NCBI RefSeq assembly: GCF_000024545.1 | Contig: NC_013947.1 | Location: 1,674,001 to 1,738,000, forward strand | DNA from: Stackebrandtia nassauensis DSM 44728 | Lineage (GTDB): Bacteria; Actinomycetota; Actinomycetes; Mycobacteriales; Micromonosporaceae | Length of the DNA: 64,000 nt | Direction of reading: 5' to 3' | Part shown: positions 1 to 64,000 of the stretch, one piece after another | Layout: each line of letters begins with the position of its first letter | Position numbering within the stretch: the first letter of the stretch is position 1 | Position numbers and translations under genes: made by a program | The notes under the pieces: generated by a model | What the model was told of the DNA's origin: nothing | Databases searched by the model: none | What the model saw: the letters and a program-made list of their open reading frames with translations, nothing else

Positions 1-2
1 AG

Positions 3-1313
3 GCAATTGAAGGACTTTGTAGTAAAGGAGGAACATCGATAAGTCAGAGCGATGCTGCTTCGCGTCGTTATAATGGAGTACCACTTAGTACAGACCCACC
101 ATACTACGACAATATCAGTTATTCAGATCTTTCCGACTACTTCTATGTGTGGCTTCGGCGATCACTATGGTCAATTTATCCCGATCTGTTTGCAACGGTG
201 CTTGTGCCGAAAGAGCAGGAACTTGTCGCTAACCCGTATCGCCATGGAGGCAAGGCGAAGGCAAGGAAATTCTTTGAAGACGGTTTTCGAAAGGTCTTTA
301 CTCTTGCTCGTAACGCTGACCGTATGGGCTTGCCCATAACTGTTTACTATGCATTCAAGCAGAACAGCATTGATGAAACGGGCAAAGCTTCAACGGGTTG
401 GGAAACCTTCCTGGAAAGCATGATCCATGCTGGCTGGGAGATAACGTCTACATGGCCGTTGCGCAGCGAGCTTTCGAACCGAATGTTGGCAAGCGGAACG
501 AATTCGCTCGCCTCCTCAATAGTACTGTCCCTTCGACCGTGTCCTAAGAATGCTTCTACGACGGATCGACGAGGGTTTATTAGAGCTCTGGAAGCCGAAC
601 TTCCCGAAGCGCTACGCAAAATGCAGCATGGTCAGATTTCCCCTGTCGACTTGCCGCAAGCCGCGATCGGTCCCGGAATGGCGGTGTTCAGTCGTTACGC
701 TGCGGTAATCGAGAACGATGGTTCAAAGATGTCCGTCAGATCAGCACTGGCTCGGATCAATGAGGTTCTCGACCAAGTACTGTCCGAACAAGAGGGTGAC
801 TTCGACGAGACCACTCGCTTCGCCGTCACGTGGTACCGCCAGCACGGATATGGGGCGGGAGAGTTCGGCAACGCGGACAGTCTCGCCCGGGCTCGAAACA
901 CCAGTGTCGACACGATGAGTGGTGCCGGGATTCTTACGAGCCGAGCAAGCAAGGTTCAACTCATCAGACCGTTGGACCTGCCGAAGAAGTACCACGTACT
1001 CCAAGACGGTGTCACCAGCAATTGGGAAGCGCTGCATCACCTAGTCAAAATCGTGGAACGCAATGGGATCCCGCGAGCTGGCGAATTTCTTCACACCGCG
1101 TTGAGCCGCTCGGAGGAAGAGATCAACGCAGACATCATCAAAGAACTTGGCCACCTGTTGTTCCGTATCTCCGAAAACCACGGTTGGGCCCATGACGCGC
1201 TTAGCTTCAACAACCTAGTTACAAGCTGGCCCGAGATCCTCGAGGCGGCGCGATCCGCAGAAGAGCCTGGATACATGCAGCCCTCACTGAACCTTCCCGA
1301 CGAGGACAACTGA
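3..1313 (+). CDS. DUF1156-family adenine DNA methyltransferase, C-terminal part (5' end outside window)
   Basis: The frame is open from base 3 to the stop at 1311-1313, so only about 436 C-terminal residues are present; the family is usually near 900-1000 aa. DPPYYD (bases 93-110) is the amino-methyltransferase motif IV, followed by NISYSDLSDYFYVWLRR, the hallmark stretch of DUF1156 proteins. It should methylate adenine N6 in host DNA as the modification arm of a defence cassette. It sits one base upstream of the DUF499 ATPase gene, so the two are probably co-transcribed. Base composition is clearly more AT-rich than the next gene, which hints at separate acquisition or mosaic assembly. The family assignment is firm; the role in defence rests on family knowledge. 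Confidence 0.88.
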   Translation, partial: AIEGLCSKGGTSISQSDAASRRYNGVPLSTDPPYYDNISYSDLSDYFYVWLRRSLWSIYPDLFATVLVPKEQELVANPYRHGGKAKARKFFEDGFRKVFTLARNADRMGLPITVYYAFKQNSIDETGKASTGWETFLESMIHAGWEITSTWPLRSELSNRMLASGTNSLASSIVLSLRPCPKNASTTDRRGFIRALEAELPEALRKMQHGQISPVDLPQAAIGPGMAVFSRYAAVIENDGSKMSVRSALARINEVLDQVLSEQEGDFDETTRFAVTWYRQHGYGAGEFGNADSLARARNTSVDTMSGAGILTSRASKVQLIRPLDLPKKYHVLQDGVTSNWEALHHLVKIVERNGIPRAGEFLHTALSRSEEEINADIIKELGHLLFRISENHGWAHDALSFNNLVTSWPEILEAARSAEEPGYMQPSLNLPDEDN

Positions 1314-1314
1314 C

Positions 1315-4300
1315 ATGGCCACCAGCAACCGCGACCGCATAGGCCAGATGTTCGACCTCCTAGCCCCCCAACTAGACGGCTTCCTCTCCCGAATCCTCAA
1401 CCGCCAACTCGGCGCCGGGCGCACCTGGGTCGACATCGTCACCGCCGCCGAAGCTAACAACGGCCGCGAAGTGCACCACGGCGACATCTCAATCCAGCTA
1501 AAGCTCATCACCCAGAACTACACCAACCGCTTCCGATCTGGCTGGAATCCCCTTCGCTCGCATCTCAACCGCACCCACGAGGCCTACGCCTCCGAGCTCC
1601 TGCAAGTCCGTCACACCTGGGCCCACGGTAAAGCTTTCACCGACGACGACGCCTACCGAGCCCTCGACACCGCCCAGCGCCTCGCCACCGCAATCGGAGC
1701 CGCCGGTACCAGCGACGACATCGCCCAGATCCGACTCAACCTTCGCCGCGTCACGGCCGACAAAGACGACAAGAAAGCTCTCAAAGCCGCAGTCGACAAT
1801 CCCGAAGCCTCTGGCTTGAAACCCTGGCGCGAAGTACTTCCGCCCCACGATGACGTAGCGACCGGCAACTTCCACGCATCCGAATTCGCCGCCGACCTCT
1901 ACAAAGTCTCCACCGGCGGTGAGTTGGACACCGACTACTCTGACCCCGTCGAATTCTTCAATCGCACTTACCTCACCGAAGGTCTGCGTGACCTCATCAC
2001 CCGAGCCGTACGCCGCCTCTCCGGTGACGACAACGCTTCCCCGGTCATCAATCTCCAAACGAACTTTGGAGGCGGAAAAACACACTCGATGCTGTCCCTA
2101 TGGCACATCGCCGCCGGACTCCCCATCGGCGAATTCTCCCAGGACACCCAAGAACTGCTAACCGCAAGTGGCTACAACGGCGAGAAGATCAACCGAGTCG
2201 CGATCGTCGGCAACCACCTCAGCCCCACAGGATCCACAAAAAACGACGGCATGCAGGTCAACACGATCTGGGGCGAACTCGCATGGCAACTTGGCGGCGC
2301 CGAAGCCTTCGAACTCGTCGCCGCCGCCGACAGAGATCGCACGCATCCCGGAGACGCCCTGCACGACCTACTGGCCCTGTACTCCCCAGCCGTGATCCTG
2401 ATCGACGAATGGGTTGCCTACGCTCGGTCCTTGGTTGGCCGCGACGACCTCGCCGGCGGCACCTTCGACGACCAGTTCACATTTGCTCAGTCTCTCACCG
2501 AGACCGCAAAGGGCACCTCCGGAATCCTGCTAGCCATCTCCATCCCCGCATCCGAGCGCGGTGAGAACGCCGAACCCGTCGCAGGCACCGCCGAAGAGGT
2601 CGGCGGAACCAACGGGCTTGAGGCTCTGGAACGACTTCAGAACGTCGTGCGGCGAGTAGCTGACCAGTGGCGTCCCGCCTCATCTGACGAGGCTTACCAC
2701 ATCGTGAAGCAGCGGCTGTTCAAACAGGTCGACGCCGCCGCGCTCGCCGCGATCAGCGCCACTGCTCGCGCCTATGTGGACATGTATCGCAAGTACACCG
2801 ATGACTTCCCTCGCGAAGCAAGAAACTCTGCGTACGAGAATCGAATCAAGCGAACGTACCCGATCCACCCAGAACTGTTCGACACTCTCTACGAAGAGTG
2901 GTCGTCACTGGAACGCTTCCAGCGCACCCGTGGCGTGCTCCGTCTGATGAGTATGGTTATCCACGCATTGTGGACTGGCGAGGATGCCGCGCCGCTGATC
3001 ATGCCGTCGTCGATCCCGCTGGCAGCAGGGAAGGTGAACTCTGAACTAACTCAGTACCTTCAAGATTCCTGGAAAGCGATCATCGATGCCGATGTGGATG
3101 GGCCAAACTCAGAACCCGCCAGGATCGATGCGGAGAAACCGCTCTACGGCCAACGGTCGCTGACCAAGCGCCTCGCGCGGACGGTGTTCTTCGGCGCAGC
3201 ACCGACCATCGCGCCCAAATCGATTCATAAGGGTGTCAGCGCCAAGCGAGTCTTCCTAGGCACCGCCGTTCCTGGTGATGTCCCAGGGAACTTCCACTCC
3301 GCGCTAACACGGCTCTGTGACCGGGCGACGTACTTCTATTCCGGTTCCGGAAAGTACTGGTACGACCTCCAACCCAACATCACGCGTACCGCGAAGGACC
3401 AAGCCGAGAGGTTGCACAAAGAGGATGTGTGGGCCGACATCGTCCGTCGACTCAAACATCAGACCAACACGCGCGGCGACTTCACCGGACTGCACATCTG
3501 CCCCGAAACCAACGCCGACATCCCTGACACCGACGAAGCCCGTTTGGCAATCCTTCACCCCAAGGTCGCGCACAAGCGCGCTATCGAGTCGGTGGCGAAG
3601 GATTTCGCCAAGAGGGCCACCGAACAGCGGGGAAGCGCCAACCGCACTCACCGCAACATGCTCGTCTACCTCGCGGCCGATGAAGACCGGTTGGAAGAGC
3701 TTGAGGCAGCTATTCGCGACTACCTAGGCTGGAAACATGTCCTCGACAACGAGGTGGATCTCGATCTGACCCAGAATCAGAAGAAGCAGGCAGAGCAGCG
3801 CCAGGAACAGGCCGATCAAACGGTGACTACGCGCCTGCTGCAAACCTTCGTCTGGGCGCTCATCCCCGCGCAGCCCGATCCGAGCGCGCCGTTCGTCGTG
3901 CGGGAAATCAAGGTTGAAGGACAGTCCGATGCGCTCGCAGAGCGGGTTTCGCGACGCCTCAGCAACGATGGTGACCTGTCCACTCGTCAAGCGGCCGCGA
4001 CGATCCGACTGGCTATCAACAAAGTGCCGCAGATCTGGAACGACGGTCACGTCTCCCTTGGAACTCTGTGGGGCCTCTGCAGCCAATATCCCTACATGCC
4101 GCGCCTGCGTGACCGCCGTGTCCTCAATGAGGGCATAGTCGACATTCCGTTGATCTGGCAGACCGACGCTTTCGCGCTCGCAGAAGGCTACGAGGAATCA
4201 GACGGCCACTACGTCAACCTTTGGATCCCGGACGACAACCGGCCACCTCCACCGGCTACCGATTCTCTCCTGGTCGTCCGCCCTGATGTTGCCACCGCAC

Positions 4301-4644
4301 AGAGGAACACCGAAGAAGCCACTGCGGAACCAATCGTTGGACCCATCGGACTGGACACTGAGAACCCCATCAAGCCAGATCCCCAACACCCCAGCCCTCA
4401 GCACCTCCACGTCAAGACTCGCTTCTTCGGTGTCAAGACCCTCAACAGCGAAAAAATGGCGCTGGGATTCAAGAACATCGCTGAGGAAGTCATCGCTCAT
4501 CTGCGCGCGGACACGAGCACCGTCACCGTGCGGATCGAGATTGAAGCGACTGACGAGTCCGGCTTTGACGAGAACCGTGTGCGTACGGTCTCCGAGAACG
4601 CACGCACCCTCAAGTTCGACCAGTCCGGCTTCGAGGAAAGCTGA
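1315..4644 (+). CDS. DUF499 ATPase with N-terminal Swt1-type HEPN domain
   Basis: 1109 aa. Residues 1-125 match the Swt1-family HEPN pattern and contain R99-HTWA-H104, an intact R-x4-H ribonuclease motif, followed by DDDAYRALDTAQRL. The DUF499 ATPase core has Walker A GGGKTH near residue 252 and Walker B VILIDEW near 361-366. DUF499 proteins accompany DUF1156 methylases in antiviral cassettes. Here the ATPase probably couples sensing of foreign DNA to nuclease or helicase action, and the HEPN domain could cleave RNA. The ATG follows the methyltransferase stop by one base and has a GAGGAC ribosome site. It converges with the helicase gene at 4711. Cytoplasmic; no signal peptide or membrane segment. 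Confidence 0.88.
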   Translation: MATSNRDRIGQMFDLLAPQLDGFLSRILNRQLGAGRTWVDIVTAAEANNGREVHHGDISIQLKLITQNYTNRFRSGWNPLRSHLNRTHEAYASELLQVRHTWAHGKAFTDDDAYRALDTAQRLATAIGAAGTSDDIAQIRLNLRRVTADKDDKKALKAAVDNPEASGLKPWREVLPPHDDVATGNFHASEFAADLYKVSTGGELDTDYSDPVEFFNRTYLTEGLRDLITRAVRRLSGDDNASPVINLQTNFGGGKTHSMLSLWHIAAGLPIGEFSQDTQELLTASGYNGEKINRVAIVGNHLSPTGSTKNDGMQVNTIWGELAWQLGGAEAFELVAAADRDRTHPGDALHDLLALYSPAVILIDEWVAYARSLVGRDDLAGGTFDDQFTFAQSLTETAKGTSGILLAISIPASERGENAEPVAGTAEEVGGTNGLEALERLQNVVRRVADQWRPASSDEAYHIVKQRLFKQVDAAALAAISATARAYVDMYRKYTDDFPREARNSAYENRIKRTYPIHPELFDTLYEEWSSLERFQRTRGVLRLMSMVIHALWTGEDAAPLIMPSSIPLAAGKVNSELTQYLQDSWKAIIDADVDGPNSEPARIDAEKPLYGQRSLTKRLARTVFFGAAPTIAPKSIHKGVSAKRVFLGTAVPGDVPGNFHSALTRLCDRATYFYSGSGKYWYDLQPNITRTAKDQAERLHKEDVWADIVRRLKHQTNTRGDFTGLHICPETNADIPDTDEARLAILHPKVAHKRAIESVAKDFAKRATEQRGSANRTHRNMLVYLAADEDRLEELEAAIRDYLGWKHVLDNEVDLDLTQNQKKQAEQRQEQADQTVTTRLLQTFVWALIPAQPDPSAPFVVREIKVEGQSDALAERVSRRLSNDGDLSTRQAAATIRLAINKVPQIWNDGHVSLGTLWGLCSQYPYMPRLRDRRVLNEGIVDIPLIWQTDAFALAEGYEESDGHYVNLWIPDDNRPPPPATDSLLVVRPDVATAQRNTEEATAEPIVGPIGLDTENPIKPDPQHPSPQHLHVKTRFFGVKTLNSEKMALGFKNIAEEVIAHLRADTSTVTVRIEIEATDESGFDENRVRTVSENARTLKFDQSGFEES

Positions 4645-4710
4645 AAATCTCTGCCGCACAGGACTTCCGCCTCGACGATTCCAGTTGCCCAAGGCGAACA
4701 TGGAGACCAA

Positions 4711-7700
4711 TTAGAAGGGTGGCGCACCCTTCTTCCAGTTACGTGGCCAGTCGGCGCTGATACCCATGGCATCGAAATCGCCCAGCTCGATTGTGGCGAA
4801 AGGGTCATCGAGGTAACGAACTTCATCATGCTCCGGGCCCTGCGGATCAACCCTGACCAGCGCAAGCCGATACCGCGGCACGGCGTTCTTGCCAGTCAGG
4901 ACCTCGTTGTGGGTGACAAAGAAATTCTTCGCACCATCAATCCGTGCTTTGACCTCAATTCGGAAAGTTTCACCGTTCGGAGCTGTGGACAGAATGTCGA
5001 AACCCTTGTTGTTGAATGGCTGTTCAACAGGTCGCCGTCCAAGTCCCTGTTCGCTTGCCATCACCAGGTCGACGCCCCGCCGTTCGACCTCCTTGGTCTC
5101 TTTGGCGTGTATGGGTGCGTTAGGCGGCAGATCTCCGTCAAACACGTCGACCGGCAGAATGAGTGCGGCGGTGACTATGAGCGGCGGCTTCGTCGACATC
5201 GAGAGCTGCTGGTCGAACAGTTCCAGTCGACGGCGAAGCCGCACGTCGAGTTCCATGGCCTTGCGGTTGAGGCTTTCGGACGACTCTTTTGGCTTCTCGC
5301 TCTTGTGTTCGTTTTCCGACGCGATCGCGGCATCGTAAAGAAGGCGCTCACTTTCCGCGCGGAGCCTTTGGATGACCAGGTGGCGTGTCTTGGAGAGTTC
5401 GGTAGTGCGCGAGGACTGAACCTCGGCAAGGTAGTCCGGTAGCCGGTTGGTGATGATCCAGCTGATCGCCTTGTCCTCCGCGTCCGCAAGCCACGATTGA
5501 GCGCGAACCCCCGCGACGGTGGGCGTCTCAGGAGCGGCGACACAGTCGAGGTAAGGCGCCGGTCCAGCAGGTTTGACCACACCGGAACTGTCGACGAACG
5601 CATACCCGAAACGGCGCGCCACGCTGGCTCCGGTCGCGTCCACGACCTCCTCGATGACGCCCACGAGCAAGTGGATCTCGTCGAGGGTCGCGGACACCAG
5701 CACAGTGCCGGAATTGAGAACGCTGTTGAACTTCTTGATGGAGTCAGTCATCACAGCGTCGTGCAGCGGATGTCCGGGCGCTAGAAGATCTGCCCGAGGT
5801 TGGCCAGCAGCACCAGTGGCATGATCAAGATCGAAGGTAACCCGCTCGTAGCGTGTCGCGATGGGCCAGCCCTGACCGGTCCTGAGATGCGCCGGCACGT
5901 TGGTGATCTCGTAACGCCCGCGTTCTCGTCTTGCGATACGACCGCCGAGCCGGGTGAACGCCGCTTTGAAGGCGAGCTCGATGTAGTGCGGTTGTAGGCG
6001 TCGGGCACGTGCTTCGTCCATTGCGGCACGTAGTTCCGCGAGATCCGCTTCAGCGAGGTGCTCGACTGCGAGAGCCCGTTCGTTCAGCAGTTCTTTGACG
6101 CCGTCCCCGACGCTGGCATCGATGATCTGGTGCATCTTCGCTCGGATATCGGGGCGTTCGCCGTACTGGATCGCGTCCAACAGCAGGTTTCGCAGTGGGG
6201 TCTCGGTGAACGCCTCACCGAGGACGTCGAACACCTTTCCCCCATACGCTCTGCCCATCTCGCTGATCTTCTCCAGCAAGCGCGTGAAAACCTCACCCTC
6301 GCGTGTGTTGGAAGCGACGATGTTCCACAGCCGACAGACCTCTTCCTGGCCGATGCGGTGGATCCGGCCGAAACGTTGTTCGATCCGGTTCGGATTCCAT
6401 GGCAGGTCATAGTTCACCATCAGGTGAGCGGCTTGCAGGTTCAAGCCCTCACCGGCGGCGTCGGTGGCGATGAGGATTTGGCAGTCACTGTTCTGTGTGA
6501 ACTCCTCGGTGATCTGACGTCGCTCACCGCGGCGTACGCCACCGTGGATGGCTCGGACAGCGTCTGGGCGGCCCAGGAGAGAGGTGATACGCCCCCGGAG
6601 GTACTCGAGGGTGTCGCGATGTTCGGTGAAGATGATGAACTTCCGCGGGGAGCCGCTCTTGTCTGTGATCAGTGCGTTGTCTTGGAGGATTGTCGACAAT
6701 TCAGTCCATTTGCGGTCCTTTCCTGAGTCACGGACCTGCTTGGAGAGTGTCGTCAACGTGGTCAGATCGTCCAGCTCTTTTTCGAGTTCTGTCACAGTCT
6801 GGGCCGCGGTCGCGGAGTCGAGGAGTTCCTCCTCGAGGGTTTCGATCTCTTCGGCGTTGTAATCATCGAAGTCGAGTCCACGAAGATCGATGGAGGGTTC
6901 GATCTCCTGATTCGTGCCGTCAAGGATCTCGCGCTTCTTGCGCTCCAGACGCCGTGACCGCCGAACCAGACTCTGATAGATCGCTTCCGGGCTGGAGGCG
7001 AGTCGACGCTGCAGCACCGTCAGCGCGAACCCGACGGTGTTCCTTCGTTTGCCACCAAGCTTCTCCGCTCGGTTCATTCCGGTGCGCACGTATTCGGTAA
7101 CCCGCTCATACAAGTGGCATTCATCGGCGGTGAGCTCATATGGAACAGTCTCGGCGATCCGCTCGGGAAACAGTTTCCTGCCGTCGAAAGTGAGGAGGTC
7201 CTCTTTGATCATTCGTCTCATGATGCCGCCAGTGTCGACGGCGGACTTGGAGCGGCCCTCGAACCGGTCCCGGTCCAACAGCGTGAGGAAAAGTTGGAAG
7301 TCTTCTTCCTTGCCCGAATGAGGGGTCGCCGTCATCAGCAGGAAATGGCGGGTGATCTGGCCGAGTAGCTCACCGAGCTGGAAGCGCTTGGTCTTCTCCA
7401 GCTTGCCGCCGAAGTAGTGTGCTCCCATCCGATGCGCTTCGTCCACGATGATCAGATCCCATTCGGTCTCCTTCAACTGTGCTCGCAACTCATCGTTTCG
7501 GGAGAGTTGATCCATGCGCGCGATCAACAGCGGGCTGGATTCGAAGACGTTCAGATTGACGCTCGCCTCGATGAGCTGGTTCGTGAGCAGGTCGAAACGC
7601 AGTCCGAACTTGAAGAACAGTTCGTCCTGCCACTGTTCGACCAATCCGCCCGGTGCCACTACGAGACAACGCTGCACGTCGTCGCGCAGGATCAGTTCCT

Positions 7701-8124
7701 TGATGTAAAGCCCCGCCATGATCGTCTTGCCTGCGCCCGGGTCGTCCGCGAGCAGGAATCGCATCGGTGTACGTGGAAGTAGTTCGCCGTAGACGGCGTG
7801 AATCTGGTGCGGCAACGGCCGGACGTCGCTGGTCGCGACCGCGAGCATCGGATCGAACAGACCAGCCAGTGTGATCCGCTGTGCTTCGGCGACGAGCTTG
7901 AAGTCATTCGCGGGGGCGTCGAAGGCACGACTCCCGGTACGGGCTGTCGAAAGCGAGTGTTCGTCCTTTCGAAACACCACTCGCTGCGCGAGTCCTCCCG
8001 CAGCAGTCTTGTAGGTCAGTTCCAATGCGTCGGTGCCATGCCACTGTGCCGCGATGACGGTGACAACCTCAGCGGGAATGACCCCTGCCAGCCGTGATCC
8101 GGGGGTAATTTCATCGAGCAGCAT
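4711..8124 (-). CDS. SNF2-type helicase, DrmD-like, with C-terminal DUF3883
   Basis: 1137 aa. Walker A is ADDPGAGKT (residues 126-134), the DEAH box lies in LIIVDEAHRMG (near 228), and the second RecA domain shows ATDAAGEGLNLQ, DLPWNPNRIEQR and RIHRIGQ, typical of SNF2/RapA helicases. The last ~110 residues (EVERRGVDLV..., FRIEVKAR) match DUF3883, found at the end of DISARM DrmD-type helicases. Function by family: ATP-driven translocation on incoming DNA. It points toward the DUF499 gene with 66 bp between, so the cassette has two converging transcripts. The ATG is preceded by GAGGGGCACCC. Low-scoring alternative: a general RapA-like helicase. Confidence 0.88.
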   Translation of the reverse strand: MLLDEITPGSRLAGVIPAEVVTVIAAQWHGTDALELTYKTAAGGLAQRVVFRKDEHSLSTARTGSRAFDAPANDFKLVAEAQRITLAGLFDPMLAVATSDVRPLPHQIHAVYGELLPRTPMRFLLADDPGAGKTIMAGLYIKELILRDDVQRCLVVAPGGLVEQWQDELFFKFGLRFDLLTNQLIEASVNLNVFESSPLLIARMDQLSRNDELRAQLKETEWDLIIVDEAHRMGAHYFGGKLEKTKRFQLGELLGQITRHFLLMTATPHSGKEEDFQLFLTLLDRDRFEGRSKSAVDTGGIMRRMIKEDLLTFDGRKLFPERIAETVPYELTADECHLYERVTEYVRTGMNRAEKLGGKRRNTVGFALTVLQRRLASSPEAIYQSLVRRSRRLERKKREILDGTNQEIEPSIDLRGLDFDDYNAEEIETLEEELLDSATAAQTVTELEKELDDLTTLTTLSKQVRDSGKDRKWTELSTILQDNALITDKSGSPRKFIIFTEHRDTLEYLRGRITSLLGRPDAVRAIHGGVRRGERRQITEEFTQNSDCQILIATDAAGEGLNLQAAHLMVNYDLPWNPNRIEQRFGRIHRIGQEEVCRLWNIVASNTREGEVFTRLLEKISEMGRAYGGKVFDVLGEAFTETPLRNLLLDAIQYGERPDIRAKMHQIIDASVGDGVKELLNERALAVEHLAEADLAELRAAMDEARARRLQPHYIELAFKAAFTRLGGRIARRERGRYEITNVPAHLRTGQGWPIATRYERVTFDLDHATGAAGQPRADLLAPGHPLHDAVMTDSIKKFNSVLNSGTVLVSATLDEIHLLVGVIEEVVDATGASVARRFGYAFVDSSGVVKPAGPAPYLDCVAAPETPTVAGVRAQSWLADAEDKAISWIITNRLPDYLAEVQSSRTTELSKTRHLVIQRLRAESERLLYDAAIASENEHKSEKPKESSESLNRKAMELDVRLRRRLELFDQQLSMSTKPPLIVTAALILPVDVFDGDLPPNAPIHAKETKEVERRGVDLVMASEQGLGRRPVEQPFNNKGFDILSTAPNGETFRIEVKARIDGAKNFFVTHNEVLTGKNAVPRYRLALVRVDPQGPEHDEVRYLDDPFATIELGDFDAMGISADWPRNWKKGAPPF

Positions 8125-8281
8125 GGGTGCCCCTCACCAGCTCCCGGTGTCTGACCGAGAGGCTCAGCATCCTTGTTTCGGCCCCCGTTTGCATCGATGC
8201 TCATCGCACAAACGACACACATTGAGGGTAGCTGTTCGTGTTGGTTCCTCACCACATCTGGTGTAGGTACTAAAGCCCTAT

Positions 8282-8295
8282 CCCCCTTGTGGGGG
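8282..8295. other. short CCCCC-TTGT-GGGGG hairpin in the 8125-8352 gap
   Basis: A 5-bp perfect stem with a TTGT loop lies between the divergently read helicase and membrane-protein genes. It could fold in the leader of the latter or be fortuitous in G-rich DNA. Nothing else in the 228-bp gap looks like a gene. Confidence 0.25.
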
Positions 8296-8352
8296 AGGGG
8301 GTCAACCCGTCGGGGTCAGGCGGTGGGACGGACGCGCGAACAGCATGGACCC

Positions 8353-9564
8353 ATGACCGCGACGACGACGAACCCGACCCGGTATCGGGCGCTGACCTGG
8401 GCACCGGTGGCGGTGCTGGCCTGGACGCTGACCTATGGCGCGATCCGCGTCTACTGGGCGGCCGGGCACATGCCGACTTTCGCGCCGATGCCCGAGGACC
8501 TGGTGATCTTCCCCGGTTGGGGTGCGGTGGGGTTGTGTGTGGCGGCGGGGCTGGCCGCCGTGGGGTTGCGGTTGAGCAGCCGGTCGCGGCTGGTGCTGGC
8601 CGGGGCCTGGGCGACGGTGGCCGCGATCGTGGTCGCCTCGCCGATGTTCCTGTTGGACGTCGTCGGGGGAATCCTTGCGGGGCTTGGCATTCCGGTGAGT
8701 CTCGTGTCGGTCGCCAGTCGGGGCGGGATGCTGTTGGGAGCGGGGCTGCTGGCGGTGGCCGCGGTGGCGTACCAGCGGCGGCTGCGCGGGGCGTGCTCGC
8801 GGTGCGGGCGCCTCGGACGGGCCTCGGACGGGCCCGCTGACGCGCGAGAGCGGTCGGCGCCCGCGTGGGCGGTATGGGCCGCGTACGTCGCGGTGGCCGG
8901 TTGCCTGGTGCGCATCGCCGCCCAGCTGGCGTGGGGCTTCGAGGGCTTCTTGTACGACGGCGGCGCGGCCCTGCTCGTCTTCGAGGTCGGTTTCGTGCTG
9001 GCCGGGGTGCTGTTGCCCACCGCGCTGGTGCACCGGTTCGGGCTGGTGTGGCCGCGGTGGGTGCTGCCGCTGGCCGGACGGCGGGTGCCGCGCTGGCTGG
9101 TGCTGGGCCCGGCGTTCTTCGTCGGCCTCGGGCTGACCGTCTACTTCGGTATGGGCTTGGCGCAGCTGGTCGTCGATACGGTGTCGGGGGCCGCGTTCGT
9201 CGACGACGGTTCCGGTTACGGGGCCGGTTTCATGTGGATCGCGGTCCCGTCCTACTTCGTGTGGGGCGTCGGGGTGGGCGTGGCCGCACTGGCCCGATTC
9301 CGGCAGACCCGACCGCGATGTCGCCACTGCGGACAGTTACACCGCGCGCCTGTCAACCCCCACCTCACGCGTAAAAACTGTCGGGAATGCGACAAATCAG
9401 GCGCGATTGGTGTCGCGCGCCGGACGCTTTTCGGTCCGGGGTTCGGTAAGAATGAAAATCGTGTCCAATATAAGTGTCGAGGAACTCAAGGCCGCCATCA
9501 CCGCCGCGATGCAGCAGGTGAAGGACGGTCAGGCCGCCATCACCGCCGCCATGGAGCGCCTTGA
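8353..9564 (+). CDS. polytopic membrane protein of unknown function, uncertain C-terminus
   Basis: 404 aa from the ATG at 8353. Several hydrophobic helices are visible (for example VAVLAWTLTYGAIRVYW, GWGAVGLCVAAGLAAVGL, LVFEVGFVLAGVLLPTAL, LVLGPAFFVGLGLTVYFGMG). Two Cys pairs, CSRCG near residue 155 and CRHCG near residue 320, look like small zinc or redox knuckles facing the cytoplasm. The frame then runs on through AT-richer, intergenic-looking sequence and overlaps the next gene by 113 bp, so the last ~70 residues are doubtful. A +1 shift would end the protein at a TAA at 9372-9374. I do not recognise the family. It leads the FtsK-type cluster but may be unrelated to it. Confidence 0.6.
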   Translation: MTATTTNPTRYRALTWAPVAVLAWTLTYGAIRVYWAAGHMPTFAPMPEDLVIFPGWGAVGLCVAAGLAAVGLRLSSRSRLVLAGAWATVAAIVVASPMFLLDVVGGILAGLGIPVSLVSVASRGGMLLGAGLLAVAAVAYQRRLRGACSRCGRLGRASDGPADARERSAPAWAVWAAYVAVAGCLVRIAAQLAWGFEGFLYDGGAALLVFEVGFVLAGVLLPTALVHRFGLVWPRWVLPLAGRRVPRWLVLGPAFFVGLGLTVYFGMGLAQLVVDTVSGAAFVDDGSGYGAGFMWIAVPSYFVWGVGVGVAALARFRQTRPRCRHCGQLHRAPVNPHLTRKNCRECDKSGAIGVARRTLFGPGFGKNENRVQYKCRGTQGRHHRRDAAGEGRSGRHHRRHGAP

Positions 9565-9961
9565 GGCCGCGCAGCAGGCCCTCGGCGCGATCCTGAAGGG
9601 CAGCGCCCACGCCTCGGTCACCGGGGCCCAGGCGGCGCTGGCGCAGGCGAACCAGGAACTGGAACAGTCCATGGCGGCCACCGTCGCGGCCGCCGAACAG
9701 GCCGAAGCCTACGCGGCAACGCTGTTATGTCCGATATCGAGACCCTGGGGGCCCGCGTCCGTGGCATCGCGGCCGAGCTTCCGGTGCCCGACACCCAAAA
9801 GGCCGAACAGCGGCTGGCCGAGGCCCACGCCGGGTTGTCGAGCGCGCTGCGGGAATCGGTGGAACCGGCGGGCATCCCGCAGCTGGCGCGGGCCCGCGAG
9901 CACGTCAGCAAGGCGATGGCGGTGCTGTCCACGGCCTCGGACAACCTGGACGAGTATCTGA
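9452..9961 (+). CDS. small helical coiled-coil protein (DUF6244-like), probable stop-loss extension
   Basis: From ATG 9452 the first ~91 residues form a long Ala/Gln-rich helix (VEELKAAITAAMQQ..., ending AEAYAATL) like small DUF6244-type proteins that sit before FtsK-type ATPases in related actinomycetes; that family assignment is from memory. After this the frame continues for 78 more codons of low plausibility over the next gene. Codon 9725-9727 is TTA, where TAA would give a stop overlapping the next start (TAATG), so the natural end is probably 9727 and the stop appears lost by one base. The real product is therefore about 91 aa or a readthrough protein of 169 aa. Confidence 0.55.
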   Translation: MKIVSNISVEELKAAITAAMQQVKDGQAAITAAMERLEAAQQALGAILKGSAHASVTGAQAALAQANQELEQSMAATVAAAEQAEAYAATLLCPISRPWGPASVASRPSFRCPTPKRPNSGWPRPTPGCRARCGNRWNRRASRSWRGPASTSARRWRCCPRPRTTWTSI

Positions 9962-10530
9962 TCTCTATCGGCCTCAACACGGCCGGTAATATCAATGAAT
10001 CGACATCACCCGATGAAACGGTTCCGGTGGAGGTGGCCCCGGGAAGCGCCGACTGGTGGCGGGAACGCGTCAACACGATCTCCGAAGGCGACGCGAAGAC
10101 CGAACCCGGAGAGGTGACAGTGACCAGACTGTTCTCGGAACTGGTAGAACGAGCCCGGCGCGGCGACCGCGACGGCTACCGCGACCGGCTGCTCGTCGCG
10201 GGCGCCGGCAACGGATCCAAACTGCCGGGCCTGTCGTGGCCGCTGATCCGCAACCTCACCGCCGACATCCTCGGCCACGCGCCCACCCCCAAGGACGACG
10301 ACCGGCTGCGCGGCCTGGTGCGGGACCCGGTGCGCCGGCTGCTGCCGAAACTCCCCGAGGACGTCACACTGTCCCAACTGCACGGAGCCTGCAGCCTTCC
10401 CCACGTGGCCAAGGACTCCGAGGGCCGCGAGACCGACGAGAAACCGCACCCCGCCGACACCGCCGCCACCGGCCCGGCGATCGTCGCGGCGCTGCTTTCG
10501 GCCCGCGAGAAGGTGAAGGGGGACCGCTGA
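9727..10530 (+). CDS. hypothetical protein with N-terminal coiled coil, FtsK cluster
   Basis: 267 aa. Residues 1-85 are helical and coiled-coil-like (ETLGARVRGIAAELP..., SALRESVEP, ARAREHVSKAMAVLSTASDNLDEYL). A linker follows, then a compact region (residues ~130-267) with TVTRLFSELVERARRG and SWPLIRNLTADILGHAP. No catalytic motif or membrane segment is seen and I cannot name the family. No clear Shine-Dalgarno sequence precedes ATG 9727, which fits translational coupling to the upstream gene. The stop TGA (10528-10530) shares its A with the ATG of the next small gene. The context suggests a soluble partner of the FtsK-type ATPase. Confidence 0.75.
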   Translation: MSDIETLGARVRGIAAELPVPDTQKAEQRLAEAHAGLSSALRESVEPAGIPQLARAREHVSKAMAVLSTASDNLDEYLISIGLNTAGNINESTSPDETVPVEVAPGSADWWRERVNTISEGDAKTEPGEVTVTRLFSELVERARRGDRDGYRDRLLVAGAGNGSKLPGLSWPLIRNLTADILGHAPTPKDDDRLRGLVRDPVRRLLPKLPEDVTLSQLHGACSLPHVAKDSEGRETDEKPHPADTAATGPAIVAALLSAREKVKGDR

Positions 10531-10724
10531 TGTCCGCGACCGAAGGACCCGGTCGACGATCCACGGCCGTGATGCTCCGCCATCGCGGCCCACACAGCCG
10601 CCCGTCGTCTATCCCCGGGGCCGCCCACGCCATCATCGACACGACAGCCGTTCGCGGCTGGCACGACCTCCCGGCACGGACCCCACTCGTACCCTTCACC
10701 ACTGCGAAAAGGAGGGATCGCTGA
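10530..10724 (+). CDS. 64-residue coupled hypothetical protein
   Basis: A 64-aa frame begins at ATG 10530 inside TGATG and ends at TGA 10722-10724, which again forms TGATG with the FtsK-type gene. Such stop-start overlaps at both ends argue that it is translated. The product is basic (MSATEGPGRRST..., ending TTAKRRDR), with no membrane segment or known motif. Its 3' end also carries the AAGGAGG ribosome site for the ATPase gene, so translation through it could control ATPase expression. It may serve as a leader or coupling peptide rather than a stable protein. Confidence 0.5.
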   Translation: MSATEGPGRRSTAVMLRHRGPHSRPSSIPGAAHAIIDTTAVRGWHDLPARTPLVPFTTAKRRDR

Positions 10725-13384
10725 TGGCCGGATGGCGTTCCCGATTGGCCAGTCACGTCGCCGCCGAACTGTCGACGGCTCGCGGCGCGGTGCGGCAGCT
10801 CGCGCAGCGCGCCGACCGCCGGGCGACCGAGGCCAAACGCGCTGCCTCGCGCGCGATGGACACCGCGCGCGAGAAACAGGCCGCGCTGACCTCGACCCAC
10901 CGCGCCGAGGTCGACCGCATCACGGCCAAGGCGGAGTCCGATATCGACAACGCCGTCGCCGAGCTGACCGAGGTCACGGCGCGACTGTCGGCCCCGTGCG
11001 CCGACGCCGAATGGTCGCGCTGGACCCCCGCGCCGGTCGACCGGTCGCTGGCCGCGCCGCTGCTGCGGGTCGGCAGTCTCGCGATCGGCTCGGCCGACGC
11101 CGAGACCCAGCGCCCGCCCGCGCTGGTCGGTTTGATGGACCACTCGCACCTGCGCATCGCCGGGGCCGCCGAGGCGGCGCTTCCCAGCGTCCTGTTGCGC
11201 GCCATCGGTTGCGCCGAGCCGGGCGCCTGCCGCCTGACCGTCTACGACCCCGAGCGCCTCGGCGGCAGCCTGGCGGGTTTCGCGCCGCTGGCCCCGGCGG
11301 GCCTGCTGAGTTTCGTCGGGCCGCACGGTCTGTCGGACATGCTTGACGAACACGTCGAGCACATCCGCCGCATCAACGCCACCGTCCTGGCCGGAGACCA
11401 CGCTTCCCTGCGGGAACTGGCCGAGACCACCGGACGCCGCCCCGAACCGTGGCGGCTGTTGGTGTTGCTGGGCGCCGAGATGGACGACTGGACCAAGGAC
11501 CAGCGCGCTCAGCTGACCCGCATCCGCCGCACCGGTGTCGCCTGCGGCGTCCACCTCATCGTCGTGGGCACCGACGCCGCCGACGACGCCAACACGCTCA
11601 GCCTCGACACCACCAGCACCACACTGGCCGGTCAGGCCCCGGTGCGGCTCGACCCGGCGCCGCCCTCGGCGCTCATCACCGGAACCTGCCGCCGCATCGC
11701 CGAGGTCTACGCCGCCGGTCCACAGCCGACCCGGCTGTCCGACCTCATCCCCGAGACACTGTGGACCAAGAGCTCGGCCTGCGAGCTGTCGGTCCCGCTG
11801 GGGGAGGGCAGCGACGGCAGGCTCGCCGACATCGTCCTGGGCGACAACCCGCCGCACGCCCTCATCGGCGGGCCCAGCGGTTCGGGTAAGACCAACCTCA
11901 TCTACTCGTGGCTGGGCGCCCTGACGGCGCGCTACCACCCCGACGAGCTGGCACTGTACATGCTGGACTTCAAGGAGGGCGTGTCCTTCGCGCGCTTCGC
12001 CGGTGGCCGCCGCGACCCCAGCTGGCTGCCGCACGTGCGGCTGGTCGGTGTCAACATCAACGACGACCGCGAGTTCGGTCTGGCGCTGCTGCGGTACCTG
12101 CGTCAGGAACTGCGCCGCCGCGCCGAGGCCGCCAAACGCCACGAGGCCACCAAACTGGAGGAACTGCGCGCCGTCGACCCGCAGGGCCGGTGGCCGCGCA
12201 TCATGGCCGTCATCGACGAGTTCCAGGTGTTGTTGGACGGACGCGACTCGGTGGCCGCCGAGGCCGTCGCGCTGCTGGAGGACCTGGCCCGCCGGGGCCG
12301 CTCCCAGGGCATCCACCTGGTGCTGGCCAGCCAGGACGTCGCGGGCATCGAGGCACTGTGGGGCCGTCCCTCGCTGATCGCCCAGTTCACGCTGCGCATC
12401 GCGCTGCCCAAGGCCCGCAGGCTGCTGGCCGAGGCCAACAACCTCGCCGAGGAGATCCCGCGCTACCACGCCGTGGTCAACTCCGATTCCGGTGTCACCC
12501 AGGCGAACCGGGTGGTGCGGCTCCCCAACGCCAGCGACCGCGCGGTGTGGGATCCGTTGCAGGAGAAGCTGTGGAGGCAACGCCCGGCTGACAACGACTC
12601 GCCGCTGCTGTTCGACGGTGACCACGTCCCGGTGCTGCCCGAACGCATCGAACTGCCCACCACCGACCCGACGCCGGTGGCGGTGCTGGGCAAGGCCATC
12701 GACGTGTCCTCGCGGGCCGCGACGCTGCGGCTGACCCGCACGCCGGGCCGCAACCTGGCCATCCTGGGCACCCGCACCACCGAGGCCTGCGACGTGCTGG
12801 CCGGTGCCGCGCTGTCGGTGGCCCGCACCACCGACGTGCGGGTCACGATCTGCTGCCTGGACCCGGACGCCGCCGCGCACGCCTACCGGCTGGCCTGGGC
12901 CTGCGAGGCCGCCGGCTCGACCGTCGACTGGCAGGACAAACTGGACGAGGTCGTGACCGCGTGGGAGGAACAGCCCACCGACCGTCCACATCTGGTGCTG
13001 CTGTACGCGGTGGACGCGGCGGGTTCCTCGCTGACCACCGCGGGCCGCAACGCCTTGCGCAGCATGCTGTTGACGGGTCCGGAGCGCCGGGTCCACACCT
13101 TCGGCTGGTGGCGTTCGGTGCCCCGGCTGCGCGAGGACCTGGGCGGCTACGCGGCCCGCTTCGACGCCATCGACGCCTGGGTGGCCCTGGACGTCCAGGG
13201 CCCCGAACTGGCGCCGCTGTCGCCGCAGCCGGGCGGCCCGGCCTGGTATCCGCGCACCCGCCGCGGCCTGTTCTTCGACCGCGCGGTGCACCGGCAGGCC
13301 GAGGTGCTGATTCCGTACGACACCGAATCCGTGTTGCCGACAGTGGACAACATGCTGACCGGGAGCCCCGCCGATGAGCACTGA
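10724..13384 (+). CDS. FtsK/SpoIIIE-type DNA-translocase-like ATPase
   Basis: 886 aa. The N-terminal ~100 residues are a basic, Ala-rich coiled coil. A central FtsK/SpoIIIE domain carries Walker A GGPSGSGKTN (near residue 385) and Walker B IMAVIDEFQVLL (near 497), followed by RSQGIHLVLASQDV. There are no N-terminal membrane helices as in FtsK and only one intact ATPase domain, unlike the three of EccC. A degenerate second nucleotide-binding-like region follows (RNLAILGTRTTEA near 675). It should be a ring ATPase that moves DNA or protein, perhaps at a membrane site supplied by neighbours. AAGGAGG lies 7 bp before ATG; the next gene starts 11 bp before its stop. Confidence 0.85.
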   Translation: MAGWRSRLASHVAAELSTARGAVRQLAQRADRRATEAKRAASRAMDTAREKQAALTSTHRAEVDRITAKAESDIDNAVAELTEVTARLSAPCADAEWSRWTPAPVDRSLAAPLLRVGSLAIGSADAETQRPPALVGLMDHSHLRIAGAAEAALPSVLLRAIGCAEPGACRLTVYDPERLGGSLAGFAPLAPAGLLSFVGPHGLSDMLDEHVEHIRRINATVLAGDHASLRELAETTGRRPEPWRLLVLLGAEMDDWTKDQRAQLTRIRRTGVACGVHLIVVGTDAADDANTLSLDTTSTTLAGQAPVRLDPAPPSALITGTCRRIAEVYAAGPQPTRLSDLIPETLWTKSSACELSVPLGEGSDGRLADIVLGDNPPHALIGGPSGSGKTNLIYSWLGALTARYHPDELALYMLDFKEGVSFARFAGGRRDPSWLPHVRLVGVNINDDREFGLALLRYLRQELRRRAEAAKRHEATKLEELRAVDPQGRWPRIMAVIDEFQVLLDGRDSVAAEAVALLEDLARRGRSQGIHLVLASQDVAGIEALWGRPSLIAQFTLRIALPKARRLLAEANNLAEEIPRYHAVVNSDSGVTQANRVVRLPNASDRAVWDPLQEKLWRQRPADNDSPLLFDGDHVPVLPERIELPTTDPTPVAVLGKAIDVSSRAATLRLTRTPGRNLAILGTRTTEACDVLAGAALSVARTTDVRVTICCLDPDAAAHAYRLAWACEAAGSTVDWQDKLDEVVTAWEEQPTDRPHLVLLYAVDAAGSSLTTAGRNALRSMLLTGPERRVHTFGWWRSVPRLREDLGGYAARFDAIDAWVALDVQGPELAPLSPQPGGPAWYPRTRRGLFFDRAVHRQAEVLIPYDTESVLPTVDNMLTGSPADEH

Positions 13385-14057
13385 CAACCTGATGGAGACC
13401 TACCGGCTGGCCTGCGAGCGGTACACCAAGGCCGTGGTCTCGGCGACCCGCACCCGCGACGAGGCCGCCGACCGGTACCGCCGGGAGGCCGCCGAGGTCA
13501 AGGAGACCGCGCAGCAGGCGGTGGCCGAACGGGACACGGCGATGCGGGATGCCGTGGCGGCCAAGAAACTCGTCACCGAGGTCGACGACACCTGCGCCGA
13601 CATCTGGCGCCGCCTGGGCTCCTACATCGGTCCCAAGTACACCGTCATCACGCCGCCGCCGGGCACCGCCGAGGACGTCTCCGGGGTCACCGACGTCAAG
13701 GCGATGGTGGAACGCACCCGCCGCACCATCGCCCTGGTACAGCGCGGCGAGGTCCCGTTCGAGCCGCCCAAACGCGCCGTGCCGGTCGCGGCGGTCATCG
13801 GAGTCGTCATCGGGGTGCTGGCCGCCATCGGCGCCGGGATGCTGCTGTCGGACTCCAAGGACGGCCACACCCAGGCCCTCAGCCAGGCGGGCGCGCTGGT
13901 CGTGGTGTTCATCGGCGCCTTCGCGGGGATCCCGGTGCTGTCGGGCTGGCTGGCCACCCGGCACCGCATCGGCCCGCGTCCGATCCACATCGGAGCGTGC
14001 ATCGTGGGCGCGGTGGTGGCGATGTGCGCGATGGCGCCGTTCACCTTCGTCGGCTGA
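13374..14057 (+). CDS. membrane protein with cytoplasmic coiled coil
   Basis: 227 aa, starting inside the FtsK-type gene (11-bp overlap), so the two are coupled. Residues 10-85 form a charged helix (TRDEAADRYRREAAEVKETAQQAV...) and three hydrophobic segments follow: VAAVIGVVIGVLAAIGAGMLL (~145-165), ALVVVFIGAFAGIPVLSGWL (~178-198) and IHIGACIVGAVVAMCAMAPF (~204-224). It likely anchors the ATPase complex to the membrane through its helical domain. Family not recognised. Confidence 0.75.
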   Translation: MSTDNLMETYRLACERYTKAVVSATRTRDEAADRYRREAAEVKETAQQAVAERDTAMRDAVAAKKLVTEVDDTCADIWRRLGSYIGPKYTVITPPPGTAEDVSGVTDVKAMVERTRRTIALVQRGEVPFEPPKRAVPVAAVIGVVIGVLAAIGAGMLLSDSKDGHTQALSQAGALVVVFIGAFAGIPVLSGWLATRHRIGPRPIHIGACIVGAVVAMCAMAPFTFVG

Positions 14058-14128
14058 GCCCCCGGCTTGAGACGAATTGCCGTTTCGGTTGATACGGCGC
14101 CTCTACCAGGCTTGTAGCTTTTGGCCGC

Positions 14129-15022
14129 ATGAAGTCTGAGAACACGCCGCTGCCACGGCGGTTTATGTCCGCATTGGACCGCAGGACCCGGATCCTGCTC
14201 GGCGTCGGGATCGGCGTCGTCGTACTGATGGTCGCGGCCTTCGGGGGTGTGCGGCTGTTGACCGGCGCCACGGTCGACAACGCCGTCGCGAAGTTCCAGC
14301 CCCGTTACGACTCACTGCGCGACAAGCTGACCGAGGTACCGGGACTGCTGGCGAAGTCCGAACTGGACAAGAATTCCTGTTCCGAGTCGCGTCCGAAGTT
14401 CCACTATGTCGCCGCCGACGCGGGCTCCGACACCAAGCCCGACGGCAACGCCGAGATCCTGATGGAGCCCCAGACCGAGCACCCCGACGCGCTGATCGAC
14501 TACCGCGAACACTTCGGATTCGGCGGATCGACGCTGCTGGAAGGCCTGCGGCTCACCGGCCCGAAGGGCTACGGCGGAACCGGACAGTTCACGCTGCCCT
14601 CCAACGCGCACCCCAACGGGCTGGCGGCCCGGCTCAAGAACGGCGCCGACACCCGCTACCTGGTCGTACTGCGCGAAACCGGATACACCCCGCCCGAGAC
14701 CGGAATCGACGGCGACGGCGGAGTGAGCATCTCCGCCGGGTTCTCCGGATCGGTGGAACTGGACGGATACGTGGTCGACCTGAAGGCCATGACGGTGGAC
14801 TGCCGCGTCACGGTCGACACGCCCACCCCGGGCGGCTCGCTGAAATACGCCAAGGGCCAGAACCCCGACGAAGTCCTCTTCGAACGCATCCAGGAGGACA
14901 CCGGCGACACGCTCGCGCGCGAACTGGAACGGGTGACCGACGGTGCCGCCGCGACGCCGCCGACCCGCGGATCGACGTGCGGCGACGCTGACGGTGACGT
15001 CGTCACGGCCATGTGCCTGTGA
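14129..15022 (+). CDS. single-pass membrane-anchored extracytoplasmic protein
   Basis: 297 aa. A short basic N-terminus is followed by one membrane helix (ILLGVGIGVVVLMVAAFGGV, residues ~22-41) with the remainder outside. The external domain contains three or four Cys residues (NSCSE, DCRV, STCGD, AMC) able to form disulfides. It starts 71 bp after the previous gene, read in the same direction, and probably completes the FtsK-type cluster. No catalytic motif is visible; the family is unknown to me. Confidence 0.7.
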   Translation: MKSENTPLPRRFMSALDRRTRILLGVGIGVVVLMVAAFGGVRLLTGATVDNAVAKFQPRYDSLRDKLTEVPGLLAKSELDKNSCSESRPKFHYVAADAGSDTKPDGNAEILMEPQTEHPDALIDYREHFGFGGSTLLEGLRLTGPKGYGGTGQFTLPSNAHPNGLAARLKNGADTRYLVVLRETGYTPPETGIDGDGGVSISAGFSGSVELDGYVVDLKAMTVDCRVTVDTPTPGGSLKYAKGQNPDEVLFERIQEDTGDTLARELERVTDGAAATPPTRGSTCGDADGDVVTAMCL

Positions 15023-15048
15023 CGGCCGCGCCGGTCACTCGCGACGGT

Positions 15049-16077
15049 TCACGAACGCAGCAGACCGAAGACCCCGTCGGGGTAGCCGCAGCCCAGCTTC
15101 ATCGCGGTGTCGATATCGGACTCGCTGGCGTAGCCGGAGTCGGCCATCTCCTGGGCCTCACCGATGTGCGGCAGGATCAGCTCCCGCTGCAACTCGGCGA
15201 CCCGGTCCGCGGCCACCTCGGCCTCGGCGACCGACTGCGAGTGGTCGTAGAAACCCGCGCCGGACTTGCGGCCCAGTTTGCCGTCCGCGACCAGGGAACG
15301 CAGCGACCCGGCCGCCTCGTGGCGGGGCGAGCCGCTGTCGGCGTGGATGACGTCCAGGATCTCCACCAGGGTGTCCAGGCCGACGACGTCCATGAGCATG
15401 AACGGCCCCATGGGAAGCCCGGCCGCCTTGATCGCGGCGTCGACCTCGTCGCGTCCGGCGCTCTGGGAGTCCAGCAGCTTCGCCGCCTGGTTGAGGTAGC
15501 CCACCAGCAACCGGTTGACCACGAAGCCGGGACGGTCGGCCACCGTCACCGGCGTCTTGCCCAGGCGCCGCGACAGCTCCTCGACGTAGGCGACCACCTC
15601 GGGGTCGGTGTCGGCCCCGCGCACCACCTCGACGAGCTTCATGATCGGCGCCGGGTTGAAGAAGTGCATCCCGATGACCTTCGCCGGACGCGAGGTGAAC
15701 CCGGCGATCTCGGCGATCGACAGCGAGGACGTGTTCGTGGCCAGGATCGTGTCCGCCCCGCAGTGCTGGTCCAGTCGCGTGAACGTCGCGCGTTTGATGT
15801 CGAGCAGCTCGGGCACCGCCTCCACGACCAGGCGCGTGGTGGCCAGGCCCTCGAAGTCGGTGGTCAGGGTGAGCCGGGTGTCGATCGCGGTGCGGGTGTC
15901 GGCGTCCAGCCGTCCCTTCGCGACCTGCCGGTCCAGCGACTTGGCCAGGTGGCCGCGACCGCGCTCCACCGCCGCGTCGTCGATATCGACCCCGATGACG
16001 TGCAGGCCCGCCTTGGCGAAGACCTCGGCGATACCGGCCCCCATCGTGCCCAGCCCGATGACACCCACTGTTTCCAT
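15049..16077 (-). CDS. 3-hydroxyacyl-CoA (3-hydroxybutyryl-CoA) dehydrogenase
   Basis: 342 aa from ATG 16077; a GTG at 16080 is the alternative. The N-terminal Rossmann fold has GLGTMG (residues 8-13) with D31 at the end of strand 2, giving NAD preference. The catalytic His138 lies in GMHFFNPAP and the assisting Glu in the VVEAVPE segment. The C-terminal helical domain shows RPGFVVNRLL and KLGRKSGAGFYD. It oxidises (S)-3-hydroxyacyl-CoA to 3-ketoacyl-CoA, or runs in reverse with acetoacetyl-CoA. It stands alone, converging with 14129-15022 and divergent from the aldehyde dehydrogenase, with which it may share a control region. GAAGGGTGAG supplies the ribosome site. Confidence 0.93.
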   Translation of the reverse strand: METVGVIGLGTMGAGIAEVFAKAGLHVIGVDIDDAAVERGRGHLAKSLDRQVAKGRLDADTRTAIDTRLTLTTDFEGLATTRLVVEAVPELLDIKRATFTRLDQHCGADTILATNTSSLSIAEIAGFTSRPAKVIGMHFFNPAPIMKLVEVVRGADTDPEVVAYVEELSRRLGKTPVTVADRPGFVVNRLLVGYLNQAAKLLDSQSAGRDEVDAAIKAAGLPMGPFMLMDVVGLDTLVEILDVIHADSGSPRHEAAGSLRSLVADGKLGRKSGAGFYDHSQSVAEAEVAADRVAELQRELILPHIGEAQEMADSGYASESDIDTAMKLGCGYPDGVFGLLRS

Positions 16078-16139
16078 CACGTCTCACCCTTCACACGGCA
16101 GCATCAACGCCACAGAGTGTGCCATGCCGCCCCGGGAGG

Positions 16140-16149
16140 TTACTCGTAA
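16140..16149. promoter_or_regulatory. small palindrome TTACTCGTAA in the divergent 16078-16188 region
   Basis: TTAC-TC-GTAA lies between the divergent hydroxyacyl-CoA and aldehyde dehydrogenase genes, 40 bp before the latter's ATG. Its symmetry and place fit a TetR- or MarR-type operator, but ten bases are weak evidence. Confidence 0.3.
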
Positions 16150-16188
16150 GTATTGTTTTGAGCCGGATACATCTCTAGGCTCGAGGGC

Positions 16189-17688
16189 ATGAGCACCGCG
16201 GCCCCCCAGATCTCCGACGGCTATCTGATCTCCACGCATCCCGGCAACGGTTCCGAGGTCGGGCGGTTCGCCGTCGACGACGCCGAATCCGTGGCCAAGG
16301 CGGTCGCGCGGGCCCGGGACGCCCAGACCTGGTGGGCGAACCTCGGCTTCACCCAGCGCCGCAAACTGCTGCTGGAGTGCCGCGCCGAGATGGCCCGCCG
16401 GATCAAGGACCTGGTGCGGCTGATCCGCGCCGAGACCGGCAAGAGCGTCAACGACGCCTTCACCGAGGTCGCCGGGTGCTTCGAGAACCTCGCCTGGGCG
16501 CCCAAGAACGCCCGCCGGGTGCTGGGGCCGCGCCGCCGACGCGGCTCACTGTCCATGATCGACCACTCCGCGTACGTCGAGTACCGGCCCTACGGCGTGG
16601 TGGCGGTCATCGGACCCTGGAACTATCCCATGTACACGGTCATGGGCTCGGTCGTGTACGCGCTGGCGGCGGGCAACACCGTCGTCCTCAAACCCAGCGA
16701 GTACACCCCGGCCGTCGGACAGTGGCTGGCCGACGTCATCGACGAGGTCGTCGGACGCCCGATCGTCACCGTCGTGCACGGCCTGGGCGAGACCGGCGCC
16801 GCGCTGTGCGAGTCCGAGGTGGACAAGATCGCGTTCACCGGTTCGGTGCCCACCGCCCGCAAGGTCGCCATGGCGGCGGCCAAACGGCTCATCCCGGTGC
16901 TCATCGAGGGCGGCGGCAAGGACGCCGCGATCGTCGACGTCGACGCCGATCTCGACAAGACCGCCGAACAGCTGCTGTGGGGCGCCTTCACCAACGCGGG
17001 TCAGACCTGCATCGGCTACGAACGCGCCTACGTTCCCGAGTCCATCGCGACCGAGCTGATCGACAAACTCGTCAAGCAGGCCACCGGGATCAAGGTCGGC
17101 GACGGCGAGGACGCCCAGATCGGGCCGATCACCATGCCCCGTCAGATCGACGTCATCGCCGCCCACATCGACGACGCCCTCAACCGAGGCGCCACCGCCG
17201 TGGTGGGCGGTCGCGAGGCCGTTCAGCCGCCCTACGTCCACCCCACGATCCTCGTGGACGTACCGGAGGACTCCAGGGCCGTCACCGAGGAGACCTTCGG
17301 GCCGGTGCTGGTCGTCAACACCGTCGCCGACGCCGAGGAGGGGCTCCGGCGCGCCAACGCCACCGAGTACGGCCTGGGTGGAGCGGTCTTCGGCAAACGC
17401 AACGCAATGAGCCTGGCCCGCCGGATGCGCTCGGGGATGACGTCCATCAACTCCGGCTTCGCGTTCGCGGGTCTGCCGAGCCTGCCCTTCGGCGGCGTCG
17501 GCTCCAGCGGCTACGGCCGCGCCCACGGCGACGACGGGCTGCGCGAGTTCGCGGTCGTCAAGTCGATCGCCAAGCGCCGCGCACCCGGAGTGATCCCGGT
17601 GTTCTCGTTGAACCGCAAGGCATCCCACAACAAGCTCATCGAGCGGATCATCACCTTCGGCTCCGGGAAGCCACGACCGCGCCGGTAG
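16189..17688 (+). CDS. NAD(P)-dependent aldehyde dehydrogenase
   Basis: 499 aa, the usual family length. Visible motifs in order: YGVVAVIGPWNYP (~138), NTVVLKPSEYTP (cofactor Lys, ~168), FTGSVPTARKVA (~220), the catalytic Glu in LIEGGGKDA (~240; GGG replaces the commoner LGG), the catalytic Cys in NAGQTCIG (~272) and EETFGPVLVV (~368). It oxidises an aldehyde to the acid; the substrate cannot be read, though the group resembles succinate-semialdehyde or aryl-aldehyde dehydrogenases. A basic tail (GSGKPRPRR) extends past the usual end. Cytoplasmic and monocistronic. Confidence 0.92.
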   Translation: MSTAAPQISDGYLISTHPGNGSEVGRFAVDDAESVAKAVARARDAQTWWANLGFTQRRKLLLECRAEMARRIKDLVRLIRAETGKSVNDAFTEVAGCFENLAWAPKNARRVLGPRRRRGSLSMIDHSAYVEYRPYGVVAVIGPWNYPMYTVMGSVVYALAAGNTVVLKPSEYTPAVGQWLADVIDEVVGRPIVTVVHGLGETGAALCESEVDKIAFTGSVPTARKVAMAAAKRLIPVLIEGGGKDAAIVDVDADLDKTAEQLLWGAFTNAGQTCIGYERAYVPESIATELIDKLVKQATGIKVGDGEDAQIGPITMPRQIDVIAAHIDDALNRGATAVVGGREAVQPPYVHPTILVDVPEDSRAVTEETFGPVLVVNTVADAEEGLRRANATEYGLGGAVFGKRNAMSLARRMRSGMTSINSGFAFAGLPSLPFGGVGSSGYGRAHGDDGLREFAVVKSIAKRRAPGVIPVFSLNRKASHNKLIERIITFGSGKPRPRR

Positions 17689-17840
17689 TTATTCAGGGAT
17701 CTAAATATTTACCCAGCGTGCGGGGTCGCTCCCGCGGGCGGCCTGGCTACGAGGTATTGCCAGCAAATCGGGCATTGACCACCATGAGTGTCGACCCACT
17801 CGACCAACCTCCCCAAGCCCGAAAAGAGCAGGTGGTCACC

Positions 17841-18716
17841 ATGTCCATGTTCAAACGCCTACTGCTGGTGCTCGTCACGATCACGCTGACGACGTTCTCC
17901 ATGACCGCTGTGGCCCAAGCGGACCAGCGCCTGGCCCCGCCCGACATCCCCGGCGCCAACTCGATGGCCCACGCCAACCAGCTACAGTCCATCGCCACCG
18001 CCAACGGCGGCAACCGCGCCCACGGCACCAGCGGCTACCGGGCCTCCGCCGACTTCATCCAGTCGACCCTCAGCCGCGCCGGCTTCACGGTCACCCGGCA
18101 GCAGTTCACCTACAACGGCGCGCTCGGCTGGAACGTCATCGCCGAGTGGCCGGTGGGCAACCCCAACGACGTCGTGTTCCTCGGCGCCCACCTGGACGGC
18201 GTCCGCGCCGGAGCCGGTATCAACGACAACGGCTCCGGCTCCAGTGCCGTGCTGGAGACCGCGCTGGCCGTGGCCCGCGACAACGCCCAGCCCACCAAGC
18301 GACTGCGGTTCGGCTGGTGGGGCGCCGAGGAGAACGGCCTCATCGGTTCGGCGTACTACACCCGCAACCTGCCCTCGTCCGAACGCGCCAAGATCGACGC
18401 CTACCTCAACTTCGACATGGTCGGCCAGCGCGACACCACCCGGTGGGGCATCTATGTGGACTCACCCACGCTGGGCGCCACCTTCAAGCAGTACTTCGAC
18501 TCCAAGGGCATCGCCACCCGCTCCATCGACATCAGCGGCCGCTCCGACCACGCGTCCTTCGCCCGCTACGGCATCCCGGTCAGCGGCATCTCCAGCGGCA
18601 GCGACCCCTGCTACCACTCCCGCTGCGACACCATCGCCAACATCGGCGAACGCGTGATGGGCCACAGCACCAACGCCGCCGCCTACGCCGCCTGGCGACT
18701 GGCGGGAATCCCGTAA
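17841..18716 (+). CDS. secreted M28 zinc aminopeptidase (aminopeptidase S-like)
   Basis: 291 aa. Residues 1-27 form a Sec signal peptide (KRLLLVLVTITLTTFSMTAVAQA). The two-zinc site is complete: H117 (GAHLDG), D129 (INDNGSG), E163/E164 (WGAEENG, base and ligand), D192 (NFDMVG) and H259 (CYHSRC). C257 and C262 flank the last ligand and may form a disulfide, as in Streptomyces griseus aminopeptidase. It releases N-terminal residues from peptides outside the cell. I prefer ATG 17841 because the signal peptide starts there; an in-frame ATG at 17784 would add 19 residues before it. A 9-bp hairpin follows the stop. Confidence 0.92.
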   Translation: MSMFKRLLLVLVTITLTTFSMTAVAQADQRLAPPDIPGANSMAHANQLQSIATANGGNRAHGTSGYRASADFIQSTLSRAGFTVTRQQFTYNGALGWNVIAEWPVGNPNDVVFLGAHLDGVRAGAGINDNGSGSSAVLETALAVARDNAQPTKRLRFGWWGAEENGLIGSAYYTRNLPSSERAKIDAYLNFDMVGQRDTTRWGIYVDSPTLGATFKQYFDSKGIATRSIDISGRSDHASFARYGIPVSGISSGSDPCYHSRCDTIANIGERVMGHSTNAAAYAAWRLAGIP

Positions 18717-18725
18717 CCCCAACCC

Positions 18726-18749
18726 GGCCGGGGCCCCCGAGCCCCGGCC
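18726..18749 (+). terminator. hairpin terminator after the M28 aminopeptidase
   Basis: GGCCGGGGC and GCCCCGGCC form a perfect 9-bp stem with a 6-base loop, starting 9 bp after the stop codon. No T-run follows, as is common in actinobacteria. Confidence 0.6.
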
Positions 18750-18809
18750 ACCTCACCGGCGGCTGGGACGACATCCTCGCACCCCCGAAGGCGTCGTTAA
18801 CCTGGTCGC

Positions 18810-19109
18810 GTGAGTCCACGCCGCCACCGCCGCGCTCCCGAGCCGTCCGCCGTCGAGACCGACCGGGTGCTCGCGGGTGTCCAGGCGGTCGAGGACGGCC
18901 CCGACGGCCGCTGGCACGTGCGCAACCTCCCCGGCGGCGGCTCGGCCAAGACCTACCGGTGCCCCGGCTGCGACCAGGAGATCCCGCCGGGCGTGCCGCA
19001 CCTGGTGGCCTGGCCCGCCGACGGCTCGACCGAGGAACGCCGCCACTGGCACCGGCCGTGTTGGCGGGCACGGTATCGACGTGGCCCGAGCAACTCCCGT
19101 CGGCGATGA
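18810..19109 (+). CDS. small zinc-ribbon-like protein
   Basis: 99 aa from GTG 18810. A basic N-terminus (SPRRHRRAPEP) precedes CPGC (~residue 51) and HWHRPCW (~78), which together could bind one zinc ion. Small proteins of this shape are widespread in actinobacteria and often labelled ATP/GTP-binding without support. No function is proposed. It lies alone between the M28 peptidase terminator and the hydrolase gene. Confidence 0.7.
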   Translation: MSPRRHRRAPEPSAVETDRVLAGVQAVEDGPDGRWHVRNLPGGGSAKTYRCPGCDQEIPPGVPHLVAWPADGSTEERRHWHRPCWRARYRRGPSNSRRR

Positions 19110-19288
19110 GGGACACTAGGGCCTATGTGTGAATCCCGTTTCCTGCTGCGCGCCCACCAGGCGGCGCCTGGCGGCGTTGTCGGCACTCCGACATCCAACA
19201 CCGGGATGCCGGAGCACCTCCGCCTTGCCAGCCACTCACCTGGAGGCCGCTCGCGACGGAAGAGGATCCACACAGAGGCCCTGGCGCC

Positions 19289-20095
19289 GTGACCGCGATA
19301 CGAGCCAACTCGATACTCCCCGCGCGCCGGGAGGCGCTCACGCTGCACACCGCCGACGGGCTGGAGCTCGTGGGGGAGCTGGCGGTCCCCGAGACCGCCG
19401 AACCCAAGGCCACCCTGGTGTGCGTGCACCCGCTGCCCACCCACGGCGGCATGATGGACAGTCACGTCTTCCGCAAGGCCGCCTGGCGACTGCCCGCGCT
19501 GGCCGACGTCGCCGTGCTGCGCTTCAACACCCGCGGCACCTCCAGCGTCCAGGGCACCAGCCAGGGCAGCTTCGACAACGCGGTGGGGGAGCGCTTCGAC
19601 GTCGCCGCGGCCATCGAGTACGCCGAGTTCGCCGAACTGCCCAACCTGTGGCTGCTGGGCTGGTCCTTCGGCACCGACCTGGTGCTCAAGTACGGACTGG
19701 AGCCCGGCGTCACCGCCGCGATCCTGCTGTCGCCACCGCTGCGCTACTCCACCGACACCGACCTGGCGGCCTGGGCCAAGGACGGACGGCCGCTCACCGC
19801 GCTGGTCCCCGAACACGACCAGTACCTGCGACCACCCGAGGCCCGGCAGCGCTTCGCCGCCATCCCGCAGGCCGAGGTGATCGGCGTCGAGGGCGCCAAA
19901 CACCTGTGGGTGGGGCACGCCGAACTGCTGCTCGACGAGATCACCCGCCGCCTCAACCCGGACGCCGTCCCGCTTCCGTCCACCTGGGACGGACCGATGG
20001 AGTTCGGCGACTCCAGCGCCTACGCCGACCGCACCGTCGCCGCGTTCGCCGACGTCGAGGTGCCCGGCCCGCCGCAGAACGAGGCCGGACGGTAG
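19289..20095 (+). CDS. alpha/beta hydrolase (dienelactone hydrolase-like)
   Basis: 268 aa from GTG 19289. CVHPLPTHGG (~45-54) forms the oxyanion region, S126 in GWSFG is the nucleophile, the acid is probably D in VPEHDQYL and the base H in GAKHLWVGH. This shape matches the short alpha/beta hydrolases that act on small esters or peptides. The substrate is unknown. It converges with the pseudokinase gene, only 4 bp apart, and no terminator is visible there. Confidence 0.85.
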   Translation: MTAIRANSILPARREALTLHTADGLELVGELAVPETAEPKATLVCVHPLPTHGGMMDSHVFRKAAWRLPALADVAVLRFNTRGTSSVQGTSQGSFDNAVGERFDVAAAIEYAEFAELPNLWLLGWSFGTDLVLKYGLEPGVTAAILLSPPLRYSTDTDLAAWAKDGRPLTALVPEHDQYLRPPEARQRFAAIPQAEVIGVEGAKHLWVGHAELLLDEITRRLNPDAVPLPSTWDGPMEFGDSSAYADRTVAAFADVEVPGPPQNEAGR

Positions 20096-20099
20096 CCGC

Positions 20100-21404
20100 T
20101 CAGCACTTCACGTAGTCGCGGATCGTCTCCGGGATGGTGTCGCTGGAGCACGGGTCGCCGATCACGGTCCACACGCCGTCGGACATCCGCAGCGCGACAT
20201 ACTCGACCACCGAGTCGGCCGCGCGCGACTCCGGCGACTTCGACTCCTTGGCGACCTTGGCCGTCACCGCGACGTAGCCGTCCTGGCCACACAGTTTGTC
20301 GGTGATGGAGCTCTCGCCGTACACCTCGGTCACCGCGTCGGTCAGCACCGAGTCGCTGGGGCACGGTTCGGCCGGGTCGGCGTGCGTCACCGCGAAGGTC
20401 GCCAGCCCCGCCCCGGCCGTGGCCAGGAACGCCGCCGTGAACGCCACGACCACCTTCACCGACCGGGGAAGCCGGAATCGCCTGGGGGAGCGGCGTTTGG
20501 ACTGCACCGCGATGTCGGCGCCACCCGGCAGCGGCGCCGGACGCGGTCCCGAGCGGGGGACCAGTGCCGGGCACACCGTCGTGGGCTGCCGTCCGGCCGC
20601 CAGCGGCCGCGAAGTGTCGACATTGGCCAACAGGTCGCGCAGTCCGGCGGCGCTGGGACGTTTGCGGGGGTCGACGTTCATGGCCGCGCCCAGCACGTCG
20701 GTCAGCGCGATGCTGACGCCGGGGATGTCGGGGATGGGCGCCGCCCGCAGCAGCGGATCGGTGGTGTCCTTGCCCGACACGGTGACCCACGGCAGCCGCC
20801 CGCCGAGCGACGCGTACAGCAACGTGGCGAGATTGTGGACGTCGGCGGCCGGGCTGGCGTGCATCGAACCGGCCTTGGCCGCGTCCAGGTGCTCCGGCGC
20901 GGTGTAGGCGCTGGGCGGCAGACAGTGCGCCAGCACCGGTGCGGTGGCGTCGAACCCGGCGACCAGCAGTTTGCGTCCGGTACTGGACAGGATCGTCGCC
21001 GGTTGCAGGGCACCGTGAATCAGGCCGGTGCCGTGGATCGTGGCCAGCGTGTCGGCCAGCGCGACCCCGAAGGCCCGCACCTGCCCGGCCGGGGGCGGCC
21101 CGGCCTCACGCAGATTGTCGGCGAGGGTCGCGCGGGTGGCGCGCACCGCGATGTACGGGCATGCGTCCTGGGTGAGACCCACCGCGGACACCGGCGCGAT
21201 GTGCGGGTGCGCGGACAGGTGCGTCAGCTTGGAGCCCCAGTCCAGGAACACTTCCCGTGCCGACCCGTCGACGCGCTGATGGGCCAGGGTGACGACGACG
21301 GGTGTCCGTGCTTCGCCCAAGGTGCCGGTGTAAACCCCGGCGGCGGCATCACGGTGCAGTAAACGCGTCAGTTTGACCGCTCCGGCAGTCGAAACCGCAG
21401 GCAT
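20100..21404 (-). CDS. membrane-anchored Ser/Thr pseudokinase
   Basis: 434 aa from ATG 21404, chosen because GGAGGTGTGC precedes it; the frame extends upstream without support. The kinase fold is recognisable (HGALQPATIL, AYTAPEHLD, ADVHNLATLLY) but key residues are gone: no VAxK lysine (VVVTLAH), HGA replaces HRD, and no DFG (VAGFDA). It should be inactive and act as a scaffold or sensor. One membrane helix (KVVVAFTAAFLATAGAGLATFAV, ~315-337) separates the cytoplasmic part from a ~95-residue external domain with Cys residues, resembling sensory STPK topology. The partner kinase is not in this neighbourhood. Confidence 0.85.
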   Translation of the reverse strand: MPAVSTAGAVKLTRLLHRDAAAGVYTGTLGEARTPVVVTLAHQRVDGSAREVFLDWGSKLTHLSAHPHIAPVSAVGLTQDACPYIAVRATRATLADNLREAGPPPAGQVRAFGVALADTLATIHGTGLIHGALQPATILSSTGRKLLVAGFDATAPVLAHCLPPSAYTAPEHLDAAKAGSMHASPAADVHNLATLLYASLGGRLPWVTVSGKDTTDPLLRAAPIPDIPGVSIALTDVLGAAMNVDPRKRPSAAGLRDLLANVDTSRPLAAGRQPTTVCPALVPRSGPRPAPLPGGADIAVQSKRRSPRRFRLPRSVKVVVAFTAAFLATAGAGLATFAVTHADPAEPCPSDSVLTDAVTEVYGESSITDKLCGQDGYVAVTAKVAKESKSPESRAADSVVEYVALRMSDGVWTVIGDPCSSDTIPETIRDYVKC

Positions 21405-21509
21405 GCACACCTCCACTCCAAAATCCGGCTGCCCCACGCCGAACCCTAATGCACGATTGGGCGGCAGCGCCAGTCCCACTCGAAGGAAACCCGGCAGGTA
21501 GGGTCGCGG

Positions 21510-22625
21510 CTACGCGGCATCCTGTCGTGGAATGTAGACCTCGCGGACGATGAGCTGGATCGCCGCCACCGCCGGTACCGCGAGCAATGCCCCGACCACT
21601 CCCATCAGTCCCGCCCCGATGAGGATTCCGAGAATCGCCGCGAGGTCCGAGACCTTCACTGAACGACGCATGATTGTCGGATATATGACCCAATTCTCGA
21701 GCTGCTGGTAAATGATGAAGAAGATCGCGCAGGCGAGGGCGACCCAGACGCTCACCGTCAGTCCCACGAGCGTGACGACGACGGCGCCCAGCGTCGCGCC
21801 GATCTGCGGTATCAGGTCGAGGATCGCCACCACGAACGCCAACGCGATCGCGTAGGGCACCCCGGCGAAGAACATGAACACGTACGAGCACACCCCGGCG
21901 GTGGCCCCGATCCCCAGCGCCCCAACGGTGTAGGCGCCCACCTTCGCCAGGATCACGTCACCCAGCGCCTGGGCGCGCTGCCGACGGGGAGCGGGCAGCA
22001 GCTTGTAGAAGCCGCCCTTGAGCCGGTCGAAGGACACCAGGAAGTAGATGGTCAACAGCGAGATCATGACGCCGTCGAAGACCGACCCGACCACACCGCC
22101 GACCACACCGGCCAGTCCGCCCGCGGCCTCCAGGACCGTGCTGGGCTTGATGCCCTTCAGCGCCTCCTGCGCCTGGTCGAGCAGGTGGTACTTCTTGTCG
22201 AGGTTCTTCAGCCACTCCTGCTCGCTGTAATGCTGCACCAGCCCCGGAATCGCCTCGACGAACTTCGTCACCTCGGTGATGATGGCGGGCACAATGGACA
22301 TGAGCCCGCCGCACACGATCAGCAGCACCCCCAGGCACACCGTCGCCACCGCCAGCCCGCGCGGCATTCCCCAGCCCTGGATCCGGGTCACGAGCGGATT
22401 GAGTCCGATGGCGAGGAAACCCGCCACCAGGATCACGATCAACAGCGAGAGCGTGACCTCGACGGCCAGGTACAGCGCGTAGGCCAACAGCAGCCCGACG
22501 CCCATGTAGAAGCCATGGTGGAACGACGTCTTGGCGAACGGCGAACCCGCCGGACCCAGTTGCGGCCCCGCGGGGGCCTCGTCGGCTCCGGCCTTGTCAC
22601 CGGTCTTCTTGCGCCGCTTGCGCAT
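21510..22625 (-). CDS. AI-2E (PerM/TqsA) family transporter
   Basis: 371 aa from ATG 22625 (GGGAG 5 bp upstream; GTG 22631 is the alternative). Typical layout: two early helices (LLLAYALYLAVEVTLSLLIVILVAGFLAIGL), the LVTRIQGWGMPRGLAV motif, a helical external section, then four to five helices with IGATLGAVVVTLVGL and VIYPTIMRRSVKVSDLAAILGI. Members export or regulate small molecules and have no proven substrate in actinobacteria. It lies immediately downstream of the Scy-like gene on the same strand (45 bp). Confidence 0.88.
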   Translation of the reverse strand: MRKRRKKTGDKAGADEAPAGPQLGPAGSPFAKTSFHHGFYMGVGLLLAYALYLAVEVTLSLLIVILVAGFLAIGLNPLVTRIQGWGMPRGLAVATVCLGVLLIVCGGLMSIVPAIITEVTKFVEAIPGLVQHYSEQEWLKNLDKKYHLLDQAQEALKGIKPSTVLEAAGGLAGVVGGVVGSVFDGVMISLLTIYFLVSFDRLKGGFYKLLPAPRRQRAQALGDVILAKVGAYTVGALGIGATAGVCSYVFMFFAGVPYAIALAFVVAILDLIPQIGATLGAVVVTLVGLTVSVWVALACAIFFIIYQQLENWVIYPTIMRRSVKVSDLAAILGILIGAGLMGVVGALLAVPAVAAIQLIVREVYIPRQDAA

Positions 22626-22670
22626 GGCCACTCCCGTGTCAGGGGTTGAGGACTATGCGCGGCTTCTTGA

Positions 22671-24725
22671 TCAAGCCGTGCGGGTACCAGTGTGCACGGT
22701 CTCACTCTCGGATGCTTGCCCGGACTCACCTGTGGAGGACGAGTTCTTGGACTTGGCGTTGCCACCCCGGTTGCCCTTGGTGTTCTTGGCGCCCTTCTTG
22801 CCGCCGTTGTCGTCGCCGGAATCGTCCTTAGCGGAGGATTCGTCCTTCGACGCCTTGTCGGCCAGCGCCGCGTCCACCTCGGCTTTGCTGATCTCGATGG
22901 TCTGGTCGCTGGGAGCCGCCGGAGCCTTGTTCTGCTTGGCGTCGGCGACGAGCTTCTTGGCCTGAGCCCGGGCGGTGCCCAGGATGGCCTCAGCGTCGCG
23001 CCTGGCGGTCTGCGCCGCCGACCGGGCGCCGTCGTCGGCGCGCTTGCGGATGCCCTCGGCCTTCTTCTCCGCGTCCGCCACCAACTTCGCGGCCTTGTCC
23101 TCGGCCTCGGCGATCGCGGCCTGGCTGCGCTGCTTGGCGTCGGCGGTCAGCTCGGCGATGCGCTTGTCGGCCTCGGCGGTGACGCCGTTGGCGTACTCCT
23201 CGGCGTCGGCGGCCAGCTTGCTGGCGGCGGCCTCGGCCTGCGAGGTCAGCTGCTCGGCGTCGGTCTTGGCCTTGGACGTCAGCTGCTCGGCCTCCGCCTT
23301 GGCCTCACTGAGGACCCGCTCGGCTTCCGCGGTGGAGTCGGAGCGCAGCTTCTCGGCCCGCTGTGTCGACTCGGTGGTGAGCTTCTCCGCGGCGGCCTTG
23401 GCCTCACTGAGAACCCGCTCGGCTTCCGCGGTGGAGTCGGAGCGCAGCTTCTCAGCGCGCTGCGTCGAGTCCGTCGTGAGCTTCTCGGCCGCGGCCTTGG
23501 CCTCACTGAGAACCCGCTCGGCTTCCGCGGTGGAGTCGGAGCGCAGCTTCTCAGCGCGCTGCGTCGACTCGGCGGTGAGCTTCTCCGCGGCCTCGCGGGC
23601 CTCGCGGGTGACCTTCTCTGCCTGGGCCTTGGCGGTCGCGGTGAGCTCACTGGCCTCAGCCTCGGCCTTGGCGAGGATCTCGGCCGACAACTTCTCCGCC
23701 TCTGCCCGCGCCTTGGCGGAGACGGTCTTGGCGTCCTCCAGCTCCTTGGCGGCCTGCTCGTGCTTGCCGGTGGCCTCGGCCCGCAGCTGCTCGGTCTGGC
23801 TCTCAGCCTCCGACCGCAGCCGGGTCGCCTCGGTCTCGGCCTCGGAGCGCACGGTCAGCGCGACGGCCTCGACCTCCTTCTTGAACTTGTCCGCCGCGGT
23901 CTGGGCGTCGGTGCGGATCTTGTCGGCCTCGGCGACGGCGTCGGAGCGCAGCCGCTCGGCCTCGGCGTTGGCCTTGCTCAGGGTGTCGGAGGCCTGCTGG
24001 GCGGCGGCCTGCCGCACCTGCTCGGCCTCCACTTCGGATTCCTGCTTCTTGGCCTGGGCCTCGGTGCGCAGCCGGTCCACCTGGGCGGCCAGTTTGTTGG
24101 CCTGCTCGTCGGCGGCCTTGCGGATCCGCTCGGCGGCCTGCTCGGCCTCGGCCTGGATCTGGGCCGCCTTCTCGGTGGCCTCGTTGACCATGTTCTGGGC
24201 CTGCTGGGCCCGCTTGTTCATCTCGGCGTCGACGATGTGGCGCCGGTCGGCCTCGGCCTTCTCGGCGGCGGCCCGGCGCGCGGCCAGCGCGGTCTCGAAG
24301 TCGTGGCGGGCCTTCTCGGTCTCGGCCTCGACGTCGCGACGCAGCTTCTCGATCGCGGCGCGCTCGGCGGCGAACTCGTCCACCGACCGCTGCTTGATCG
24401 CCTCGGCCTCCTCCTCGGCCAGCGTCAGGATGTGCTCGACCCGGGCCCCGAGGTGTTTGAAGGAGACCTTCTCACCGACGGCGGCGCGACGGCGGATGTC
24501 CTGGATCTGGGCCTGAAGCTGCTGCACCTGCATGACGAGCCGGTCGACCTGGGCCATCGCCTCGGCCTTCTCCGCGGCGAGCGAGGCCAGCTCCGTATCC
24601 ATACTCGACAGATACTTGTCGACCTGTTTCTTGTCATATCCACGCAGGGACTGCTCGAACCCACGATCCGTGCTGCCGGACTCGCCCAGGCTGCTGAAGA
24701 AGTCTGCGCCACCGCCGTGCGACAT
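22671..24725 (-). CDS. large coiled-coil polarity protein, Scy-like
   Basis: 684 aa from ATG 24725; in-frame starts at 24734 and 24740 add 3-5 residues. GFEQSLRGYDKKQVDKYLSSMD (residues ~20-41) is a DivIVA-like N-terminal motif. Almost all the rest is Ala/Glu/Lys coiled coil with 11-residue periodicity, then a low-complexity tail (GGKKGAKNTKGNRGGN). In Streptomyces such proteins organise the hyphal tip with DivIVA and FilP. Three 33-residue units (99 bp each) are almost identical. It is next to the shorter FilP-like gene, which starts with the same motif. The assignment is by architecture; coiled coils are hard to place by family. Confidence 0.82.
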   Translation of the reverse strand: MSHGGGADFFSSLGESGSTDRGFEQSLRGYDKKQVDKYLSSMDTELASLAAEKAEAMAQVDRLVMQVQQLQAQIQDIRRRAAVGEKVSFKHLGARVEHILTLAEEEAEAIKQRSVDEFAAERAAIEKLRRDVEAETEKARHDFETALAARRAAAEKAEADRRHIVDAEMNKRAQQAQNMVNEATEKAAQIQAEAEQAAERIRKAADEQANKLAAQVDRLRTEAQAKKQESEVEAEQVRQAAAQQASDTLSKANAEAERLRSDAVAEADKIRTDAQTAADKFKKEVEAVALTVRSEAETEATRLRSEAESQTEQLRAEATGKHEQAAKELEDAKTVSAKARAEAEKLSAEILAKAEAEASELTATAKAQAEKVTREAREAAEKLTAESTQRAEKLRSDSTAEAERVLSEAKAAAEKLTTDSTQRAEKLRSDSTAEAERVLSEAKAAAEKLTTESTQRAEKLRSDSTAEAERVLSEAKAEAEQLTSKAKTDAEQLTSQAEAAASKLAADAEEYANGVTAEADKRIAELTADAKQRSQAAIAEAEDKAAKLVADAEKKAEGIRKRADDGARSAAQTARRDAEAILGTARAQAKKLVADAKQNKAPAAPSDQTIEISKAEVDAALADKASKDESSAKDDSGDDNGGKKGAKNTKGNRGGNAKSKNSSSTGESGQASESETVHTGTRTA
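23299..23595 (-). repeat. three tandem 99-bp direct repeats in the Scy-like gene
   Basis: Units beginning TTGGCCTCACTGAG start at 23299, 23398 and 23497. Each encodes 33 residues (EKLTTESTQRAEKLRSDSTA..., ending LSEAKAAA), that is three hendecads. Near-identity at DNA level points to recent duplication. Confidence 0.9.
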
Positions 24726-24960
24726 AAGCCCCATCCTCACACGTGAGCGGTCCCGTCACAGCGAATCCGACGGGACGGCTCACGATTTAACTCGACACCG
24801 TCTGAACTAACCTTCCGGTTAAGCACCTGCCGCATAGACGGTAGCGCGAAAACCTCGGCGCGAGGCAATCACCCCGTGACGAATAGCGGCGATCACATGC
24901 GGTGACGTCATCGCCGTCGAAGGTCCTACCCAGTGGATGCGGGCTCACAAAGCCTGCGGC

Positions 24961-24996
24961 CGTGGGGATGCCCCTCCCACAGGAGACATCCCCACG
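24961..24996 (-). terminator. hairpin downstream of the FilP-like gene
   Basis: CGTGGGGATG and CATCCCCACG form a perfect 10-bp stem with a 16-base loop, 18 bp after the stop of the gene at 25014-26240. No T-run follows. The remainder of the 24741-25013 gap shows no gene; it should carry the promoter of the Scy-like gene. Confidence 0.55.
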
Positions 24997-25013
24997 ACAC
25001 GGTGAGGCTTTTC

Positions 25014-26240
25014 TCAGGACGCCGAGACCTCGGAGTCCTTCTTCTCTTCCGCGGCGGCGGCGTCGCCGCCGGCACTCAGGCCGATGCCCTGCAGGTTGGC
25101 CATCATGTTGCGCAGCGTCGACTGGACACTGTCGCGTTCGCGGGTGAGCTTGTCGACCTCCTTGCGGGCCTTGGTCGTGGTCCGCTCGGCCTCGGCCTTG
25201 GCGTCGGCCACCAGACGGGTGGCTTCGGCCTTGGCCTCCGACAGCGCCTTGTCGGCGGCGTTCTTGGCCTTCTCGGTGGTCTGCTGCGCGTACTTCTCCG
25301 ACTCGACCTTGCGGGTCTCGGCGGCGGTCTCGATCTCCTTGGCGCGCTCCTCGGCGGTGCGGGCCCGGGACTCGGCCTCGGAGACCAGCTTCTGGGTCGC
25401 GGCGATCGCCTCGGCGTGCCGCTGCGACTCCTCGCGCTCGGCCTTCTCGCGACGCTCGGCGATCTCCAGGTCCAGCGCCTGGAGTTCCTTGTCGCGCTTC
25501 TCCTTGGCGTCGGCGAACAGTTTCGCGGCCTCGGCGCGCTTCTCCTCGGCGTCCTTGGCGGCCTTGGCGCGCAGCTGGGTGATCTCGCGGTCGGCGGTGG
25601 CCCGCAGGCTCGCGACCTCGCGCTCCACACTGGCCTTCAGCTCGGCGACCTCGTGGCCGGTGGAGGTGCGCAGTTGCTTGGTGTCGCGCTCGGCGTCGGC
25701 GCGCAGGGTCTCGGCCTCGCGGCGGGCCTGCACCCGCAGCTCGGCGGCCTCGCGCTCGGCGGCGGTGCGGACGTTTCCGGCCTCACGTTCGGCGGCCTGC
25801 TTGAGGCCGTTGGCCTCCTCGCGGGCGGCGTCGGTGATCTCGCGGGCCTCGAGGCGCGCGGAGGACAGGATGCCCTCGGTCTCGCGCTTGGCCTCAGCCC
25901 GGTGCTCGTTGGCCTGCTCCTCGGCCAACCGCAGGATCTGCTCGACGCGCGTTCCCAGGCCCGACAACGTGGGACGGCTGTTCTCCTCGAGCTGCTGGGC
26001 CTGTTCGGCCAGCTTCTGCTCGAGGCCGGTGACCCGCTGTTCGGCCTGACGCAACCGGCGCTGAGCGTCGGTCATGCGTGCCTCGGCCTCGCCGCGAGCG
26101 TTGTCGATTTGGCTCAGGGCCGCATTGACGCGCTGTACGAAGTCGTCAACCTGGTTGCGGTCGTAGCCGCGCAACACGTTGGCGAATTCCGGTTGAGTCG
26201 TTGACTTGTCGAAGAAGGAATTGGAGGGCTGCTGGGACAT
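25014..26240 (-). CDS. coiled-coil filament protein, FilP-like (DivIVA-type N-terminus)
   Basis: 408 aa from ATG 26240. Residues ~18-40 (EFANVLRGYDRNQVDDFVQRVN) repeat the DivIVA-like motif of the neighbouring larger protein, and the rest is almost continuous coiled coil (RMTDAQRRLRQAEQRV..., REAAELRVQARREAETL). In Streptomyces FilP forms intermediate-filament-like networks behind the growing tip and interacts with DivIVA. The two genes are tandem on the same strand, 288 bp apart, with a hairpin between them, so they may be transcribed separately. The exact label (FilP versus generic cellulose-binding protein) is inferred. Confidence 0.8.
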   Translation of the reverse strand: MSQQPSNSFFDKSTTQPEFANVLRGYDRNQVDDFVQRVNAALSQIDNARGEAEARMTDAQRRLRQAEQRVTGLEQKLAEQAQQLEENSRPTLSGLGTRVEQILRLAEEQANEHRAEAKRETEGILSSARLEAREITDAAREEANGLKQAAEREAGNVRTAAEREAAELRVQARREAETLRADAERDTKQLRTSTGHEVAELKASVEREVASLRATADREITQLRAKAAKDAEEKRAEAAKLFADAKEKRDKELQALDLEIAERREKAEREESQRHAEAIAATQKLVSEAESRARTAEERAKEIETAAETRKVESEKYAQQTTEKAKNAADKALSEAKAEATRLVADAKAEAERTTTKARKEVDKLTRERDSVQSTLRNMMANLQGIGLSAGGDAAAAEEKKDSEVSAS

Positions 26241-26412
26241 TGGCCCATCATCACAGATCGCCCCTGGGTGTACGCAACCCCGGTAGCCGTTTTCCCCCAA
26301 AAAAATCGAGAAATTACTACTTCTCGGCGTCCGGATGACTCCGAAACGCCGTTTTTGTCGGAATTATGTTCGAAAATAACGAGTTTCGCTCACGTTGGTG
26401 ACGGGAGATTCT

Positions 26413-26428
26413 TGTCGGATACCCGACA
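26413..26428. promoter_or_regulatory. inverted repeat TGTCGG-ATAC-CCGACA in the divergent region
   Basis: A 6-bp perfect inverted repeat with a 4-base centre lies between the FilP-like gene (reading left) and the LPMO gene (reading right). The 26241-26541 stretch is AT-richer than its surroundings, contains no gene and should hold both promoters. Confidence 0.3.
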
Positions 26429-26541
26429 GACGCATTGCCTCCCATGGGCATGGTGTGAGCGGACGGTCGCGCCGGCCATCGCGAAACCGGCCCGGAATCC
26501 CCTGCGGCGCAGTCTGGACATACCCGGTACGGCTCCCCTAC

Positions 26542-26559
26542 TATAAAGACTCCTTTATA
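26542..26559. promoter_or_regulatory. palindrome TATAAAG-ACTC-CTTTATA before the LPMO gene
   Basis: A perfect 7-bp inverted repeat with a 4-base centre lies 27 bp upstream of the LPMO start codon. Being the most AT-rich spot in the region it could serve as a -10 element, and its symmetry would let a dimeric repressor cover it. Alternatively it folds as a weak hairpin in the leader. Confidence 0.45.
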
Positions 26560-26585
26560 TATGTCGATCCATGAAAGGATTCGTC

Positions 26586-27191
26586 ATGCCTGCCCCCCGT
26601 ACCGTCCGCGTCGGTATCTCGGTACTCGCCGGGACCGCCGCCGCGGTCATGCTCAGCGTGCTGGGCGCCTCCCCGGCCTCGGCGCACGGATACACCACCT
26701 CACCCACCAGCCGGGCGGCGTTCTGCGCCGACGGCACCGTCACCGACTGCGGCCAGATCCAGTGGGAGCCGCAAAGCGTCGAAGGACCCAAGGGCTTCCC
26801 GGCCGCGGGTCCGCAGGACGGTTCCATCTGCGCCGGCGGAAACGGCCAGTTCGCCGAACTGGACGACCCCCGGGGCGGCCAGTGGCCCGCCACCGACGTG
26901 CAGCCCGGAGGTTCGATGAACTTCCAGTGGAAACTGACCGCAGCACACTCCACGACGGACTTCCAGTACTTCATCACGAAGGACGGCTGGGACTCCTCGA
27001 AGCCGCTGACCCGGGCCGACCTGGACGCGACGCCGTTCCTGACCGTCCCGTTCAGCGGACAGCCACCGTCCGATGTGTCCCACTCGGGGACGCTGCCGAA
27101 CAAGTCCGGCAAGCATCTCATCCTCGGCGTGTGGACCATCGCCGACACCGCCAACGCCTTCTACCAATGCTCGGACGTCAACTTCGGTTAA
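26586..27191 (+). CDS. secreted AA10 lytic polysaccharide monooxygenase
   Basis: 201 aa from ATG 26586, preceded by GAAAGGA at good distance; an ATG at 26571 is in frame but lies in that ribosome site. A Sec signal peptide ends ASPASA, so the mature protein begins with H34. H34 and H121 (LTAAHST) form the copper histidine brace and the Tyr/Phe-rich C-terminal part (FQYFITKDGW, ANAFYQC) matches chitin-active AA10 enzymes. It cleaves crystalline chitin or cellulose oxidatively outside the cell. There is no extra carbohydrate-binding module. A 17-bp hairpin terminator follows, so it is monocistronic. Confidence 0.93.
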   Translation: MPAPRTVRVGISVLAGTAAAVMLSVLGASPASAHGYTTSPTSRAAFCADGTVTDCGQIQWEPQSVEGPKGFPAAGPQDGSICAGGNGQFAELDDPRGGQWPATDVQPGGSMNFQWKLTAAHSTTDFQYFITKDGWDSSKPLTRADLDATPFLTVPFSGQPPSDVSHSGTLPNKSGKHLILGVWTIADTANAFYQCSDVNFG

Positions 27192-27209
27192 CCCACCGGC
27201 CCCGGCACC

Positions 27210-27248
27210 CCGACGGGCGGTGAACCCTCGCGGTTCACCGCCCGTCGG
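27210..27248 (+). terminator. strong hairpin terminator after the LPMO gene
   Basis: CGACGGGCGGTGAAC (27211-27225) and GTTCACCGCCCGTCG (27233-27247) pair perfectly; flanking C-G pairs on both sides extend the stem to 17 bp with a 5-base loop. It begins 19 bp after the stop. The remaining gap to 27447 holds no gene. Confidence 0.8.
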
Positions 27249-27447
27249 TCGTACCGAGGGGGAGCACGCCGCCGACTGGGTGAAGAGGAGAGAGGAACGC
27301 GACGGCGTGCTCGATCGGGGCAGGAGATCCACGGCCCGTCCTCTCGTCACGGCCGTGCCGACGAAGGTATAGCGGACGCGCAAATCGAGACTGTTCGGAA
27401 ACGTCCGGAGGAGTGTGGCGGGTGGGGCGGGCGACTAGGATATTCGC

Positions 27448-27921
27448 GTGAGCGAATACCACATTGACCCTCCAGTGACCGGCGGTGGCGGCGGCCAGCC
27501 CTCCCCGCAGCCCCAGATGCCCGGTTACGGCTACGGCGGATACCAGCCGCAGCCCATGCCGCCACAGGGCGAGCAAGTCGTACTGACCATCGGCGACATC
27601 GCGGTGACCCCGAATTCGATCATCGTCCCGCAGGGACAGTTCCCGCTGCGGGGGACGACGTGGACGGTCCAGGATTCGACACAGACCACCCAGGGCATAC
27701 CCACCTGGGCGATCATCATGACGATCATCGGGGTGTGGTTCTGCCTCATCGGGCTGCTGTTCCTGCTGGCCAAGGAGACCAGGCACACCGGCTTCGTGTC
27801 GGTCTCGGTCTCGGGCCCGGGTCTGTACCACACCGTGCAGCTGCCACCCGGACCCATGCGAGTCGCCCAGGTGACCGCCCAGGTCAACCAGGCCCGCAGC
27901 ATGGCCGCCGTCGCGCAGTAG
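27448..27921 (+). CDS. small membrane protein with Pro/Gly-rich N-terminus
   Basis: 157 aa from GTG 27448. Residues 1-42 are Gly/Pro/Gln/Tyr-rich (QPQMPGYGYGGYQPQPMPPQ), a short beta-like section follows, then one hydrophobic helix (WAIIMTIIGVWFCLIGLLFLLA, ~90-111) and a C-terminal domain of ~45 residues. It converges with the SpoIIM gene, 6 bp apart. Family and function unknown. Confidence 0.7.
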   Translation: MSEYHIDPPVTGGGGGQPSPQPQMPGYGYGGYQPQPMPPQGEQVVLTIGDIAVTPNSIIVPQGQFPLRGTTWTVQDSTQTTQGIPTWAIIMTIIGVWFCLIGLLFLLAKETRHTGFVSVSVSGPGLYHTVQLPPGPMRVAQVTAQVNQARSMAAVAQ

Positions 27922-27927
27922 CGTCCG

Positions 27928-28941
27928 CTAGCGCGTCAACGGCACCGGACCCTGCGCGTGGGCGTACGCCTCGCGCAGGTCCGCTTCCAGATCCCCGGTA
28001 TAACCCTCGGCCGTCGCCCGGCGGCCCACGAACACCACATAGGCCACGAAACTCCCGAACGCCAGCACCCCGATCGGGATCGCGGCGAAGGCGGGCAGGT
28101 TCGGCGTCACGAATCCCTCGATCAACCCCGCGACCGCCAGCACCGCCACCAGGCCCAGCGCCACCACGATCCCCGAGCGCCCCGCCTCGGCCAGCGACTG
28201 CCCCCGGGTCTTGCCCGCGCCGGGATTGATCCACGACCAACCGATCCGCAGGCCCACCGCGCAGGCCAACAGGAACGCCGACATCTCCAGCAACCCGTGC
28301 GGCATGATCAGACCGAAGAACAGGTCCCCCCGGTCGTTGCCGACCATGATCCCGCCGGTCAGCCCCACGTTGAGAGCGTTCTGCCAGAACACCCACAGCG
28401 GCGGGATGATCAGCGCACCGCCCACCAGCGCCATCCCGGCCAGCCGGGCGTTGTTCGTCCACACCTTCAGCGCGAAGTTCTGGTTCTGGTACTCCGAGTA
28501 GTAGTTCTCGAAACTGTTGTTCACCAGATCGTCGATGACCGGCTGCGGGTACACCTGCGTCTGCACCTCGGGATGGGAGGCCACATAGGTGATGATCCCG
28601 CCCATGATCGCCAGGAACAGCACCCCCGCCACCGCCCACCAGTGCCGGGCCCGATAACAGGCGGCCGGGAACAGGTGCGTGAAGAACCGCAGGAACATCC
28701 GCCACCCCATCGCCCGGCTGCCGGTGATGGCGCTGCGCGCCATGAGAACCAGCCGCGACAGCCGCGCCACCAACAGCGCGTCCGGGATCCGGCTGCGCAC
28801 CATGGACAGCTGCGTCGACGCACGCTGATACAACATCAGCATCTCGTCGACGTGCTCGGGCCGCAGCCGCCCGGTCCGCGACAGCTGCTCCAGCCGCCGC
28901 CACTCTCCGTCGTGCTCGGCGATGTACGCGTCCAGATCCAC
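27928..28941 (-). CDS. SpoIIM (DUF95) family membrane protein
   Basis: 337 aa. A soluble N-terminal helical part (DEMLMLYQRASTQLSMVRSR) precedes six or so membrane helices. NNSFENYYSEYQNQNFALKVWTNN and the later MPHGLLEMSAFLLACAVGLR are the conserved SpoIIM stretches. SpoIIM in Bacillus supports septal peptidoglycan hydrolysis during engulfment; actinobacterial homologues are found outside sporulation and have no proven role. It is divergent from the RDD gene (87 bp), a pairing seen often in actinobacteria. Confidence 0.9.
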   Translation of the reverse strand: MDLDAYIAEHDGEWRRLEQLSRTGRLRPEHVDEMLMLYQRASTQLSMVRSRIPDALLVARLSRLVLMARSAITGSRAMGWRMFLRFFTHLFPAACYRARHWWAVAGVLFLAIMGGIITYVASHPEVQTQVYPQPVIDDLVNNSFENYYSEYQNQNFALKVWTNNARLAGMALVGGALIIPPLWVFWQNALNVGLTGGIMVGNDRGDLFFGLIMPHGLLEMSAFLLACAVGLRIGWSWINPGAGKTRGQSLAEAGRSGIVVALGLVAVLAVAGLIEGFVTPNLPAFAAIPIGVLAFGSFVAYVVFVGRRATAEGYTGDLEADLREAYAHAQGPVPLTR

Positions 28942-29028
28942 CCGCCGAGCTTATGGCAACCTCGCCAATCCCGCACGTCGCGCATCGGCCGAACCCCCCG
29001 ACGTGAACGGGTACGGCACACTGGGGGC

Positions 29029-30000
29029 ATGAGTGACATCTCCGCCGATCCCGGCCTCTCCGGACGGCTGGTCTCGGGCGAGGCGGTCGAACTCGACGTC
29101 CGAGTAGCCCGACTCGGCTCCCGAGTACTCGCGTTCGGCATCGACTTCACCATCAGCGTCATCGCCGCGGCCATCTTCTACGTGGTGTCCATGCTGCTGC
29201 TCTACACCCTCGCCGCCTCCACCTCCCTGGTCGACGAGGCCCTGCTGGTCGCCATCATCACCATCGACATGGTGCTGGCCTTCGTCGGCGTCCCCGCCAC
29301 CATCGAAACGCTCTCCAAAGGACGATCCCTGGGCAAACTCGCGGTCGGCCTCCGAGTGGTCCGCGACGACGGCGGCCCCATCCGCTTCCGCCACGCCCTC
29401 ATCCGCGCCCTCTCCGCCTTCGCGGTCGAGTTCCCCGGCCTCCTCCTCCCCGGCATCTCCTGGTTCGCGGCCCTGGGCGTCATGCTCATCCACCCGTCCG
29501 GCAAACGCTTCGGCGACCTCTCGGCGGGCACCATCGTCATCCACGAACGCACCCCCCACGCCCGCATCTGGGTCCCCATCATGCCCCCGGGCCTCGCCGG
29601 CTGGGCCGCCGTCACCGACCTGACCGCCCTGGACGACAACCTCGCCCTCTCCATCCGCCACTTCCTGGCCCGCAACCACGAAATAGCCGAACCGGCCCGC
29701 ACCAAACTCGGCCTCGCCCTAGCGGCCGAACTCAACTCCTTCGTGGTCCCCCCACCCCCACCGGGAACCCCGGGCTGGGCCTTCCTGGCCGCGGTCCTCT
29801 CCGAACGCTACCGCCGAGCCTCCTCCCGCCTAGCGGCCAGCCGCGCGGTCACCGCCCAAGTCTGGGACACCCTCTACGGCCCCCACCAAGGCCAAGCAAT
29901 GTGGACACACGCCCCACCCCCGGTCTGGACCGCCCCACCCACCACACTTCCGCAGGTCCCAGCCGCGCCAGCCCACCCCGCCACCCCCGGAGCCTGGTAA
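29029..30000 (+). CDS. RDD family membrane protein with extended C-terminus
   Basis: 323 aa. The RDD domain (residues ~22-155) has RLGSRVLAFGIDFTISVIAAAIF with the conserved Arg-Asp pattern, GRSLGKLAVGLRVV and GKRFGDLSAGTIVI. About 150 residues follow: a helical cytoplasmic segment (LSIRHFLARNHEIAEPARTK) and a Pro/Ala/Thr-rich tail. GGGGGC precedes ATG 29029. RDD proteins are implicated in transport; no substrate is known. Its neighbour SpoIIM may be a functional partner. Confidence 0.88.
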   Translation: MSDISADPGLSGRLVSGEAVELDVRVARLGSRVLAFGIDFTISVIAAAIFYVVSMLLLYTLAASTSLVDEALLVAIITIDMVLAFVGVPATIETLSKGRSLGKLAVGLRVVRDDGGPIRFRHALIRALSAFAVEFPGLLLPGISWFAALGVMLIHPSGKRFGDLSAGTIVIHERTPHARIWVPIMPPGLAGWAAVTDLTALDDNLALSIRHFLARNHEIAEPARTKLGLALAAELNSFVVPPPPPGTPGWAFLAAVLSERYRRASSRLAASRAVTAQVWDTLYGPHQGQAMWTHAPPPVWTAPPTTLPQVPAAPAHPATPGAW

Positions 30001-30141
30001 GTAGCACGAACGTAAACCCAACACAACCACTCTGTCGCAGATACGACAATTTCCGGAACTCTCGCCCCATACACCCCATATGCCGGTTTTCCGCAGTGTC
30101 GTGAACCACTGAACACGGCTACCGTGGCTCTCATCCCCCCG

Positions 30142-30225
30142 GCCCAGGTGGTGGAAAGGGAGACACGACTGCCTTAAAAGCAGTTGCCGGATTACGGCGT
30201 GCGAGTTCGAGTCTCGTCCTGGGCA
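30142..30225 (+). tRNA. tRNA-Leu (anticodon UAA)
   Basis: The acceptor arms GCCCAGG (30142-30148) and CCTGGGC (30218-30224) pair fully, with discriminator A at 30225 and an encoded CCA at 30226-30228. The anticodon arm ACTGC-CTTAAAA-GCAGT gives anticodon TAA. A long variable arm (TGCCGGATTACGGCGTGC) makes it a class II tRNA, and the T arm is GCGAG-TTCGAGT-CTCGT. An AT-richer accessory region begins directly after its 3' end. Confidence 0.93.
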
Positions 30226-30228
30226 CCA

Positions 30229-30652
30229 AGCAAACGCTTACGCCTGCGGCCTCGATGCCGTGTGAGGGCGGGCGCCAGCTACACCTTCAGTGGCTGGCTG
30301 ATGTGGGGCTGGGGACGTCGCCCGCGACGTGACGTCGTAGATGTGGTTGTCTCTAATTTCCAGACAGGTTGCCTGAATCAGCTTCTGGGTGCGCGGCCCG
30401 GGCACCTCGGCCAGGTCGATTGTTGTTGTGGACCGTACGTCAAGAAGTTCCTGATCGGGAATCAGGACGTGCTGTTCTTTCTCGCAGGCTTGCGCGAAGC
30501 GTTGCTTCAGTGTGCTCGAAGGGCCATCACAACAGGCCACCTTGTGCGTCTGCGGCAGTTAGTCGAGGTGATCTGGGAGTTCGGCCCGAGTTGATTTGAG
30601 TTTCAAATGGCGAAAAACCTTGCTGTCGGAATCGTCACGCGACCTCTAGAAT
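30229..30652. other. gene-poor stretch between tRNA-Leu and the Eco29kI-type nuclease
   Basis: No convincing gene. A 100-codon minus-strand frame (30238-30540) and a 136-codon plus-strand frame (30184-30594) exist, but neither has a recognisable motif or a ribosome site. I looked for an integrase and for a repeat of the tRNA 3' end and found neither. The end nearest 30600 becomes AT-rich and probably holds the nuclease promoter. Confidence 0.5.
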
Positions 30653-31507
30653 ATGTTCGTGTCATTTCGAAAGAATCCGGGTATCCCCAACCCAGAGCGA
30701 TTCAACCCGCTCGACCCAACACAGATTGGGAAGCTCTTGCGCGAAAAGTTGGAAGAGCAGAGCCCACACCCCTTCCCACCCGGACGTTTCCTTGGCGCGG
30801 GTTTGTACGCGATCTACTGGGTCGGTGACTTTCCGCTGTACGCGCCATTGCGTGATTCCAACGTTCCAGTCTATGTGGGGAAGGCCGAAGCTGGCAGTAG
30901 TAGCTATGGTTATGAACCAGACTACGGAACCGACAAGCTTTGGGAACGCATAGACAAACACGCGAGAAGCGTCAGCGAAGTTGAGATGTCGAGCGACGCA
31001 ACGATATCGCGAGCGGATTTTCGGGTCCGGTTCCTTTCGCTCGAAGACGCTTGGATCGTCTTGGGAGAACGAGCGCTCTTTCGGGAGTATCGTCCTGTGC
31101 TATGGAATGCGATCATGAACGGATTCGGTTCCAATCCCCCAGGCGGAGCAAGGAAGAACGCGCGTTCCGTTTGGGACACAATCCACCCTGGTAGAGCAAG
31201 GGCAGGCGAATGGCCCAATCGAAGCTTCACCAAGGACGAGATGTTGAGTTTCGTTGAGCGGGGGATCGAGATCAGTCTGATGCATGAAAGCGCGCGACGT
31301 GAGGCGGCATTGTCCGTGCTGCGCGAGAATCGTCCACCAGTCATATGGGCTCCAGCTAAGAAAAGCGATCCCGACAAGAGAAACCGCATATTCGATGAGG
31401 GGCGTTTCTTCTCCGAGGTCGAACGGATGGGTCTCACGATTGACCCCTCGGACTATAGAGTCGAGCAGCCAAATTCATTCGACCAGACGCTCGAATTCGA
31501 CGTCTGA
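30653..31507 (+). CDS. Eco29kI-family GIY-YIG restriction endonuclease
   Basis: 284 aa. The GIY-YIG core appears as GLYAIYW (~50) and VPVYVGKA (~73), followed by the metal-site Glu in LGERALFREYRPVLWN and the Eco29kI-family stretch NGFGSNPPGGARKNARSVWDTIHPGR. Eco29kI itself cuts CCGCGG as a dimer; the same site is inferred here because a C5 methyltransferase of matching kind is two genes away. It converges with the vsr gene (13 bp gap), so nuclease and methyltransferase lie on opposite strands. Base use is AT-richer than the chromosome backbone, pointing to transfer. Confidence 0.88.
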   Translation: MFVSFRKNPGIPNPERFNPLDPTQIGKLLREKLEEQSPHPFPPGRFLGAGLYAIYWVGDFPLYAPLRDSNVPVYVGKAEAGSSSYGYEPDYGTDKLWERIDKHARSVSEVEMSSDATISRADFRVRFLSLEDAWIVLGERALFREYRPVLWNAIMNGFGSNPPGGARKNARSVWDTIHPGRARAGEWPNRSFTKDEMLSFVERGIEISLMHESARREAALSVLRENRPPVIWAPAKKSDPDKRNRIFDEGRFFSEVERMGLTIDPSDYRVEQPNSFDQTLEFDV

Positions 31508-31520
31508 TATCCGCTGGGCC

Positions 31521-32291
31521 TCAGGACGCACATCGCGCACGTACGGCCTCGGAAACCGCGATAGCCGCTTGATCGAGATCGTCGTGTTCCCAAAAACGGA
31601 GGACAGTCCACCCCGCCTCAGCAAGACGACGGTTGGTGTCGGCGTCACGAGCACGATTCGCGGCGATCTTCGTGGACCAGAATTCGGCATTCCGTTGGGC
31701 CGGACGATGGTGGTCGGGGCAACCATGCCAGTAGCAACCGTCCACGAACACCGCTACGCGTGCCTTGGGAAAGACGATGTCGCTGGTGCGCCTAAGATTG
31801 GGGATCGGTCGAATTGAGACGCGGTATCTCAAGCCCATTCGATGCAACTTGGACCGTAGTCGTAGTTCGGGAGCGGTGTCGCGGGACTTGTTGGCACGCA
31901 TGATCACTCGGGTCGCCACAGTGCTTGCCCACGAGAAATCTGGAAGTGGTCGTTCTCCGGCTAGCCCAGCGGAGTGGGCGAGACCCCATGCCAAGTTCAG
32001 ATTTTGGGCGCGCGTCACGCCGTCGACTTCACCGATGTATCGCTCTCGCGTTCTACCTCCTTCCGACCAGCGGAGGTAAGCGCGGATTCGTCTGGTCCGT
32101 CGGTAAAGGCGCAACGCCACCGAGGCGCGAGCACACCCCCCATCGGAGGTCTCGACCGTTCGATGGGATCGGCCACCTGCCGCCCGGTCTTGTTCGGCCG
32201 CGCGGGACTTCGCCGTCGTCCCGACCCTAGGCTTCCACGCTCGGTTCGGAGGAATCCGCTCCTTCCACCTAGTTTCTCGCTGTTCGGCCAT
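31521..32291 (-). CDS. vsr: Vsr mismatch endonuclease with long N-terminal extension
   Basis: 256 aa from ATG 32291, which overlaps the methyltransferase stop by 23 bp; upstream in-frame starts up to 32330 also exist. The C-terminal ~140 residues are classical Vsr: MRANKSRDTAPELRLRSKLH, then RTSDIVFPKARVAVFVDGCYWHGCP with the catalytic Asp and His, and RFWEHD. It nicks T:G mismatches created when 5-methylcytosine deaminates, protecting sites of the partner methyltransferase. Residues ~1-115 are extra compared with normal Vsr and include VALRLYRRTRRIRAYLRWSEGGRTRERYIG, a beta-hairpin-like basic region that may bind DNA. Confidence 0.9.
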   Translation of the reverse strand: MAEQRETRWKERIPPNRAWKPRVGTTAKSRAAEQDRAAGGRSHRTVETSDGGCARASVALRLYRRTRRIRAYLRWSEGGRTRERYIGEVDGVTRAQNLNLAWGLAHSAGLAGERPLPDFSWASTVATRVIMRANKSRDTAPELRLRSKLHRMGLRYRVSIRPIPNLRRTSDIVFPKARVAVFVDGCYWHGCPDHHRPAQRNAEFWSTKIAANRARDADTNRRLAEAGWTVLRFWEHDDLDQAAIAVSEAVRARCAS

Positions 32292-33582
32292 TTGAACTCC
32301 ACTCACGCGCATCCGCGGCATCCAAGGCACGGGCGACGGCTTTGGCGAAGACGTGACCGAGCCGGACCGGTACTGCGTTGCCGAGCTGGCGCATCTTCTC
32401 CCCTCGAGGTCCCGCGAGCGTCCAATCGTCGGGGAATGTCATGACTCGGGCGGTCTCGCGCACCGTCATGTACCTATATCCCTTGCCGTCGTATTCGGGG
32501 TCATCCAGTTCCATGACGGACTCACCTCCCGGTACCCCGTGTACTCCAGCCTTTACTGTCTTGGCGGGACGATCGAGCAGGTTGGGAGTGTGTCCGGTGT
32601 ACTTTCGTGCGTCAGGCCACCCTATGTGTTCGGTGAAGCCGCCATGGTGGTACTCGGTCCTGTCCAGCGACTTCGCCGGGATCGACGGCAACGGCTTGCC
32701 AGTGTTGTCGTCGATGCCCTGAATAGCGTCGCGCAACGTTCGCCACGGCTTCAGGCCGTCCTCGACGAGTGGAGCGTCGGGCAATTCACGCATCACGCGA
32801 CGCCGTACACGGGACGGTACCTTGTGTCGATCCCAATAGGAGCCATCTCGCATCGACGCCCACAGCGCTTCCCCCGAGTACCGAGGCCTCGGGCGAAAAC
32901 TATCCCAATCGACCCGAAGGTCGGAGCGAAAGGCGACGATGATGACACGTTGTCGGATCTGCGGGACGCCAAAGTCAGCGGCGTTGACCGGGGTCAAATA
33001 GACGTCGTAGCGTTCATCCGCCACCGAGCGAGAACCCGCGACCGCCCGTTTGAGAATCGCGTCATGCTGGTCCCACGACGCGTCCTCCGCGCGTTCCAGG
33101 AACGGCAACTCGAGTTCGCGAAGGATGTAGTCGAAGTAGGGTTTGAACGAAGGCCGCAGAAGTCCTCTCACGTTCTCACAGATGACGGCCTTGGGCCGCA
33201 TCTCACGGATCGCGCGGAACATCTGTGGGAACATGTTCCGTTCGTCCTCCACCCCCTTATGCGCCCCGCCGAGACTGAACGGCTGACAAGGCGGCCCACC
33301 AGCCAAGACATCGACCCCCGCCTCCGCGAGATACTCGAACTTGACCTGACGCACATCCCCCTCAACTAGCGGCCACGGACCGCCAGGATCGGGAACACTC
33401 AGATCATCGCCACGATCGACCGCCCCGTTCGCGCGCAAGGTCTCACAAGCACGCTTGGCGAACTCATTGACCAGTAGGGGGCGAAAACCCGCAGCGTGCA
33501 CGGACATCGCCAACCCACCCGCCCCGGCGAACAGTTCGACACACGTCCGGGCCTTGGATCGGGGGGAGTCGATAGGTGACAT
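32269..33582 (-). CDS. DNA (cytosine-5) methyltransferase, probable partner of the Eco29kI-type nuclease
   Basis: 437 aa from ATG 33582. Motif I is FAGAGGLAMSV (~18), motif IV GGPPCQPFS with catalytic Cys (~103), motif VI ENVRGLL, motif VIII QIRQRVIIV and motif X GNAVPVRLG. A variable target-recognition region of ~120 residues lies between VIII and IX. It should protect host DNA from the nearby GIY-YIG nuclease, with CCGCGG as the predicted target. A copy of CCGCGG sits 13 bp before the start codon. An upstream extension to 33723 is open but has no supporting ribosome site. Confidence 0.92.
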   Translation of the reverse strand: MSPIDSPRSKARTCVELFAGAGGLAMSVHAAGFRPLLVNEFAKRACETLRANGAVDRGDDLSVPDPGGPWPLVEGDVRQVKFEYLAEAGVDVLAGGPPCQPFSLGGAHKGVEDERNMFPQMFRAIREMRPKAVICENVRGLLRPSFKPYFDYILRELELPFLERAEDASWDQHDAILKRAVAGSRSVADERYDVYLTPVNAADFGVPQIRQRVIIVAFRSDLRVDWDSFRPRPRYSGEALWASMRDGSYWDRHKVPSRVRRRVMRELPDAPLVEDGLKPWRTLRDAIQGIDDNTGKPLPSIPAKSLDRTEYHHGGFTEHIGWPDARKYTGHTPNLLDRPAKTVKAGVHGVPGGESVMELDDPEYDGKGYRYMTVRETARVMTFPDDWTLAGPRGEKMRQLGNAVPVRLGHVFAKAVARALDAADAREWSSNGRTARN

Positions 33583-33594
33583 GCGCGAATCGTA

Positions 33595-33600
33595 CCGCGG
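33595..33600. promoter_or_regulatory. CCGCGG site in the methyltransferase promoter
   Basis: The hexamer predicted to be cut and methylated by this system lies 13 bp upstream of the methyltransferase start, where methylation could alter transcription. Chance occurrence in GC-rich DNA is quite possible. Confidence 0.3.
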
Positions 33601-33939
33601 AGCTGTGACACTTCTGTGCGCTCTGCCGTGTGTCACCGTGGTATTGCCCGGCAAGGCGACGGCTTTCAAAGAGCATGCCACCATGGCGTGGAAGAACCCC
33701 CGAACACACAAGGATCCCCTCACCCAAGTCCGCTACAAGACGCGCCCACGTGGCTGCCTAGTCCGCACAAGAACGACAGAGGAAGGACACGTCATGTCGC
33801 GCGTGTCCCGACGCGACAGGAAGGCTCATCAAAGGGGGCCAACCCCCAAGTCGTGACGCACCGCGCCCGCAGCGGTCACCGCGACTCCCACATACAGCGT
33901 GTCCGATGGGCGCTGCCGCGATCTCTACCTACCAAAGGC
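33601..33939. other. gene-free stretch upstream of the methyltransferase gene
   Basis: About 340 bp between the methyltransferase start and the end of the HNH gene. Frames of 80-130 codons exist on both strands but show no motif, start context or sensible composition. The region probably holds only the methyltransferase promoter and possibly decayed sequence. Confidence 0.5.
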
Positions 33940-35805
33940 TCAGTTTGCGATCGTTAGCGAATTGAGGTGTTCTTTGAATCCCGAATTACAATATGGATGC
34001 GTCAACTGCGCGTTACGTGGTTCACCCAAGCCACCATCTTCTTTCCTAAGAATGTGATCGACAGAACTTAGCTTGAGGGGCAGTCGGCTTCCACATATGC
34101 CGCATAGCGAAGCTTTGTCAAGGATTTCTTGAAGCCGGATCATAACTTTTGTTTCTCGAGTAAATTCGCGCTTATGCTCATAATCGACGGCCGTCCGTAC
34201 CTTTATCGGACGCAAAACGGCCAATCCGCTGAACGCCTCGATGATCTCCCCGTCTGTAATTCCGGTTGCGATGTTCTCTAGGATAACCTGAAACATGACA
34301 AGAATTGCATCGATCGACCGTGGGATACCGCCATGTTGGCGCACAAGTTGATTCATGAAGTATTTATATTGCACAAGGAACTCTTCGAACTTGCTTCTAA
34401 CTTTTGTGAATTCGATTAGTCGGTTCCGTTGTGTGAGTTCCAAGACAAATCGAATCGTGGCCAGGAATGCCGATGGTTGGAACTGCCCGGTCGCGCTGTA
34501 GAAGTACACCGCTGGGTGTAGCGCAAGCGAGCTTGGGTGATTCCCAGCGATTCTCAAAGCCGCACGTCTGACCCTCTTCATGAAGGCTAGTGTCTGGGCG
34601 CCATCAACATCATTCTCGAGTTGTGAGGTACTCGTTGCCGCCTTCCCGCGCCTTGGAGCAGCATGAGAATTCTCCAACCACATCTCATCCTTTATATTGT
34701 TTACGTAGTTCACGAGCTCGAGAATCATCTTGAGGCTGTCTGCCGAGTACCCCTTGCCGGCCACGGGAAGATCAGTGTTCCTGATTGACTGATCTAGTGA
34801 AGGTTTGAACAATAGGTCGTATACTTCAACCGCGATCGATTCGATTTCTTCCTGTATTTCAGGATTGAACGCAGACCAATACTTGTGGCCGGTACCTGCT
34901 CGAAGGAGCGCTCTTGCTGCCACAGCATTTGGCTTGCGTCGAGATTTGATTATTGCGAGTTCTGTCTTGTCTATTGGTGTCGCTTGTTGATTTATCTTGA
35001 AGAAGGAGCTCTCTGCTTTATCGTGTTCGCCACGTACCCATTGTAGAGTTAGGGCGTAGGCACTAAGATTTCTAGCCAGACGCACTCGTTCTTCATCCGC
35101 TGTATCCGGGTTCCTAGAAGCTTGCCGCAAGTCCTCAAAAGAGCCGACTGACTTGCTTATGAGATCTCTGGTCTCCTTAGCCGCTCGTTTCTGCTCGTCA
35201 GGGATGTTCTTGTCGAAGAAGCGTGTAGAGGTGTGGCTATCTCCGTAGTCATCGTGCACCCACGCGATAAGCGCACTAAGGCGATGAGCACCATCGATGA
35301 CAAAGATGTTGCCGCTGTGGGATGACCGCCACAAGATCACTGACGGGATCAAGTCACCTTCGAGGAAGCTCTTCACCAATTCAGCAACCTTGTCAGGATC
35401 CCAGTTTGCGGTCTCGCGCTGGAAATCGGGTTTCCGCAAGGTGTGGTAAGTGAACGAATCTCGCTCGAGATCGGTGACTTTCATGCTGCTTGCGAAGTCC
35501 GCTGGCGGAATCGCCTCAGTCGCCGATACTAGAAAGTCGTCCCGAGGAATCAACGCGTCCAAGTTCACGAGCCGCTTTTTCGCCAAAGGGGCCTCCAGGT
35601 ATTCCGGGCTTGGGAGGTAACGATCGACGTACAGTCTACGTCGCACTTCCCGAAGCGCTTTCGTCCACAGCCAACAAGAGAGAGCGCCAAACCAGGTTCG
35701 GCTGTTCGAAGCGATCGGATGCTTGTCGCCGTCGCCCTTAGGCAATGTTCTTCGAGAGTCAACCGTAAGAACTATGGCCACCAAGGATGCGTTTGGGGTC
35801 GCCAT
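33940..35805 (-). CDS. DUF262/ParB-like and HNH nuclease protein (GmrSD-like architecture)
   Basis: 621 aa from ATG 35805; the frame is open to 35946, and no good ribosome site settles the start. The N-terminal half has LRKPDFQRETANWDPDKVAELVKSFLEG, NIFVIDGAHRLSALIAWV (the DUF262/DGQQR-type NTP-binding signature, here DGAHRL) and SSFFKINQQATPIDKTELA. The C-terminus is an HNH nuclease with a zinc knuckle: CGICGSRLPLKLSSVDHI, then HPYCNSGFKEH. Such proteins act as modification-dependent or nucleotide-gated nucleases in phage defence. Base composition is the most AT-rich of the island. It is near, but not coupled to, the R-M genes. Confidence 0.72.
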   Translation of the reverse strand: MATPNASLVAIVLTVDSRRTLPKGDGDKHPIASNSRTWFGALSCWLWTKALREVRRRLYVDRYLPSPEYLEAPLAKKRLVNLDALIPRDDFLVSATEAIPPADFASSMKVTDLERDSFTYHTLRKPDFQRETANWDPDKVAELVKSFLEGDLIPSVILWRSSHSGNIFVIDGAHRLSALIAWVHDDYGDSHTSTRFFDKNIPDEQKRAAKETRDLISKSVGSFEDLRQASRNPDTADEERVRLARNLSAYALTLQWVRGEHDKAESSFFKINQQATPIDKTELAIIKSRRKPNAVAARALLRAGTGHKYWSAFNPEIQEEIESIAVEVYDLLFKPSLDQSIRNTDLPVAGKGYSADSLKMILELVNYVNNIKDEMWLENSHAAPRRGKAATSTSQLENDVDGAQTLAFMKRVRRAALRIAGNHPSSLALHPAVYFYSATGQFQPSAFLATIRFVLELTQRNRLIEFTKVRSKFEEFLVQYKYFMNQLVRQHGGIPRSIDAILVMFQVILENIATGITDGEIIEAFSGLAVLRPIKVRTAVDYEHKREFTRETKVMIRLQEILDKASLCGICGSRLPLKLSSVDHILRKEDGGLGEPRNAQLTHPYCNSGFKEHLNSLTIAN

Positions 35806-36121
35806 CAGTTTGGGTTCATGTCGCAAGGCCACGTGAGTCCCCCTGACACGACTTGACGTCACCGACCATCGGTCGCCGGCTCTGGGCACTAGCCAGCAGC
35901 GGGCCCCAAGCCGTCGATGGGCACGTCGGTCATGATTGCCTTCCAACGTCGATTTCCCATCACCGCAAGAGGACTACCTAATGGGGTGGTGTTAGCGGTG
36001 GCTCGTCGCGGCGAGATAGTACGGACAAAACACAGCAGTCGTCTCAGCTTCCGTGTGGCGGTGTGTCGACGGCTACCGGCAGCTACGGTGTCGAGGGCGA
36101 CCTGAAAGCTAGACGAATAGG
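35806..36121. other. junction between the defence island and chromosomal backbone
   Basis: No gene is supported in these 316 bp. Composition shifts back to high GC towards 36050-36120, and a truncated MFS frame begins right after. I see no insertion-sequence end, no direct repeat and no copy of the tRNA-Leu 3' end. Confidence 0.5.
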
Positions 36122-36616
36122 GTGGTGGAGGGCGATTCGCGGGCGGTGGCGCGGATTTTTGGGGTGTTGCAGAGTTTGGCCGGGTTGTTGGCGTTGGTGC
36201 TCGCCTTGGGGTGGGGGTGGTTGGCGGATCGGGCTGGGTATGGGCGGTTGGTGCCGGTGGTTTTCGTCGGGAGTGGGGTGTTGTTGGGTGTGCTCGCGGG
36301 GATGGGGAGTGTGGCGACGGTCGCGACGGTCTATTTGATGTACGCGGCGGTGCAGTGTGAGGTGATGACTTTGGTGGTCATGTACCTGGTGGCTGTTGTG
36401 CCAGAGGGGGTTCGGGGTGCCGCTTTGGGGTTGCAGAATTCGGCGCAGCAGTTGGGGAACGCGGTGGGGCCCGTGGTGGGGGGTGCGGTGGCGATGGGGG
36501 CGGGGGTTCGGTTCTCGTTGTGGGTCAGTGGGGTGTTGTTGGGGGTTTGCTGGTTGGGGTTTGTGGGGGCGCGGTGGTGGGGGAGGGGCGCGTCGACGGG
36601 GGTGCGGGTGGTTTGA
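36122..36616 (+). pseudogene. MFS transporter, C-terminal half only
   Basis: 164 codons encode about five membrane helices of a major-facilitator transporter: LAGLLALVLALGWGWLADRAGYGRLVP contains the loop D-R-x-G-x-x-R motif, and VRGAALGLQNSAQQLGNAVGPVVGG is a typical later-helix motif. The normal N-terminal six to seven helices are missing; an in-frame TAG lies at 36110, 12 bp upstream of the first codon. Replacement of its 5' half by the defence island is the simplest reading. No ribosome site precedes the remaining frame. Confidence 0.75.
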
Positions 36617-36620
36617 GGGG

Positions 36621-37316
36621 TTATTGGTGGGTGGTGCGGGCGGCTCCGGCCAGTTCGACGTGGTCGATCATGACGCGCTCGGCTCGGGTGGCGTCGCGGG
36701 CGGTGAGGGCTTCGAGGAGGTCGCGGTGGGCTTCCAGGAAGCGGGCGGCGTCGGTGGGGTCGTGCCACAGGGAGTTCTCGGTGGGGACCGGGTGGTTCTT
36801 CCAGATGGAGCTGAGGTGGTCGGCCAGGAAGGCGGGGCCGCCGGCGCGGGCGATCAGGTCGTGGAACTGGCGGCTGTGGTCGGCCAGGTTCTCGACGGAG
36901 CCGTTGGCTTGTTCGGTGAGCATGAGGTCGTGGATTCGGTGGAGTTCGGCGAGTTCGGCGTCGGTGATGCGGTCGGCGGCCAGGCGGGCGCAGAGGCCCT
37001 CGATGGCGCCGCGCAGGAGGTAGAGCTCGTGGGCGGCGTCTTGGCTGAGCTCGGAGACCGTGGCGCCACGGTGGGGGCGGTAGGAGATGAGGCCTTCGCT
37101 CTCGAGGCGGCGGAGGGCTTCTCGGACCGGGGTGATGGAGACGCCGAGGCGGCGGGCGATCTCGTCCTGGGGGACGGCGGCGCCCGCGGTGAGTTGGCCG
37201 CTCATGATCTCGTTGCGCAGTACCTCGTGCACGTACTCGGCCTTGCTGCCGGGCGGACGTGGGTGGACTGTGCCTGGAGCGGCCACGCTGGGGTCCCTTC
37301 GCTGTGGTGGTGACAC
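36621..37316 (-). CDS. GntR/FadR-family transcriptional regulator
   Basis: 231 aa from GTG 37316; a GTG 30 bp further in is an alternative. The winged helix (residues ~28-95) has PQDEIARRLGVSITPVREALRRLESEGLI, followed by an FCD effector domain with metal-type His/Asp positions (DHSRQFHDLI, EAHRDLLEAL). It is divergent from the CoA-transferase operon and probably controls it through the 20-bp palindrome at 37387-37406, releasing DNA when it binds a small acid. Confidence 0.92.
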   Translation of the reverse strand: MSPPQRRDPSVAAPGTVHPRPPGSKAEYVHEVLRNEIMSGQLTAGAAVPQDEIARRLGVSITPVREALRRLESEGLISYRPHRGATVSELSQDAAHELYLLRGAIEGLCARLAADRITDAELAELHRIHDLMLTEQANGSVENLADHSRQFHDLIARAGGPAFLADHLSSIWKNHPVPTENSLWHDPTDAARFLEAHRDLLEALTARDATRAERVMIDHVELAGAARTTHQ

Positions 37317-37371
37317 GTGTGGGTCAACAGTAGTTGAGGGTCCATTTCCTGGGATTTACGAACGCGAGAAC

Positions 37372-37400
37372 TTGACATTGCGCATGATGCATCTTATAAG
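37372..37400 (+). promoter_or_regulatory. promoter of the CoA-transferase operon
   Basis: TTGACA (37372-37377) and TATAAG (37395-37400) are separated by 17 bp, almost a consensus sigma-70-type promoter. Transcription should begin near 37407, about four bases before the GTG start, so the message would be essentially leaderless. Confidence 0.75.
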
Positions 37401-37406
37401 ATGCAT
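37387..37406. promoter_or_regulatory. 20-bp perfect palindrome, probable GntR operator
   Basis: ATGCATCTTATAAGATGCAT is fully self-complementary. It covers the -10 box and the expected start of transcription of the CoA-transferase operon and lies 71 bp from the divergent GntR gene, the classical position for a repressor site. Confidence 0.8.
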
Positions 37407-37410
37407 TGTT

Positions 37411-38598
37411 GTGGAGGCTCTTAGTGGAATCAAGGTCGTGGATATCTCGACGCTGTTCGCCGGTCCGACCGCGGCGATGTTGCTGGGTGACTTCGGCGCG
37501 GACGTGGTGAAGGTGGAACATCCCCGGCGGGGGGATCCGTCGCGTGGGCATGGGCACGCCAAGGACGGGGTGGGGTTGTGGTGGAAGGTGTTGTCGCGCA
37601 ACAAACGCACCGTCGCGATCGATTTGTCTAGTGAGGACGGGCAGGGGGTGTTGCGGGCGCTGTTGGCCGAGGCCGACGTGCTCGTGGAGAACTTTCGGCC
37701 GGGGACCTTGGAGCGCTGGAACCTGGCGCCGGAGTCGTTGCTGGAGGCGAACCCGCGGTTGGTGATCTCGCGGGTGACAGGGTTCGGGCAGATCGGGCCG
37801 ATGGCGGGCGAGCCCGGGTTCGGGACGCTGGCCGAGGCGATGAGTGGGTTCGCGTCGATGACCGGGGAGCCGGACGGGCCGCCGACCCTGCCGCCGTTGG
37901 CGTTGGCGGACGGTATCGCGGCGTTGGCCTGCGCTTACGCGATCATGGTCGCGCTGCGGGCGCGGGAGAACACCGGTCGGGGGCAGGTGGTGGATCTGGC
38001 GATCATCGAGCCGATCCTGACGGTGCTGGGGCCGCAGATCACCGCGTTCCAGGCGTTGGGCGTGATCCCGCAGCGGACCGGCAATCGGTCGTCGAACAAT
38101 TCGCCGCGCAATACGTATCGCAGTCGGGACGGGCGGTGGCTGGCGGTTTCCACCAGCGCGCAGTCGATCGCGGAGCGGGTCATGCACCTGGTGGGGCGGC
38201 CGGAACTGGTGGACGAGCCGTGGTTCTCGTCGGGGCGCACTCGGGCTGAGCACGCGGAGGAGCTGGACGCGGCGGTCGGGGGCTGGATCGCGGAGCGTGA
38301 CGCCGAGGAGGTGATCGCGGCGTTCAGCGAGGCCCAGGCGGCGATCGCGCCGGTGTATGACGTGTCCGATGTGGTCGACGATCCGCAGTTTCGGGCACTG
38401 GGGACGGTGCTGGAGGTGCCCGACGAGGAGCTTGGCTCCGTGGCGATGCAGAACGTCATGTTCCGGATGTCCGACACGCCCGGGGAAGTGCGGTGGGCGG
38501 GGCCGCGGCTGGGGGAGCACACCGACGAGGTGCTGGCCGAGGCCGGACTGGACGCCGAGCAGATCGCGGCGTTGCGGGACAAGGGAGTGGTGGGCTGA
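37411..38598 (+). CDS. CaiB/BaiF family (class III) CoA transferase
   Basis: 395 aa from GTG 37411; an upstream ATG at 37384 would lie inside the promoter. Family features: GIKVVDISTLFAGPTAAMLLGDFGADVVKVE at the N-terminus, SRNKRTVAIDL, the catalytic Asp in LALADGIAAL (near residue 170), and NSPRNTYRSRDGRWLAVS. It moves CoA between a dicarboxylic acyl-CoA and a free acid. No Shine-Dalgarno sequence is seen, in line with a leaderless message. Its stop shares TGATG with the CitE-like gene, so both are made together. The pathway is inferred to activate a hydroxy-dicarboxylate for cleavage. Confidence 0.9.
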   Translation: MEALSGIKVVDISTLFAGPTAAMLLGDFGADVVKVEHPRRGDPSRGHGHAKDGVGLWWKVLSRNKRTVAIDLSSEDGQGVLRALLAEADVLVENFRPGTLERWNLAPESLLEANPRLVISRVTGFGQIGPMAGEPGFGTLAEAMSGFASMTGEPDGPPTLPPLALADGIAALACAYAIMVALRARENTGRGQVVDLAIIEPILTVLGPQITAFQALGVIPQRTGNRSSNNSPRNTYRSRDGRWLAVSTSAQSIAERVMHLVGRPELVDEPWFSSGRTRAEHAEELDAAVGGWIAERDAEEVIAAFSEAQAAIAPVYDVSDVVDDPQFRALGTVLEVPDEELGSVAMQNVMFRMSDTPGEVRWAGPRLGEHTDEVLAEAGLDAEQIAALRDKGVVG

Positions 38599-39686
38599 TG
38601 GACACGCCGATCGTGACCGCGCTGTACGCACCGGCCAGCAGACCGGAACTGTTGCCCAAGGCCATGGCGAGCGGGGCCGACGCGGTGATCGTGGACCTGG
38701 AGGACGCGGTGCTGGCCGGGCGCAAGGAGGAGGCGCGCGCGAACGTGCTGGCGTTCCTGGACGGCTTGGCCGAGGCCGACGCGGGTCCGAGCGGCTCGGC
38801 TGAGCTTGGCGAACGGGGCACGTCGGCTGACGGCAGCCCAAGCGGCTCGGCCGAGCCGAGCGAGCGGAGCTCGTCGGCGGGGGAGCGGGGCGAGGGCCCG
38901 GCGGAGTCCGCTGTGGAGCGGGTGCCGACGATTCCGGTGCAGCGCGGGCGATCGGGCGGTTCGCGCGAGCGTGGAGCCGAGGCCGGGGCGCGGCGGTCGG
39001 GGCCGCACTGTCGGCCGGTGGTTCAGGTCCGGGTCAACCATCCGCGCGGTGAGTTCGGCCCGCGTGACCTGGCCGCGTTGGGGGCGCATCCCGTGGTGCG
39101 GGCCGGGCGGGTCGCGGTGCGGTTGCCGAAGGTCGCCGGGCCGCAGGACGTCGATCTGGCGCTCGACATGCTTAATGTGGACGCGCCGCTGGCGGTCCAC
39201 TGCCTGCTAGAGTCCGCGATCGGTGTTGAGTACGCGCGTGACATCGCCGCCCACCCGGCCGTGGCCGGGCTCGCGCTCGGGGAGGCCGACCTGGCCGCCG
39301 AGCTGGGTCTGCGCGGCGAGGAGTCCTTCGGCTGGATCCGCAGCCGCATCGTCATCGCCGCCGTCGCCGCGGGCCTACCGGCCCCCGCGATGGCGGTCTA
39401 CACCGATCTGGCCGACCCACGGGGTCTGGCCGAGTCGTGTGCGCGGGGCCGGGCGCTCGGCATGTTCGGTCGCACCGCCCTGCACCCCAAACAGCTGTCG
39501 ACGATCACCGCCGCGTTCGCCCCCGACGGGGTCGAACTGCGTCGCGCCCACGAGGTGGTGACCGCGGCAGCTGGTGCCGAGGCCGACGGGAGCGGCGCGA
39601 TCGCCCTGCCCGACGGACGGTTCATCGACGCACCCATGGTCGAGTCCGCCAAACGCACCATCCAGCTCGCGGAACGGCTCGGTTGA
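38598..39686 (+). CDS. HpcH/HpaI (CitE-like) acyl-CoA lyase with repetitive insertion
   Basis: 362 aa, about 75 more than usual. Conserved parts: SRPELLPKAMASGADAVIVDLEDAV (~14-38), VRVNHPRG, VRLPKV, the metal-binding Glu in HCLLESAIGVEYA and Asp in LGEADLAAELG, and GRTALHPKQ. Such enzymes split malyl-, citramalyl- or related CoA thioesters into acetyl-CoA plus an oxoacid, fitting the coupled CoA transferase. Residues ~62-139 are a Ser/Gly/Glu/Arg-rich insert between the first helix and the VVQVRVN strand. All catalytic residues lie outside it, so the enzyme may still be active. Confidence 0.85.
   Translation: MDTPIVTALYAPASRPELLPKAMASGADAVIVDLEDAVLAGRKEEARANVLAFLDGLAEADAGPSGSAELGERGTSADGSPSGSAEPSERSSSAGERGEGPAESAVERVPTIPVQRGRSGGSRERGAEAGARRSGPHCRPVVQVRVNHPRGEFGPRDLAALGAHPVVRAGRVAVRLPKVAGPQDVDLALDMLNVDAPLAVHCLLESAIGVEYARDIAAHPAVAGLALGEADLAAELGLRGEESFGWIRSRIVIAAVAAGLPAPAMAVYTDLADPRGLAESCARGRALGMFGRTALHPKQLSTITAAFAPDGVELRRAHEVVTAAAGAEADGSGAIALPDGRFIDAPMVESAKRTIQLAERLG
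38791..38890 (+). repeat. degenerate 51-bp direct repeat in the CitE-like gene insertion
   Basis: Two copies begin GCGGCTCGGC at 38791 and 38842, matching over most of their first 38 bases. They encode SGSAELGERGTSADG and SGSAEPSERSSSAGE, the core of the in-frame insertion. Confidence 0.65.
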
Positions 39687-39732
39687 TGGGCCGCGTCCGC
39701 CACCTTCCCCTACAACGGAGTGGATACCTGTC

Positions 39733-41070
39733 ATGCTCGGCATCTGGGCGCTGGTCGCCTACATCGTCGTCATCATCGCGTGGAACGGACTGCTGAAACG
39801 CAACATCGGTGAGGCGATGATCATCGGTTTCGTCGCGGTCGCCGCGTTCGGCGGCGGCTCGATACTCGAGGTCGGCTGGGCGGGAATCAAAGCCGCCGCC
39901 ACCGAGGAGATCGTGTTCGCGGCGTTGACGTTCGTCTTCATGGGATTCGTCCTGTCCAAGACCGGCGTCGTCGACCAGCTGATCGCGATGCTCAACTCAC
40001 TGCTCGGCAAACGCCGGGGCGGTGCCGGTTACGTGTCGACGATCGCCGCGGCGATGTTCGGAGCCGTGTCCGGTTCCGGCTCCGGAAACGCCGCCGCCGT
40101 CGGCTCGGTGACCATCCCGTGGATGGCCAAGTCGAACTTCAGCCCCAAGCTGTCGGCGACCGTCGTTGCCGGGAACGCCGGGCTCGGCATCGCCATCCCG
40201 CCCAGTTCCTCGCTGTTCATCCTCACCGGTTCGGCCGCCGTGGCCAGCTATGTCACCGCCGACCAGCTGTTCCTGGCGCTGTTCGCCGGTGGCGCCTGGA
40301 CGCTGCTGTACCGGCTGGTGCTGATGTTCTACTTCGTCCGCCGCGACAAGATCGGCGCGGTCGACCCGTCGATGATCGAACCGTTCGGACGCACCTTCGC
40401 CGCGGGCTGGTCGAGCCTGCTGGTCTTCGTCGGCATCATCGTGCCGGTGCTGCTGACCTCCGACCTCACCAGCGACGCGGTGATCTCCTGGATCGGCGAG
40501 GCCCCCGCCGACGCGATCTCGATCATCACCTGGATCCCGGTCCTGGTGACGATCATCGGGTTGATCCTGGGCCGCCGGGCCCTGCCCCGTCGGGGCACCG
40601 ACTGGTGGAAGCTCTTGGGCGAGGTCGGGCCGCGCTACGCCGTCATCGGCGCGACGCTGTTCTTCGCGTTCGCCGCCGCGGCCACCCTGACCGAGCTCGG
40701 GCTGGCCGAACAGCTGGCCAAATTGCTGGGCGAGTTGGACGCGCCCGCCTTCATCGTGTCGATGGTCGTCGGGCTGCTGGTGGTCGGTGTCGCCGCGCCG
40801 TTGACCGGCACCGCCACGATCGCCGCGATCGGCCCGGTCGCGTTCACCACCCTCATGTCCGCGGGTGTCTCGCCGATCCCCGCCGCGGTCGCGATCCTGA
40901 TCTTCGCCTCCACCGAGGGCGCCTCGCCACCCGGCGCGGCACCGATCTACATCGCCAGCGGCATCTCCGGCGTGAACCCGGCGCGCACCTTCGTCCCGCT
41001 GGTGGTCTGGTACGTGCTGCCGATCCTGGTCATCGGCTCGCTGGTCGCCATCGGCGCGCTGCCGGTCTAG
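39733..41070 (+). CDS. TRAP-type large permease (DctM-like)
   Basis: 445 aa, about 12 membrane helices. AAAMFGAVSGSGSGNAAAVGSV and VAGNAGLGIAIPPSSSLFIL are the substrate- and sodium-site loops of TRAP large subunits, and GVAAPLTGTATIAAIGPVAF is the matching second-half element. It likely imports a carboxylate for the preceding CoA transferase and lyase, using a sodium gradient. ATG 39733 follows ACGGAGTGG. No periplasmic DctP-type binding protein or standard four-helix DctQ gene is nearby, so the system is incomplete or uses a distant receptor. Confidence 0.85.
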   Translation: MLGIWALVAYIVVIIAWNGLLKRNIGEAMIIGFVAVAAFGGGSILEVGWAGIKAAATEEIVFAALTFVFMGFVLSKTGVVDQLIAMLNSLLGKRRGGAGYVSTIAAAMFGAVSGSGSGNAAAVGSVTIPWMAKSNFSPKLSATVVAGNAGLGIAIPPSSSLFILTGSAAVASYVTADQLFLALFAGGAWTLLYRLVLMFYFVRRDKIGAVDPSMIEPFGRTFAAGWSSLLVFVGIIVPVLLTSDLTSDAVISWIGEAPADAISIITWIPVLVTIIGLILGRRALPRRGTDWWKLLGEVGPRYAVIGATLFFAFAAAATLTELGLAEQLAKLLGELDAPAFIVSMVVGLLVVGVAAPLTGTATIAAIGPVAFTTLMSAGVSPIPAAVAILIFASTEGASPPGAAPIYIASGISGVNPARTFVPLVVWYVLPILVIGSLVAIGALPV

Positions 41071-41101
41071 AAACCCTCGACAGACTGATAAGGAGTCCAC
41101 G

Positions 41102-41329
41102 ATGATCACGCGAATACTGGACGGCGCGTTTCGGACGAGCCTGCTGCTGTTCCTGCTCGGCGGCGCGATCGTGGTCGCCACCCAGGCCGTCGGCCTGGTC
41201 GGCGGCAACGGCCCGCTGGTGGAGGGCGCGGTGACCTGGGTCGGCACCCCGACGTACGTGCTGGCCGGGCTCGCCGGACTGCTGGGGTTCGTCCTGTCCT
41301 ACCTGAAGGGCTGGGATACCTCGGACTGA
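41102..41329 (+). CDS. small two-helix membrane protein, possible TRAP accessory subunit
   Basis: 75 aa with two hydrophobic segments (TSLLLFLLGGAIVVATQAVGLV and VGTPTYVLAGLAGLLGFVLSYL). AAGGAGTCC precedes the ATG, 31 bp after the large permease. Its size is half that of a DctQ subunit. The role is inferred only from position. Confidence 0.6.
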   Translation: MITRILDGAFRTSLLLFLLGGAIVVATQAVGLVGGNGPLVEGAVTWVGTPTYVLAGLAGLLGFVLSYLKGWDTSD

Positions 41330-41397
41330 GGACCTCACATCTCGCGCGGCCGTCTCGTCGGATGGGTAACCGAGAAACCCGGTCCGAGGAGGACGAC

Positions 41398-41853
41398 ATG
41401 ACGACAACCAGTGCGGCGCACAACAAGGAGACCTACCGGCGGTTCCACGACGCCCTCAACGGCGCCGCCGACGCGCCGCTGATCCAGAAGCTGATCGACG
41501 ACTTCGTCGATCCGGACCTGAAACTGCACACGCCGCTGCCGTTGAAGTCGACGGGCGCCGACTCCATCAAGGAGGTCTTCCAGACGCTGCGCCGCGCCTA
41601 CCCCGACCTGCACGTCGCGATCGAGGACCTGATCGCGGAGGACGACAAGGTGGTCAGCCGCAACACCGTCACCGGCACCCATCTGGGCGAGTACCTGGGC
41701 ATGGCCCCCACCGGCAACACCGTCACGTACAAGGAGATCTTCGTCTTCCGGTTCGCCGACGGCCGGATCACCGAGGCCTGGGGCGTCGTCGACGTGCTGT
41801 CGCAGCTGCGACAGCTGGGCGCCATGCCCGGCGGGATCCCCGGCGGCTCCTGA
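41398..41853 (+). CDS. SnoaL-like ester-cyclase-fold protein
   Basis: 151 aa with a strong GAGGAGG ribosome site before ATG 41398. The cone-shaped NTF2/SnoaL fold is indicated by NKETYRRFHDALN, SIKEVFQTLRRAYPDLHVAIEDLIAEDDKVVSRNTVTGTH and IFVFRFADGRITEAWGVVD. Members include polyketide cyclases, hydratases and many proteins without known activity. It ends the run of genes on this strand and may belong to the GntR operon, or be a separate unit with its own promoter in the 69-bp gap. Confidence 0.85.
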   Translation: MTTTSAAHNKETYRRFHDALNGAADAPLIQKLIDDFVDPDLKLHTPLPLKSTGADSIKEVFQTLRRAYPDLHVAIEDLIAEDDKVVSRNTVTGTHLGEYLGMAPTGNTVTYKEIFVFRFADGRITEAWGVVDVLSQLRQLGAMPGGIPGGS

Positions 41854-41867
41854 GGACCGCGACGTCC

Positions 41868-41893
41868 GGACCCCGATGACCGACACGGGGTCC
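41868..41893 (+). terminator. hairpin terminator after the SnoaL-like gene
   Basis: GGACCCCG and CGGGGTCC form a perfect 8-bp stem with a 10-base loop, starting 15 bp after the stop. It probably closes the operon. The rest of the gap to 42093 shows no gene. Confidence 0.6.
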
Positions 41894-42093
41894 GCCGTTC
41901 GGCCCCACTTCGCGAACGCGGGGAATCGACGGCGGGCCGTCGACGCCGTTCGCGGCTAGGCTGACCTCGGCGACCGAGGAGGTCGACGCCGAGCCCGACC
42001 CCCGAACCCGCTCCCCGGCGGAGACATCGGTTTCACCGGTTGCCAAGGGCCAGTACGAATCCCGGCTTCGATCGCGTGTGGGGAGAGGTCTGG

Positions 42094-43398
42094 ATGAGAA
42101 GTCGCCTGAGCGTGGGCCTGTGTGGAGTGCTGGTCGCCGCCGGTGTCGTGGTGGCGGGCTGTTCGGGCGGGCCGGAGGAGTCCCCGATCCGGTTCGAGAA
42201 TCCGCCGCTGTGGACACACAAGGACGTGAACCTCGACAGCGTCGAGGGCGCGGCGCTGCGGGGCGACGCGGCGATCTTGATCGGAGAGTGGGGAAACGAC
42301 GCCCGTCTGGTGGTCGCCGACGTCGCCACCGGTGACACGCGCTGGTCGATCGCGGGAGAACAGGAACTGCCGGGCGGTGACGGTCTGCTGATCACCGATG
42401 CCGTTCCCAGCCCGTTCGGGGGCGTCGACAAGGCCCCGGTGATCATCGACGACGGCGGGGACTGGGCGGTCGTCGTCGCCTACAACAAGTTCGACGAGGA
42501 CAACGAGGATCACCGGCCCGACGAGCAGGGTGTCGCGGCCCTGTCCGGCGCGGACGGCTCGATGCTGTGGTCGGCACCGCTGCTGAAGCGCGGCGACACG
42601 GACGAGGCCGAGACACCGCGGGTGTATCCGATCACGGCCGACGGGGACACCGTGTTGGCGGCGACCAGCGGCGGAGCCCAGGCGTTCGCCCTGGACGCCG
42701 CCACCGGAGACAAGCGGTGGCAACAGGACAAGGTGTGGCCGCACGCGGTGACCGACGGCGTCGTGGTCGGCCAGGAGTCGCTCGACCGGGAGTACCCGCC
42801 GTGGCACGGCGACAGCCCCAGAGGCGGTGACGTTCGAGCCTGGGACATCGAGTCCGGCGAACAGAAATGGAAGGTCAAGGACAAGGACAAGGGCGACGGA
42901 CTCGGCCACGCGATGGTGGCCAACGCGTCGATGACGCTGGTCTCCATGACCGACTCCGACGTCGACACCGACGATCACGTCGAGGTCCGTGACACCAGGA
43001 CCGGAAAGAAGCTCGCCACACTCGACGACGGGAGCCCCGACTGTGCCTTCGACTCCGCGAAGACGACGCGGTTCGTCTGCGCCACGAGCAGAGCGGCGAG
43101 GTTCACGACAGTCAGCCGATCCGGTGGTGAGGCGACCGTGACCACGATTCAGGTCACCGAGGAAACCGACGACTTCAAGATCATGTCCATGTACGACGGT
43201 CACATCTTCGTCGACACCGTCGCCTCCAACCGCATCTACAAGGACCGGTACATCCTCGACGCCGAGGCCCAGATCGTCGCGAAGGACCTGCCCGGCCGTC
43301 CGATGGCGATGACGAAGAAGTACGCCGTGTTCCAGACGGAGGACGAAGAAACCGACGAATACCGCAAGGCCGGAATCTACAAGGTGGTGGGCAAGTGA
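42094..43398 (+). CDS. PQQ-like beta-propeller lipoprotein 1
   Basis: 434 aa from ATG 42094 (GGGAGAGG upstream). A lipoprotein signal ends VVVAGC, with the lipid-carrying Cys near residue 24. The remainder has blades of the PQQ/WD-like type (VADVATGDTRWSIAG, ALSGADGSMLWSAPL, ALDAATGDKRWQQDK, WDIESGEQKWKVKD). It should sit on the outer face of the membrane. No enzyme residues are visible and such propellers often serve as binding scaffolds. The last four bases (GTGA) overlap the start of a paralogue. Confidence 0.85.
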   Translation: MRSRLSVGLCGVLVAAGVVVAGCSGGPEESPIRFENPPLWTHKDVNLDSVEGAALRGDAAILIGEWGNDARLVVADVATGDTRWSIAGEQELPGGDGLLITDAVPSPFGGVDKAPVIIDDGGDWAVVVAYNKFDEDNEDHRPDEQGVAALSGADGSMLWSAPLLKRGDTDEAETPRVYPITADGDTVLAATSGGAQAFALDAATGDKRWQQDKVWPHAVTDGVVVGQESLDREYPPWHGDSPRGGDVRAWDIESGEQKWKVKDKDKGDGLGHAMVANASMTLVSMTDSDVDTDDHVEVRDTRTGKKLATLDDGSPDCAFDSAKTTRFVCATSRAARFTTVSRSGGEATVTTIQVTEETDDFKIMSMYDGHIFVDTVASNRIYKDRYILDAEAQIVAKDLPGRPMAMTKKYAVFQTEDEETDEYRKAGIYKVVGK

Positions 43399-44714
43399 AC
43401 CCAGTGGCACGCAAGCGAAACGGCATCAGCCGGATGGCGATCGCCGTCGCGGCGGCGGTGGCCCTGCTGTCGACGAGCTGTTCGTCCGAGTCCGACACCG
43501 AGGTGCCCTCGGCGCTGACCAGCGCGGAATCCGAAGGCGAGAAGGAGAAGAGCCGGACCGACCCCATCGAGTTCAGCGAAAAACCATTGTGGAGTAAAAA
43601 GCCGCTCGATGAGGACGGATCCGACTCGTTGCGGTTCAGCGGCACCAGCGTCCTCGGTGACAAGGTCGCCTTCGTCCGCAGGGACAATGAGTCCGCGGAG
43701 CATCTCACCGTCGCCAAGGCGAAGTCCGGGAAGACCGTCTGGGAACTCACCGACGGCGACACCATCAAGGGCAGCGACGGTCTGCGCGCCGACCATCCCG
43801 AGGTCGATCCGTTGGGCGGCGCCGACGCCGAGGCGCTCCTTGTCGCATACGTCAAACCCACCACCCTGGCGGACGGGTCGTCCGGCGAGGAGAACGGCAT
43901 CGCGGCACTGTCCCTCAAGGATGGCAGCATGTTGTGGAGCGTTCCCGTCGTTACGGGGCCGCAGCACGGCTACTTCATGTTCCTCGCGGCTACGAGTGAC
44001 TCGCATGTGGCCGTCGACCTCAGTGACCATTCGGGCGAGGAAGACGTCAGCAAGCTGGTCATGGTGGACTACAAGAAGCGCGAGGTCGTCTGGCAGAAGG
44101 AATGGCTGGAAGCGGCGGCCATCATCGACGACACCGTCATCGTCGACAAGTTCAAACCCGACGGCGACAACCTCGACCATGTCACCGCCATGGGGTTGAA
44201 GGTGTCCAGTGGCAAGACGCGCTGGGAACTGGATCACGACAAGGACCCCGACGTGCTGACGGCCACCAACGACGCCGCCGTCGTCGACTCCGGCGGTTCC
44301 GTCCTCATACTCGATCCGAAGTCCGGCGATCAACGGGCGAAACTGGCGATCGCCGCGACGGAATGCTACTTCGACGGTGAGTCCACACTGGCCTGTCAAT
44401 CGTCGAAGGACACGGACAGTGCGCCAGCGTCGGTGATCAGCATCATCGAGGTCACCGATTCCACCGCGAAGGCCTCCCAGGTCAGCGGCACGGACCGGGA
44501 CGAGCTCAGTGGAATCTACAAGGGACGAATCTTCGTCGAGCGCCTCGTCGATCAGCGGAACGAGCTCACCGTGCTCGACACCTCGGGCAAGACCATCGCC
44601 GAACAGCTGCCCGGAAGCCTGGCCGACATCACCGACGACTACGCCGCCTTCGTCCGCATCGCCGAAAACTTCGCCGAAACCGACATCATGTCCGTCCACA
44701 AAGTAGAAATCTGA
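43395..44714 (+). CDS. PQQ-like beta-propeller lipoprotein 2
   Basis: 439 aa from GTG 43395, coupled to its paralogue by GTGA. The lipobox is LLSTSC, followed by a Ser/Glu-rich linker and propeller blades (VAKAKSGKTVWELTDG, ALSLKDGSMLWSVPV, MVDYKKREVVWQKEW, GLKVSSGKTRWELD). Its layout matches lipoprotein 1, so the pair arose by tandem duplication and may form a complex on the cell surface. The stop codon is part of a strong hairpin. Confidence 0.85.
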   Translation: MNPVARKRNGISRMAIAVAAAVALLSTSCSSESDTEVPSALTSAESEGEKEKSRTDPIEFSEKPLWSKKPLDEDGSDSLRFSGTSVLGDKVAFVRRDNESAEHLTVAKAKSGKTVWELTDGDTIKGSDGLRADHPEVDPLGGADAEALLVAYVKPTTLADGSSGEENGIAALSLKDGSMLWSVPVVTGPQHGYFMFLAATSDSHVAVDLSDHSGEEDVSKLVMVDYKKREVVWQKEWLEAAAIIDDTVIVDKFKPDGDNLDHVTAMGLKVSSGKTRWELDHDKDPDVLTATNDAAVVDSGGSVLILDPKSGDQRAKLAIAATECYFDGESTLACQSSKDTDSAPASVISIIEVTDSTAKASQVSGTDRDELSGIYKGRIFVERLVDQRNELTVLDTSGKTIAEQLPGSLADITDDYAAFVRIAENFAETDIMSVHKVEI

Positions 44715-44744
44715 GTCGTGGCGACCGTTGATCGCCGCGACTCA
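44712..44744. terminator. bidirectional hairpin between lipoprotein 2 and aldo/keto reductase genes
   Basis: TGAGTCGTGGCGA (44712-44724) pairs with TCGCCGCGACTCA (44732-44744) over 13 bp with one G-T pair and a 7-base loop. It includes the lipoprotein stop codon and ends 18 bp before the convergent gene. Confidence 0.7.
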
Positions 44745-44761
44745 GCCGCCGTGGATCGCTA

Positions 44762-45691
44762 CTAGGGAACGGTGTGCCCGGCGGTGCGGAACAGCCGGTA
44801 CCACTCCTCGCGGGTGAGCGGGATGTCCGAGCCCGCCGCGGAGTCGGCGACCCGGGTCGGGTTGGTGGTGCCCAGGACCACCTGCATGTTCGCCGGGTGA
44901 CGGGTGATCCAGGCGACGGCGATGCCGGTCGGGGTCACCTCGTACTTCGCGGCCAGCTCGTCGATGGCGTCGTTGAGGTCGGCGTAGTTCTCGCGGTCGC
45001 CGAGGAAGACGCCGTCGAAGAATCCCTTCTGGAACGGCGACCACGCCTGCAGCGTCATGCCGTGCAGTCGCGAGTAGTCGAGGATGCCGTTGTCGCGGTC
45101 GATGGACTGGTCCAGTCCGGACATGTTGGCGGCAATGCCCGAGGCGATCATCGGCGCGTGGGTGATGCTCAGCTGCACCTGGTTGGCGATGAGCGGCTGC
45201 CGCACCGCGGTCTTGAGCAGCTCGATCTGGCCGGGCGTGTGGTTGGAGACGCCGAAGTCGCGCACCTTGCCCGCCTGGTGGAGCTGGTCGAAGGCGGCGG
45301 CGACCTCGTCGGGTTCGACGAGCGTGTCGGGACGGTGCAGCAGCAGAACGTCGAGGTAGTCGGTGCGCAGCGCCGCCAGGGTCTCGTCGACCGAGCGCAG
45401 GATGTGCTCGGTCGAGAAGTCGAAGTAACCCTCGCGGATGCCGACCTTGCTCTGGATGATCATCGATTCGCGCTCGGTCGCGGTGAGGGCCATCGCCTCG
45501 CCGAACCGGGCCTCGCACTGATGGCGTTCGGAACCGTAGATGTCGGCGTGGTCGAACACGGTGATGCCGGTGTCCCGGGCGGTGCCGACGAGGGCGCGGA
45601 TCGCCTCGTCGGTCAGCGTGCCGATCCGCATCAGTCCCAGGACGATGTTGGAGGCGGGTACCTTGCTGTTGGGAAAGGACAACGTTTTCAT
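44762..45691 (-). CDS. aldo/keto reductase (YdhF-like)
   Basis: 309 aa from ATG 45691 (AGGATGGGA upstream). The catalytic tetrad is complete: D47 and Y52 (FDHADIYG), K82 (QSKVGI) and H119 (LLLHRPD). SNHTPGQIELL and WSPFQKG follow, and the C-terminus binds NADPH (TTNPTRVADS). It reduces carbonyl compounds with NADPH; the substrate is not known. Cytoplasmic, and transcribed with or after the small membrane protein gene upstream (50 bp). Confidence 0.93.
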   Translation of the reverse strand: MKTLSFPNSKVPASNIVLGLMRIGTLTDEAIRALVGTARDTGITVFDHADIYGSERHQCEARFGEAMALTATERESMIIQSKVGIREGYFDFSTEHILRSVDETLAALRTDYLDVLLLHRPDTLVEPDEVAAAFDQLHQAGKVRDFGVSNHTPGQIELLKTAVRQPLIANQVQLSITHAPMIASGIAANMSGLDQSIDRDNGILDYSRLHGMTLQAWSPFQKGFFDGVFLGDRENYADLNDAIDELAAKYEVTPTGIAVAWITRHPANMQVVLGTTNPTRVADSAAGSDIPLTREEWYRLFRTAGHTVP

Positions 45692-45741
45692 GGTCCCATC
45701 CTGCGGCAACCGGCACCCGCCGTCGTCGTGAGGGTCGGGGA

Positions 45742-46143
45742 CTACGGCGCGGGCGGCGCCTGCGGGGGCTGGCCGCCGTGCGGCTGCTGTGGCGGTACGG
45801 GCTGGCCGGGGGCCACCGGCTGTCCCGCCGCGACGGGCTGAGCCTTGGCGTTGGCGGTGCGCCAGTTCGGGTCGCGCTTGCGTTTGATCGCGGTGAAGGC
45901 GCCGTAGACGATCATGATCCCGCCCACGATGGGCAGGCCGATCCGGATCTGCTTGTTCTGTTGGGCCTTGGCCTCGTCGTAGGTCTGCTTCTCGCCGGTG
46001 GACTCGTTGACGCAGACCTCGCCGGGGCTCATGGTCGGTGCGCCCCGACCCGAGCCGCAGGTCGGATCCGATACGCCGAAGGTGAACGCGCCCACGATGA
46101 GGAAGATGCCGAGCGCCATCAGGATGAAGGGTTTCTTACCCAA
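45742..46143 (-). CDS. small two-helix membrane protein with Pro/Gln-rich tail
   Basis: 133 aa from TTG 46143, which is preceded by TTAGGAAACGACC. Helix 1 is FILMALGIFLIVGAFTFGV, an external loop with two Cys (PTCGSG, EVCVNES) follows, then helix 2 (IGLPIVGGIMIVYGAFTAI) and a cytoplasmic tail rich in Pro, Gln and Ala. Function unknown. Confidence 0.7.
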   Translation of the reverse strand: MGKKPFILMALGIFLIVGAFTFGVSDPTCGSGRGAPTMSPGEVCVNESTGEKQTYDEAKAQQNKQIRIGLPIVGGIMIVYGAFTAIKRKRDPNWRTANAKAQPVAAGQPVAPGQPVPPQQPHGGQPPQAPPAP

Positions 46144-46208
46144 GGTCGTTTCCTAAGGAGAGGGATATTGGGCGGCGAAGAATATCAGTCTCGGTGCAGG
46201 ATAGGGGC

Positions 46209-46655
46209 ATGACTTCAATGGTCTTTCTGCTCAGCCGTGCCGAACAGCACGACATCTTCGGCGACTTCCTGCCGCACTCCTACCTCGACGAGGCCGAGGC
46301 GAAGTGGGGCGACACCGCCTCGTGGGCCGAGACCGCCGAGCGGGTGCTGGAGTACGGGATCGTCGAGTGGCAGGAGATCCGCGCCGAGCAGGAGGACTGG
46401 GAGGTGCGGTGCGTCCGGGTCATCACCAGCGGGGCCGCGCCGGACGGTGCCGAGGCCATGGACCTGATGGAGGAACAGCGGCTCATGGTGGAGAAGTGGT
46501 TCCACCCGTGCTCGCACGCGCATCACGTCATGCTGGTGACGACCCTGTTGGACGACGCGAGTTTCAGGGCTCGCTACGAGGGGCTGACCCATACGATGCC
46601 GGGCTTCCTGCGCGACGCCGTCAAGGCCAATGCCGCGCGCGCCGAGAGAGAGTAG
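46209..46655 (+). CDS. free-standing TipAS antibiotic-recognition domain protein
   Basis: 148 aa from ATG 46209. It lines up with the TipAS domain of MerR-type TipAL: EAEAKWGDTASWAETAERV, WQEIRAEQ, AEAMDLMEEQRLMVEKWFHPCSHAHH, LLDDASFRARYEGLTHTMPGFLRDAVKANAAR. The helix-turn-helix part is absent, as in the natural short TipAS product that sequesters thiopeptide antibiotics. A Cys (HPCSH) is present in the region where TipAS captures its drug. The gene ends 2 bp before a lipoprotein gene, so the two are probably co-expressed. Confidence 0.85.
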   Translation: MTSMVFLLSRAEQHDIFGDFLPHSYLDEAEAKWGDTASWAETAERVLEYGIVEWQEIRAEQEDWEVRCVRVITSGAAPDGAEAMDLMEEQRLMVEKWFHPCSHAHHVMLVTTLLDDASFRARYEGLTHTMPGFLRDAVKANAARAERE

Positions 46656-46657
46656 CG

Positions 46658-47164
46658 ATGACCCGTATTCTTCGCGTTTGTGTCGCCGCGCTCGGTCTCG
46701 CCGCGGTGCTGGGTGCCACGGCCTGCGACGACAAGCCGGACGACAAGGCCTCGGAGTCGGCGAGCGCTTCGGCTTCGGAGAGTCCGTCGGACAAGGAGGA
46801 GAAGACCACCGAGTCCGCGCCCGAACCCGACAGCAAGGAGGCGGGGATCGCCCGCTTCGAGGAGTACATGCACTCGGTGGGTTCGGGGGACGCCAAGGGG
46901 GCCTGCGAGATGGCCGCGAAGATGTTCGCCAGCCAGAAGGAATGCGTCTCCGCGTACGGGTTCATGTTCGCGCAGATGCCCGACAACGAGGCCAAGGCAC
47001 TCACCAAGGCTACTGTGGACGCTTCGCAGGTGGAGGAGTCGAAGCCCGGCGAGCTGTTCATCCCGGAGTCGGCGATCGAGCTGGGGATCACGTTCTCCGA
47101 GCCCTTCGGTGACTACCCGTTGTACTTTGAGGACGGTTCCTGGTACATCCGCGACAATGAGTGA
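46658..47164 (+). CDS. small lipoprotein of unknown function
   Basis: 168 aa. A lipoprotein signal ends LGATAC (Cys near residue 23), followed by a Ser/Glu/Lys/Asp-rich linker (SESASASASESPSDKEEK) and a compact domain of ~115 residues (EEYMHSVGSGDAKGACEMA, ending DGSWYIRDNE), which resembles small NTF2-like folds. It is adjacent to the TipAS-type gene. Confidence 0.75.
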   Translation: MTRILRVCVAALGLAAVLGATACDDKPDDKASESASASASESPSDKEEKTTESAPEPDSKEAGIARFEEYMHSVGSGDAKGACEMAAKMFASQKECVSAYGFMFAQMPDNEAKALTKATVDASQVEESKPGELFIPESAIELGITFSEPFGDYPLYFEDGSWYIRDNE

Positions 47165-47174
47165 CCGTGATGTG

Positions 47175-47211
47175 AAGGAGGGGTGGACGGCATCGCCGTC
47201 CACCCCTCCTT
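47175..47211. terminator. strong bidirectional hairpin terminator
   Basis: AAGGAGGGGTGGACGGC (47175-47191) and GCCGTCCACCCCTCCTT (47195-47211) pair perfectly over 17 bp around ATC, followed by TTCTT. It lies between the lipoprotein gene and the convergent SnoaL-like gene. Confidence 0.9.
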
Positions 47212-47221
47212 TTCTTGTGGC

Positions 47222-47686
47222 TCAGGCGTTCGCGGCGCCGGTGAGCATGTCGGCCCAGCCGCCCTGGATCATCGTCTGGAACCGCCAGGTTCCGTCTTTG
47301 CGGGTCAGGATGTCGGCGTAGCGCAGCCGGTGGGTCTGGCCCGCGGCCGTCATCGTCGAGTCGGTGAAGACGATGACGAGGCTGCCGGTCAGGAAGTACG
47401 GCACTCGGGTGGACTCGAAGGTCAGGTCGCCGGAGCCGTCGCCCACCTGCTGGGCGGTGGCCGCCAGGAACTCCTCGCGGTTCCACGAGCCGGTCCAGGC
47501 GTTGCCGTCGCTGCCGTCGGTGACCAGGTTGATGGGGAAGTCGGCCATGTCGGCCATGTGCTCCACCTCGCCCTTGGCGCCGTGGGTGTCGTAGCGCTGG
47601 AACCAGTCGCGGACTTCGGCCAGTTCGGCGTCGGTGGGGGTGTAGCCGGTGACGGAGGGGTCTGCGGTCAGGAACGTGGTGGCCAT
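47222..47686 (-). CDS. SnoaL/NTF2-like protein divergent from TetR
   Basis: 154 aa from ATG 47686, with GAAGGAG 7 bp upstream. The NTF2-like fold is seen in TDAELAEVRDWFQRYDTHGAKGEVEHMADMADFPINL, and the C-terminal half (LTGSLVIVFTDSTMTAAG..., DGTWRFQTMIQGGW) matches SnoaL-like domains. The function is not predictable. Its promoter lies with the TetR gene's over the 31-bp operator, so it is probably repressed by that regulator. Confidence 0.82.
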   Translation of the reverse strand: MATTFLTADPSVTGYTPTDAELAEVRDWFQRYDTHGAKGEVEHMADMADFPINLVTDGSDGNAWTGSWNREEFLAATAQQVGDGSGDLTFESTRVPYFLTGSLVIVFTDSTMTAAGQTHRLRYADILTRKDGTWRFQTMIQGGWADMLTGAANA

Positions 47687-47717
47687 GGGGGAACTCCTTC
47701 GTCGCGGGATCGCTCTC

Positions 47718-47748
47718 ACCCGTACATTGTACCGTACAACGTACGGGT
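47718..47748. promoter_or_regulatory. 31-bp near-perfect TetR operator
   Basis: ACCCGTACATTGTAC (47718-47732), a central C, then GTACAACGTACGGGT (47734-47748). The arms match at 14 of 15 positions. It lies midway between the divergent SnoaL-like and TetR starts, so one dimer pair could silence both. Confidence 0.85.
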
Positions 47749-47770
47749 AAGCCGATTTTGGGGGTCGGAT

Positions 47771-48718
47771 ATGGTCAGGGACACAATGAGAGGCAAGAAC
47801 GAGAAGACCGAACCCACGGATCCGGCGCGGCGGCTGGGGCTGCTGTGGGGCGACCGGACGCATTCGGCGCGGCGCGGGAAACACGAGCTGAACCTGGCCA
47901 AGATCGTGGCGGCGGGGATGGCGCTGGCGGACGAGTCCGGAGTGGCGGCCCTGTCGATGCGCAAGGTGGCGGAGCGGCTGGGCGTGGGCACCATGTCGCT
48001 GTACACCTACGTGCCCGGCAAGGACGATCTGATCGAGGTCATGGTCGACACCGTCTACGCGGAGATAGCCGAAGCCGGACTGGCCGACAATACTGCTGGA
48101 GCTGGAGCTGGAGCTGGAGCTGGAGCTGGAGCTGGAGCTGGAGCTGGAGCTGGAGCTGGAGCTGGAGCTGGAGCTGGAGCTGGAGCTGGAGCTGGAGCTG
48201 GAGCTGGAGCTGGAGCTGGAGCTGGAGCGGCCGACGGGGTTGAGCCGGGGTGGCGGCGGCGGTTGGGGGCGGTGGCTCGGGACTCGTTTCAGGCTCACGT
48301 GGCGCACGCGTGGTTGCTGCGGTTGCCGACCGGGCGGGCGGTGCTGGGGCCGGGCGCGGCTGCCAAGTACGAGCGCGAGTTGGCCGCCATCGACGGGTCG
48401 GGGCTGTCGGACGTCGAGATGGACGAAGTGGTCGCGCTGATCGGCGGGCACGTCGTGTCGTCGGCGGGACGGGTCGTGGAGGCCGCCGAGTCGTTGCGCG
48501 ACAGCGGTATGACCGAGGAGCAGTGGTGGCGGGCCCACGCGCCGCTGCTGGCCGCGTTCGCGGATCGGGAGCGGTTTCCGACCGCTGCCCGGGTGGGGGC
48601 CGCCGCGGGGCGGGACCACGGGGCGGCCTACGCGCCCGACGGGGGCTTCGCCTTCGGGCTCGCCCGGATCCTCGACGGGGTCGCGCTGCTGATCGACGCG
48701 CGCGGCGCCGGTGACTGA
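47771..48718 (+). CDS. TetR-family regulator with 44-residue Ala-Gly tract
   Basis: 315 aa from ATG 47771; an in-frame ATG at 47786 is possible. The TetR DNA-binding domain (residues ~35-82) has LNLAKIVAAGMALADESGVAALSMRKVAERLGVGTMSLYTYV. The C-terminal ligand domain resembles the class of TetR itself (HVAHAWLLRLPTGRAVLGPG). Between them residues 109-152 are (Ala-Gly)22, encoded by perfect GCTGGA repeats. The regulator probably represses itself, the divergent SnoaL-like gene and perhaps the following MFS pump, and responds to a drug-like ligand. Confidence 0.87.
   Translation: MVRDTMRGKNEKTEPTDPARRLGLLWGDRTHSARRGKHELNLAKIVAAGMALADESGVAALSMRKVAERLGVGTMSLYTYVPGKDDLIEVMVDTVYAEIAEAGLADNTAGAGAGAGAGAGAGAGAGAGAGAGAGAGAGAGAGAGAGAGAGAGAADGVEPGWRRRLGAVARDSFQAHVAHAWLLRLPTGRAVLGPGAAAKYERELAAIDGSGLSDVEMDEVVALIGGHVVSSAGRVVEAAESLRDSGMTEEQWWRAHAPLLAAFADRERFPTAARVGAAAGRDHGAAYAPDGGFAFGLARILDGVALLIDARGAGD
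48095..48226 (+). repeat. (GCTGGA)22 hexanucleotide microsatellite
   Basis: Twenty-two perfect copies of GCTGGA, in frame, encoding (Ala-Gly)22 inside the TetR gene. The codons GCT and GGA are otherwise uncommon in this genome, so the tract reflects repeat expansion, not codon choice. Confidence 0.98.
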
Positions 48719-48828
48719 GACGCGCTGACATCGCCCGCCCGCGCCGTGTCAGCCGCGCGTGGGCCGGATATCAGCGGTCGCGGGCAACGTATCGGACGTA
48801 ACCGAAACGCCCGATAGGAGTTCCCGCG

Positions 48829-50340
48829 ATGACAACCAAGAACCCGCGCCGATGGTGGATCCTCGGCGCCCTGTGCCTGAGCCTGCTCGTGCTGACCATC
48901 GACAACATGATCCTGACGCTCGCGATCCCGGCCCTGATGAGTGATCTGGGGGCCAGCCCCGCGTCGGTCCAGTGGATCCTCGACGCCTACATCCTGGTGT
49001 TCGCCGGTGCCCTGCTGACCGCCGGAAGCATGTCCGACCGCTTCGGCAGGCGAAGGTTCCTCAACATCGGGTTGAGCATCCTGGGGGTGGCGTCACTGTT
49101 GGCGGCCTTCGCCGAGGAACCGTGGCAGGTCGTGGCCTGCCGCGCCGTGATGGGTCTCGGCGCCGCGATCGCGATGCCCAGCACCCTGTCGATCCTGATC
49201 AACGTCTTCGAAGACGACGAACGCCGCAAGGCCATGTCGATCTGGGGCATGGTCTCCATGCTCGGCATCGTGCTCGGCCCGGCCGCGGGCGGTTTGCTGC
49301 TGGAGCACTTCGGCTGGGCCTCGGCCTTCCTCATCAACGTGCCGCTGGCCATCATCGGCATCATCTCCGCCGTGATCCTGATCCCCGAGTCCAAGGGCCC
49401 GGCCCGCCCGTCCGACCCGGTCGGCGCGGTGCTGTCGGTGGCCGGCATGGCCGCGCTGGTGTTCGCGCTCATCCAGATCCCGCACGAGGGCTGGTCGAAC
49501 CGCGTCGTGGCCGCCGCCGTCGCCGCCGTGGTCATCCTGGCCGTCTTCGTCGTGTGGGAACTGAAGCGCGAGTACCCGATGCTGCCGCTGGGGATCTTCC
49601 GCAGCCGCGACTTCACCGGCGCCAGCCTGGCCTGCGTGCTGATCGTGTTCACCAACGGCGCAGTGATGCTGGCGCTGACGCAGTACCTGCAACTGGTGCT
49701 GGGCTTCAGCCCGATGACCTCGGCGCTGGCCTTCGCGCCGATGGCCGTGGTCGTGGGCATCGTCAACCCGTTGGCCGCCACCGTCGGCAAGCACATCAGC
49801 AACAAGACCCTGACCGTGGTCGGGCTGCTGGTGATCGCCGGATCCTTCGTGATCCTGTCGATGACCGGGCCCGAGGACGGTTACGGCTGGCTGATCCTGG
49901 GCCTGGTCACGGTCGGTGTCGGCACCGGTCTGACCACCCCGGCGGTGTACGCCACCCTCACCAGCGCCATCCCGCCGGAGCACGCCGGGGTCGGCTCGGC
50001 CGTCAACGACACCATCCAGCAGGGCGGCATGGCCCTGGGCGTCGCGGCGCTGGGCAGCGTGCTGTCCTCGGCCTACACCGACGCGCTGCCGTCCGATGTG
50101 CCCGAAGCCGCCCGGGGTTCGCTGACCGACGCGCTGGCACTGGCCGAGCGGACCGGCGCGACCGACCTGGTCCGCGTCGCCCGGGACGCGTTCCTGGAAA
50201 GCCAGTCCACCGTGTTCACCGTCGCGGCCGCGATGTCGGTCCTGGGTGCGGTGTTCGCGCTGATCGTGTTGCGCCGCAAGACTTCCGGTCCCGTGGAGGA
50301 GGCAAGCGCCGAAGCGGAACTGGAGACCTCACAGGTGTGA
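48829..50340 (+). CDS. DHA2-type MFS drug exporter (EmrB/QacA family)
   Basis: 503 aa with about 14 membrane helices. LSLLVLTIDNMILTLAIPALMSDLGASPASVQWILDAYILV is the QacA-like first helix and motif D1, DRFGRRRFL the loop motif A, and LGIVLGPAAGGLLLEHFGWASAFLINVP motif C of antiporters. It expels hydrophobic drugs using the proton gradient. TAGGAG precedes ATG 48829. It begins 110 bp after the TetR gene and may be a second target of that repressor, though no copy of the 31-bp operator lies directly before it. Confidence 0.92.
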   Translation: MTTKNPRRWWILGALCLSLLVLTIDNMILTLAIPALMSDLGASPASVQWILDAYILVFAGALLTAGSMSDRFGRRRFLNIGLSILGVASLLAAFAEEPWQVVACRAVMGLGAAIAMPSTLSILINVFEDDERRKAMSIWGMVSMLGIVLGPAAGGLLLEHFGWASAFLINVPLAIIGIISAVILIPESKGPARPSDPVGAVLSVAGMAALVFALIQIPHEGWSNRVVAAAVAAVVILAVFVVWELKREYPMLPLGIFRSRDFTGASLACVLIVFTNGAVMLALTQYLQLVLGFSPMTSALAFAPMAVVVGIVNPLAATVGKHISNKTLTVVGLLVIAGSFVILSMTGPEDGYGWLILGLVTVGVGTGLTTPAVYATLTSAIPPEHAGVGSAVNDTIQQGGMALGVAALGSVLSSAYTDALPSDVPEAARGSLTDALALAERTGATDLVRVARDAFLESQSTVFTVAAAMSVLGAVFALIVLRRKTSGPVEEASAEAELETSQV

Positions 50341-50376
50341 GGTGCCGGCGGGGGATCGTGTCCCCCCGTCAAGGAG

Positions 50377-50407
50377 CGGTCGCGTGTGGAACATCCACAC
50401 GCGACCG
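50377..50407. terminator. bidirectional hairpin between MFS and SARP genes
   Basis: CGGTCGCGTGTGGA and TCCACACGCGACCG form a perfect 14-bp stem with an ACA loop, followed by TTT. It separates two convergent genes. Confidence 0.85.
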
Positions 50408-50416
50408 TTTCGCGTC

Positions 50417-53400
50417 TCAGCCCGCCGCCTCGGTCAGCCTCGTGAAGGCCTCGGCGCGGGGCGTGGCCGAGGCCTCGTCGAAGGCGCTCTGGAACGCGTT
50501 GTCGCCCAGACGATCCCGCAGCCGATCGGTCAGGCTCGCCAGCTCGGGGTTGCCCCGGTCGAACGCGCCCCGGATCGCCTGGCTCCAGCCCAGCGCCCGG
50601 GCCGCCGCCAGCGGTGCGTCCTCGGCGGCCAGCAGCCGGGCCAGCAACTCGGCGGCCGACGGGAGTTCGAGCATCCCGGTGGCCGCCGCCAGGGCCCCGG
50701 GGAACAGCCGCCGGGCCCCGCGGGTGTCACCCGCGCTGAGCCGGATCGACATCCGGGGCAACGCGCCGAGGGCCTCGGCCGACTCGTCCGGAAGGGACAG
50801 CCGCTTCGTCAGCGCGGCCAGTTCCGCCATCGTGTTGTCGGCCCGTCCGAAGTCGCGGTTGTGCCGGTGCAGGTCCGCGTAGCCCACCAGGATCGGGATC
50901 TCGGCCTGCCGGTGGCCGCCCAGTCGGGCGCGGCGCAGTGCCTCGTCGAGTTCGAGTCCTGCGGCCTCGGCGTCGCCGCCGCGCAGCAGCTCGGCGGCCA
51001 GCATGGTCCGGTGGTAGATCTCGGTGTCCCAGGCGAGCTCGACGTCGACCGCGATGGCGCGCTCGTACAGGTCGAGGGCCTCGGCGTGCCTGCCCTCGAT
51101 GGCGGCGGCCTGGGCGGTGCTGACCAGCAACATGGACTGACCGAGCCAGTCGCCCACGTCGGAGAAACCTCGCAGCGCGACGTCTCTGGCGCGCGACGCC
51201 GCGGCCCAGTCGCCGCGGTCGGCGCGGATGAACGTCTCCACCCAGGCCGCCCCGGCCCGCACCCACGTGTCGGGATGCCGAGCCCCCCGGGCCAGTTCGC
51301 TCTCCCACAGGTCGTCGTAGCCACGAAACGACGCCACCGGCAGCGCGATCAGCATCAGCAGCGGATAGCGGCGCAACGCGTCGGTGCGGACGCATTCGTC
51401 GAGGGTCTGCCGCATCCGGTCGCCCTCGACCGCCCGGATGGTTTCCACAGTGGTCTCGGCGTCCTCGTTGAGTAGCCGCAGCAGGCTGAACGCCGCCCGG
51501 GCGTCGGCGGGCAGTTCGTCGCCGAAGCCGAGCACCTGGTCGGTGAAGTCGTACAGTCGCGCCACCTTGCCGAAGACGGTCCAGTGGTAGATCACCGCCG
51601 ACAGCAACCGCTGCGCCGTGTCGGCGTCGGACGCGTCGATGGCCGACCGCAGCGCCGCCACCAGGTTGTCGTACTCGGTGTCGAAGACGGCCACCGCCGC
51701 GAGCTGCTCGCGGCCGTGCAGCCGGGGGCCGGTCTCCTCGGCCAGCGTGAGGAAGTAGCGCCGGAAGCGTTCGGCGACGGCGGCGCGTTCCCCGGCCGCG
51801 TCCAGCCGCTCGGCGGCGAAGCTGCGCACGCTCTCCAGCATCCGGTAGCGGGGCTCGTCCCCGCCGATCGCTTCCACTATGGATTTCTCGATCAGGGAAC
51901 CGACGACGTAGACCGGATCCCCGGCCTGGTCGTTGCCGCACACCGCCTCCAGCCCGGCCAGACCGGCGCCGCCCGCGAACAGCGACAGCCGCCGGGCCAG
52001 GGTCTGCTCGGCGTCGGACAGCAGATCCCAGCTCCACTCGATGACGGCCTGCAGGGTGCGTTGCCGGGGCAGCGCGGTGCGGCTGCCGGAGGTCAGCAGC
52101 CGGAACCGGTCGTCGAGGCGCTTGGCGATCTGTTCCAGGCTCAGGGCGCGCAGCCGGGCGGCGGCCAGTTCCACCGCCAGCGGCAGGCCGTCGAGGCGAC
52201 GGCAGATCTCGACGATCAGCTCCAGATTGGACGCCGTGGCGGCGAAGCCGGGGCGCACCGCGGCGGCCCGGTCGGTGAACAGCCGTACCGCGGCGGTGTC
52301 GGCGGCGTCGAGACCGGTCGCGTCGTCCGGCGTCTCCAGTGGACCAAGCGGGCACAGTGCTTCCCCGGTGATGCCGAGCGGTTCCCGGCTGGTGGCCAGG
52401 ATCGTCAAGCGTGGCAACCGGTCCAGCAGCCGATGCGCGAACACGGCACACGCGGCCACCAGGTGCTCGCAGTTGTCGAGGACCAGCAGCGCCTCGTCAC
52501 CGGCCAGCAGGTCGACGATCCGGTCGAGCGGGTCGGCCGAGCGGCCCGGCCGCAGCGCCGACGCCGGGTCGGCGCCCCGAGCGTCCAGATTGCCCAGTAC
52601 CGAGTCGGCGACGTCCTCGCCCGAGCCGACCCCCGCCAGCGGCGCGAACCACACCCGCCCGGTCTCGTGGAGCCGGTGGCGGCTCACGGCCTCGACGGCG
52701 AGTCTGGTCTTGCCACAACCGCCCGGGCCCACGACGGTGACCAGCCGCGAGGTCGACAGCTGCTCGGCGAGCCGTTTGAGTTCGTCGTCGCGGCCGACGA
52801 AACTGGTCAGCCGCAACGGAAGCCGACCCGACACCGGCTCGGGCGGCCGGGGCCGGTCGGTCTCGCCGCGCAACACCGCCAGGTGAGCCTGCCGCAGCAC
52901 CTCGTCCGGGTCGACGCCCAGCCGTTCGGCCAGTTCGCCGCGGATCGACTCGTAGACCGCCAGGGCCTCGGCCTGCCGTCCGGCGGCGTGCAGCGCCCGC
53001 ATGCGCAAGGCCGCCAAGCGTTCCCGCAGCGGATGCTCGGTGGTGGCGGTCTCCAGGTCGGCCAGCACCTCGGCGTGCCGTCCCAGCCGCAGCATCGCCT
53101 CGGCGTGATCCTCCACGGCGGCGGCCCGCAGCTCGTCCAGCCGCACCACCACGGGCCGCGCGAACGGGGCGTCGCGCACGTCGGCCAGTGCCTCGCCGCG
53201 CCACAGCTCCAGCGCGGCCGACAGCACGGCGGCGGCCTGTCCGGCCCGTCCGTCCGCCAGCTCCCGCCGCCCCCGGACGGCCAGCTCCTCGAACCGGTGC
53301 GTGTCGACGTCCGGCTCGGTGGCCGACAGCCGGTACCCGCTGGCGACCGAGGCCACCGAGCCGACGTCCCCGAACGCCTTGCGCAGCCGCGAGACCAACG

Positions 53401-53593
53401 CCTGCAACGCGTTGCCCGCCTGCGCGGGGGCGTCGGCGCCCCACAGCTCGTCGATGAGCGTCGAGGCGGTGACGGTGCTGCCGGGCACCAGCGCGAGCCG
53501 CGCCAGCAGCATCCGCAGCCGGAGGCCGCCCAGCGGTACCGGGGTGTCGTCCTGTGTATACGCCCGGACCGGACCGAGCAGTTCTATCCGCAC
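50417..53593 (-). CDS. AfsR/SARP-family regulator with NB-ARC ATPase and TPR-like region
   Basis: 1058 aa from GTG 53593. Residues 1-95 are the OmpR-like winged helix (LLGPVRAY, LRMLLARLAL, NALQALVSRLRKAF) and ~96-245 the bacterial transcriptional activation domain (FEELAVRGRRELADG, RLGVDPDEVLRQAH). The NB-ARC ATPase follows with P-loop VVGPGGCGKTRLA (~287), LLVLDNCEHLV and GLPLAVELAAARLR; the rest is helical and TPR-like. Such proteins switch on secondary-metabolite or stress genes after ATP-dependent assembly. The nearest target is the P450 operon just upstream on the same strand, but this is only positional. A hairpin separates the two. Confidence 0.92.
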   Translation of the reverse strand: MRIELLGPVRAYTQDDTPVPLGGLRLRMLLARLALVPGSTVTASTLIDELWGADAPAQAGNALQALVSRLRKAFGDVGSVASVASGYRLSATEPDVDTHRFEELAVRGRRELADGRAGQAAAVLSAALELWRGEALADVRDAPFARPVVVRLDELRAAAVEDHAEAMLRLGRHAEVLADLETATTEHPLRERLAALRMRALHAAGRQAEALAVYESIRGELAERLGVDPDEVLRQAHLAVLRGETDRPRPPEPVSGRLPLRLTSFVGRDDELKRLAEQLSTSRLVTVVGPGGCGKTRLAVEAVSRHRLHETGRVWFAPLAGVGSGEDVADSVLGNLDARGADPASALRPGRSADPLDRIVDLLAGDEALLVLDNCEHLVAACAVFAHRLLDRLPRLTILATSREPLGITGEALCPLGPLETPDDATGLDAADTAAVRLFTDRAAAVRPGFAATASNLELIVEICRRLDGLPLAVELAAARLRALSLEQIAKRLDDRFRLLTSGSRTALPRQRTLQAVIEWSWDLLSDAEQTLARRLSLFAGGAGLAGLEAVCGNDQAGDPVYVVGSLIEKSIVEAIGGDEPRYRMLESVRSFAAERLDAAGERAAVAERFRRYFLTLAEETGPRLHGREQLAAVAVFDTEYDNLVAALRSAIDASDADTAQRLLSAVIYHWTVFGKVARLYDFTDQVLGFGDELPADARAAFSLLRLLNEDAETTVETIRAVEGDRMRQTLDECVRTDALRRYPLLMLIALPVASFRGYDDLWESELARGARHPDTWVRAGAAWVETFIRADRGDWAAASRARDVALRGFSDVGDWLGQSMLLVSTAQAAAIEGRHAEALDLYERAIAVDVELAWDTEIYHRTMLAAELLRGGDAEAAGLELDEALRRARLGGHRQAEIPILVGYADLHRHNRDFGRADNTMAELAALTKRLSLPDESAEALGALPRMSIRLSAGDTRGARRLFPGALAAATGMLELPSAAELLARLLAAEDAPLAAARALGWSQAIRGAFDRGNPELASLTDRLRDRLGDNAFQSAFDEASATPRAEAFTRLTEAAG

Positions 53594-53614
53594 CGCCCCA
53601 GCCTCTCACCGTCC

Positions 53615-53656
53615 GGGGACGGACGCTCGCCGGTCAGCCCGCGAGCGTCCGTCCCC
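53615..53656 (-). terminator. hairpin terminator of the P450 operon
   Basis: GGGGACGGACGCTCGC (53615-53630) and GCGAGCGTCCGTCCCC (53641-53656) pair perfectly over 16 bp with a 10-base loop, starting 4 bp past the reductase gene. Confidence 0.85.
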
Positions 53657-53660
53657 ACAG

Positions 53661-55154
53661 CTAGCCGACGGCGGTCAGACGCGCGCGGGCGGTGCGGGTG
53701 CCGCGCGGGTTGTTCCAGCCGATCGCGGCGGTGACCGTGTCGCCGGTCTCGGCCAGCGCGACGAAGCGGCCGTCATCGACGGCGCCGTCGATGACGCGGA
53801 TGTGCGAGTGCGGTGTCACGGTGCCGTACAGCTGGATCCTGGTGTCGTACTGATCGCTCCAGAAGTACGGAACCGGTGTGGGGCAACGGTTGCCTCCCAG
53901 GATGTTGGTGGCGACGGTCATCGCCTGTTCGCTGGCGTTGGTGCGGGTCTCGATGCGCGACGAGACGCCGGTGACGGGGTGCCGCCAGCGGGCGACGTCG
54001 CCCACCGCGTAGACGCCGGGCGCGGCGCGACCGTACTCGTCGCACTCGACGCCGTCGACCAGGCCCAGCCCGCTGTTGGCCAGCCAGCCGGTGGCCGGGA
54101 CGGATCCGGCCGTGACCACCGCCAGCTCGGCGGCGAGCACCGAACCGTCCGACAGTTCGACGCCGCTGAGGCGCTCGGTGCCGAGGAAGGCGGTGACGTT
54201 GACGCCGGTGCGCAGCTTCACGCCCCGGTCGCGGTGCATGGCCGCGACATGGCCGCCGACGCGGAGTCCGAGCTGCCGTTCCATCGGCACCGGACCGGGT
54301 TCGACGAGCGTGACCTCGTGGCCCAGTTCGCGGGCCGCGGCGGCGATCTCGCAGCCGAGCACCCCCGCCCCGACGATGACGACCCGCCGTGCGGCGGGCG
54401 GGCCGGTGGCGGCTTGCCGCGCAGCCGTTGTGCCGGTCGCGGCCCGCTGCGCGGCGGGCGTGGCGGTGGCGGTGGGCCGCGCGACTGCCGAGCCGAAGCC
54501 GCTGTGCGCCGACGGCCACGCCTCGACCGGGGCCGAAACGCCGTCGCCTGCCCCGGCCGCGTCCGGGTTGCCGCTGCCCGCCGCGGCCGCGTGCGGATCG
54601 CTGCCGCCCGCATCGGTTTGAGCCGTCGCGGGCGACGCGTCCGGGTTGCCGCCTCCCGCCCCGGTCGAGGCCGGACCGCCGCCGCCCGCAACGGTTTGAG
54701 CCGTCGCGGGCGACGCGCCCGGTTCCGGGCCCGCCAGTTCGCGGCGCAGCGCCATCGCGTCGTCGAGCGTGCGGAAAGTGGACACCCCGGCCAACTCGCG
54801 CTGGCAGCCGAGCCGACGCGGCGTCACCCCGGTCGCTATCACCAGCGAGCCGAAGCCCAGCGTTCGTCCATCGTCGAGCTTGACGGTGCGCTCGGTGAGG
54901 TCGAGGTGCCGGGCGTGACGCCCCAGGATGAACTCGGCGCCCAGAGCGTCCAGCCGCTCGTCGTCGCGCAGCAGCGCGCGCTCGGGCCCCCAGGCTCCGG
55001 TCAGTATCTCTTTGGACAGCGGTGGCCGGTCGTAGGGCGGATGTACCTCCGCCCCGACCAGCCGAATCCGTCCGTCGAAGCCCTTGCGCCGCAGCACTTC
55101 CGCGACGGTGAGGCCGCCCGCCGACGCCCCGACGATGACGACGTCGCCGGTCAT
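53661..55154 (-). CDS. FAD-dependent ferredoxin reductase with repetitive insertion
   Basis: 497 aa; relatives have about 400. VVIVGASAGGLTVAEVLRRKG (FAD site, ~5), YDRPPLSKE, LVIATGVTPRRL, RVVIVGAGVLGCEIA (NADH site) and GVYAVGDVARW are all present. It passes electrons from NAD(P)H to the adjacent ferredoxin, which feeds the P450. Between the FAD part (ALRRELAGPE) and the NADH strand (RRVVIVGAG) lies ~95 residues of Ala/Gly/Pro/Thr-rich sequence containing a 26-residue repeat (ASPATAQT...GGNPD and ASPATAQT...GSGNPD). Its ATG overlaps the ferredoxin stop (ATGA). Confidence 0.88.
   Translation of the reverse strand: MTGDVVIVGASAGGLTVAEVLRRKGFDGRIRLVGAEVHPPYDRPPLSKEILTGAWGPERALLRDDERLDALGAEFILGRHARHLDLTERTVKLDDGRTLGFGSLVIATGVTPRRLGCQRELAGVSTFRTLDDAMALRRELAGPEPGASPATAQTVAGGGGPASTGAGGGNPDASPATAQTDAGGSDPHAAAAGSGNPDAAGAGDGVSAPVEAWPSAHSGFGSAVARPTATATPAAQRAATGTTAARQAATGPPAARRVVIVGAGVLGCEIAAAARELGHEVTLVEPGPVPMERQLGLRVGGHVAAMHRDRGVKLRTGVNVTAFLGTERLSGVELSDGSVLAAELAVVTAGSVPATGWLANSGLGLVDGVECDEYGRAAPGVYAVGDVARWRHPVTGVSSRIETRTNASEQAMTVATNILGGNRCPTPVPYFWSDQYDTRIQLYGTVTPHSHIRVIDGAVDDGRFVALAETGDTVTAAIGWNNPRGTRTARARLTAVG
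54614..54720 (-). repeat. 78-bp-spaced direct repeat in the reductase insertion
   Basis: CGGTTTGAGCCGTCGCGGGC begins at 54614 and again at 54692 and each copy continues GACGCG. The spacing equals 26 codons, giving two tandem 26-residue units in the protein. Confidence 0.8.
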
Positions 55155-55351
55155 TCCTCCTCCCGCAGCGTGATGGCCGCGGCCGGGCAGACCGTGACCG
55201 CGTCCTCGACCTCGGCGCGCAGCCGCTCCGGCGGCGACTCGTCCAACAGGACCACGATGCCGTCCTCGTCGCGCTGGTCGAACACCTCGGCGGCCGCCAG
55301 TACACAGGTTCCCGCCGCCACGCAGCGCTCGGTGTCCACAGAGATCCGCAT
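55151..55351 (-). CDS. [3Fe-4S] ferredoxin for the P450
   Basis: 66 aa. Cluster ligands C10, C16 and C55 (ERCVAAGTC, then TVCPAAA) give the C-x5-C...CP pattern of three-iron ferredoxins that serve actinobacterial P450s. It carries electrons from the reductase encoded next to the P450. It starts 3 bp after the P450 stop and ends overlapping the reductase start, so all three are tightly coupled. Confidence 0.93.
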   Translation of the reverse strand: MRISVDTERCVAAGTCVLAAAEVFDQRDEDGIVVLLDESPPERLRAEVEDAVTVCPAAAITLREEE

Positions 55352-55354
55352 CGC

Positions 55355-56557
55355 TCAGCCCTCCCACGCGACCGGCAGTCGCTCAACGCCGTACACGTTC
55401 TCGTCCACGAACGGCAGCCCCGCCGGATCGGCGTCCAGCCGCAGCGTCGGGAACCGCTCCAGCAGCGCCGGGAAGCCGATGCGCATCTCGACGCGGGCCA
55501 GCTGCTGCCCCAGGCACTGGTGCATGCCGTGACTGAATCCGATGTGTCCGCTCGCGTCGCGGCGCAGGTCGAGCGCCTCGGGGTTGTCGGGGAACTTCGC
55601 CGGGTCGCGGTTGGCGGCGAGGTAGGAGATGGTGACGCTCTTGCCCGTCTTGATGACGTGGCCGTCGACTTCGACGTCCTCGACCGCGGCCCGGACGTCG
55701 GTGTGCGTGAGGGTCAGATAGCGCATCAGTTCCTCGACGGCACCGTCGGTGAGCCCGGGGTCGGCGCGCCACGCCGCGAGCTGCTCGGGGTTCTGCAGCA
55801 GCGCCATCGTTCCCGTGGCCAGCATCTTCGCCGTGGTCTCCAGCCCCGCGCCCAGGACGAAGCTGGCGACGCCCGTCAGCTCCTCGTCGTTGAGGTCGCT
55901 TGTGGTCAGTTCGCTGAGCACGTCGTCGGTGGGGTTGCGCTTCTTCTCCTGAACCAGTGTGGACATGTACTCGTTCATCTCGCCGAACGCGGCGTAGCGT
56001 TCCTCCAGCGTCGTCTCCGGTGCCGACACGGCGGCGGCGAGGCGCTTGAAGTGCGCGCGGTCGCTGTAGGGGACGCCCAGCAGTTCGCAGATCGTGTGCG
56101 CGGGAATCGGCCACGCGTACGCCTCCACCAGGTCCACCGGGGAACCCGCGTGTTCCATCGCGTCCAGGCGTTCGGTGGCGAACTGGCGGATCTGGTCGGC
56201 CAGCAGGTTCATCCGCCGGACGGTGAACTTGCCCGCCAGCGGTTTGCGGAACCGGGCGTGTTCGGGGTCGTCCACGAGATGGAACGCGCCCAGCGGCGCC
56301 TTGTTCTCCGGCGACGGACCGATCGGGTGCTCGAAATGGTGGAGCAGCTCGAACCTGGTGCTGATCTTGGGATTCGCCAGCAGGGCGCGCGCCTGGTGGT
56401 AGCCGGTGACCAGCCAGCCCAGATGCCCGTCCGGATAGTTCATCCGCGCCACCGGGGTGCGCTCGCGGATCTCGGCGAGTTCGGTGGGCGGATCGAGGGG
56501 ACGTCCCTGCGGACGTCGACCGGGGAATCGCGGGATGACGGTCGGGGAGTGCGTCAT
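55355..56557 (-). CDS. cytochrome P450
   Basis: 400 aa from ATG 56557 (GAAAGG upstream). Helix I has LGAGLETTAKML with the oxygen-activating Thr, the ExxR pair is in EELMR (~285), and the heme Cys is in FSHGMHQCLGQ (~350). Soluble and of normal length, resembling the CYP105/107-type bacterial enzymes that hydroxylate small molecules. With its ferredoxin and reductase it forms a self-sufficient three-gene monooxygenase operon ending at the hairpin at 53615. Its substrate is unknown; the divergent methyltransferase may act on the same molecule. Confidence 0.95.
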   Translation of the reverse strand: MTHSPTVIPRFPGRRPQGRPLDPPTELAEIRERTPVARMNYPDGHLGWLVTGYHQARALLANPKISTRFELLHHFEHPIGPSPENKAPLGAFHLVDDPEHARFRKPLAGKFTVRRMNLLADQIRQFATERLDAMEHAGSPVDLVEAYAWPIPAHTICELLGVPYSDRAHFKRLAAAVSAPETTLEERYAAFGEMNEYMSTLVQEKKRNPTDDVLSELTTSDLNDEELTGVASFVLGAGLETTAKMLATGTMALLQNPEQLAAWRADPGLTDGAVEELMRYLTLTHTDVRAAVEDVEVDGHVIKTGKSVTISYLAANRDPAKFPDNPEALDLRRDASGHIGFSHGMHQCLGQQLARVEMRIGFPALLERFPTLRLDADPAGLPFVDENVYGVERLPVAWEG

Positions 56558-56715
56558 GACAAAGCCTTTCACCTCGTCGTTTCCTTGCACCCCGGACGGT
56601 GTCGCGTTCCGCTGACATCCCGCGCACAGAACGCTGGCACCGTGCCGCCCGCGCCGTCAGGCTCGCCGGGCCTGGTTAGCCTTGGCGACCGACTTCGGTG
56701 AGCGAGAGGCACGCG

Positions 56716-57525
56716 ATGAACAGCTTCGACGAGCGGATGCGCCACAACTACGCGGGACGGGCGGAGATCTTCGAGCGGACCTTCGGCAAGCTGTGCGCGT
56801 ACCCGGTGCCCACCGTCCTGGACGCGGTGGGCGTGGCGGCGGGGACGCGACTGCTGGACGTCGGCTGCGGCACCGGCAGTGTGGCGGCAGCGGCCCGGGA
56901 CCGGGGCGCGGCGGTCACGGCCGTCGACCCCGAACAGTCCATGGTGGAAATCGCGAGCCGCCGGGTGCCGGAGGCGACGGTGCTGGCCGGTGAGCTGCCG
57001 CGACTGCCTTTCGAGGACGACGCGTTCGACGCGGTGGTGGCCAACTTCGTCCTCAACCATGTCGGCGATCCGTTGGCGGCACTGGGGGAGCTGCGCCGGG
57101 TGCTGCGCCCGCACGGGCGTCTCGGCCTGACGATCTGGCCGCAGCCGCCGACGCCGCTGCACGGCCTGTGGCCCCGGGTCTTCGAGGCCGCCGGGGTCGA
57201 CGCGAACGCCAACGTCGCCCGGCTGGCCGCCGACAAGGACTTCGAACGCACCGAGGCGGGACTGGCGGGGCTGTTGGCGGACGCGAAGTTCGTCGAGGTC
57301 GAAACCCGTACGGTGCCGTGGAAACACCGGGTCGATCCCGAGCTGTGGTGGTCGGGACCGGCGGCCGGGCTGGCCAGCTTCGGGCAGGTCCTGGCGGCCC
57401 AGACGCCGGAGACCGTCGCGCGGATCAAACGGGAGTACGACCGGTTGTCGGCCGAATTCCGCGTCGCCACCGGCGAACTGGCGTTGCCGACCGCCGCCCT
57501 GCTGGCCGTCGCCGTCGCACCGTGA
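56716..57525 (+). CDS. class I SAM-dependent methyltransferase
   Basis: 269 aa from ATG 56716 (GAGAGG upstream; GTG 56698 is in frame). LLDVGCGTGSVAAAA is the SAM-binding loop, AVDPEQSMVEIA the acidic strand, and FDAVVANFVLNHVGDPLAALGELRRVLRP the post-motif region of the UbiE/Methyltransf_11 group. Methyl acceptor unknown. It is divergent from the P450 operon and followed after 17 bp by a HAD hydrolase gene. Confidence 0.88.
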   Translation: MNSFDERMRHNYAGRAEIFERTFGKLCAYPVPTVLDAVGVAAGTRLLDVGCGTGSVAAAARDRGAAVTAVDPEQSMVEIASRRVPEATVLAGELPRLPFEDDAFDAVVANFVLNHVGDPLAALGELRRVLRPHGRLGLTIWPQPPTPLHGLWPRVFEAAGVDANANVARLAADKDFERTEAGLAGLLADAKFVEVETRTVPWKHRVDPELWWSGPAAGLASFGQVLAAQTPETVARIKREYDRLSAEFRVATGELALPTAALLAVAVAP

Positions 57526-57542
57526 TTTGCGAGGATGGGGAC

Positions 57543-58238
57543 GTGGCAGCTCGCGCGGTGATCTTCGACCTCTTCGACACCCTGGTGGACGGCGGCACCA
57601 CGCGACGCCGCGAGATGATCGCGCGCATGGGCGTCGATCTCGGCATCGACCCCGAGGTGTTCAAGGCCGCGTTTCGGGACAGTTATCGCGAACGCTTCGC
57701 CGGGACGCTGGGCGACATGGAACAGACGATCACGACGCTGATCCGCCGCTGCGGCGCCGAACCGGACCCGGAAGCCGTCGCGGTGGCGGCGCGGCACCGC
57801 GTCGACTACACCCGCCGGTTGCTGACGCCGTTCCCGGGTGTCCTCGAAGTACTGTCTACGTTGGTGTCCGACGGGCTGCGGGTCGGGCTGATCACCAACT
57901 GCTCGGTGGAGACCCCGCAGGTGTGGTCGGAAACCCAACTGGCGCAGTACATCCAGGACCCGGTGTTCTCGTGCCGGGTCGGGGTGTGCAAACCGGATCC
58001 GGCGATCTACCGGCTGGCCCTCGACGCCCTGGGTGTGAGCGCTGCGGAGAGTGTCTACGTCGCCGACGGCGCCGGGGGAGAACTGGTGGGGGCCCGCGAC
58101 CTCGGCATGACGACGATCCGGGTCCGGGCCGAGGGAGTCGATCACGCGACCTTCGGCGCGATCGGCGATTGGGACGGGCCGGTCATTGAGGACTTGACCG
58201 AATTGCCGGGTCGATTGCCGGAACTGATGGCATCATAG
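57543..58238 (+). CDS. HAD-superfamily hydrolase
   Basis: 231 aa from GTG 57543. Nucleophile D9 lies in VIFDLFDTL, followed by LITNCS (motif II), CKPDPAIY (motif III Lys) and VADGAGGEL (motif IV; normally GDG or GDS). Insertion of a helical cap after motif I fits the subclass of phosphoglycolate-type phosphatases. It removes phosphate from a small metabolite, not identifiable here. Co-transcribed with the methyltransferase. Confidence 0.88.
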   Translation: MAARAVIFDLFDTLVDGGTTRRREMIARMGVDLGIDPEVFKAAFRDSYRERFAGTLGDMEQTITTLIRRCGAEPDPEAVAVAARHRVDYTRRLLTPFPGVLEVLSTLVSDGLRVGLITNCSVETPQVWSETQLAQYIQDPVFSCRVGVCKPDPAIYRLALDALGVSAAESVYVADGAGGELVGARDLGMTTIRVRAEGVDHATFGAIGDWDGPVIEDLTELPGRLPELMAS

Positions 58239-58326
58239 GTCGCGGTGCGTGGCGGGTCGCGCCCTGTTTGTAGTCTGTGGACGAGATTCTGGGTAAGATC
58301 CACCGAGGTCTGACAGGAGGAACGCC

Positions 58327-59073
58327 ATGGCCAAGGACAAGAAGACCGAGGAAATTGAATCGTCCTCTTCGGAGAGTTCGTCGTCGTCCTCGTCTAGTTC
58401 GAGTTACGGCAGCGGGGAAGAAGAGACCGAAACTGCGCATGGGAGTGAGCGGGAAATGGCTCTGAACGAGGGTAAGACAGTGACAGCGAAGGTCAAGAAG
58501 GCGACCAAGGGCGCCAAGAAGACCGCGAAGAAGACAACCAGGACGACGAAGAAGGCGACCAAGAAGGCCGCGACGTCGACCAAGAAGACCACGGCCAAGG
58601 CGGCCGCCACGGCGAAGAAGACCGCCAAGAAGGCGGTCAAGGCGACGAAGAAGGCCGTCAAGAAGGCGACCAAGTCGACGCCGGTCAAGGCCACCAAGAA
58701 GGCCAGCACGACGGCCAAGAAGACCGCGGCGAAGAAGACCACCGCGACCAAGAAGACGGCCAAGGCCGCCAAGAAGACCACCGCGGCGAAGGCGACCAAA
58801 GCCACCAAGGCGGTCAAGAAGTCGACGCCGGTCAAGAAGACGGCCAAGGCCGCCAAAGCGGTGAAGAAGACCGCGAAGAAGACCACGGCCAAGGCGTCTC
58901 CGGCGAAGAAGGCCACGAAGAAGTCGACCCCGGCGGCGAAGAAGACCACCGCCAAGGCGACCAAGAAGACGGCGACCACGAAGAAGGCCGCCCCCAAGAA
59001 GACGGCGGCGAAGAAGACGGCCGCCAAGAAGACCACCAAGAAGGCCGCGCCGAAACGCAAGGGCGGCAAGTAA
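58327..59073 (+). CDS. histone H1-like Lys/Ala/Thr-rich DNA-binding protein with Ser-rich acidic head
   Basis: 248 aa with a clear AGGAGG ribosome site before ATG 58327. Residues 10-45 are Ser/Glu-rich (ESSSSESSSS..., GSGEEETETAH) and acidic. From ~50 on the chain is built of AKKTTAK, KKATKK and TPVKKTAK units like eukaryotic H1 tails and bacterial Hc1-like or HupB tails. No HU, Lsr2 or winged-helix domain is seen. It probably coats or bridges DNA, with the acidic head tuning binding. An internal ATG at 58456 would drop the head but lacks a ribosome site. Confidence 0.82.
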   Translation: MAKDKKTEEIESSSSESSSSSSSSSSYGSGEEETETAHGSEREMALNEGKTVTAKVKKATKGAKKTAKKTTRTTKKATKKAATSTKKTTAKAAATAKKTAKKAVKATKKAVKKATKSTPVKATKKASTTAKKTAAKKTTATKKTAKAAKKTTAAKATKATKAVKKSTPVKKTAKAAKAVKKTAKKTTAKASPAKKATKKSTPAAKKTTAKATKKTATTKKAAPKKTAAKKTAAKKTTKKAAPKRKGGK

Positions 59074-59098
59074 ATCCATATCGGATAGTAACGGTTCA

Positions 59099-59929
59099 GT
59101 GGCGGTCGACGACGGGCACGTGGATGGCGTTGGCACCGTAGTCGGTGACGTCCTGGACGGTTACACGATCACCCACCGCTTCCGGGTGCGCGGCTGTACG
59201 GCCGTGTACCAGGCGGCGCGGGGCGATCGGACCGTGGCGCTGAAGACCTTGTGCCGCGGCGCGATCGCGCGGGCTCAGTTGAGGATGGACAACGAGATCG
59301 CATCGTTGCGCGTCCTCGGTGAGTCGGCGCCCGCGCCGCGGCTGCTGCGGCTCGGCATCGCCGGGCCGCAGCGCTATTTCGCGATGAGCTGGCAGCCCGG
59401 CGGATCGCTGCGCCGCCAAACCGAGGCTCGGGACCTCGACGGCTTCGCCGAGATCGCGGTCCCGGTCTGCGAGGCCTACGCGGCGCTGCACCGCGCGGGG
59501 GTGGCCCACGGGGACGTCTCTCGGCACAACATCCTCATCGACGGGCACGACGTCGGACTGGTCGACTTCGAGAGCTCGGCGCGAACCTCCGAAGCGGACG
59601 ACGACGGACTGCGGCGCCGGTTCACGTGGGCCTACGCGGCCCCGGAGTTCGCCGACCGGCAACAGCCCAGCCCCGCGTCCGACCAGTACGCGGTGGCGGC
59701 GGTCCTGTACCGCCAGCTCACCGGCCGCTACCCCCGCCGCCAGATCGACGGCGTGAAGCCGGATTCCCGGCGAGCACTGACCGCGCGGGCCCGGCTGCTG
59801 ACCGGGGCGCCCCACCGGCGCTGGCCAGGGCTGCGCGACGTGTTCACCACCGCGCTGAGCCGCGAGCCCGCCGACCGCTTCGGCGACATGGGCGAGCTGG
59901 CCCGCGCGCTGGCGGCGGCGATCGGCTGA
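59099..59929 (+). CDS. protein kinase-like protein with DFE motif
   Basis: 276 aa from GTG 59099, without membrane helix. VALK (K49) and E66 could form the ATP salt bridge; the catalytic loop is HGDVSRHN (D139, N144) and the metal motif is DFE (156-158) in place of DFG. The activation-loop end reads YAAPEFADRQQPSPASDQYAVA. Enough residues remain for activity, but HGD and DFE recall phosphotransferase-like kinases more than Hanks kinases. It follows the H1-like gene by 25 bp, and the Ser/Thr-rich neighbour is an obvious possible substrate (inference). Confidence 0.8.
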   Translation: MAVDDGHVDGVGTVVGDVLDGYTITHRFRVRGCTAVYQAARGDRTVALKTLCRGAIARAQLRMDNEIASLRVLGESAPAPRLLRLGIAGPQRYFAMSWQPGGSLRRQTEARDLDGFAEIAVPVCEAYAALHRAGVAHGDVSRHNILIDGHDVGLVDFESSARTSEADDDGLRRRFTWAYAAPEFADRQQPSPASDQYAVAAVLYRQLTGRYPRRQIDGVKPDSRRALTARARLLTGAPHRRWPGLRDVFTTALSREPADRFGDMGELARALAAAIG

Positions 59930-59939
59930 GTGCGCGGAG

Positions 59940-59957
59940 GCCGCCGCTCGCGGCGGC
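59940..59957. terminator. hairpin between kinase-like and NACHT genes
   Basis: GCCGCCG and CGGCGGC form a perfect 7-bp stem with a CTCG tetraloop, 10 bp after the kinase-like gene and before the convergent NACHT gene. Confidence 0.6.
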
Positions 59958-60048
59958 TTGGGCGCCGACGCGGCGCAGCGGCTTGAGAGCCTGCGGCCCG
60001 GGTCGAGGGCCGGGCCGCGATGCGGCGGCTTGGCCCGTTCGCGGTTGG

Positions 60049-62871
60049 TCAGCTGCGGGCCAGGAGCAGGACCTCGTTGGGGACCAGGACGCCGCTGGCT
60101 CGGTCTTCCAGGACTGTCAGGCCCGCGAGCACTGTGGACAGCTCTTCCAGGATGGGCCCGGGACTGGGGTGCGCTGTGACGACCGCCGCGACCGCCGTCA
60201 CCGCGATGCGGGCGCAGGAGACGTCGTCGACCGTGTAGGACGTGTTGTGCGACAGCGAGTTGCTCAGCCGGTCGGTGACGCGGGCCAGGGTGGTCGCCGC
60301 CAGGTCGAGCCACACCGAGTCGCCCGTGTCGGGGGCCAGCAGGTGGTTGGCCTCGCCCAGGGCGGTCAGCAGGCGTTCGGGGGGAACCGTGCGGGCCCGG
60401 CGTTCGCCCGCGTCGATGATGCCCCGAGCCAGGTACTCGTCGAAAAGGGACAGTGTCGCCCCGTATTTGACCTTGACCGGCGGGGTCGGGGAGGAGAACC
60501 ACAGGGTGGTCACCGCGCTCGACAGCAGGTGCCGCTGGTCGCCGGTGAGCCGGTCGAGGTAGGTGAACGGGAGGTTGGCGCGCTCGGAGGCGTCGCGGTC
60601 GCCCCGGAAGTCCAGCGCCTTGGCCGACAGTTCGGCCAGCAGGTCGATGACGTGGTCCAGGTGCGGCCGGGCCTCGGCCTCGGTGTCGGCCGGGGTGAGC
60701 GAGGTGTGTTTCAGGTAGCGGCGGCAGTCGGCCAGCGCGGTGTCCTTCTTCAGCTCGCGCGGCAGCTCGAAGGCGCGGGCGCGGTCGAGGTTCATCTCAC
60801 CGGCCATGTCCCGCGACAGTTGCCGGGCCTTGTTGCCCAGCACCATCGCCAGCAGGTACAGCGACAGTGTCACCCGGCGCCGGTCCTCCCAGGCGACGCG
60901 CTGCCACCAGTTCCTGTCTACTGTGTAGGGATCGCGGGTGTCGCCGAAGTGCGCCAGCCGGGGTTCCGCGCCGCCCGCCACCCAGACGCTGCGGCCCTCG
61001 ATGCGGGGACGGCACTGGGGGGCCAGCAGTTCGGATTCGGTCGGGAGCCGGAACCGGGTGTCGTCGGCCCGGGGCAGACCGTTGATCCAGCCCAGGAACC
61101 GGGTGGCCTCGCTGGGCCAGATGCCCACGGCCGCGGACTGTTCGGAGGCGTCGGGCGGCGGTCGTCCGGCGGGGAACTCGGCCTCCAGGAACGAGGAGTA
61201 GAGGCTGTTGCTGACCGGACGGACCGCGAGTCGTCCGCCGCCGAACAGCGGTGCCATGTCGGACAGCTCCCGCGACACCTTGACCGCGCCGACCATCCGG
61301 TTCTCGTCGGGGGTCTTGGTGGCCAGGGTCAGCAGTTCCCGCAGTTCGGCGAGGGTCTCGGGTTCGAGTTCGCCCGCCGCCTCGGCCGCGTCGAAGGCCA
61401 GCGCGAGCGCGGCGATGCTGCCCGAGCGCAGGCAGGTGTCGATGACGCGGGTGACGTTCGCGCGCGCCGCCCACAGCAGGATCGCGTCGCGCCACCACGG
61501 ATCGTCGGTGCGGGACAGGATCTCGGCCTCGGGCAGGTCGCGCCCGGCCAGGAACTGTTGCAGGCTCAGGTGGGTGAAGGCGAAACCGCCCGCGGCGGTG
61601 CGCACCAGCCAGCCGGAGCGGGTGCCCGCGTCCAGCAGCGCCCCGGCGTCGGCTTCGGGGTCGACGGCGTGGACGTCGGTGGCGTCGAGGTGCCTCGACC
61701 GTGTGGCCATGCCCTGCCGGGCGAGCGCGTGGACCAGCTCGGCGTTCGTGCGGACCAGCAGGTTGACCGCGTCGGTGTACAGGGCCGCGCGGTCGTGCGG
61801 CAGCATGCCGCAATGCCGGTGCACCAGGGCGATCAGGGTCAGCGGCAGCGGGTGTGCGCACAGGTCGTGCATGGCCGGTTGGGAGCGCAGCCGCGACAGC
61901 AGCACGCCCGCCTCGGCGGCGCCGCCGTCGCGCACCCACTGCCGGGTGTGGCCGCTCTTGCGGGATTCGACGGCCTCGCACCAGTCGTGCAGGAACGCCG
62001 CGATCTGGCTGTCGGTGAGGTGACGCAGCTGCCAGTACCGGGAGTGCGGCAGCGGGTCGGGGGTCAGGCCGTTGGGCCGGGTCGTGACGAGGAAGGTGTT
62101 GCGGGAATGGCGTTTGTGCTCGCGGGCGATCCAGTCGGCGACCGCGCGGCGCTGCGACTGGGACGCGGTCTCGTCGAGGCCGTCGAGCATCACCACGCAC
62201 CGTCCCGCCGACAGCTGGCGCGCGAACCAGCGGGCGGGGGAGTGCCGCAGCCAGCCGGATTCGGCGGCCAGCTGGGCCAGGTTCGGGGCGTTGTCCCCGG
62301 CGAGTCTGGCGGCGTGGGTGCCCAGTTCGATCAGCACCGGGATGCGGCGTTTGCCGCGCCGCAGTTTCGCCAGCTCCACAGCGGAGCGATGCAGGACGGT
62401 GGTCTTACCGGAGCCGGGTTCGCCCAGGATGACGATGGGCCCGCGGTGCCGTCGCCGCAGTGCCGACAGCAGCGGGGTGCGCCGGTCGGCGTGCCGGTCG
62501 GTGCCCACGAACGGACGTTCGGCAGCCTGTGGACCGTCGGCGGGCTTCACGCCGATGTCAATGTAGACATCGGTCAGCCGAAGCCCGGCGGCTCCCGCCA
62601 GCGGCACCCGGTTGGCGTAGCCGGTGAGTTGCCGCAGGTAATAGCGCCGTCGGATGCGCGAGACGATGATCCGGCCGAGGCCGAGCAGTGCCAAAGTCGC
62701 CGGGATGATCCACAGCGGATGGACATCGGCCCTGGTCAGGATGATGGCACCGCTGGATATTCCGGTAAGGAGCAGTAGCCCCATGCCCGTCGGTGCTCGC
62801 CAGAATATTGATGTGGGGGAGTGTTCTGACATGTCGACCGCTTTCGCCGGACTGGGACGTCTTTGAACCAT
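60049..62871 (-). CDS. membrane-anchored NACHT NTPase with formylglycine-enzyme-like region
   Basis: 940 aa from ATG 62871 (GGAG upstream); ATG 62832 is an alternative. Two membrane helices (MGLLLLTGISSGAIIL, HPLWIIPATLALLGLG) precede a NACHT domain with Walker A GEPGSGKTT (150-158), Walker B CVVMLDGLDE (~225-234), an RPNG sensor-type motif and FTHLSLQQFLAGRDL. Residues ~545-640 (VSNSLYSSFLEAEF, SEATRFLGWINGLP, FRLPTESELLAPQ) look like a degenerate formylglycine-generating (SUMF1) domain. The C-terminal ~270 residues are helical. Bacterial NACHT proteins can sense phage; membrane location suggests an effector step there. The activity is inferred. Confidence 0.85.
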   Translation of the reverse strand: MVQRRPSPAKAVDMSEHSPTSIFWRAPTGMGLLLLTGISSGAIILTRADVHPLWIIPATLALLGLGRIIVSRIRRRYYLRQLTGYANRVPLAGAAGLRLTDVYIDIGVKPADGPQAAERPFVGTDRHADRRTPLLSALRRRHRGPIVILGEPGSGKTTVLHRSAVELAKLRRGKRRIPVLIELGTHAARLAGDNAPNLAQLAAESGWLRHSPARWFARQLSAGRCVVMLDGLDETASQSQRRAVADWIAREHKRHSRNTFLVTTRPNGLTPDPLPHSRYWQLRHLTDSQIAAFLHDWCEAVESRKSGHTRQWVRDGGAAEAGVLLSRLRSQPAMHDLCAHPLPLTLIALVHRHCGMLPHDRAALYTDAVNLLVRTNAELVHALARQGMATRSRHLDATDVHAVDPEADAGALLDAGTRSGWLVRTAAGGFAFTHLSLQQFLAGRDLPEAEILSRTDDPWWRDAILLWAARANVTRVIDTCLRSGSIAALALAFDAAEAAGELEPETLAELRELLTLATKTPDENRMVGAVKVSRELSDMAPLFGGGRLAVRPVSNSLYSSFLEAEFPAGRPPPDASEQSAAVGIWPSEATRFLGWINGLPRADDTRFRLPTESELLAPQCRPRIEGRSVWVAGGAEPRLAHFGDTRDPYTVDRNWWQRVAWEDRRRVTLSLYLLAMVLGNKARQLSRDMAGEMNLDRARAFELPRELKKDTALADCRRYLKHTSLTPADTEAEARPHLDHVIDLLAELSAKALDFRGDRDASERANLPFTYLDRLTGDQRHLLSSAVTTLWFSSPTPPVKVKYGATLSLFDEYLARGIIDAGERRARTVPPERLLTALGEANHLLAPDTGDSVWLDLAATTLARVTDRLSNSLSHNTSYTVDDVSCARIAVTAVAAVVTAHPSPGPILEELSTVLAGLTVLEDRASGVLVPNEVLLLARS

Positions 62872-63168
62872 TATGCTCCGATCCGCGCTTCAATGGGACA
62901 CCTCAATGTGGACTGTCTATATGGGACTTCACAGCTGACGTACAGATTCCGTCAAGGTGAGCCGCCACTCGGCGGTCATCGCCGTTCGGATCGGCGGTCG
63001 TTACATCGCCGGACACGGCCATTTCGGGTCCCGGATCGGCGGAGTCGGGCGATCCGACATCCCGGTCATACAGGGAATTATTCGCGTTTCGCCCATCGTC
63101 GGGTCTCGGTAATCTCATTGCCACATAGCGAGACATGCCCATATCGCTATGTCAGTGAGGAGCCCGAA
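62872..63168. other. divergent intergenic region with 9-bp inverted repeat
   Basis: No gene. It should hold the promoters of the NACHT and carboxypeptidase genes. ACATAGCGA (63123-63131) and TCGCTATGT (63144-63152) are perfect inverted repeats 12 bp apart, just ahead of the carboxypeptidase ribosome site, and could be an operator or a leader hairpin. Confidence 0.5.
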
Positions 63169-64000
63169 ATGAGATCGAAGAAAATCAAGGTCAGCCTGCT
63201 GGCCGTAACCGCCCTGACACTGTCAGGCCTCACCGCGTCCCCCGCCGCCGCCGACGGTGCCTCCGAGCCGCTCATCTGGGAGGTGCCGGACGTGTCGGTG
63301 TCCCAGGCGATCAAGCTCACCGACGCCGGATTCGACGTCATCGACTACGAGGACGACGGCGAACTGACCGTCGTCGGCGACCGCAGGGTCGCCAAGAAGC
63401 TGCGCGACCGCGGCTTCGAGCCCCGCTACGTCGACACCGTCTACAAGGACGTCGAACCCTCCGCGAAGGCCGACGCCTTCGGCACCTACTACGGCGGCTA
63501 CAAGACCCCCGACCTGCACCTCAAGCACCTCGACGACGTCGCCGCCGCCAAACCGAACCTCGCGCAGGTCTACGACATCGGCAACTCCTGGCGCAAGACC
63601 GTCGGCCAGGGCGGACACGACATCAAGGCGATCTGCCTGACCAACCGGCAGCCCGGCGACTGCCAGCTGTCACCCAACTCGACCAAGCCCCGGATCTCGA
63701 TCATCTCCCAGATCCACGCCCGCGAGATAGCCACCGGAGAGATCACCTGGCGCTGGATCGACTACCTGGCCAACGGCTACGGCTCCAACGCCAAGGTCAC
63801 CCAGCTGCTCAACTCCACCGAGGTGTGGGTGGTGCCGATCGTCAACCCCGACGGCGTCGACATCGTCGCCTCCGGCGGCAACTCGCCGAGGCTGCAACGC
63901 AAGAACGCCAACAACACCTACGGCAGCTGCTCCGGCACCCAGCGCGGCGTCGACCTCAACCGCAACCACACCCACAAGTGGGGCGGCGCCTCCAGCCAGC
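63169..64000 (+). CDS. secreted M14 zinc carboxypeptidase (3' end outside window)
   Basis: The frame is open from ATG 63169 to the window end: 277 residues of a longer protein. GAGGAGCCC precedes the start. A Sec signal (KVSLLAVTALTLSGLTASPAAA) is followed by a propeptide-like region, then the catalytic domain from ~105 (YYGGYKTPDLHLKHLDDVAA). Zinc ligands appear in QIHARE (H and E, ~182-187), and GVDLNRNHTHKWGG holds the substrate-binding Asn-Arg. The third ligand and the catalytic Glu lie beyond the edge. It removes C-terminal residues from peptides outside the cell. Confidence 0.92.
   Translation, partial: MRSKKIKVSLLAVTALTLSGLTASPAAADGASEPLIWEVPDVSVSQAIKLTDAGFDVIDYEDDGELTVVGDRRVAKKLRDRGFEPRYVDTVYKDVEPSAKADAFGTYYGGYKTPDLHLKHLDDVAAAKPNLAQVYDIGNSWRKTVGQGGHDIKAICLTNRQPGDCQLSPNSTKPRISIISQIHAREIATGEITWRWIDYLANGYGSNAKVTQLLNSTEVWVVPIVNPDGVDIVASGGNSPRLQRKNANNTYGSCSGTQRGVDLNRNHTHKWGGASSQ

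What the first reader, a model, noticed from the sequence alone, without database searches (positions are those of the whole stretch)
3..8124. HEPN-DUF499 / DUF1156 methylase / DrmD-like helicase antiviral cassette
Seen: a DPPY methyltransferase, a DUF499 ATPase and a DUF3883-bearing SNF2 helicase together, with the helicase on the opposite strand. Known: DUF1156, DUF499 and helicase genes co-occur in antiviral cassettes related to DISARM (from memory, similar to the class named Hma in PADLOC). Inferred: an epigenetic self-marking system with an ATPase/helicase effector. No DUF3780, PLD nuclease or DUF1998 partner is visible, so it is either minimal or continues left of the window.
Basis: partly seen in the sequence, partly recalled or inferred. 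Interest (0 to 1): 0.72.

Follow-up and report, generated by a model that had tools for sequence, protein, structure and literature searches.

The report
Known Hma defence locus, one gene flipped
A bacterial chromosome carries a complete three-gene locus of a known kind (Hma) that is predicted to mark the cell's own DNA and to cut unmarked phage DNA, with its helicase gene facing the other two genes instead of leading them as in nearly all relatives examined.

Summary
The window's left edge cuts the methylase gene, which is 920 aa and starts 1,450 bases to the left. The proteins match PADLOC's Hma system nearly end to end: HmaB E=0, HmaA E=0, HmaC 7e-260 (all but its HEPN part). HmaC carries a Swt1-type HEPN domain with an intact Rx4H motif. 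It is neither DISARM nor the DUF3780/PLD system. Published names: Hma (2021), Type-1 BREX-Related (2026); the HEPN-DUF499 fusion was described in 2013. The genes sit on a GC-poor island beside nucS at a site without Hma in four congeners, so it was probably acquired. One thing is unusual: in 54 of 55 loci with all three genes visible the order is A>B>C on one strand; here it is B>C> <A, convergent, a layout found in no other locus, plasmid record or genome checked. Mechanism (inferred): methylate self, restrict unmarked DNA with HmaA, HEPN RNase as back-up. No activity was assayed. Ordinary system, rare layout.

The parts
1..1313 (+). HmaB, C-terminal 436 aa of a 920-aa DUF1156 DNA methylase (gene starts 1,450 bases left of the window at G000:C1:1672551 = L003:16551); DPPY motif (residue 515) at about 93-104
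   Evidence: PADLOC HmaB E=0 over residues 3-905; Pfam DUF1156
1315..4644 (+). HmaC, 1109 aa: Swt1-type HEPN fused to a DUF499 / BrxC-like AAA+ ATPase
   Evidence: (PADLOC HmaC 7.1e-260 over 168-1108)
1345..1698 (+). HEPN_Swt1 domain of HmaC (residues 11-128), predicted RNase
   Evidence: Pfam PF18731 2.3e-27
1609..1626 (+). HEPN Rx4H motif (R99...H104)
   Evidence: invariant in 74 of 74 aligned proteins, window included; 56 of 56 HEPN-bearing loci
2062..2412 (+). Walker A (250-257) to Walker B (361-366) of the HmaC ATPase
4645..4710 (.). 66 bases between the two stop codons (convergent HmaC / HmaA)
4711..8124 (-). HmaA, 1137 aa: SNF2/RapA-like helicase with C-terminal NOV_C nuclease domain
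   Evidence: PADLOC HmaA E=0 over 2-1110; RapA 3.9e-33
4834..5088 (-). NOV_C / DUF3883 domain (residues 1013-1097), predicted PD-(D/E)XK DNase; D1043, E1057, K1059 at 4948-4998
   Evidence: invariant in 36 of 36, window included; 55 of 56 loci
6349..7818 (-). SNF2 helicase core of HmaA (residues 103-592)
8125..8290 (.). Right end of the GC-poor island, upstream of HmaA; holds ATCCCCCTTG (8280), also at L003:16273 on the left side of the island (could be chance)

Best explanation
This is a complete HEPN-type Hma (Type-1 BREX-Related) locus that would likely protect the cell by methylating its own DNA and cutting DNA that lacks the mark, with a predicted RNA-cutting HEPN domain as a likely back-up. 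HmaB is predicted to be an N6-adenine methylase that marks the host; its fast-varying middle part is the likely sequence reader. HmaC, a BrxC-like ATPase, would assemble on DNA and license the attack. HmaA, a RapA-like SNF2 translocase ending in a PD-(D/E)XK-type domain, is the likely DNase. The HEPN domain on HmaC would cut RNA and stop the cell if the first response fails. Shown here: gene content, domains, intact motifs, the resemblance of the HmaC core model to BrxC, the GC-poor island and the gene layout. Inferred: methylation, restriction, RNA cutting, defence, acquisition. The B>C> <A layout is most simply an ancestral A>B>C operon in which the BC block (or A) was inverted, with one break between A and B.
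Confidence: 0.85

Rival explanations
1. HEPN is not an RNase here but a structural or inhibitory cap on HmaC; HmaA alone carries out restriction.
For: The domain as a whole varies fast (identity 0.35-0.60 over residues 1-120 against 0.74 for the protein), and four of 60 HmaC proteins lack it (L090-L093).
Against: The Rx4H pair stays invariant while the rest varies, which suggests selection on catalysis. PMC3710099 Table 1 calls this HEPN group (Ava_2192) active.
Confidence: 0.25
2. The locus is a decayed or silent remnant: with HmaA split off, the BC pair and HmaA are no longer co-expressed and the system does not work.
For: The layout was not seen elsewhere in the sets examined; no promoter-like site before HmaB.
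Against: The three frames are full length with the checked catalytic motifs intact. HmaA leads the usual operon and so may keep its own start signal. Thermus thermophilus plasmids keep another split layout (HmaA divergent) in 11 listed records.
Confidence: 0.12
3. HmaA reached the island separately from HmaBC, from another Hma donor, rather than by inversion of one operon.
For: HmaA lies on the other strand; its tree does not resolve the window's nearest kin.
Against: HmaA and HmaC have the same five nearest rows (Phytomonospora, two Amycolatopsis, Lentzea, Pseudonocardia) at 78-82% identity (trees of the window plus 23 of the 61 loci); GC of HmaA and HmaC is alike (0.599, 0.607).
Confidence: 0.25
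4. The opposite orientation is an assembly error.
For: Only one genome shows it.
Against: The genome is a single contig, 99.59% complete; homology to the seven relatives compared ends at or near the gene ends on both sides of the 66-base junction.
Confidence: 0.04

Closest known systems
Hma system (PADLOC; Payne et al. 2021, PMC8565338)
   Same: All three genes, strong profile matches
   Different: HEPN on HmaC lies outside the PADLOC HmaC model (match starts at residue 168); helicase gene convergent instead of leading
Type-1 BREX-Related (BR) system with HEPN-fused DUF499 (Rakesh & Krishnan 2026, PMC12839542)
   Same: Three genes only, N-terminal HEPN, C-terminal REase-type domain on the helicase, DUF1156 on the methylase; they count 2446 taxa, 1370 of them HEPN-fused
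   Different: Gene layout; their section 29, which I read, does not discuss orientation (figures and supplements not seen)
Ava_2192 HEPN-DUF499 R-M neighbourhood (Anantharaman et al. 2013, PMC3710099)
   Same: HEPN fused to AAA+ (DUF499), SNF2 helicase fused to DUF3883 'novel REase'
   Different: Nothing in kind
BREX (BrxC; type 3 BrxXI, BrxHII)
   Same: HmaC core model matches solved BrxC best; RapA-like helicase
   Different: Three genes; the 14 neighbouring frames scanned with Pfam show no BREX partner
DUF1156-DUF499-DUF3780-PLD system (Type-2 BR; NCBIfam 'antiphage' models)
   Same: Distant homologues of all three genes
   Different: Far below NCBIfam cut-offs: 164.2 of 1200, 115.5 of 1000, 168.4 of 1100
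DISARM (DrmD)
   Same: Helicase core
   Different: DrmD 364.6 bits against a cut-off of 610; no DUF1998 or PLD domain among the frames scanned

Membership tests
Hma (PADLOC) | HmaA, HmaB and HmaC encoded together | tested here: met
Hma (PADLOC) | Protects against phage | not testable with these tools
   no assay; PMC12839542 says an experimental study (Liu 2024, not held) confirmed the helicase's role in a Halomonas system
Type-1 BR | DUF499 ATPase + DUF1156 methylase + SNF2 helicase, no DUF3780 or PglZ in the locus | tested here: met
   no frame between the three genes large enough for a partner (B-C gap 1 base, C-A gap 66); 14 neighbouring frames scanned, none of either family; small ORFs further out were not scanned
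Type-1 BR | C-terminal active PD-(D/E)XK on the helicase (79% of their taxa) | tested here: met
   NOV_C with D1043/E1057/K1059, by sequence motif only; fold not tested
Type-1 BR | N-terminal HEPN on DUF499 (1370 of their 2446 taxa) | tested here: met
Type-1 BR | TUDOR at the helicase N-terminus; RRM at the DUF499 C-terminus | tested here: inconclusive
   models of limited confidence, not searched for these parts
Type-1 BR / Hma | Usual order A>B>C on one strand (usual, not defining) | tested here: not met
BREX-like ATPase | BrxC-like core fold of HmaC | tested here: met
DISARM | DrmD above curated cut-off | tested here: not met
Type-2 BR / DUF3780-PLD system | NCBIfam DUF499_antiphage, DUF1156_antiphage, phospholipD_antiphage above cut-off | tested here: not met

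The most novel reading that the evidence does not exclude
The convergent B>C> <A layout is a working rewiring of a two-effector Hma system: it uncouples the DNA-cutting helicase from the marking-and-sensing pair, so that marking can come first when the island enters a new host and the effector can be tuned on its own promoter, as in convergent restriction-modification systems. The break fell at the A|B junction, one of two slots where Hma operons take up cargo genes.
Probability: 0.2. Interest if true: 0.45.

Novelty: new member of a known kind. Interest (0 to 1): 0.3.

Why it matters
Hma / Type-1 BR is widespread (26 phyla in PMC8565338; 2446 taxa in PMC12839542), and in the papers I saw only its helicase is said to have been tested. 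This locus is a compact copy without cargo genes in which every predicted active site that I checked is intact, so it would serve as a clean test case for whether the HEPN domain backs up the DNase. Its split gene layout also makes it a natural experiment on whether effector and marking genes must be co-transcribed.

Tried and rejected
DISARM and the DUF3780/PLD system: rejected on NCBIfam cut-offs. 'Continues left of the window': only the methylase start does; nucS and an NDH2-like oxidoreductase follow. An invertible switch (phase variation): no exact inverted repeat of 9 or more bases joins the stretch before HmaB to the HmaC-HmaA junction or to the stretch before HmaA (inexact repeats were not sought there). 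One search looked for inverted repeats in L001 only, which is window -1499 to about 4500 and so misses the junction: six imperfect pairs. A target-site duplication: a 10-base direct repeat ATCCCCCTTG flanks the island, but by my own estimate (not a call) about 0.2 such matches arise by chance between stretches of that size; left open. A terminator at 4640-4740: a 9-bp stem at 4713-4733 exists, but the region folds no better than shuffles (z -0.66 and -1.34). Rfam: nothing at gathering score in 1-10000. tRNA-borne integration: no tRNA in L003, nearest in the window at 30142. HmaA structure: model too poor to search. Foldseek on HmaC: nothing at E<=0.001. Solved relatives by sequence: HmaC only E>=0.049, HmaB only E>=0.14. 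PMC12165695 (passages) was read for Swt1-like HEPN domains and not used. A paper search for Hma with gene order or inversion listed nothing on the subject beyond PMC12839542 (listing only). A survey of the phylum was asked once (not completed) and not repeated. Mended on checking: my note gave NOV_C as '56 of 57' where one search shows 55 of 56; the script left out four records that stand in both lists, which adds (all four same strand, A upstream).

Full report
Observation. The first is cut by the window's edge: the whole gene is L003:16551-19313 (920 aa), with DUF1156 at its N-terminus. The second is HEPN_Swt1 + DUF499, the third SNF2 helicase + NOV_C/DUF3883. The host genome is one contig of 6,841,557 bases and shows one HmaC match at E<=1e-30.

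What it is. PADLOC gives HmaB E=0 over residues 3-905, HmaC 7.1e-260 over 168-1108 and HmaA E=0 over 2-1110. DISARM DrmD and the NCBIfam DUF1156/DUF499/PLD 'antiphage' models are all far below their cut-offs. The left neighbours are nucS and a pyridine-nucleotide oxidoreductase, not further defence genes. So the system is complete as a three-gene Hma locus. Literature: PMC3710099 (passages) already lists HEPN fused to DUF499 next to an SNF2-DUF3883 helicase; PMC8565338 (passages) named Hma; PMC12839542 (abstract, passages, sections 27, 29, 40 and part 1 of 35) renames it Type-1 BREX-Related, in 2446 taxa, 1370 with HEPN. PMC7641849 (passages) notes the DUF499 operon too. The experimental paper cited there for HmaA (Liu et al. 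2024) is not held.

Active sites. I examined 61 loci: all 40, 3 of 4 relatives fetched (L054 dropped as the same contig as L014), and 18 of 110 plasmid records with a match, chosen for diversity. The HEPN Rx4H motif is intact in 56 of 56 HEPN-bearing HmaC proteins; four HmaC lack HEPN and one locus shows no HmaC. NOV_C D/E/K is intact in 55 of 56 HmaA proteins (L088 has G for D); five loci show no HmaA. In the alignments R99 and H104 are invariant in 74 of 74 and D1043, E1057, K1059 in 36 of 36, window included. HmaB is least conserved within residues 281-520 (0.40-0.58), with a second low stretch at its C-terminus (0.53-0.55). BR methylases carry a target-recognition insert after core strand 2 (PMC12839542 section 29); whether its borders are those of 281-520 was not tested.

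Setting. The island, L003:about 16280 to window about 8290, has GC of about 0.49-0.62 against 0.67-0.70 in the flanks. HmaB has no match in the four congeners. In L072 and L073, nucS-matching sequence is followed after about 56 and 236 bases by sequence matching window 9379 onward and 9460 onward; in L070 and L071 a symporter-like gene sits there (named by my reading of the translation, no profile search). So this is probably a variable site. No transposase or integrase domain was seen in the 14 neighbouring frames scanned.

Layout. Of 55 loci with all three genes visible (some genes partial), 54 are A>B>C on one strand and one (Thermus thermophilus pVV8, L085) has A inverted at its place, divergent. 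Of 57 plasmid records that stand in both the list (60 of 110 shown) and that (60 of 235 shown), 44 are on one strand with A upstream, 11 divergent (all T. thermophilus) and 2 too far apart (53, 4 added). Of 44 HmaC hits in the order and class samples (397 and 394 genomes, the window's own hit left out), 31 have HmaA within 25 kb: 30 on one strand with A upstream, 1 divergent, 0 convergent; 13 have none nearby, some of them distant family members or on short contigs. These sets overlap. The convergent layout was seen only here. In trees of the window plus 23 of the 61 loci, HmaC groups with Phytomonospora (100/100) beside Amycolatopsis, Lentzea and Pseudonocardia; HmaA is nearest to the same rows but unresolved. 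The simplest account is inversion of the BC block or of A, with a break at the A|B junction. The computed gap there exceeds 300 bases in 19 of 54 loci, and the B|C gap in 21 of 55 (gaps are extrapolated from alignments, L016 is miscounted and L079 uncertain because HmaB is broken there). Here B and C are one base apart.

Mechanism. Marking by HmaB, licensing by HmaC, cutting by HmaA, back-up by HEPN: inferred from domains, intact motifs and PMC12839542's model. None of it was tested here.

Host. From memory, a genome of 6,841,557 bases fits Stackebrandtia nassauensis; no call confirms it.

Verdict. A real, complete, ordinary system with a rare gene layout.

Noticed in passing
window 30142-36000: A second GC-poor stretch (0.574 against 0.685 in 20000-30000) beside tRNA-Leu (30142-30228): an Eco29kI-type restriction enzyme (30653-31507, PF09517 4.1e-44), a C5-cytosine methylase (32269-33723, -) and a GmrSD_N + HNH protein (33940-35946, -): apparently a Type II R-M system next to a Type IV-like nuclease.
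   Followed up: partly
L070, L071, L072, L073 (nucS site in four congeners): The nucS neighbourhood looks like a variable site: almost nothing in two congeners, a symporter-like gene in two, Hma plus a membrane-protein-like frame (window about 8354-9376, GC 0.725) here.
   Followed up: partly
L015, L016, L042 between HmaA and HmaB: A small frame occupies the A|B slot: in L016 a weak DUF1643 match (0.006, below cut-off); L015 reads alike by eye; L042 is known by gap length only.
   Followed up: partly
L085 and ten other T. thermophilus plasmid records: Hma with HmaA inverted to a divergent position; in L085 a Fic gene and a HicAB pair are annotated in the two slots.
   Followed up: no
P0005, P0006 (HmaC homologues, 86% and 85%): The two closest HmaC homologues lie on contigs (6,246 and 10,971 bases) whose lengths do not recur among the 120 listed HmaA homologues; they may share the split layout or simply be cut off.
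   Followed up: no
window 10724-14057: FtsK/SpoIIIE-type ATPase (886 aa) with a 227-aa neighbour right of the island; the ATPase is near nucS in the four congeners too, so probably a core genus locus and not defence cargo.
   Followed up: partly
L003:4587-12250: Subtilase, TPR-CHAT protein, DUF4129 and MoxR-type AAA genes left of nucS.
   Followed up: no
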